From a virus, in IMG/VR virus record IMGVR_UViG_3300047387_000044, positions 1 through 24,906 of that record: a DNA stretch of 24,906 nt, one strand, 5' to 3'. Below the pieces are notes generated by a model. The model ran no database searches, was not told the DNA's origin, and worked only from the letters and a program-made list of their open reading frames with translations. Numbering within the stretch: the first letter of the stretch is position 1; the number at the start of each line of letters is the position of its first letter. This document shows positions 1 through 24,906 of the stretch, piece after piece. A program made the translations under genes and the position numbers.

Positions 1-3000
1 GTGTTTAAAGTTGTGCCTGTAAATGACAAGTATGATACTTGTGGATATAATGTTTCAAACTTTCTATTGAAAGTAGCATATACCATATCTCCACCACCAA
101 TAGCATTACCAGCAGCTTGAGAACTCGACTGTATATTATATGTGTCAACACCAGAATTACTTACTTGGAATAATGTGCTGTTTAAAATAGATGCAGTAAC
201 ACCACCAATTTCTTTAGCAGATCTGTAGAACACATAAGAATTTCCAGTGGTCTCAAATCCATGATCTCTATGATTTACTTTAACAATAGAGTTGTTATTT
301 TTGAATAACTTAGAAGTTGAGTTAGTGTTAGCACTAGCATTTGTTTCAAATGGATTTGTTTCTAGAAGTTCATAACCAAGATTTTCATTCTTAACTAAAA
401 GTTCTGCTGGTCTAGATGTATTGAACTCTGCACGATACATTGTAAACTTAAGATCTTCAAATATATCCTCTGTCCAACTCTCAGTGTTTTGAGAACGGTA
501 AACCGAACCTAAACCTGGTTGAGTTGTGATGACCGTACTTGTTGCTATGTCGGTTTCTCCCAACTTAGATGACCATAACTCATAGTCAATAGAATCTGTC
601 TCAATTACAAGAGCATATTCTGTATCATTTTGTAGATACACTGGATAATCAAATCCAAAATGTGTAGGAGTTGTTGATTGTGTAACACCATCCGTATCAA
701 CCGCTACACCCATTCTAACTGCTGGTGTATCTATTTCTATAGATGTCACGATTTCACATCCTCCAGCACCATTTCCGACGCCTTTGACAACAACTGATGG
801 TGCTTCTGTATATCCAAATCCAGATAGTGATACCTCAGCATTGTAAATCTTACCACCAGAAACTTCTATGCTTGCTGTAGCAGTAGATCCGCCAGGTAAT
901 TGTGGACTCTCTATTGTTAGAATTGCACTGTCGTAATTAAGACCAGGATTTGTAACTCTGATACCTGATAACTTACCACTATTTTTTGCAATAGCAAGAA
1001 CAAAATCTGTACCACCTGTATCATTAGCAAGAGTTACAGATGGAATAATTAGATCTTCATTTGGTAGGAATGATTTACCATTATGATTGCTAAGAACAAC
1101 AGTATAAACTTGTTCGTTAGTAAGACTATATCTACCAGATGCAGTTGCAACTAATTCTACATTATTCTTATCAAACACTTTGAGTATAGGACCTGACGCA
1201 GTAGAAGATGCACCAGTAACATTTTCACCCTTGAGTATTGACATGTTACCACTAGCAAAACACTTAAGGAATGTGTTGGGTGTTAATGTTTTTTCACTGC
1301 CAGGTACAATATTTTTTGCTGGTTTTTCAGCATCCACATTTGTGATATATGTTTTAATAGGAATTGTTGTACTCTTCTTACTGAAATACAAATCAATACC
1401 AGTTACAAAACAACCACCATCTAGATTTTCTACTTTAAATGTTTGTGCAAGAGGATTAGGTCTTACAGGATTGTCAGTATTACTTTCGATTAACTGTACA
1501 CCCTCATTAGATTTAAAGACAGATGGTTTTGTAGACACAATACTTGAAGGATTCTCTGGAAGAATACCTGTAGCATAATACTTAACTTCTGTGTAACTAT
1601 CAACATCTGTTTTTGCTGCATTAGTAGCACTAGATGTAAATCTAAATGTTAGAGTTCCTACAGTGAAGTTTAAAGATTCTGCTGATGCATCATATCCAAC
1701 AGTATCAATGTCTCCACCCCATATAGCATTTTCATTAGGAGGTGTTCCTGCTGGTAGTATAATCAAACCACTAGCATTACCATACTCATCTGTAGTAATA
1801 GATCCATTAAATGCTGATAGAGAGTTTCCTGCAATACCAGTATATCTAAGGTCAGGATTTACCCAACGACTAATATCTCTACCTTCTAAGAAAACATATA
1901 ATCTTGTATTAGGTTTCATCCTACCAACTTTAAATTTGATAGGTACACTTCTTGCAAAGAATGATAATGATGTAGAAACAATACTATCACCTACAGATTT
2001 AGTCTGTAGACCTTTACCTACTTCATTATTTTGTGGACTGATGTTAGAAGAACTTCCAACAGATGCAGTTTGAACTGATGTATTAGCAACTTGTGTATTG
2101 ACATTGCCTAATGAATTAATAGCAGTAAATGATGATGTAGCACCTACCCAGTTAATAACAAATGAATTATGTAAACTAGAGAAACTTTCTTTTACACTTT
2201 CTTTTGCCAAGAATATATTGAATAGATCTGTATTTGTATCTACAACAACTGGTTCTATACTTGAATCATACCACTGATCTATTGATGGAGATACATCACT
2301 ATCACCAACATACTGAAGTACAACAAATGGGTTTGGATTTACTGTAGATGATGCAAAACTATTTCCTAATAAAGACAATGGAGAATATGGTAGTGTAACC
2401 ATATGTCCTGTCTTCTTATATCCAGAAACTGCTCTTTGATCTTCTCTTGTATTAACTTCTACTAATCCTACAGAATCTTCTTTAGATTGTGGACGTAGTA
2501 CAGATTGTTGAGCATCAACAGCACAACGATAATCTAATGATTTAAGATTACCAACTTTATGTGCTTCAAAATTATCAACAACAAAACCAGACTTAAATCT
2601 GTCAAGACCTATCTCATCCTTAACTTGCATGTTAAGTGCTTGCTGTTCTAGTATGCTAAGTGTTGTGTAGTATTCTAATCTTTCAATACGTTTCTCTAAT
2701 TTACCAATGTCACGCATTGTGTAACGTTTATTATCAACTGGAGTTATTCTTACATCTTTACTTGTCTTGGTAAATGCAGGAATATATGCATAGAACAATG
2801 GTACTGCATCTTCTATTGGATCTGGTTTAGTTGGGTTAAGAGATGAGTTACCCTCATTAACTACAAAATTACCTTTCTTATCTAAGAAGATACCATCAAT
2901 ACGATCTAAGTATTGAACTTGACTGAATGAGAATGTATATTCTAAATTCTTATCAGGAGCAGGACTACTTGCAACAATAGCACCAGCACCAGAGAATGAT

Positions 3001-6000
3001 CCTTCTGTTCTTTCTAGTGTTGATGTATCAAGGAAACCTGGTATAATAGCAGTGCTATCAACCTTTGGTCTAAAGTCAATTACGTTCTTGAGTTCTGTAA
3101 TACCAAGAACAGATGAGTCGAATGTTGGAATCTCATCTTCTGAAACTCCTGCCTCATGTAAGTAACTATCAATAGTACAGAAATCTCCTTGTGAATGCTC
3201 GAAGTAATCGAAAGAAATAACAAGTTGACCAGTTGTTTCTTCAAAACCTGGTTTTAAAACAATACGTGATACATCATAGATTGTATCTCTTTGTCCATCA
3301 TCAAATGTATATCTTGATGTTACATCAGTACCAGAAATTATATTACCAGCAGTATCAATCTCAGGAGGTTGTGATGATGTTCCTTCATAAACGTAGTTTA
3401 ATTTAAAAGCATCTGCATAAGATAAAATTTCTACAACTTCTGTATCATAGTCTGTACCTCTTAATGGCACAACACGATCACCAGCAGATGTAACTGTGAT
3501 TCTCTTATTTTTTACTACAGTCTTAAGTCTTGGTTTTGCATTAGATACTTCTAGTGTTGCGGTTAACTTAAGTTTAGGGAAAGTACCATTAGATGGTATA
3601 TTTCCAAAATATGCTGATGATAACTGTAAACTAATACTACCTGATGTTAGTCCACTAGCAGTATCAGTAGCAGATGAAATATCTACAACATCTGTTGGAA
3701 CATAAATGATATCACCTTTTATTATGTCAGGTGCATCACCAGGATCTAATACAGTAATGATATAATTCTCTTCACTGTATGCAGCAAATCTTTGTGTACC
3801 AAATGGTAACTGTGCAGCGAATGTAATTGTACCACCACCTGTAGTTGCAGTAGTTACAAAATCTCTACGGAAGTAATATTTAATTTTAGTATCATCTCCA
3901 CCAGAAGATATTTGAGATACTTGCTTACTACCAGTAGAAAATAGTAATGTGCCCTTTGCAGCATTGTCTACCTTTGGACGTAATCTTACAATACTAGCAT
4001 TAGTAACTGCACCAGGCAAAGCTGTGTCTAAGTAAATTCTAGATTTGTATGCTCCTTCTTGTTCTGTTGCATACTGAACAATAGATCTAACAAGATTATT
4101 ATCATCATCTGAGAATTGTACAAGGTCACCTTGCTGTACAGCAGTTGATGCATCAGCACTGAAACTTGTTGATTCAATAAATGTAGATCCTTGTGAACCA
4201 AAAAATGTATAGTCAGTTACAGTCTTAATCTCAGAATACTTTTGACTATCTACGACAACATCAGCAGAGAAATCATTTGCATTTCCAGAACCATAAGCAC
4301 AACCAATAGACTTAACATTTTGTGGTGTATATGTAGTGACTGTGTTTCTATACAAGATAGGAACAATACTTGCAGCAGCATTAGGAGCAGATGAACCCTC
4401 TGGATTTTTTACAGTGATAGCAGGAGGTTGAGCATACTCAATACCTACAGCAGATCTATTAGCAACAGATGCTTTATAAAGTTTACCATCTGTAGTTCTT
4501 GAAAGATCTATCTTAGAACTATCAAACTCTAGACCATTAATTAATAGAGTAGCACCATCAGCATATCCTAGTCCTCTATTTTGAATTATGAAATGTGATA
4601 TTGTATTTTCTTTTGCAATTCTTACAGTTACACCACCCTCATCTCTAATTGTTTCACCAGGTAAGAATCTACCAGATAGAGTCTTCACATATAGTAGTAC
4701 ACCTGTACTATAAACACCAGATGCAGTTCCTTCTACAACACCATAAGCACCACTTGTAATACCAAATACATATTTACCTTCATCAAATGCATTAGTTCCT
4801 GTAGGAACAGATTCTAAAACTATCTTAGTAAAGAACTGTGGATCAAAGTAAGAGAATCCAAATGTTGTATTGTATGCATTAGTTCCTGCAGCAAGACGAC
4901 CTCTAGAAAGAATGATATCTGAGTCTGAGTTAAAACCAGAACCTCTTTGCTTCAAGAAGAAGTTGTTAGGTTTTACTTTACCTATTACAGGAGTGATAGT
5001 AGGAGAATAATCTACCACAAATCCAAACTCATCCCCTGAGTTTGTCTGTGCATTTGCTTCTGTTAAGAAAACCTTTCTCTTAAATTCAGTATCAGATAAA
5101 TCATACTCTAACAATAACTGTTCTAATTCATTTTTAGGACCGAATACTGTGATTTCTAAAAATTGAACAGATGTTGATGGATTGATAAGTGGTTTATTAG
5201 TAGTGGCAAAAGATAATGTTTTGAAAGAACCAATTGCTGTTGGTGTGCCAAGATCACTTCTAGTTTTGATGTAGAACAATTCACCAAACTGACTTTGGAA
5301 AGTTGCATCTGTTACAGCACCTATAAGAGTTGTAGTGTTTGTTATTTGAAGTGTTATGGTCTTTATACCATCATCGGGAGTAAAGTTAAGACCTCTTCTA
5401 CTAATTGTTTGTCTATGATCTGTAGATAATTCTGTATTGTTTAATCCAACAGAACCATCATTAAATGTATTGTATAAAAATACGTCAGGATATGCAGTAA
5501 GATCAGATCCCTCTTTGTTTAAAGGAACACTACCAAATACATTGGTAACACTAAATGATGGAAGACCCTGAGATTTTAAATTTACATTGTCAGTAGAAAG
5601 ACTCTCTCTTGCTTTATCAATCTCAAGATACTTAGTCTCTTTATTGACAATCTCATAACCTTTAATATATGCTTTACCAGGACCTATACTTGCAACCATC
5701 TTTCTAGAAGACTCAGTTGCATTATATCCATTGTATAAACCAAATTCATCTACAGCATACAAACCTCTGTTACCATCTTTCTGTGCCCATTCTCTAATGT
5801 CTACAGAAAAATTATCTACAACATAATCACCTGACTCATCAAATGTTCTACGAGCAAGTGTTTGTTCTAATACACTAAAGTCTGTAGACTCAACCTTTCT
5901 TTGGATTACTCCTCTTGATACTGTAAGAAGTTGTATAAAGTTCTTATCAGTAATTGCATTAAGAGCAAACTCTTTTAATATGAGAGATATTTTTAATCTA

Positions 6001-6812
6001 TGTCCACCAGGTGCAGTATAGTTAGATGATCCTATTGCATTATCATATAATGATGGATCTTCTTCTGGAGTAACAATCTCTTCTTTAATTGTAAAACCAA
6101 CTTTTGCAGATGGTTTATTATAATACTCATCAATAACTAATAGTTCTGATTCACAACGAACAAAATAACCATTGACAAAGTAAATACCTTCTTCTACCTT
6201 AACAGCAGAACCAAATCCCATAGCAGGACTTTCTAATGAAGTTACCTCATTTGTATCAGGATTAGTTACTTGAATACTGGTTGGTAGAACACTACCATCT
6301 GTACCTACAACGAGTAAAGGTGTATTAACACCATCAACAACTTCTAGAGTCTCACCTTGTCTAAATGTAGTCTCAGTGTTAGACGAACCACTATTGACGT
6401 AATTTACAAACAAAGTATCTGCTGTGCTTTCTGTTGCCAGTTTCGTAGAAACTATTCTTCCCTTGACACCAGAAGTTAACCCAAGTAGTTCTTCTCCAAC
6501 TAATTGGGATATATCATATTTTTTATAAACAATATTATTATTACCATCGTTTACTGCAACTTCTGAAACAGATGATAATTTTACGTAATCTAATTTTGTG
6601 TTAAGTCCTACTTCACCAGGAATAACAAGTTCGCCTTGCTTGAAGGCATATTTACCGAAGCTCTCTACTTGGTTTTGAAGAATTGATTGAACCTGTGTTA
6701 GTTCTCTACCTTGGATAGAATAGCCAGGTCTGAAAAGAATCTTATAAAAATTCTTTTTCGCATCAAAATCTTCGTAATATGGGCTTACGTTTAGGTTCGT
6801 CTTCTGAGGCAT
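1..6812 (-). CDS. Giant DUF4815-type baseplate/tail-fibre structural protein, 3' end outside window
   Basis: This reading frame starts with ATG at 6812 after GGCGGAG and stays open for 2270 codons to the left edge, so the C-terminus is missing. The start MPQKTNLNVSPYYEDFD, followed by a region rich in GRELTQVQSILQNQ-type sequence, resembles the DUF4815 family seen in phage tail and baseplate proteins; this is recognition from memory, not a search. Around residues 1360-1400 lies YTMRDIGKLEKRIERLEYY, a heptad-like stretch I associate with T4-like virion structural proteins. Beta-type repeats of the form G-x-G/N-Y...P follow near residues 747 (GLGYADGATLLI), 1960 (GLNYDSAILTI) and 2000 (GFGYTEAPSVVV). 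It directly follows gene 8, where T4 carries genes 9 to 12, so a peripheral baseplate or fibre-attachment role is inferred. It could be annotated as a gp10-like protein, but I see no firm gp10 signature. Confidence 0.85.
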   Translation of the reverse strand, partial: MPQKTNLNVSPYYEDFDAKKNFYKILFRPGYSIQGRELTQVQSILQNQVESFGKYAFKQGELVIPGEVGLNTKLDYVKLSSVSEVAVNDGNNNIVYKKYDISQLVGEELLGLTSGVKGRIVSTKLATESTADTLFVNYVNSGSSNTETTFRQGETLEVVDGVNTPLLVVGTDGSVLPTSIQVTNPDTNEVTSLESPAMGFGSAVKVEEGIYFVNGYFVRCESELLVIDEYYNKPSAKVGFTIKEEIVTPEEDPSLYDNAIGSSNYTAPGGHRLKISLILKEFALNAITDKNFIQLLTVSRGVIQRKVESTDFSVLEQTLARRTFDESGDYVVDNFSVDIREWAQKDGNRGLYAVDEFGLYNGYNATESSRKMVASIGPGKAYIKGYEIVNKETKYLEIDKARESLSTDNVNLKSQGLPSFSVTNVFGSVPLNKEGSDLTAYPDVFLYNTFNDGSVGLNNTELSTDHRQTISRRGLNFTPDDGIKTITLQITNTTTLIGAVTDATFQSQFGELFYIKTRSDLGTPTAIGSFKTLSFATTNKPLINPSTSVQFLEITVFGPKNELEQLLLEYDLSDTEFKRKVFLTEANAQTNSGDEFGFVVDYSPTITPVIGKVKPNNFFLKQRGSGFNSDSDIILSRGRLAAGTNAYNTTFGFSYFDPQFFTKIVLESVPTGTNAFDEGKYVFGITSGAYGVVEGTASGVYSTGVLLYVKTLSGRFLPGETIRDEGGVTVRIAKENTISHFIIQNRGLGYADGATLLINGLEFDSSKIDLSRTTDGKLYKASVANRSAVGIEYAQPPAITVKNPEGSSAPNAAASIVPILYRNTVTTYTPQNVKSIGCAYGSGNANDFSADVVVDSQKYSEIKTVTDYTFFGSQGSTFIESTSFSADASTAVQQGDLVQFSDDDNNLVRSIVQYATEQEGAYKSRIYLDTALPGAVTNASIVRLRPKVDNAAKGTLLFSTGSKQVSQISSGGDDTKIKYYFRRDFVTTATTGGGTITFAAQLPFGTQRFAAYSEENYIITVLDPGDAPDIIKGDIIYVPTDVVDISSATDTASGLTSGSISLQLSSAYFGNIPSNGTFPKLKLTATLEVSNAKPRLKTVVKNKRITVTSAGDRVVPLRGTDYDTEVVEILSYADAFKLNYVYEGTSSQPPEIDTAGNIISGTDVTSRYTFDDGQRDTIYDVSRIVLKPGFEETTGQLVISFDYFEHSQGDFCTIDSYLHEAGVSEDEIPTFDSSVLGITELKNVIDFRPKVDSTAIIPGFLDTSTLERTEGSFSGAGAIVASSPAPDKNLEYTFSFSQVQYLDRIDGIFLDKKGNFVVNEGNSSLNPTKPDPIEDAVPLFYAYIPAFTKTSKDVRITPVDNKRYTMRDIGKLEKRIERLEYYTTLSILEQQALNMQVKDEIGLDRFKSGFVVDNFEAHKVGNLKSLDYRCAVDAQQSVLRPQSKEDSVGLVEVNTREDQRAVSGYKKTGHMVTLPYSPLSLLGNSFASSTVNPNPFVVLQYVGDSDVSPSIDQWYDSSIEPVVVDTNTDLFNIFLAKESVKESFSSLHNSFVINWVGATSSFTAINSLGNVNTQVANTSVQTASVGSSSNISPQNNEVGKGLQTKSVGDSIVSTSLSFFARSVPIKFKVGRMKPNTRLYVFLEGRDISRWVNPDLRYTGIAGNSLSAFNGSITTDEYGNASGLIILPAGTPPNENAIWGGDIDTVGYDASAESLNFTVGTLTFRFTSSATNAAKTDVDSYTEVKYYATGILPENPSSIVSTKPSVFKSNEGVQLIESNTDNPVRPNPLAQTFKVENLDGGCFVTGIDLYFSKKSTTIPIKTYITNVDAEKPAKNIVPGSEKTLTPNTFLKCFASGNMSILKGENVTGASSTASGPILKVFDKNNVELVATASGRYSLTNEQVYTVVLSNHNGKSFLPNEDLIIPSVTLANDTGGTDFVLAIAKNSGKLSGIRVTNPGLNYDSAILTIESPQLPGGSTATASIEVSGGKIYNAEVSLSGFGYTEAPSVVVKGVGNGAGGCEIVTSIEIDTPAVRMGVAVDTDGVTQSTTPTHFGFDYPVYLQNDTEYALVIETDSIDYELWSSKLGETDIATSTVITTQPGLGSVYRSQNTESWTEDIFEDLKFTMYRAEFNTSRPAELLVKNENLGYELLETNPFETNASANTNSTSKLFKNNNSIVKVNHRDHGFETTGNSYVFYRSAKEIGGVTASILNSTLFQVSNSGVDTYNIQSSSQAAGNAIGGGDMVYATFNRKFETLYPQVSYLSFTGTTLN

Positions 6813-6848
6813 CTTACTCCGCCAATAATACTAGTATTCTCGTCATAT

Positions 6849-6856
6849 TATTTAGC
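6849..6856 (-). promoter_or_regulatory. Possible degenerate late promoter (GCTAAATA)
   Basis: The 59-nt gap before the giant DUF4815-type gene holds GCTAAATA on the minus strand. It matches the T4-like late consensus NATAAATA except for C in place of the first A. It ends 36 nt before the start codon, similar to the 41 nt at gene 8. One mismatch in an AT-rich gap makes chance quite possible. Confidence 0.3.
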
Positions 6857-6871
6857 GAAGTTTTATAATGC

Positions 6872-8686
6872 TTAGAATTCAATTACTAACTTGATATCTT
6901 CGATCTGGTCAGGTGCACGAGTGATTAGTCTTCTGTTCTCAACATAAATTACCTCACCTGAGTTATTTTCGATCTCAGGAGCAGCAAGTCCAGATGAGAA
7001 TGTAACGCCTAATAATGTAGAACCATATGCAGTATCTACGTTACCAGATGCAGTAGAAAGTTCTCCAGTGATTGCGTTAGAACCATTAGACTCAAATCCT
7101 CTTACTACACCAGAGTCTGTGTGTGCATCGTTTGTTTGGATGTACTTAAGAACTCCAGCAGTTGTAGAACCACTGTCTAATGTCCATGATACAACTGTAC
7201 CATATGCTGTACCACCAGTTACAGTCTGTGTAATCTTCTCGTCAACAGAGAAGTCTGCAGAAGCACCAGTAATCTTAACTGCTTTTAATCCAGATAATGT
7301 ATCAGAAGTAGAGAATGTTGTAGTACCCCAGTTAAATGGGTCTTGAATAATTCCAATTCTACGGAAGTCGTTATCTACAGGGAAGTCTCCAGAACCTTCT
7401 GAATATGTAAGACGAATGTTAGTCATAACACGCTTACCATTAAGTTCTACTTCTTGATCAGAACCATGTCCACCTTGTGGAGGTAGAACAACTTCGATAG
7501 CACCAACAGCAGAAGCACCAGTTGTTACAGCAGATGATAAACCAGCGTTAGAGAATAAGTTACCATTTCCTAATAGTACGTTACCATAAGTGTAACCTGA
7601 TCCACGTGCTTCAATTTCAGCAGATGTGATTGTACCAGCACCGTTTGTTACAAACTTAACCTTACCACCTGTTCCATCACCAACAATAGCAGTGTATAGA
7701 GTCTGTGAAGCAGGAAGACCTGATCCAGCATTCTCAATAAGTGCTACATCAATAGCACCAGAAACTGCAATACCAGCAACTGCGGTTCTACTTACGTTAG
7801 CAGGAAGAACGATTGGCATAAAGTCTGATGATAAGAACTTAAGAACATCATCAGTAGGAATAGTGTACATATACTTCCAGATGTATCCTGCACCAGTTGT
7901 CTCTGTATAAAGACCAGTTGCAGAATCATAGTTACCACCAGCAGTATATGGTTCTTCGGTTGCGTTCTGTCCTGTAGTGTTGCTAGGGTTCTCTCCGTTA
8001 TAGAGACACTTAAATACTTCGTAGTATGTGTTCATTACATAGAACTTAGCATCTGAGATGCTTGTAGCACCAGTCGCTGCTTGTTTACCAACTTGACCAC
8101 CGCCACCTGGTGTAGCAGAGTAGTCTGGTTTGAACATGTCATACTTAGGGTTAGCAACTAGATCCCAGTTGTAACGGCGGATAACTGTTCTTGCAAAAGA
8201 ATCAGTAATACGTTTGGCAGCAATTAATTCGTCGTATAGAGTAATCTTTTCTCTCTGATTATCTAGAGGAAGTGGTGGAACATCTTCAGTAGCGTAACGA
8301 TATACACCAGAGACTGCTGTAGCACCTGTGTCAGAACCGCCAGCACCACCTGTTCTACCTTTTAATGCAGATCCAAGAGGAGGAGCAGAGTTAACACCAG
8401 AACTTCCAAAAACGTCGGTTAATAATAAAGCGGTGTCATATACTGCTGCAACTGTGGCACGAAAAGCAGTCGATCCATATGTACCCACATAAACTTCATT
8501 TCCGACTACGAAAGCCGTTGAGTTCTTGGTATGTATTTCTAAATATGCCTTCCATGGTTGTGGTCTTCCCACAAAGAAATACATTCTTGATCTTTCCGAA
8601 CTCGTATCGTTGGGTCCTTCGGTTAAAGATTCTAAAAATTGTTTAGCGTTAAAAATTCTAAACTTATCAGAGATAATAGCAGCCAT
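6872..8686 (-). CDS. 8: Baseplate wedge protein gp8-like
   Basis: The product of 604 residues is the likely equivalent of T4 gp8, which joins gp7 and gp10 in the baseplate wedge. The start MAAIISDKFRIFNAKQFLESL and the SRMYFFVGRPQPW motif are typical of gp8 proteins of marine T4-like phages. A conserved block near residues 403-452 (PPQGGHGSDQEVEL...DFRRIGIIQDPFNW) fits the family as I know it. T4 gp8 is much shorter (about 334 residues); the extra length here includes Gly-rich beta-type repeats near residues 320-375 (GSGLPASQTLY, GSGYTYGNVLL). The ATG at 8686 follows AGGA with 7 nt spacing. Two perfect late promoters lie just upstream, so it probably has its own late transcript in addition to readthrough from the giant gene before it. 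Confidence 0.9.
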   Translation of the reverse strand: MAAIISDKFRIFNAKQFLESLTEGPNDTSSERSRMYFFVGRPQPWKAYLEIHTKNSTAFVVGNEVYVGTYGSTAFRATVAAVYDTALLLTDVFGSSGVNSAPPLGSALKGRTGGAGGSDTGATAVSGVYRYATEDVPPLPLDNQREKITLYDELIAAKRITDSFARTVIRRYNWDLVANPKYDMFKPDYSATPGGGGQVGKQAATGATSISDAKFYVMNTYYEVFKCLYNGENPSNTTGQNATEEPYTAGGNYDSATGLYTETTGAGYIWKYMYTIPTDDVLKFLSSDFMPIVLPANVSRTAVAGIAVSGAIDVALIENAGSGLPASQTLYTAIVGDGTGGKVKFVTNGAGTITSAEIEARGSGYTYGNVLLGNGNLFSNAGLSSAVTTGASAVGAIEVVLPPQGGHGSDQEVELNGKRVMTNIRLTYSEGSGDFPVDNDFRRIGIIQDPFNWGTTTFSTSDTLSGLKAVKITGASADFSVDEKITQTVTGGTAYGTVVSWTLDSGSTTAGVLKYIQTNDAHTDSGVVRGFESNGSNAITGELSTASGNVDTAYGSTLLGVTFSSGLAAPEIENNSGEVIYVENRRLITRAPDQIEDIKLVIEF

Positions 8687-8727
8687 TGTTTTTCCTGTTC
8701 CGACGTTATTGTATTAAGTGCCTGAGT

Positions 8728-8735
8728 TATTTATA
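8728..8735 (-). promoter_or_regulatory. 8: T4-type late promoter (TATAAATA), proximal copy
   Basis: The minus strand carries a perfect TATAAATA ending 41 nt before the gene 8 start codon. This is the T4 late promoter -10 element, recognised in T4 by the sigma-like gp55 with the gp33 co-activator. It is one of two copies spaced 12 bp apart. Confidence 0.8.
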
Positions 8736-8739
8736 CGTT

Positions 8740-8747
8740 TATTTATA
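8740..8747 (-). promoter_or_regulatory. 8: T4-type late promoter (TATAAATA), distal copy
   Basis: This is a second perfect TATAAATA on the minus strand, 12 bp upstream of the first. The TAA within it is also the stop codon of the giant gp7-position gene. Both copies sit in a short direct repeat, CGTATAAATAA. Confidence 0.75.
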
Positions 8748-11700
8748 CGATTGATATAGGTACTATCTCAGATCCAGACGCAATCTGATTATCACCATTA
8801 TGTCTAGTACAACCAGTGAAGGTATTAGCAGTCTTACCAGTATACTTAATTATACCTGTATATGTACCATTGTTATGTAAAATATACCCTGTTGTTGGGA
8901 AGTAAGTTGTATCTTGTACAACAATATTTCCACCAATAGTTCCTACTGTAGAACTAATAGCGACAGGATTTTGTATTGATGGTAATGCAAGATTGAACTT
9001 ATCTCCTGCCTTTGTGAAGGAGGAGTTTGCTCTATCTACAAAATCACCAAGAGTCAATGATGGATAGTATGTTGATATATCAGCGATTGTTAGGTTAGAT
9101 ACGTCAGCAGTTCCATCATCAAATGCTATGTACTGCCAGTTTCCTATATTAGAACCTACAGTAGTCTTTATATATGAACCGATATATTCGTTAGTTCCAA
9201 ATAGTTCGTTTCTTACTTCAATGATTGTTCCATCACGTTGAGTAACAGTATAGTTACCAAGAGCATTTTCAATCAAATCAACTTGGTTCTGATTTCTCTG
9301 TTGTATAGGATCATTAATGAACGCTGTCTCTTCATATCCATCAACTGCACCGCCAGGTGGAGGTACAATAAGAACTTCAGTTGATTCCTTAGTAATGTCT
9401 AAGTCATCAGGAGATGTTACTTGTCTGAATACTTGTCTTTCAAATCCAGAACCGACGAGTCCAATGTTAACCATTCTAACATCGCTTTCAGACTCAACTT
9501 CAACAAGACCAGCAGATATAACTGTTACATCTTCAATCTGTCTGAGGTAAGTTCCAGCAACCCAATCTTGTTCAGTTGTTCCTTGATATCCTCTAATGAT
9601 TTGATAGAATCTATCATTAATCTTCTTCTCATAGTATATAACCTCATCACCAATCATCAATCTACCACTAGGAGCAAACTTAGATGTATCAGCAATGTAA
9701 GCAATAACATCACCGATGAGGAAGTCAAGATCCAATAGTGCAGCATTCTCAAAGTAGTTGACATTGCTGATTGCATTATTAGGAATCTCAATCTGCTGAG
9801 TCTGTGTGATTACTTTAGAAACAGTAGATATAGAATTGAGAGATACAATATCTTGAACCTCTGCAGAAACAACAGTTGCTTCATAAGTAGGACCTTCAAA
9901 TACTTGAACTTCACTAGCAGGAGTAGGTCTGTTAGTATTAAGTTCTAGATAATCTCTTTGTGGATCTAATGCTCCACCAATAGAGAATACCTCTATCTCG
10001 TCAGGAGTAAATTCTCTTTCGAGAACAATCTCAGCATCACCCGCTACCTGTACTGATAGAGAACTAACACCTGTAATACCTGTAAGACCAGACTCATCAA
10101 TCTCAGTAACAACTGATAAAGCAGTCATTCCACCAGTTTCCACAAATGGATTGATAGCAACATTGATTAGAGAAACACCAACGTCTCTTTCACTTAAGAT
10201 ATCAAATCTTCTAGTTGTGATAACCTTAGGTGCTTTGGTATATCCAGAACCACCATCAAGTAGATCAACACTAATTACCTGACCCTTACTTACTAATACA
10301 TTTGCTTTAGCACCACCACCATTACCATCTAATGTCTCAAACTTAAGTACAGGAGGTGTATAATACTGATATGCAGTTGGTTGTGTAATTGGATCATAAC
10401 TACGCTGGTTCCATGTAAGAGATATTACAGATCCATTCTGAATTTCTGCAACGACAGAAAGACCTTCTCCTCTCGTGATTCCAGTATAAGTCTCAACTGA
10501 GACTGAACCAAAGATATCATCAGATGTCTGTTCGTTAGGTCTTCCATCTTTACTTGTAGTTTCAGTAGGGAGAGTTTTAATTTTTCTAAAACCTGTCTCA
10601 CCTTCTACTTTAATATTGTCTCCATTAGACAAATATACAAATGGTGCAACATATGTTTTACCAACTACTGTTCCAAACCAATCAGAGTTAGGATCTTTTA
10701 ATATATTTCTACCATCACTATCTTTCTTGAGATTTAAAATCTCATTTGTTATATCTGCATCTGTTAGTACAAAACTATTATTGTAATTTCCTTTTGATGC
10801 AAATGTATAATCTAGTCCCGACTCGATATTTGAGTTTTGAGATTTTAATTCAAATACTACAGTGTTTCCAGTTCTAATTGGGTTTGAAAGTTCACCTATT
10901 ACATTCTTAGTACCATTTGCTCTTGTTTGCCACACATGTATAGGATTACCTATCTTTTCACCCATCCATGTATAACTTAACAAAGTATCCATGTTTTGTT
11001 GGGAAGCAACAAATGAGAAAGTTCCTTGACTGAAATAAGTGTCAGGTGCAAAGTCATATATGTTTAATATTTGACCTACGTCTCTACCATAGATGTAACG
11101 CATGTCAATCTGCATATCTTTCTTGATAGAATCATGGAATGTGATATTAGGACCTGAAACAGTATACGCCTTTCCATTTACTTGTAGTACACCATCTAAG
11201 AATACATACAAACTATCTTCGGATTCAATGCTTTGAACAGTTCCATCTAATACATCAAGAATTAAGAAAGGTCCGTTTCTAACACCATCTACCAATTCAA
11301 AATCAATTGTCAATCTCTTGTAATTAGAAACACCAATACCTACAACTTTTTCTACAGCAGTTGGTTCACCAATACTCTTAGCACCTAAGTCTTGATCCCA
11401 TATAGGAGCAGTATCAAATTTAATTACGTTAGGAATAACAGTTCTATCAATCCAGTAAGCATCTTTTAATGGATAGTTTTCTGTAAACTTAGGTCTTTGT
11501 AATACTGAATTGATTGTAAGGAATAAATCTTCATCTTCTTCTGTGTTTACTTCAGTATTATCATCCCAATATAATTCAAAGTCTGTGGTCTCACCATCAA
11601 TATAATCAGGTAGACTTCTTGTTACAGACTCTTCTTTTACAACATCACTTAAATTTTCATACAGTGAATCCATTGCAGAGATGACAGTAGTGCATTCCTC

Positions 11701-14700
11701 TACAGGAAGTAAAGGATCACCAAGTATATTGTAATTAGAATATGTTACTGTACCAGTCCAATAACCAGACTTATTTTGATTAACTGGTGTCTTCTCTACA
11801 AGTCCACGCCCTTCTGTAATAATAGTCTCAGTAATATCATGGTATGTGTTAAGTGTACTCTCTACTTCTGCACATACAGGACTTAGAGAATCTACAAGAA
11901 CATTAGGATCTGTGATTGACAACTGATTTCTCATTGCCTGTATACAATTATTTTTAACTTCATTCATTATGAAAATTGTTGACTCCACAGTTCCAGTAAT
12001 TCCCTTCTGGACTTCACCTAAAGATGATGCATCGTAATACAACTCTTCACCATAAGGATAATCATTTTGTTTATAGTATGCTTGTGCATTCTCTACAATT
12101 TTAAAATTACCACCCATCTTAAGATGATAAACATACGCCTGTATCAATGGTCTCATTTGAAGAGGATAATATGGTGCTACACCAGGACCTCCACCCCAAC
12201 CTAAGTTTGGATACTGTGTTTGAGTTGCATTCAATGCTAATTGAATAATTTCTGTTTCATTCTTCTCTATCAACTCTCCTGCTTTATAGAACATACCATT
12301 GTTCAATGCACTCCAACCAAACTTAGCTTGTGTTGTACCTGAGAAAGAAAGAGGTACTGTGACAGTTGCACCAGGTGGCACAGTGAATGTGCTTCCTAAT
12401 GGAACTTGTGCAGTGCTAGTGCCAATAGTAGTTGTACTACCTGTGCCAGATACAGGAGTGGTACCAGATGGAGCACCACCGCCACCACCAGAGTTTGCAA
12501 GTGCAGCATTGTTTAATGTGACCTGTGTATCACTATCAATAGATACAATCTTAGTTCCTGTTGGATATGATTTACCAGAACTTACAAACAAACCAACAGC
12601 AAGATTCTTAGTGCTGCTGACAGTCATTGTTTTCTGACCTTGAACATATGCAATGTTTACATCAACAAAGTCCCAGTTCCTAATTGCAAGTTTTGCTAAT
12701 CTAGTTGCATACTCAAATATATCATTAGATTGTGTCTTATAATTCCTAATGTAAAGATAAGCACTACCCGAACTAAAGATTGATGCATAATCAATTGTCT
12801 TGATATTTCCACCAAATCTAATATCATGTTGATAAGCATCTAAGATTGCTCTGATGTTTGCCTCATAATCATCTTGTTTGGTACTCCAGTCTAATGATGG
12901 GTGAGTTGCTTTACCATATCCAATAGTCTCATCAATAATAAACTGTACATTTCTTTCAATTTGATTTGCAGAATCTATCCATGTACCACCACGTTGGAAT
13001 ATATTTCTTAATTTTTTAAAGTATTTTGTATTGTATTGTTCATCTTTAAATTTAAAGACCTTACCATAGAATGTAACGCCAACAAGAGGTGGTTGTGAGA
13101 ATGTAATATTTCCAGAATTTATAGTATATGCAATGCCAGGTTCTTGTATAACTCCATCAAGAGTCACAATCATATTTTTTAACTTATTATCTGCTAAGTT
13201 AAATGCCACACCATCTTTCTTAGTTGTAAATGCAGTAGTTCCTTGTAATCTACCATCATTATCAAATGCTCCATCAAATACTGCACCTAATGTAAACTCA
13301 AATGCCTCTGCTTCGTTAAAATTAAACTCACTTGTTGCAGCAGTACCAAATCCTTTACGTATTCTTTGGTTCTCAACTTTCTGTACAGTCTGTGTAACAA
13401 TTCTACTTGAGTTCTCAACTGTAATCTTATTCTTCTCAGGATCCCAAAGTTGTACAACGGTGAAGTGTGTTGCATCAGGTGTACGATCTTTAGGCAACTC
13501 AACTAATGAACCTTGATCTCTTGTTGCAAAATTAGCAGTTGCTTCAATATCAACTTGACCAAATAATTTGAAACCAGCAGGGTGTGTAGTTGCTTTGATA
13601 AGATCACGCCATTGCTCAATAGATGTTCCTGACTTAATAACATAAGAATAATCTTGATAGAATAAACTGTCTATTATCTTTTGATTTTGTACACCTAGTT
13701 TTCCTTTGTCTGATTGATAGAAACCTAAGTTATCATAAAAACTAGAAATCTCTTCACTAAATGTAGTTACAAATATAGATTGTACTATACCAGATACTGG
13801 CATAATTGTAGATTCTATAGAAACATCTTCACGAACTATACCAGTAGAATTTTCTACCTTAAGTAAATTAGATCCAAATCTCCAATCTACAACTGTTGCT
13901 CTGAATACTTCTACACCATTAATTTTTTGAACTACTTGTTCACCAATTCTAAAGTTGCCATTATAATTTTTCAATGCAAGAACATAGTTAGATCGGAATG
14001 TAGATGACACAGTTTCATCTAAATGGAATGCTCCACCGTTAGATGTTATTCTTACACTCTGTGGTACACCTATAGATGTACTCTCAACAAATGCTTCTAC
14101 CTCACCTTCTACAATAAGAATCTCAGGTGCATATGTATAACCTCTGCCTGGTTTTTCTACAGTAATAGATGTGACTTTACCTTCTCTTACAAGAACATTG
14201 AATTTTACATCTGATCCATCAGACTTAGTTATTACAATTTTAGGATTTACATAGTTAGATCCTTCATTTGTAATGTCAACTCCTGTAATAGTTTGTGATG
14301 CTGCATCAAATGTTACAGTTGCTGCTGCTCTGTAAGACTCTGCAGGATCAACACCAGTGATAACTGGAACTTTCTTATAGTTTAATCCTAAATTTATAAT
14401 TCCGACTGTATTAATCTTACCGATAGCGAACTGACCATTAGTAGTATAAGAAATGGATCCAGAACCATCCCAAAGAGGAGTACTGGTAACATCATAAACA
14501 AAACGATTTGGTGTAACATAATTGATAGTCTTAGTTCCTTGTAGAGGATCAGTTACAAGTTTAAAGTATGATCCTCCAGAGTTTACTACATTCTTATTAT
14601 CAAAGTAATAGAAGTTTGTAAAATCTGTTCCAGTTTTTGTTTGATATGTATTAGTAGTAAGTCTAGAACCAAATCCAAACTTAACATCTGTAAATGCACC

Positions 14701-17700
14701 AGCATTACCAGGTAATATAGTTGATTCAATTTTCTCTACTGTAATTAAATTGTAATTACTACTTGGACTAATATCAAAGTAAGTCCCAGTGAGACTAGAA
14801 TGAGACGTATCAAACTTATACTTGTAAAATTCTTGTAGATCTATGTTAGGGTTAGGTACAAATGTACTATTATCTTCTGAGAATTCAAATTTGTATACTA
14901 CATCTTCAGCAGATCTAACAGCAACCAATCTTTGTGGTGTGCTAGTATCAAAGAAACTAGAACTCAATACAACTTTATTTGCATTAGTGTTTAATGTTGC
15001 ATAATCATATACAACAACTATCTTATGTGTTATAGGATCATAGGATTGTATGTAACCTGATAGTGAACCACTAAAGATCTGGTAATTATTTGTAAAGTTA
15101 TATTGAGCATTGTAAAGAGATACTTCCTGTCCATCAAAATGATCTACATCTGTAGTTCCCTCTTGTCCTCTAGTTACAGAAAGATCGTTTCCATTAATAC
15201 CAGCAATCTTTAAAACTTCTTGACCTATTTGTATAAAGTCATCTGTTGCAAATCCTTGTGCGTTATCTACAGTAACTTTTGTTGCACCAACAGCAACACC
15301 TACATGACCAACATAGATTGTAAACCTTGATGTTGATTGTGATGCACCAGATCTTACTAGATCCTCATCTGCAACTCCAAGATAATCTCCTCTTGCATAT
15401 CCTACACCAGCATCTTGTATCTGTATACCAGAAACTACCCCTGCAGAAGATACAGTAAAGGTAGCAGTTGCTCCAGATCCCGATCCACCAGTAAGAGCAA
15501 TGCTAGTGTAAGTGCCAGCTGTGTAATCAGCACCACCATTAAGGATTTCATATCTTCCTATTCCTGTAAAATTAATATTGGTCTTTGCATTAGGAGGTAT
15601 TAGAACTGCCTCTTGATATAATCTCTTTCTAATGTAGTATGTTTTTGTTTTAGTTGCATCATCAGGGTTGATGTCAATAGTTACATTGTCTCCAATTCCC
15701 AATCCATGATTGGATGTGGTTTCTATTAGTGCTACACTTTGATTTACTTCAAATGGTTCTAATCCATCACTCAATGATGTGAGTGTTACTATTCTAGTTC
15801 CAGATGTATTGAACAAATCATTAGACTGTATGAAATATGTGTTATCAGTAGTCCATGTACCTGTCAAAACCTTGATCTGGACTACGTTTTGGGCAGACGT
15901 TCCTTCTAATACTTCGGCAGTAGCAATAGGAGCATTTACACCATCAGTCAAACTTAATATTGCACCTTTAGTGTAAGAACTTCTTTGATCTAATAAAATA
16001 TCAAATGTCTTAATAGCAGCAGAGAATGTACCAGTATTATTGAATGTACCAGTTACATTTTTCAATACAATTGTACTATCATTCTTAACTGTTCCAACAA
16101 TAGTTCCAGATGCACCAGACGTCGGTTGTGATAACGTATCATCTGCAAATAAGTATGCACTTTGAATGATTGTTAGTTTAACAACCTTGTTTTCTTTTGA
16201 TTGTAAGTAAGATACATCTTTACCTTTTACAGAACTAACGATTGCTTCTGCTTCTGAACCTTGTGTTCCTGTATTGTCAAAATATAACTGCGAGTTGATA
16301 GAGAAGTTAGCAGATGTATCTAATACACTAACACTCTCAACATTACCTTGTTTTACTTCTTCTATTTGTGCAATAAAACCATCACCATTACGTGGCATTC
16401 CTGCTTGGTAAAAACGTCTTGCTTTTTTAGGAATGTCGTTCTGGTTAATATCAGAATTGTAATTACTATCTACAGGAAGAGAATAAAAATTCTCTCCTAT
16501 AATGTATGGATACTGCGGTACTTGATTGCTATCAATAGTAATGAAATAAGCATAAGTTCCTTGCGGAAATTCTGGGGTGGTGCAAAATCTTCCATTGTTT
16601 TCATCTAGTGTGCCACTTTTGTGGGTATAGGTATAGTCATTGACAAAAGTTCCGATAGGATAGGTTGTCAAGTCAGGTCCTTCAGAACGATTTCCATTAA
16701 TAGAATAACTAGATGTCATTCTAGTAATAGATGACGTAGAATCTAAAGGATCTTGATAACCAAACGCACCATAGATTGGATTACCATCATAAGCAAAACC
16801 AATAATAGGTGAGTGTGATTTAGATGCTGGTTCTGTTCCAGCACTGTTTAGGTTATCACTAAGAGAAACACGAAGTGCTTTCGGGTTTGCAGCATAACCA
16901 TAACCATACTCCAATACGTTATTGCTGTTTCCAAATACATAACCATTCTCTGTGTCTAATTTAGTTTCTAATTTTTTATATCTATTAAAATTCCATTCTT
17001 TAAGAAGAGGTATACCAGTTGCACCACTGCCCACTGGAACTATTTCAACTATTACAGTATTTTGATTATAGAAGTTACCCTCTGCAATCTTATTAAATCC
17101 AGTAATCTGTCCATCAGTATTAACAACTGCTTCAAACTCAGCAAACCTACCTCTACCAGCATTATCTCTAATTACAACTTGTGGAGGTGAAGAATAGAAC
17201 TCACCAGCATTATCAAGTATAAGACTTGTGACCTTACCACCAGTTACTACAGCACGAACAGCAGCATTTCTACCAGATGTAATTAATACGTCTGGAGTTC
17301 TAGGAAATACATCAGTAGTATCCACACTTATGCTTTCTACAACTTGTCCTGCTAATATTGCTCTTGCTTTATTAGGTACTTGATCAATCAATACAAATGG
17401 TGGTCTTACATATCCAGTTCCACGAAGATCAACCTTGATTTGTTCTAACTTACCATATCTAATACTTTCTGCATCTTTATAACCATAAAAAGGAACACCA
17501 TTTAATCCAATACCAATATCTCTCTTAGGTGTAGGATATGTTTCTGTAGTTCTAGTTGCTTGTTTTCTAATAATACGAAGAAGTTTCTGATCCAATACTG
17601 TTTGTGTCACAGTAGAACCATCTAAAATTTTATGTGATGGGAAACTAGAACTAGCAATATAATAATACTGATCATCTGCAAGTATAGCAGATACATTTGT

Positions 17701-19773
17701 TGGTACTTGATCTAATGATGTAGCAACTGCAGATAATGTAGGAACATTAACTGCTGCACCAGTTCCTAATATCCATCTAGTCTGATTTGTTCCTACGTTT
17801 ACAATCTTAGAATCAGAAGTCTCAAAACCAGGATTAGATACTTGTATCTTATCTCCTACAAAAGAGTATGGTTGTGGATCTGATGGTTGTAAATTATAAA
17901 CAATACCCATCGTCAACAACGTGACACCAGATCCTGCTATTGTAACAGGTTTGTATACTGGTGTACCAACATCGTGCTGCACAGCAGTCTGTGCTAATCT
18001 ATTGTCAATAATAAATTGACCTACAGTCTTTTCACTAAATGTAATTGTCTCATCACCAATCAATACTGATCCTGTATTATCCCAACCAGTAGTAGAGAAT
18101 ACATCAATCCTATCTCCTTTAGACTTAGTGCCTATTAGCACTTTCTCAAGTTGAGTCTTAGTTGAGACACCAAATGTACCATTAACTGTCTCTGGTGCTA
18201 AAACTATATTATAGATTACCTCATCATCTCTAGTTCCATCTGCATATACATTGTCTACAACAGCATCTGCATAGTCATACTCTTCTGTATCAGATTGAAC
18301 TATTTTCTTTCCTACTAAACTTTTTACATCACCAGATATAACTTTACACTTAAGTGCATATACGTTTATCCAATCTGCATTAGATGCTTTATATGTAAAA
18401 TCTCTTGGTTTGTATACCTCAGGTTTTACAATTTTTCTTGGTCTTGTATTAGCAACCAACTCCATGTAACCTTCATCACCATCAAGACCTGACATGTAAC
18501 GATGATAAGCACAATAATAGTAAATCTTATTAGACTCATCAACATTCATCATGAATTCTGGTTGGAATTCATTATCGTAGTTTGTCTTGACACCAAGAAC
18601 AGGTTTGCTGTTGTAATATTGTTGACCACCAAGTAATGTACCTTCTCTAGTGGTACTAAACTTCATAGGATGACCATCTGGATGGATAGGCATCGGTAAG
18701 TTAGAAGGGTCAGATTGATTCCATATAATTTGCCAGTTTTGGAAGATCCTTATTCCTTCTGGTGCAAAATAATATTTGCCATATTCAAAATCTCCAAATA
18801 ACTGTGGCAATTTACCAAAGTTGATGTAGAAAATACCATTAGGGAATGTATATACTGTACTAGCAGTAAATGTTGATCCTGTAGTGCCAGTAACACTATC
18901 TCCAAGAGAGAAGGTGCTGGATACTTGTCTTAAATATACTCTTGTAATTACGTTCTGATCATTTCTAACAATCTTAGCAATCTCTCCACTAGCAGTAGTG
19001 GTTTTGATTCTATCACCAACTAAAAATTGACCATTTGGACTTGTAACATCTATGGCAATATTATCAAACTCAGATTTTATAAACCACTCAAACTGTGCTA
19101 AGTTAGTACGATCAAGAGGATCAAAGTCCTTATCAATAATACTATTGAAAACAAACTTAATAGAACTATCAGTTCCTTTCGCTTTATAGAAATTCTGTAT
19201 GTTCTTTATTAAGGTTCTTTTATCAACACTACCTCTAAGATATTTCTCAGGGAATGAACCTAGATATTGTTTCTCAAAATTCTTTACTAATGCATAAAGA
19301 AAAAGATTACTAATATTGTAAACTGTTTGACCAGCAGCATGTGCTGTAGCAGTTGTACTTACAAAATTACTTTTACTGTATAGATCACCAATTTTTGTAT
19401 TACCACTAACACCTCTAGAACATCCACTTAAGGTTGTATCAGTTCTAGTTGCGTAAAATATTATCTCATCATCTATTCTAATATATCCGTCTTTTTCTGG
19501 AAAACTTCTTGCATCTTGTAGTACAATTGTGTCGCTACTATTAGTGATACTAACATCCAAAGTATCGTGTTGTCTAAGTAAGTTCTTTTCATAGTAATCA
19601 ATGTCTGCATATTTTTGAATATTATTAATAATGTCTAGAGTACCACCCTGTACCTCCTGTGCTTCATAATACTTCGTTACAAACTTACTAAAAAGTTCGT
19701 ATTCTGTACTAATGAACTCAGGAAGCTGTGTCTCTATCAGAGTAGATATTCTCTTTGTTTTTACAGCAACCAT
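8743..19773 (-). CDS. Giant baseplate wedge/virion structural protein in the gene 7 position (3676 aa)
   Basis: This 11-kb gene lies exactly where T4 has gene 7 (1032 residues in T4), four bases after gene 6 and just before gene 8, so a wedge role is inferred from position. Residues 158-214 carry a KNFEKQYL...DKRTLIKNIQNFYKAKGTDSSIKFVF segment reminiscent of the short KGT motif of P2 gpI/gp7-type baseplate proteins. Residues 2032-2087 carry FYQDYSYVIKSG...HPAGFKLFG, which I associate with large cyanophage baseplate proteins. Other parts are a cupredoxin-like segment (about 315-440), a YHYH-like domain (about 945-1095), clusters of G-x-G-Y...P beta repeats (780-915, 1411-1471, 1788-1918, 3148-3190), five copies of a G-x-I-x-I-G-D/E-E-I/V-I module at both ends and in the middle, and a Gly/Ser/Thr-rich linker (about 2422-2488). 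DGVIQ and DGVLQ hairpin motifs occur near 2215 and 2853. The start is MVAVKTKRIST. No frameshift is seen. Confidence 0.85.
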   Translation of the reverse strand: MVAVKTKRISTLIETQLPEFISTEYELFSKFVTKYYEAQEVQGGTLDIINNIQKYADIDYYEKNLLRQHDTLDVSITNSSDTIVLQDARSFPEKDGYIRIDDEIIFYATRTDTTLSGCSRGVSGNTKIGDLYSKSNFVSTTATAHAAGQTVYNISNLFLYALVKNFEKQYLGSFPEKYLRGSVDKRTLIKNIQNFYKAKGTDSSIKFVFNSIIDKDFDPLDRTNLAQFEWFIKSEFDNIAIDVTSPNGQFLVGDRIKTTTASGEIAKIVRNDQNVITRVYLRQVSSTFSLGDSVTGTTGSTFTASTVYTFPNGIFYINFGKLPQLFGDFEYGKYYFAPEGIRIFQNWQIIWNQSDPSNLPMPIHPDGHPMKFSTTREGTLLGGQQYYNSKPVLGVKTNYDNEFQPEFMMNVDESNKIYYYCAYHRYMSGLDGDEGYMELVANTRPRKIVKPEVYKPRDFTYKASNADWINVYALKCKVISGDVKSLVGKKIVQSDTEEYDYADAVVDNVYADGTRDDEVIYNIVLAPETVNGTFGVSTKTQLEKVLIGTKSKGDRIDVFSTTGWDNTGSVLIGDETITFSEKTVGQFIIDNRLAQTAVQHDVGTPVYKPVTIAGSGVTLLTMGIVYNLQPSDPQPYSFVGDKIQVSNPGFETSDSKIVNVGTNQTRWILGTGAAVNVPTLSAVATSLDQVPTNVSAILADDQYYYIASSSFPSHKILDGSTVTQTVLDQKLLRIIRKQATRTTETYPTPKRDIGIGLNGVPFYGYKDAESIRYGKLEQIKVDLRGTGYVRPPFVLIDQVPNKARAILAGQVVESISVDTTDVFPRTPDVLITSGRNAAVRAVVTGGKVTSLILDNAGEFYSSPPQVVIRDNAGRGRFAEFEAVVNTDGQITGFNKIAEGNFYNQNTVIVEIVPVGSGATGIPLLKEWNFNRYKKLETKLDTENGYVFGNSNNVLEYGYGYAANPKALRVSLSDNLNSAGTEPASKSHSPIIGFAYDGNPIYGAFGYQDPLDSTSSITRMTSSYSINGNRSEGPDLTTYPIGTFVNDYTYTHKSGTLDENNGRFCTTPEFPQGTYAYFITIDSNQVPQYPYIIGENFYSLPVDSNYNSDINQNDIPKKARRFYQAGMPRNGDGFIAQIEEVKQGNVESVSVLDTSANFSINSQLYFDNTGTQGSEAEAIVSSVKGKDVSYLQSKENKVVKLTIIQSAYLFADDTLSQPTSGASGTIVGTVKNDSTIVLKNVTGTFNNTGTFSAAIKTFDILLDQRSSYTKGAILSLTDGVNAPIATAEVLEGTSAQNVVQIKVLTGTWTTDNTYFIQSNDLFNTSGTRIVTLTSLSDGLEPFEVNQSVALIETTSNHGLGIGDNVTIDINPDDATKTKTYYIRKRLYQEAVLIPPNAKTNINFTGIGRYEILNGGADYTAGTYTSIALTGGSGSGATATFTVSSAGVVSGIQIQDAGVGYARGDYLGVADEDLVRSGASQSTSRFTIYVGHVGVAVGATKVTVDNAQGFATDDFIQIGQEVLKIAGINGNDLSVTRGQEGTTDVDHFDGQEVSLYNAQYNFTNNYQIFSGSLSGYIQSYDPITHKIVVVYDYATLNTNANKVVLSSSFFDTSTPQRLVAVRSAEDVVYKFEFSEDNSTFVPNPNIDLQEFYKYKFDTSHSSLTGTYFDISPSSNYNLITVEKIESTILPGNAGAFTDVKFGFGSRLTTNTYQTKTGTDFTNFYYFDNKNVVNSGGSYFKLVTDPLQGTKTINYVTPNRFVYDVTSTPLWDGSGSISYTTNGQFAIGKINTVGIINLGLNYKKVPVITGVDPAESYRAAATVTFDAASQTITGVDITNEGSNYVNPKIVITKSDGSDVKFNVLVREGKVTSITVEKPGRGYTYAPEILIVEGEVEAFVESTSIGVPQSVRITSNGGAFHLDETVSSTFRSNYVLALKNYNGNFRIGEQVVQKINGVEVFRATVVDWRFGSNLLKVENSTGIVREDVSIESTIMPVSGIVQSIFVTTFSEEISSFYDNLGFYQSDKGKLGVQNQKIIDSLFYQDYSYVIKSGTSIEQWRDLIKATTHPAGFKLFGQVDIEATANFATRDQGSLVELPKDRTPDATHFTVVQLWDPEKNKITVENSSRIVTQTVQKVENQRIRKGFGTAATSEFNFNEAEAFEFTLGAVFDGAFDNDGRLQGTTAFTTKKDGVAFNLADNKLKNMIVTLDGVIQEPGIAYTINSGNITFSQPPLVGVTFYGKVFKFKDEQYNTKYFKKLRNIFQRGGTWIDSANQIERNVQFIIDETIGYGKATHPSLDWSTKQDDYEANIRAILDAYQHDIRFGGNIKTIDYASIFSSGSAYLYIRNYKTQSNDIFEYATRLAKLAIRNWDFVDVNIAYVQGQKTMTVSSTKNLAVGLFVSSGKSYPTGTKIVSIDSDTQVTLNNAALANSGGGGGAPSGTTPVSGTGSTTTIGTSTAQVPLGSTFTVPPGATVTVPLSFSGTTQAKFGWSALNNGMFYKAGELIEKNETEIIQLALNATQTQYPNLGWGGGPGVAPYYPLQMRPLIQAYVYHLKMGGNFKIVENAQAYYKQNDYPYGEELYYDASSLGEVQKGITGTVESTIFIMNEVKNNCIQAMRNQLSITDPNVLVDSLSPVCAEVESTLNTYHDITETIITEGRGLVEKTPVNQNKSGYWTGTVTYSNYNILGDPLLPVEECTTVISAMDSLYENLSDVVKEESVTRSLPDYIDGETTDFELYWDDNTEVNTEEDEDLFLTINSVLQRPKFTENYPLKDAYWIDRTVIPNVIKFDTAPIWDQDLGAKSIGEPTAVEKVVGIGVSNYKRLTIDFELVDGVRNGPFLILDVLDGTVQSIESEDSLYVFLDGVLQVNGKAYTVSGPNITFHDSIKKDMQIDMRYIYGRDVGQILNIYDFAPDTYFSQGTFSFVASQQNMDTLLSYTWMGEKIGNPIHVWQTRANGTKNVIGELSNPIRTGNTVVFELKSQNSNIESGLDYTFASKGNYNNSFVLTDADITNEILNLKKDSDGRNILKDPNSDWFGTVVGKTYVAPFVYLSNGDNIKVEGETGFRKIKTLPTETTSKDGRPNEQTSDDIFGSVSVETYTGITRGEGLSVVAEIQNGSVISLTWNQRSYDPITQPTAYQYYTPPVLKFETLDGNGGGAKANVLVSKGQVISVDLLDGGSGYTKAPKVITTRRFDILSERDVGVSLINVAINPFVETGGMTALSVVTEIDESGLTGITGVSSLSVQVAGDAEIVLEREFTPDEIEVFSIGGALDPQRDYLELNTNRPTPASEVQVFEGPTYEATVVSAEVQDIVSLNSISTVSKVITQTQQIEIPNNAISNVNYFENAALLDLDFLIGDVIAYIADTSKFAPSGRLMIGDEVIYYEKKINDRFYQIIRGYQGTTEQDWVAGTYLRQIEDVTVISAGLVEVESESDVRMVNIGLVGSGFERQVFRQVTSPDDLDITKESTEVLIVPPPGGAVDGYEETAFINDPIQQRNQNQVDLIENALGNYTVTQRDGTIIEVRNELFGTNEYIGSYIKTTVGSNIGNWQYIAFDDGTADVSNLTIADISTYYPSLTLGDFVDRANSSFTKAGDKFNLALPSIQNPVAISSTVGTIGGNIVVQDTTYFPTTGYILHNNGTYTGIIKYTGKTANTFTGCTRHNGDNQIASGSEIVPISIV
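12310..12510 (-). other. Low-complexity Gly/Ser/Thr/Pro linker inside the giant gp7-position protein
   Basis: Residues about 2422-2488 read as a five-glycine run followed by Thr/Ser/Pro/Val-rich sequence (PVSGTGSTTTIGTSTAQVP, then GSTFTVPPGATVTVPLSFSG). It lies between two folded-looking parts, one ending in an MTVSSTKNLAVGLFVSSG segment and one starting KFGWSALNNG. It is likely a flexible hinge or an insertion. Confidence 0.6.
16489..16941 (-). other. YHYH-like domain within the giant gp7-position protein
   Basis: Residues about 945-1095 contain SHSPIIGFAYDGNPIYG (H987) and, further on, NGRFCTTPEFPQGTYAYF and PQYPYIIGENFY. Together these match the YHYH family pattern as I know it, whose function is unknown. 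The tetrad that names the family would lie near residues 956-959 and here reads Y-G-Y-G, so both histidines appear to be lost. Confidence 0.7.
17030..17430 (-). repeat. Tandem G-x-G-Y/F-Y...P beta-type protein repeats
   Basis: Residues about 780-915 hold at least three divergent copies of a short motif: GTGYVRPPFVLI, GEFYSSPPQVVI and GNFYNQNTVIVEI, each after a strand such as KVTSLILDNA. They directly precede the YHYH-like domain. The similarity is at the protein level, and I see no strong DNA repeat. Confidence 0.6.
18454..18831 (-). other. Cupredoxin-like segment with type 1 copper ligand pattern
   Basis: Residues about 315-440 of the giant protein contain IHPDGHPMKFSTTREGT (H364, H368) and, some 50 residues on, IYYYCAYHRYMSG (C421, H424, M427). 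In cupredoxins a type 1 copper site uses a His from an early loop and then Cys-x2-His with a Met soon after; C-x2-H-x2-M is the amicyanin spacing. The GHP-MKFSTT then YYYC-x2-H-x2-M pattern recurs, to my knowledge, in structural proteins of marine phages. Copper binding is inferred and has not been shown. Confidence 0.55.
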
Positions 19774-19777
19774 TTAC

Positions 19778-21574
19778 TTACTCTTTATATGCAGTGAAGG
19801 ATGAATTAGGAACGTCAACGTCAAGGTATACCTCACGCATTGCCTTAATGTCGTTTGATAGTGGTTTTACTCTTAGTGAAATACGATTATCAAAGAAACT
19901 ACCTTTAATAATTGTCAAAGCATACATCTTCAACTCACCTTTTACATAATCTATGTCGCCAATATCACTGTCTAGAACAACTTTCTCACCAGTTACGCTA
20001 TCTAGTCTATATAGGACAATTTTCTTATTTCTATCTTCAACATAGACATCAAAATTAGGATATTCTGTTACTCTAAAACCAGTAGATGATAAGACTGGAT
20101 CGTCACAGTCTTCATCAAAGGCATTCTGGAAACATACCTCATAATAGAAGGTAGAATTTAACTGAGGATAGAAGTCTTTTCTCATCATGAGACTAGTGAG
20201 ATTAGAATTGATACTAACATCAGCATCATCTATAACACCCACAAACTTACTATACCTAAACTTACCATTAAATTTCTCAGTATCACTTTCATTAATATAA
20301 CCTTGTATAGAAGTGATTACGCTATCTCTAATATTAGAAGGAGTCTGATCTGTCATACCTCCGTTATAATAGATCTTACTTGTCATTTCAACAAATAGAA
20401 TAGAAGGATCTACTATCTGTGGTTCTACAGATGCAACAACATATTTTTTAAGATCAGCAATGATCTGTGATTTAGTCAACGATGTAAGGTAACTAGCATC
20501 AGTTGGTTTCAATACAATGAATACTTTTCCATATTCTGGTGGTTCTTGATCCTCTCCACCAAATATGATAATATCACTTGTTGCTGGATATACTTTTCTT
20601 ACAATTGTTTCGTAGTCGTTAGCGGTCACTGCACGGTCTTGTGTGCCATATGCTTTTGGAGCAGTGTATTTTATCTTAGCAGTTGTTTCTATCTCTTCAC
20701 CGCCCGATGCAGCAACGCTTGATACAATTGTTGTTGTAAACGCATTAGGAGAAACTCCAAATTCGTTTTCTATCACACCAGAAAATACAAATGCCTTAAC
20801 ACCATTACTTACAGGACCTGATGTTGTTACATATGATACATCAATACGTGCATTGTTCTCTAGTTTCTTACCTAGAACACCATCACCCATTAAAATTTCA
20901 TACCTACCGTCCTCAATTTCATCTAAGAAGAAGACTTTTGATGCACCATCAACTCCTAATATGTTATCAGCAAGTAAATATGGTTCATTAAAAGATCCAC
21001 CAGTAGGATATACAGTGACTGAGACTGTATTAGTATCAATGTTAGGGTTATCTAATATAAATCTTTGACTCTTAGATGCAGTGTTTATTACAAATTCGTT
21101 TGTTAATAGTGTTCCTTCTCTAATTGGTACGTTACTAAATGTTGCAACACCATTTATTACTTGTGCCTTTACATCACTTGTAACAATATAATTGTAAATG
21201 ACATTATCATAGTTACTAATAAATCCTGTTCCTTGTTTTAAATTTAATTCTTTATCAGTTGTTGCATTAGTATAGGTAACAGTAAATGAAATATATGCTG
21301 TAGGAGATGTTGCACTCTTTGGTCTATATCCTAATTGCTTTGCTAGTGCTACTACGTTGTCTCTTAGCGTTGCTGAATCAAGGAACAGTTCATTGACTAC
21401 CATGTTCGTATTGAACGCTGTATAGTAGGTATTATAAGCAAGAGTGTCTATCAGAGTTGCTAGTGCAGACCCTTCAAAATCATAATCAGTAAAATCATTC
21501 TGACTCCTCAAATATTCTTTGAGTTGAGTTTTGATATTATCAAAATCTAAATTGGCAACCTGAGTATAAGGCAT
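19778..21574 (-). CDS. 6: Baseplate wedge protein gp6-like (gpJ family)
   Basis: This 598-residue protein is the likely gp6 of the baseplate wedge, which in T4 dimerises to form the inner ring of the baseplate. The N-terminal block at residues 36-85 (ALATLIDTLAYNTYY then ELFLDSATLRDNVVALAKQLGYRP) is the gp6/gpJ signature. Residues about 291-355 carry APKAYGTQDRAVTANDYETIV, the 'aP..R.vT..Dy' motif of baseplate J-like proteins. The length is close to T4 gp6 (660 residues). The ATG at 21574 overlaps the gp25 stop as TAATG and has no clear Shine-Dalgarno sequence, so translation is probably coupled to gene 25. The C-terminus lies four bases before the giant gene. Confidence 0.92.
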   Translation of the reverse strand: MPYTQVANLDFDNIKTQLKEYLRSQNDFTDYDFEGSALATLIDTLAYNTYYTAFNTNMVVNELFLDSATLRDNVVALAKQLGYRPKSATSPTAYISFTVTYTNATTDKELNLKQGTGFISNYDNVIYNYIVTSDVKAQVINGVATFSNVPIREGTLLTNEFVINTASKSQRFILDNPNIDTNTVSVTVYPTGGSFNEPYLLADNILGVDGASKVFFLDEIEDGRYEILMGDGVLGKKLENNARIDVSYVTTSGPVSNGVKAFVFSGVIENEFGVSPNAFTTTIVSSVAASGGEEIETTAKIKYTAPKAYGTQDRAVTANDYETIVRKVYPATSDIIIFGGEDQEPPEYGKVFIVLKPTDASYLTSLTKSQIIADLKKYVVASVEPQIVDPSILFVEMTSKIYYNGGMTDQTPSNIRDSVITSIQGYINESDTEKFNGKFRYSKFVGVIDDADVSINSNLTSLMMRKDFYPQLNSTFYYEVCFQNAFDEDCDDPVLSSTGFRVTEYPNFDVYVEDRNKKIVLYRLDSVTGEKVVLDSDIGDIDYVKGELKMYALTIIKGSFFDNRISLRVKPLSNDIKAMREVYLDVDVPNSSFTAYKE

Positions 21575-21966
21575 TATCGTGTACGCTCTAGAAATATATC
21601 TATCCCAACTGCTCTGTCTTCTCTACCTAAGATCATATACTCTAATTGCACTTCATATCCATTCTCGTCAGTTCGTGGATAGCAGTTAAGTCCTTGAATT
21701 GATATTCTAGGTTCGTACCTATTGAGAGTTTCTTTAATTTCTTTTTTAATTAATCCAGCAGTACCATAATCTAATGGTTCAAACAATAGATCCTGTAGAC
21801 CACTTCCTATTTCTGGTTGGAATGGTCTTTCACCTCTTCTAGTAAGTAATAATCCTTTTATTGATTGTGCAACAGCAGCCTTATCCTTCACTGTTACCAA
21901 ATCGTTAGTAACAGGATGTTTTTTGAATGTAATACTCAAATCTTTGAAGGTTGAGACTTCTGGCAT
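21574..21966 (-). CDS. 25: Baseplate wedge protein gp25-like
   Basis: This 130-residue protein matches the GPW/gp25 family in length (T4 gp25 has 132 residues) and motifs. RRGERPFQPEIGSGLQDLLFE (in residues 43-63) and the EPR core motif in NRYEPRISI (E85-P86-R87) are the family hallmarks. In T4, gp25 sits at the base of the sheath on the gp6-gp7 wedge and templates the first sheath ring. It follows a late promoter (21990-21997) and overlaps gene 6 by one base. No strong ribosome-binding site is visible before the ATG. Confidence 0.95.
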   Translation of the reverse strand: MPEVSTFKDLSITFKKHPVTNDLVTVKDKAAVAQSIKGLLLTRRGERPFQPEIGSGLQDLLFEPLDYGTAGLIKKEIKETLNRYEPRISIQGLNCYPRTDENGYEVQLEYMILGREDRAVGIDIFLERTR

Positions 21967-21989
21967 TTAAAGACAGCATGGGCTGCTTT

Positions 21990-21997
21990 TATTTATC
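21990..21997 (-). promoter_or_regulatory. 25: T4-like late promoter (GATAAATA) before gene 25
   Basis: The minus strand reads GATAAATA, a match to the NATAAATA late consensus of T4-like cyanophages, 23 nt before the gp25 start codon. The TAA inside it is the stop codon of the 59-aa gene upstream, the same arrangement as at gene 8. Confidence 0.7.
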
Positions 21998-22172
21998 CAT
22001 CTTTTCTGAACTTAGTGCACTCGTCAAGGAATTCCTTCTTTCTCTTCATCTCAAACAATTCTCTTTCGTCATTCTTTTCAATTTTGTCTATCCATTCTTG
22101 TGCATCGTACTCAGAGATGAGTTTCTTCCCACTTTTTATAAATTCCTCAGATTTGTCTACTTTAATTACCAT
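21993..22172 (-). CDS. Small charged protein of unknown function (59 aa)
   Basis: The start chosen is ATG at 22172, giving MVIKVDKSEEFIKSGKK. It has a strong AAAGGAG seven bases upstream, whereas an in-frame ATG at 22208 has none. The product is rich in Lys and Glu and looks helical throughout (DAQEWIDKIEKNDERELFEMKRKKEFLDE); no family is recognised. It overlaps the 218-aa gene by 11 nt, and its stop lies inside the gene 25 late promoter. Confidence 0.75.
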   Translation of the reverse strand: MVIKVDKSEEFIKSGKKLISEYDAQEWIDKIEKNDERELFEMKRKKEFLDECTKFRKDG

Positions 22173-22818
22173 TTGTTTTCTCCTTTGGTGTTTCCCAGAA
22201 ATAATCATCGGTATCTCCTAACCGTCCCCACTCAGTCCCATTCTCGACTTGATACTCTATGGTAGAAACCTTAAAGTCTGGTGTCTTCGGTTCTTGAGGG
22301 GTGATAGAGAGGTCATACAAACGCATTCTATTATTAGGATACAATGCATACTGTCCATTCTCTAGTTGGATACAATTATGACTCTTATGCTCTTGTGGCA
22401 CTTCACTTACATTATTATCTATCACATCAGGGTTCGCATGGTAGTTATCAAGAGTAAAGATATACTGACCTTTCATCAGACCATGGTCTCTTGTCCGTAT
22501 CTCCGCATCCATAGAAGATACGAAACCTTTATTGATTGCCATCACACCATAGTCCATACAATTCCAAAATTGCAGATTCTCTAGACTCATATCGGGCGTC
22601 GGCGTTTTCGGTGCTCGGAGAAAGGCACTTATAGGAAGTTTATCATACATCGCACCATACTCAGGTAAGTAAGTCTCAAAATAAAAAGCACGACCAGGTA
22701 TACTCTTACAAGCAACCCAGACGCCCTCGACAAACTCACCAAATCCACTTTGATGGTCAGTTAAATATTCTTTTCGTACCCACACCTTCTCAGAAGGCAA
22801 ATTACAAATCAAATTCAT
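22162..22818 (-). CDS. Conserved T4-like marine phage protein of unknown function (218 aa)
   Basis: The product begins MNLICNLPSEKVWVRKEYLTD and contains GEFVEGVWVACKSIPGRAFYFE and LPEYGAMYDKLPISAF. I recall similar proteins near the tail cluster of cyanophages but know no function. It is soluble-looking, with many aromatic residues and a late Gln/Glu/Pro-rich part (ITPQEPKTPDF). No catalytic motif is visible. The ATG overlaps the preceding zinc-ribbon gene's stop as ATGA and has only a weak GAGG 13 bases upstream, so translation is likely coupled. Its 3' end carries the ribosome-binding site of the next gene. Confidence 0.8.
   Translation of the reverse strand: MNLICNLPSEKVWVRKEYLTDHQSGFGEFVEGVWVACKSIPGRAFYFETYLPEYGAMYDKLPISAFLRAPKTPTPDMSLENLQFWNCMDYGVMAINKGFVSSMDAEIRTRDHGLMKGQYIFTLDNYHANPDVIDNNVSEVPQEHKSHNCIQLENGQYALYPNNRMRLYDLSITPQEPKTPDFKVSTIEYQVENGTEWGRLGDTDDYFWETPKEKTNGN
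22180..22186 (-). promoter_or_regulatory. Strong Shine-Dalgarno deciding the start of the 59-aa gene
   Basis: AAAGGAG on the minus strand lies seven bases before ATG 22172, inside the last codons of the 218-aa gene. It supports the short form of the downstream protein. Confidence 0.75.
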
Positions 22819-22967
22819 TTGTGATGAAATACCTCAACGTATGCTTGACATTTTGGACAAGTGAAGTTAGACCAAAAGTCATACTCAGACTCATCGCCAT
22901 CATTCAACTCTTCCATGGAGTTATCCCCACCCCAAATCAACTCAGTATTACAGTGCCAACACTTCAT
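22815..22967 (-). CDS. Small zinc-ribbon protein (50 aa)
   Basis: This ORF starts at ATG 22967 and encodes MKCWHCNTELIWGGDN with a C-terminal TCPKCQAYVEVFHHK. The pairs C3-x2-C6 and C37-x2-C40 form a classic four-Cys zinc-ribbon pattern, separated by an acidic loop (MEELNDGDESEYD). Similar short CxxC proteins occur in cyanophage tail regions in my memory; the role is unknown, with nucleic-acid or protein binding possible. It overlaps both neighbours by ATGA: its start with the stop of the 73-aa membrane protein and its stop with the start of the 218-aa protein. Confidence 0.85.
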   Translation of the reverse strand: MKCWHCNTELIWGGDNSMEELNDGDESEYDFWSNFTCPKCQAYVEVFHHK

Positions 22968-23185
22968 CGTATTATCGGCATGGAGTAAAGGTCTGCTGGT
23001 GCTATCTTCGGTCTATCTGTATAAGCGTCGATAAGTTCTTCAATACTACTGCTCATCGCTCTATAACCAGTGCCAACATACACCTGTCCTGCAACTACAG
23101 CAATTGTAGCAACACCCCAGAATGTGTAATATGCAGATGACTTGAATTGATTCTTCGCTTTAGTAATATAGTTCTTCTCAGTCAC
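22964..23185 (-). CDS. Small single-pass membrane protein (73 aa), GTG start
   Basis: The start codon is GTG at 23185, overlapping the stop of the 48-aa gene as GTGA, with GAGG and AAGGA upstream. The sequence has a basic N-terminus (MTEKNYITKAKNQFKSS), a hydrophobic span at about residues 19-38 (YYTFWGVATIAVVAGQVYVG) and an acidic C-terminal part (SSSIEELIDAYTD). A positive-inside arrangement would put the N-terminus in the cytoplasm. No holin-type length or pairing is evident. The function is unknown. Confidence 0.75.
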   Translation of the reverse strand: MTEKNYITKAKNQFKSSAYYTFWGVATIAVVAGQVYVGTGYRAMSSSIEELIDAYTDRPKIAPADLYSMPIIR

Positions 23186-23328
23186 TTTCCTTGTCCTCTA
23201 TATCTCTTCCTTGCTTTATTTCTACTAGTCGCAGAATACTTTGTATGTGATCCTGTACCCTGTCTTGTTTTCTTTGGTGTTGCTTCTATAGTCTGAGATA
23301 CACCAAAACCACCTTTTGCTTTCGCCAT
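23182..23328 (-). CDS. Very basic 48-aa protein of unknown function
   Basis: This ORF runs from ATG 23328 and encodes MAKAKGGFGVSQTIEATPKK, ending in NKARKRYRGQGK. I count 13 Lys/Arg against one acidic residue in 48, with no hydrophobic core, so it looks disordered and suited to RNA, DNA or acidic-partner binding. GGAGG lies 11 nt upstream. It overlaps the PAAR-like gene by one base (TAATG) and the membrane-protein gene by four (GTGA). I recall similar short ORFs in cyanophages but know no function. Confidence 0.75.
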   Translation of the reverse strand: MAKAKGGFGVSQTIEATPKKTRQGTGSHTKYSATSRNKARKRYRGQGK

Positions 23329-23705
23329 TAAATATTCTGTCCTCCAGAAGTTCCTATCTGTATTGTACTACTTAACCATGGTCCTGTCAAGGGTCTAGGT
23401 GTACTAATTCCATCCAGTGTTGCATTATCACCTTGAACAGCGGGTAGTCTCCCATTAATCATAACTGTCGTATTGACAGCAGGAGTAATAATCCGTTGAC
23501 CTGTGCTAGTACACTGTGGTATACCTCTCCTAATGCCTGGCACTATACTTGGTAAACTTGTTGCATCATATATCGGTACAGGTCTCTGACCAACCTTCAC
23601 ATTCGGTGACATGAACGGAGTACCATCTAATGTCTGTGCAGGATAATCACAGAACGGTCCTACCGACTCTGTATCTATTGTCTCCTTTTTAATTAGAAAT
23701 GCCAT
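23328..23705 (-). CDS. PAAR-like protein, candidate tail-spike tip (125 aa)
   Basis: The product has no signal or membrane segment. Three short Gly-rich beta-hairpin-like repeats are visible: PNVKVGQRPVPIYD (34-47), TTVMINGRLPAVQGDNATLDG (79-99) and STIQIGTSG (113-121). The 'V.ING...A..GD' repeat is characteristic of PAAR proteins, which sharpen the tip of the central spike; T4 gp5.4 plays this part. Two cysteines (C19, C65) are present but I cannot assign the metal ligands of a PAAR tip. AGGAG six bases upstream supports the ATG. Location in a run leading into the baseplate genes fits the role. The call rests on motif appearance only. Confidence 0.6.
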   Translation of the reverse strand: MAFLIKKETIDTESVGPFCDYPAQTLDGTPFMSPNVKVGQRPVPIYDATSLPSIVPGIRRGIPQCTSTGQRIITPAVNTTVMINGRLPAVQGDNATLDGISTPRPLTGPWLSSTIQIGTSGGQNI

Positions 23706-23845
23706 TACTTCTCCTGACAGTTACAAATATTTAGAAGTGGTTCCATCTTCTCATATACCACTCGTACTTTCTCTTCAGATTTCCGAGACTTCCATAACTG
23801 CAGTACAATGACTTCAAGTTCTTCTTTAGTTACATCAATAAGCAT
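23705..23845 (-). CDS. Small helical protein of unknown function (46 aa)
   Basis: This ORF runs from ATG 23845 to TAA at 23705-23707 and encodes MLIDVTKEELEVIVLQLWKS, ending PLLNICNCQEK. It is rich in Lys and Glu and probably forms one or two helices, with a C-x-C near the C-terminus. It overlaps the preceding 60-aa gene by 11 nt and the PAAR-like gene by one base (TAATG). No ribosome-binding site stands out. Confidence 0.6.
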   Translation of the reverse strand: MLIDVTKEELEVIVLQLWKSRKSEEKVRVVYEKMEPLLNICNCQEK

Positions 23846-24017
23846 TTTCAGATCCACCGATTTTACTTAACATTCTAGTACAAAATTCATACATCTGTTG
23901 ATGTACCGATATATCAGATGATGCATATAAAGGTGTGTCAATATACTTTGAATCCTTCAGAGGATTGTCATCAAACCATTCATCATAAGGTAATTTGTCT
24001 GGTGCTTTGATACTCAT
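23835..24017 (-). CDS. Small protein of unknown function (60 aa)
   Basis: The ORF begins MSIKAPDKLPYDEWFDDNP and contains SVHQQMYEFCTRMLSKIGG. It is acidic at the N-terminus with a likely helix near residues 37-53. It has no clear Shine-Dalgarno sequence, but its ATG overlaps the stop of the 54-aa gene as ATGA, which favours coupled translation. No family is recognised. Confidence 0.65.
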   Translation of the reverse strand: MSIKAPDKLPYDEWFDDNPLKDSKYIDTPLYASSDISVHQQMYEFCTRMLSKIGGSENAY

Positions 24018-24178
24018 ATGTTTTCTAATAGTACTTCATCAATATACTGAGGATGTTCTTTCAGAAAAGGAACGTCTTCCTTAGCATGTTGAATTGCATC
24101 AAATGTACTCTCTGCATATTCGCAGATTTCAAAGTGATGTCTTTGTTGGTCATGATAACCTACTGTGTAATGTGACAT
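24014..24178 (-). CDS. Small His-rich protein of unknown function (54 aa)
   Basis: This ORF runs from ATG 24178 (TAATG with the preceding stop) and encodes MSHYTVGYHDQQRHHFEICE, then STFDAIQHAKEDVPFLKEHP. Seven His residues in 54 are notable but show no clear metal motif. GAGG lies eight to nine bases upstream of the start. No family is recognised. Confidence 0.65.
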   Translation of the reverse strand: MSHYTVGYHDQQRHHFEICEYAESTFDAIQHAKEDVPFLKEHPQYIDEVLLENI

Positions 24179-24405
24179 TATACTGCCCTCGCTACTTTTG
24201 TGAGATCTTCTTTGAGACCTTCGATATTATTGTGAAGATAGTCGAGTGTCTGAGCGACAGTCTCATAATCCTCACCCGTTGGTCGCTTGTACATCAATGA
24301 CGGGTTCGCCAGTCTCTCCAAAGTCTTCTCTAGGGTGTTTAACTTCTCGGACTGCCATAGGAGTGTCTCCTCCAATTCGTTCAATTTCTTTGATAACTCT
24401 TCCAT
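24178..24405 (-). CDS. Coiled-coil protein of unknown function (75 aa)
   Basis: The chosen start is ATG 24405, giving MEELSKKLNELEETLLWQSE. It lies seven bases after GGAGGTGAT, a near-perfect match to the anti-Shine-Dalgarno sequence; an in-frame ATG at 24477 and another at 24423 lack such a site. The first 35 residues show heptad spacing of Leu (LSKKLNELEETLL, KLNTLEKTLERL), and a second helix is likely at the C-terminus (LDYLHNNIEGLKEDLTKV). The first 134 bases overlap the 88-aa gene in another frame. The stop overlaps the next start as TAATG. Confidence 0.8.
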   Translation of the reverse strand: MEELSKKLNELEETLLWQSEKLNTLEKTLERLANPSLMYKRPTGEDYETVAQTLDYLHNNIEGLKEDLTKVARAV

Positions 24406-24538
24406 TGTTTGGATCACCTCCATTATATGATTCAGATGCCCTCTTCTCGAACTGATCACAGAAAGTATCGAAGTCATTCAGCATGTCTTCGTAATCTAGT
24501 CCGTCATCTTCAAAGAATTGGTGTGCGACTTTTTTCAT
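24272..24538 (-). CDS. Acidic protein of unknown function (88 aa), half overlapped out of frame
   Basis: The product begins MKKVAHQFFEDDGLDYEDML and has an acidic N-terminal half that looks helical. The C-terminal half (from about residue 45) is Gly/Pro/charged and probably disordered (GGDTPMAVREVKHPREDFG). That half is encoded by DNA that also encodes the start of the 75-aa coiled-coil protein. No strong ribosome-binding site precedes the ATG, which overlaps a possible 17-aa leader ORF as ATGA. No family is recognised. Confidence 0.7.
   Translation of the reverse strand: MKKVAHQFFEDDGLDYEDMLNDFDTFCDQFEKRASESYNGGDPNNGRVIKEIERIGGDTPMAVREVKHPREDFGETGEPVIDVQATNG
24413..24421 (-). promoter_or_regulatory. 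Near-consensus Shine-Dalgarno (GGAGGTGAT) for the 75-aa gene
   Basis: This is the strongest ribosome-binding site noticed in the window. It lies inside the coding frame of the 88-aa gene and sets the downstream start at ATG 24405. Confidence 0.8.
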
Positions 24539-24588
24539 GTTTTTTTACCAGGAAAATTTTTTGGGTTTTTTTGGTTTTGGTTTTTCAT
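24535..24588 (-). CDS. Possible 17-aa leader peptide (MKNQNQKNPKNFPGKKT)
   Basis: An ATG at 24588 follows AAAAGGAAA closely and opens a 17-codon frame whose TGA overlaps the ATG of the 88-aa gene as ATGA. The peptide is only Lys, Asn, Gln, Pro and a few others, as expected from A-rich DNA. If the late promoter just upstream is used, the transcript would start only a few bases before this ATG. It may be a true coupling leader or chance. Confidence 0.3.
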   Translation of the reverse strand: MKNQNQKNPKNFPGKKT

Positions 24589-24599
24589 TTTCCTTTTAA

Positions 24600-24607
24600 T
24601 ATTTATT
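24600..24607 (-). promoter_or_regulatory. Probable T4-like late promoter (AATAAATA)
   Basis: AATAAATA on the minus strand matches NATAAATA and sits between a strong terminator and the first gene of the small-ORF run, 61 nt before the 88-aa start. Position makes it the likely driver of the run. Confidence 0.6.
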
Positions 24608-24674
24608 TCTCGGTCAAGTGGATACTTTTGTAGGTTAGCGTTTTCTAATTTTGCTTGGCACCGAACCCCCCATC

Positions 24675-24701
24675 AAAAAACCCCCAACATACAGTCAGGG
24701 G
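24675..24701 (-). terminator. Intrinsic terminator after the partial upstream gene
   Basis: On the minus strand, CCCCTGAC and GTTGGGGG form an eight-pair stem (two G-T wobbles) around a five-base loop TGTAT, followed directly by TTTTTT. It lies 21 nt after the stop of the partial gene and ends that transcription unit. Confidence 0.85.
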
Positions 24702-24721
24702 CGGGGTCGCTGTCTGGGCGA

Positions 24722-24906
24722 TCAGAAGTTATACTGTCTGTCGCCTAGTGCTGCTGGTCTCTCACCATACTCACCCTCATGTGTTTGGAAGTTATCGCAA
24801 ATGGTCTCTGCGTATCCGAAGCACTCACTCATGCTAAGACTTAACTCGGTTGCTTCCCAAGTGTCTGTTACAACCTCTGTTGCCATTGGTTTGCCGAACT
24901 TGTTAT
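24722..24906 (-). CDS. Protein of unknown function, 5' end outside window
   Basis: The frame is open to the right edge and ends with TGA at 24722-24724, giving at least 61 residues: NKFGKPMATEVVTDTWEATE, then SLSMSECFGYAETICDNFQTH and ending GERPAALGDRQYNF. An internal ATG at 24886 would give a 54-aa protein, but no Shine-Dalgarno sequence precedes it, so I treat the gene as truncated by the window. No family is recognised. It belongs to the unit upstream of the terminator. Confidence 0.6.
   Translation of the reverse strand, partial: NKFGKPMATEVVTDTWEATELSLSMSECFGYAETICDNFQTHEGEYGERPAALGDRQYNF

Follow-up and report, generated by a model that had tools for sequence, protein, structure and literature searches.

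The locus and its giant wedge protein

The analysed window, a stretch of 24,906 nt, originates from a marine, cyanophage-like virus. Its minus strand carries baseplate genes in the order gp25, gp6, a 3676-residue protein and gp8, and the domain discussed herein is part of the 3676-residue protein.

21574..21966 (-), baseplate wedge gp25, context gene
19778..21574 (-), baseplate wedge gp6, context gene
8743..19773 (-), 3676-residue baseplate wedge protein at the position of T4 gene 7, between gp6 and gp8; carries the cupredoxin-like domain
16516..16995 (-), YHYH domain of the same protein, residues 927-1086 (Pfam PF14240, E 9e-32), a separate predicted metal site
6872..8686 (-), baseplate wedge gp8 (PF09215, E 6e-12), context gene

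The segment bearing the domain matches PHROG 708, "baseplate wedge subunit" (E 4e-47), while the bulk of the protein belongs to PHROG 4406. A gene flanked by gp6 and gp8 that also matches a baseplate wedge family can be assigned as the gp7-position wedge protein, and the label "phage baseplate protein", given to it in a sequence-only reading of the window, is upheld by the same match and by the gene order. Zinc binding has been predicted for the YHYH domain.(PMC7824862)

The features of the domain itself are the following.

18427..19119 (-), module carrying the domain, residues ~219-449 (231 residues), absent from the S-WAM2 and S-RSM4 homologues
18457..18846 (-), cupredoxin-like domain, residues 310-439 (HMM boundaries and AF2 model)
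18742..18807 (-), residues ~323-344, additional segment of the baseplate version that faces a gap in the compact form (alignments)
18670..18672 (-), H368, first predicted copper ligand (position and column conservation)
18511..18513 (-), C421, predicted thiolate ligand and sole Cys of the domain (position, column conservation and Cys count)
18502..18504 (-), H424, predicted ligand (position and column conservation)
18493..18495 (-), M427, predicted axial ligand, not retained in S-RIM4 (position and column conservation)

Four ligand residues and their conservation

The sequence-only reading had pointed to the interval 18454-18831, which corresponds to residues 315-440, and had claimed that it contains all ligand types of a blue-copper site. 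H368, C421, H424 and M427 are indeed found at the positions claimed in the ORF 8743-19773 (minus strand), with GHPMKF as residues 367-372 and YYYCAYHRYM as residues 418-427. The spacing C-x2-H-x2-M, described as amicyanin-like, is confirmed in the window protein and is that of the amicyanin ligands. H368 is followed by proline (HP); in small blue-copper proteins, the first histidine is usually followed by Asn or Ser (HN/HS).

When the residues of the whole protein were shuffled 2000 times, the pattern H-x20-70-C-x2-H-x2-M never arose (0/2000), and the looser H-x20-70-C-x2-4-H-x2-4-M appeared in 0.05% of the shuffles. Together with the column conservation, these shuffles rule out a chance co-occurrence of the four ligands.

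Conservation among homologues had been named as a test of the site. Across 236 distinct domain copies spanning the site (an effective number of 69 at 80% identity), the four ligands occupy conservation ranks 1-4 of all columns and are the only columns at 100% where aligned, the next reaching 98%. Some of the loci were gathered with ligand-containing patterns, and HCHM served as a filter for the alignments A2 and A4; loci gathered with patterns mostly lacking ligand residues give concordant conservation. The spacing C-x2-H-x2-M is kept in 239 of 240 copies, and S-RIM4 provides the only site-spanning copy found in which the Met is changed. A single Cys per domain is present in all 49 baseplate copies and in 63 of the 64 compact ones. 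One Cys per domain leaves no internal disulfide, and a disulfide role for C421 is thereby ruled out.

The wedge proteins of cyanophages contain a second, paralogous copy of the domain. Its framework is kept, whereas C, H and M have disappeared together, the first H is mostly lost, and the Cys position is usually taken by F. The test thus turned out in favor of the site. HMM searches of the window protein found no second ligand-bearing copy in it; a marginal domain-like fragment is seen at residues 1641-1699 (E 0.0017).

Fold and relation to cupredoxins

The fold had also been put forward as a test, a Greek-key beta-sandwich being expected. The AF2 model of the window domain is a beta-sandwich (pLDDT 91.7, pTM 0.86), and that of one compact relative (pLDDT 92.8, pTM 0.87) runs from the Cys at a strand end through the ligand loop to the last strand. 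Searched against the PDB, the compact model returned rusticyanin in all of its top eight matches (probability 1.00, E 0.005-0.01). The matches of the window model are weaker, with cupredoxins at ranks 2, 3, 7 and 13 (E 0.2-0.34) among immunoglobulin folds. The expected fold was therefore obtained, most clearly by way of the compact relative. The ligand order His...Cys-His-Met is present as well, with the Cys ending the penultimate strand and the Met preceding the last one.

At the profile level, an HMM built without the window sequence recovers the window domain (E 2e-12). Profile comparison gave 99.2% for the baseplate set versus the compact set, 77% (E 2e-5) for the compact set versus bona fide PF00127 cupredoxins, and a weak 10.6% for the baseplate set versus PF00127-type cupredoxins. 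As the direct match is weak, the link to PF00127 runs via the compact relatives. Members of the compact set match PF00127 more often than any other family, with weak matches in 16 of 64. One bacterial relative (L352) scores 24.8 bits as an isolated domain and 20.4 as a full protein, against a cut-off of 21.2. The window domain has no match to Pfam PF00127 and, lying below its cut-off, is best filed as a relative of cupredoxins rather than as a PF00127 member. When the window domain, its profile and the whole protein were searched against the sequences of solved structures, only chance or antibody matches came back, the latter owing to a YYC pattern that antibodies share with the domain. Reading the domain as an immunoglobulin was rejected, as it leaves the conserved His and Met unexplained.

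The fold, the ligand conservation and the matches of its relatives to rusticyanin and PF00127 together indicate that the window domain is, with high probability, a genuine cupredoxin, unrecognised in phages by Pfam and NCBIfam. Copper binding by the predicted H368-C421-H424-M427 site is strongly implied.

Comparison with known systems places the domain more precisely. With plastocyanin and azurin (PF00127), rusticyanin and amicyanin it shares the beta-sandwich, the H...C-H-M order, the Cys ending the penultimate strand and the C-x2-H-x2-M spacing, and its compact relatives match both PF00127 and the rusticyanin fold. Unlike the small blue-copper proteins, it is embedded in a giant virion protein, has the His-Pro first ligand and carries about 20 extra residues; unlike PF00127 proteins, the phage versions examined have no Pfam match. 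His-Pro is shared with the type 1 site of multicopper oxidases (cupredoxin domain 3), and a weak alignment to the copper oxidase 6vox was obtained (E 1.9), but the window protein has neither a type 2/3 histidine cluster nor a multidomain oxidase. A further comparison is with the PHROG 708 / T4-GC399 wedge proteins of the cyanophages Syn19 and S-SM1, whose gene also adjoins gp8 and whose domain is 47% identical over ~255 residues. These proteins have about 1300-1400 residues and include the ligand-free second copy, whereas the window protein has 3676 and is mostly PHROG 4406.

An exchangeable module and its possible role

In the S-WAM2 and S-RSM4 homologues, residues 219-449 are cleanly missing, and the flanks align on both sides. 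The module can be called inserted relative to these two proteins. Since both phages do without it, a baseplate can be built in its absence, and the precise loss rules out a necessity for baseplate assembly. The same domain also occurs in phage tail fibres, in gp10-type connectors, and in surface proteins of marine bacteria (lipoprotein-like and cadherin-type, adhesin-like), and a scan of viral contigs for it returned at least 600 rows. The cultured phages carrying it all infect marine hosts, yet very different ones. None of the family members examined here is named by Pfam or NCBIfam. As judged from sequence, these exchangeable cupredoxin modules make up a large family, for the most part unannotated, which spans tail and baseplate proteins of marine viruses as well as bacterial lipoprotein- and adhesin-like proteins. 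Given its size and the lack of a name in both databases, defining this family would annotate many proteins. A literature search found no description of phage-virion cupredoxins; the plastocyanin gene (petE) is known in cyanophages, but it encodes a separate soluble protein.(PMC3037559)

We favor, with a probability of roughly 0.6, a cupredoxin domain with a type 1 ligand set, carried on an exchangeable module, whose ligand loop would be locked by copper and lie on the baseplate surface. An exchangeable surface module with a ligand loop locked by copper is the most likely role of the window domain; copper presentation to the host surface is possible, and electron transfer is unlikely. The virion protein would fold inside the host with its site preformed but still empty, and copper would be taken up after lysis. 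The metal would then pin the C-terminal ligand loop onto the sandwich, and the pinned loop may give the outer baseplate a rigid face that touches host-surface or tail-fibre partners, as the domain context suggests. Electron transfer would be unnecessary for such a working. The earlier idea that a metal site could stabilise the structure must be narrowed accordingly, a need for it in stabilising the baseplate being unlikely when S-WAM2 and S-RSM4 lack precisely this module.

A purely structural or relic sandwich, immunoglobulin-like or cupredoxin, serving as a metal-free spacer, is unlikely. The second copy of the cyanophages looks exactly so, the PDB matches of the window domain include immunoglobulin folds, and relatives manage without the module; however, a metal-free spacer needs none of the ligands that form the four top columns in this very diverse family, and the ligand-free copy displays what relaxed constraint looks like. 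The relic fold offered by the sequence-only reading fits that second copy and not the window domain with its intact ligands.

Unlikely, too, is a copper Trojan horse, in which the copper-loaded domain acts as bait for a host copper-uptake system or a surface copper protein. The strict ligand conservation, the presence of the domain in tail fibres as well as baseplate proteins, the uniformly marine hosts of the cultured set and a published iron analogue, proposed for siderophore receptors (PMC11705849), speak for it. However, the host copper receptor has no candidate, the domain is spread over phages of very different hosts, and bacterial proteins share it with no apparent phage function.

A structural staple made of another virion metal (zinc, or iron as in T4 gp37) is improbable, although the C/H/H/M set can bind zinc in cupredoxins and the same protein carries the YHYH domain with its predicted zinc site. 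Tail iron is also known: according to PMC11705849 and work cited therein, phage tail fibres hold iron at HxH sites in T4 gp37 and in the alterophage R22Y. This precedent runs counter to the earlier remark that a metal site in a baseplate would be unexpected. A metal site in the adsorption apparatus is common to these fibres and, as predicted, to the window protein, but the fibres use paired His and iron (PMC11705849), and the window domain differs in fold, ligands and predicted metal. Against the staple, the invariant axial Met and C-x2-H-x2-M are hallmarks of type 1 copper, and the Met is changed only in S-RIM4 among the site-spanning copies found.

Type 1 sites are inherently redox active, but a role as redox sensor or electron carrier, setting off or timing the switch of the baseplate at the host surface, is very improbable: the redox partner has no candidate, relatives that lack the module must have baseplates that fire all the same, and the family extends to bacterial proteins of lipoprotein-like and adhesin-like type.

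To our knowledge, virions are not commonly regarded as copper proteins. If copper is bound as proposed, type 1 sites are part of the attachment apparatus of many T4-like marine phages and of numerous uncultured viruses, with a bearing on adsorption, on virion stability in sunlit water and on copper holding in seawater. A bolder and unlikely extension would be that widespread, unrecognised copper domains in tails and baseplates make ocean virions copper ligands and that the copper aids host attachment, as a counterpart of the iron Trojan horse. For the favored copper-locked module, ready natural controls exist in the S-RIM4 variant and in the second copy that lacks the ligands.

Baseplate setting and modularity

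Sequence comparison and structure prediction together show a cupredoxin fold whose type 1 ligands are strongly constrained and which is placed as a module in tail and surface proteins. In the window, a virus record of 24,906 bases, the domain (residues 310-439) lies in a giant baseplate wedge protein, within the minus-strand order gp25, gp6, giant protein, gp8 and DUF4815 protein.

Genes and domains around the cupredoxin-like domain
6872-8686, minus strand: gp8
8743-19773, minus strand: giant protein ORF, 3676 residues
16516-16995, minus strand: YHYH domain (PF14240), residues 927-1086 of the giant protein
19778-21574, minus strand: gp6
21574-21966, minus strand: gp25
22162-22818, minus strand: 218-residue protein, PHROG 3704 'ferredoxin'
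23328-23705, minus strand: 125-residue protein, PHROG of unknown function

Lying between gp6 and gp8, the giant protein takes the position of T4 gene 7. T4 gp7 is missing from cyano- and pelagimyophages, whose operon has unidentified YHYH-domain structural proteins.[PMC7029224] Cyanophages are the closest relatives of the window gp6, headed by Synechococcus phage S-WAM2 (79.8%). A zinc site has been predicted for the YHYH domain,[PMC7824862] and the giant protein, with eight cysteines in its entire length, may hold two metal sites, one cupredoxin-like and one in YHYH. The 125-residue protein resembles a PAAR-type spike tip by eye. The 218-residue protein has no Pfam match and no ferredoxin-like Cys cluster was seen in it; its 'ferredoxin' label looks wrong.

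Residues 1-218 and 450 onward of the giant protein are 76-79% and 56-60% identical to the S-WAM2 and S-RSM4 counterparts, from which residues 219-449 are missing, and Syn19 carries the same domain (47% identity) in a wedge protein adjoining gp8. The module is therefore exchangeable and dispensable for a working baseplate.

Ligand conservation and a ligand-free copy

The sequence-only reading had placed the putative copper ligands at H368, C421, H424 and M427 and asked whether they are conserved. The ORF translation bears out these positions, with GHPMKF at residues 367-372 and YYYCAYHRYM at residues 418-427; the pattern H-x20-70-C-x2-H-x2-M appeared in none of 2000 residue shuffles of the giant protein. 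With this segment as query, 217 cultured phage records were matched at E 1e-3 or better, cyanophages almost throughout, along with many IMG/VR loci. Among 236 distinct copies spanning the site, the four ligands rank first to fourth of all columns and are the only ones completely invariant where aligned.

Since part of the loci were collected with patterns containing ligand residues, and two alignments (A2 and A4) were pre-filtered for HCHM, conservation is judged on sets retrieved for the most part through other parts of the sequence. Where the site could be aligned, the four ligands were all present in 27/27 copies of one IMG/VR set, in 76/76 copies from the viral-contig scan (one of whose six search patterns covers C and H), and in 15 of 16 copies from cultured phages. 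The exception is the baseplate copy of Cyanophage S-RIM4, which keeps H, C and H and loses the axial Met to a three-residue gap, a natural axial-ligand variant. The C-x2-H-x2-M spacing holds in 239/240 copies, and each of 49 baseplate copies has exactly one Cys in the domain.

Syn19-type cyanophage wedge proteins bear a further copy near residues 560-690 (loci L161, L048, L145 and others). It keeps the framework, RGKTYIFNQDDSSN and then LLISTT-DGWH; LYxFxY replaces the YYYCxxH of the first copy, Met is absent, the Cys position is mostly Phe and the first His varies. The fold thus tolerates loss of the metal residues, and when such loss occurs C, H and M go together, making this copy a natural control for ligand conservation. 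In a few relatives (L225, L237), a copy at about 540-670 bears all four ligands.

Fold, homology and proposed working

The AlphaFold2 model of the window domain (pLDDT 91.7, pTM 0.86) gave no significant Foldseek match in the PDB; purple cupredoxin (5fc9) and AcoP stood in the top rows (E 0.2-0.34), mixed with immunoglobulin folds. For a compact relative, a copy without the extra stretch at about residues 323-344 (pLDDT 92.8), PDB matches 1-8 were all rusticyanin (probability 1.00, E 0.005-0.01), followed by a multicopper oxidase (E 0.02). Its Cys closes strand 96-100 and its Met directly precedes the last strand (107-113), a layout shared with blue-copper proteins. The cupredoxin fold anticipated from the motif is the predicted one, rusticyanin being the best match of the compact relative and the window domain's own matches non-significant.

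When built from compact copies of viruses and bacteria with the window sequence left out, a profile recovered the window domain (E 2e-12). Profile comparison linked baseplate and compact copies at 99.2%, and compact copies with PF00127 (plastocyanin/azurin) proteins, drawn from genomes also holding the compact domain, at 77% (E 2e-5); baseplate copies compared directly with the same proteins reached only 10.6%. The two links form a homology chain from the window through the compact family to plastocyanin/azurin. PF00127 is also the most frequent Pfam match of the compact set (16/64), and the Woeseiaceae copy (L352) exceeds its cut-off as an isolated domain.

Free copper is scarce in the cytoplasm, and the window domain would for this reason probably bind copper after lysis. 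The bound metal could then fix the loop that carries the ligands and so form a rigid surface for interactions on the outer baseplate. Electron transfer by the domain seems unlikely. A copper Trojan horse, analogous to the proposal for iron,[PMC11705849] is possible. Fold and site are already known; for the phage-baseplate location, the family size and the paired ligand-free copy, no description was found in the open-licence papers searched, which does not prove absence.

Spread in viruses and bacteria

Among viral contigs the compact form is very frequent (at least 600 matches). Cultured phages that have it include cyanophages, pelagiphages and Methylophilales phages, where its carriers are mostly annotated as tail fibre or structural; its PHROG matches are tail fibres, the gp10-type connector and wedge proteins. 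Genome sets of marine bacteria have the compact form too, both in proteins that begin like lipoproteins and in proteins containing cadherin, RTX or Ig domains. In one contig labelled SAR11, it follows the N-terminus of a T7-type tail fibre, so this contig is probably phage.

Proteins from SAR86, Woeseiaceae and other marine bacteria (L347, L308, L320, L352 and others) combine a lipobox-like start with this domain and its C-x2-H-x2-M spacing. Pfam names none of them, bar one marginal PF00127 match, and they are candidate new blue-copper lipoproteins. Two viral loci, L136 (ORF about 3590-4324) and L140, encode proteins of about 245 residues with a C-terminal cupredoxin domain, preceded in L136 by an N-terminal, zinc-ribbon-like CxxC...CxxC stretch.
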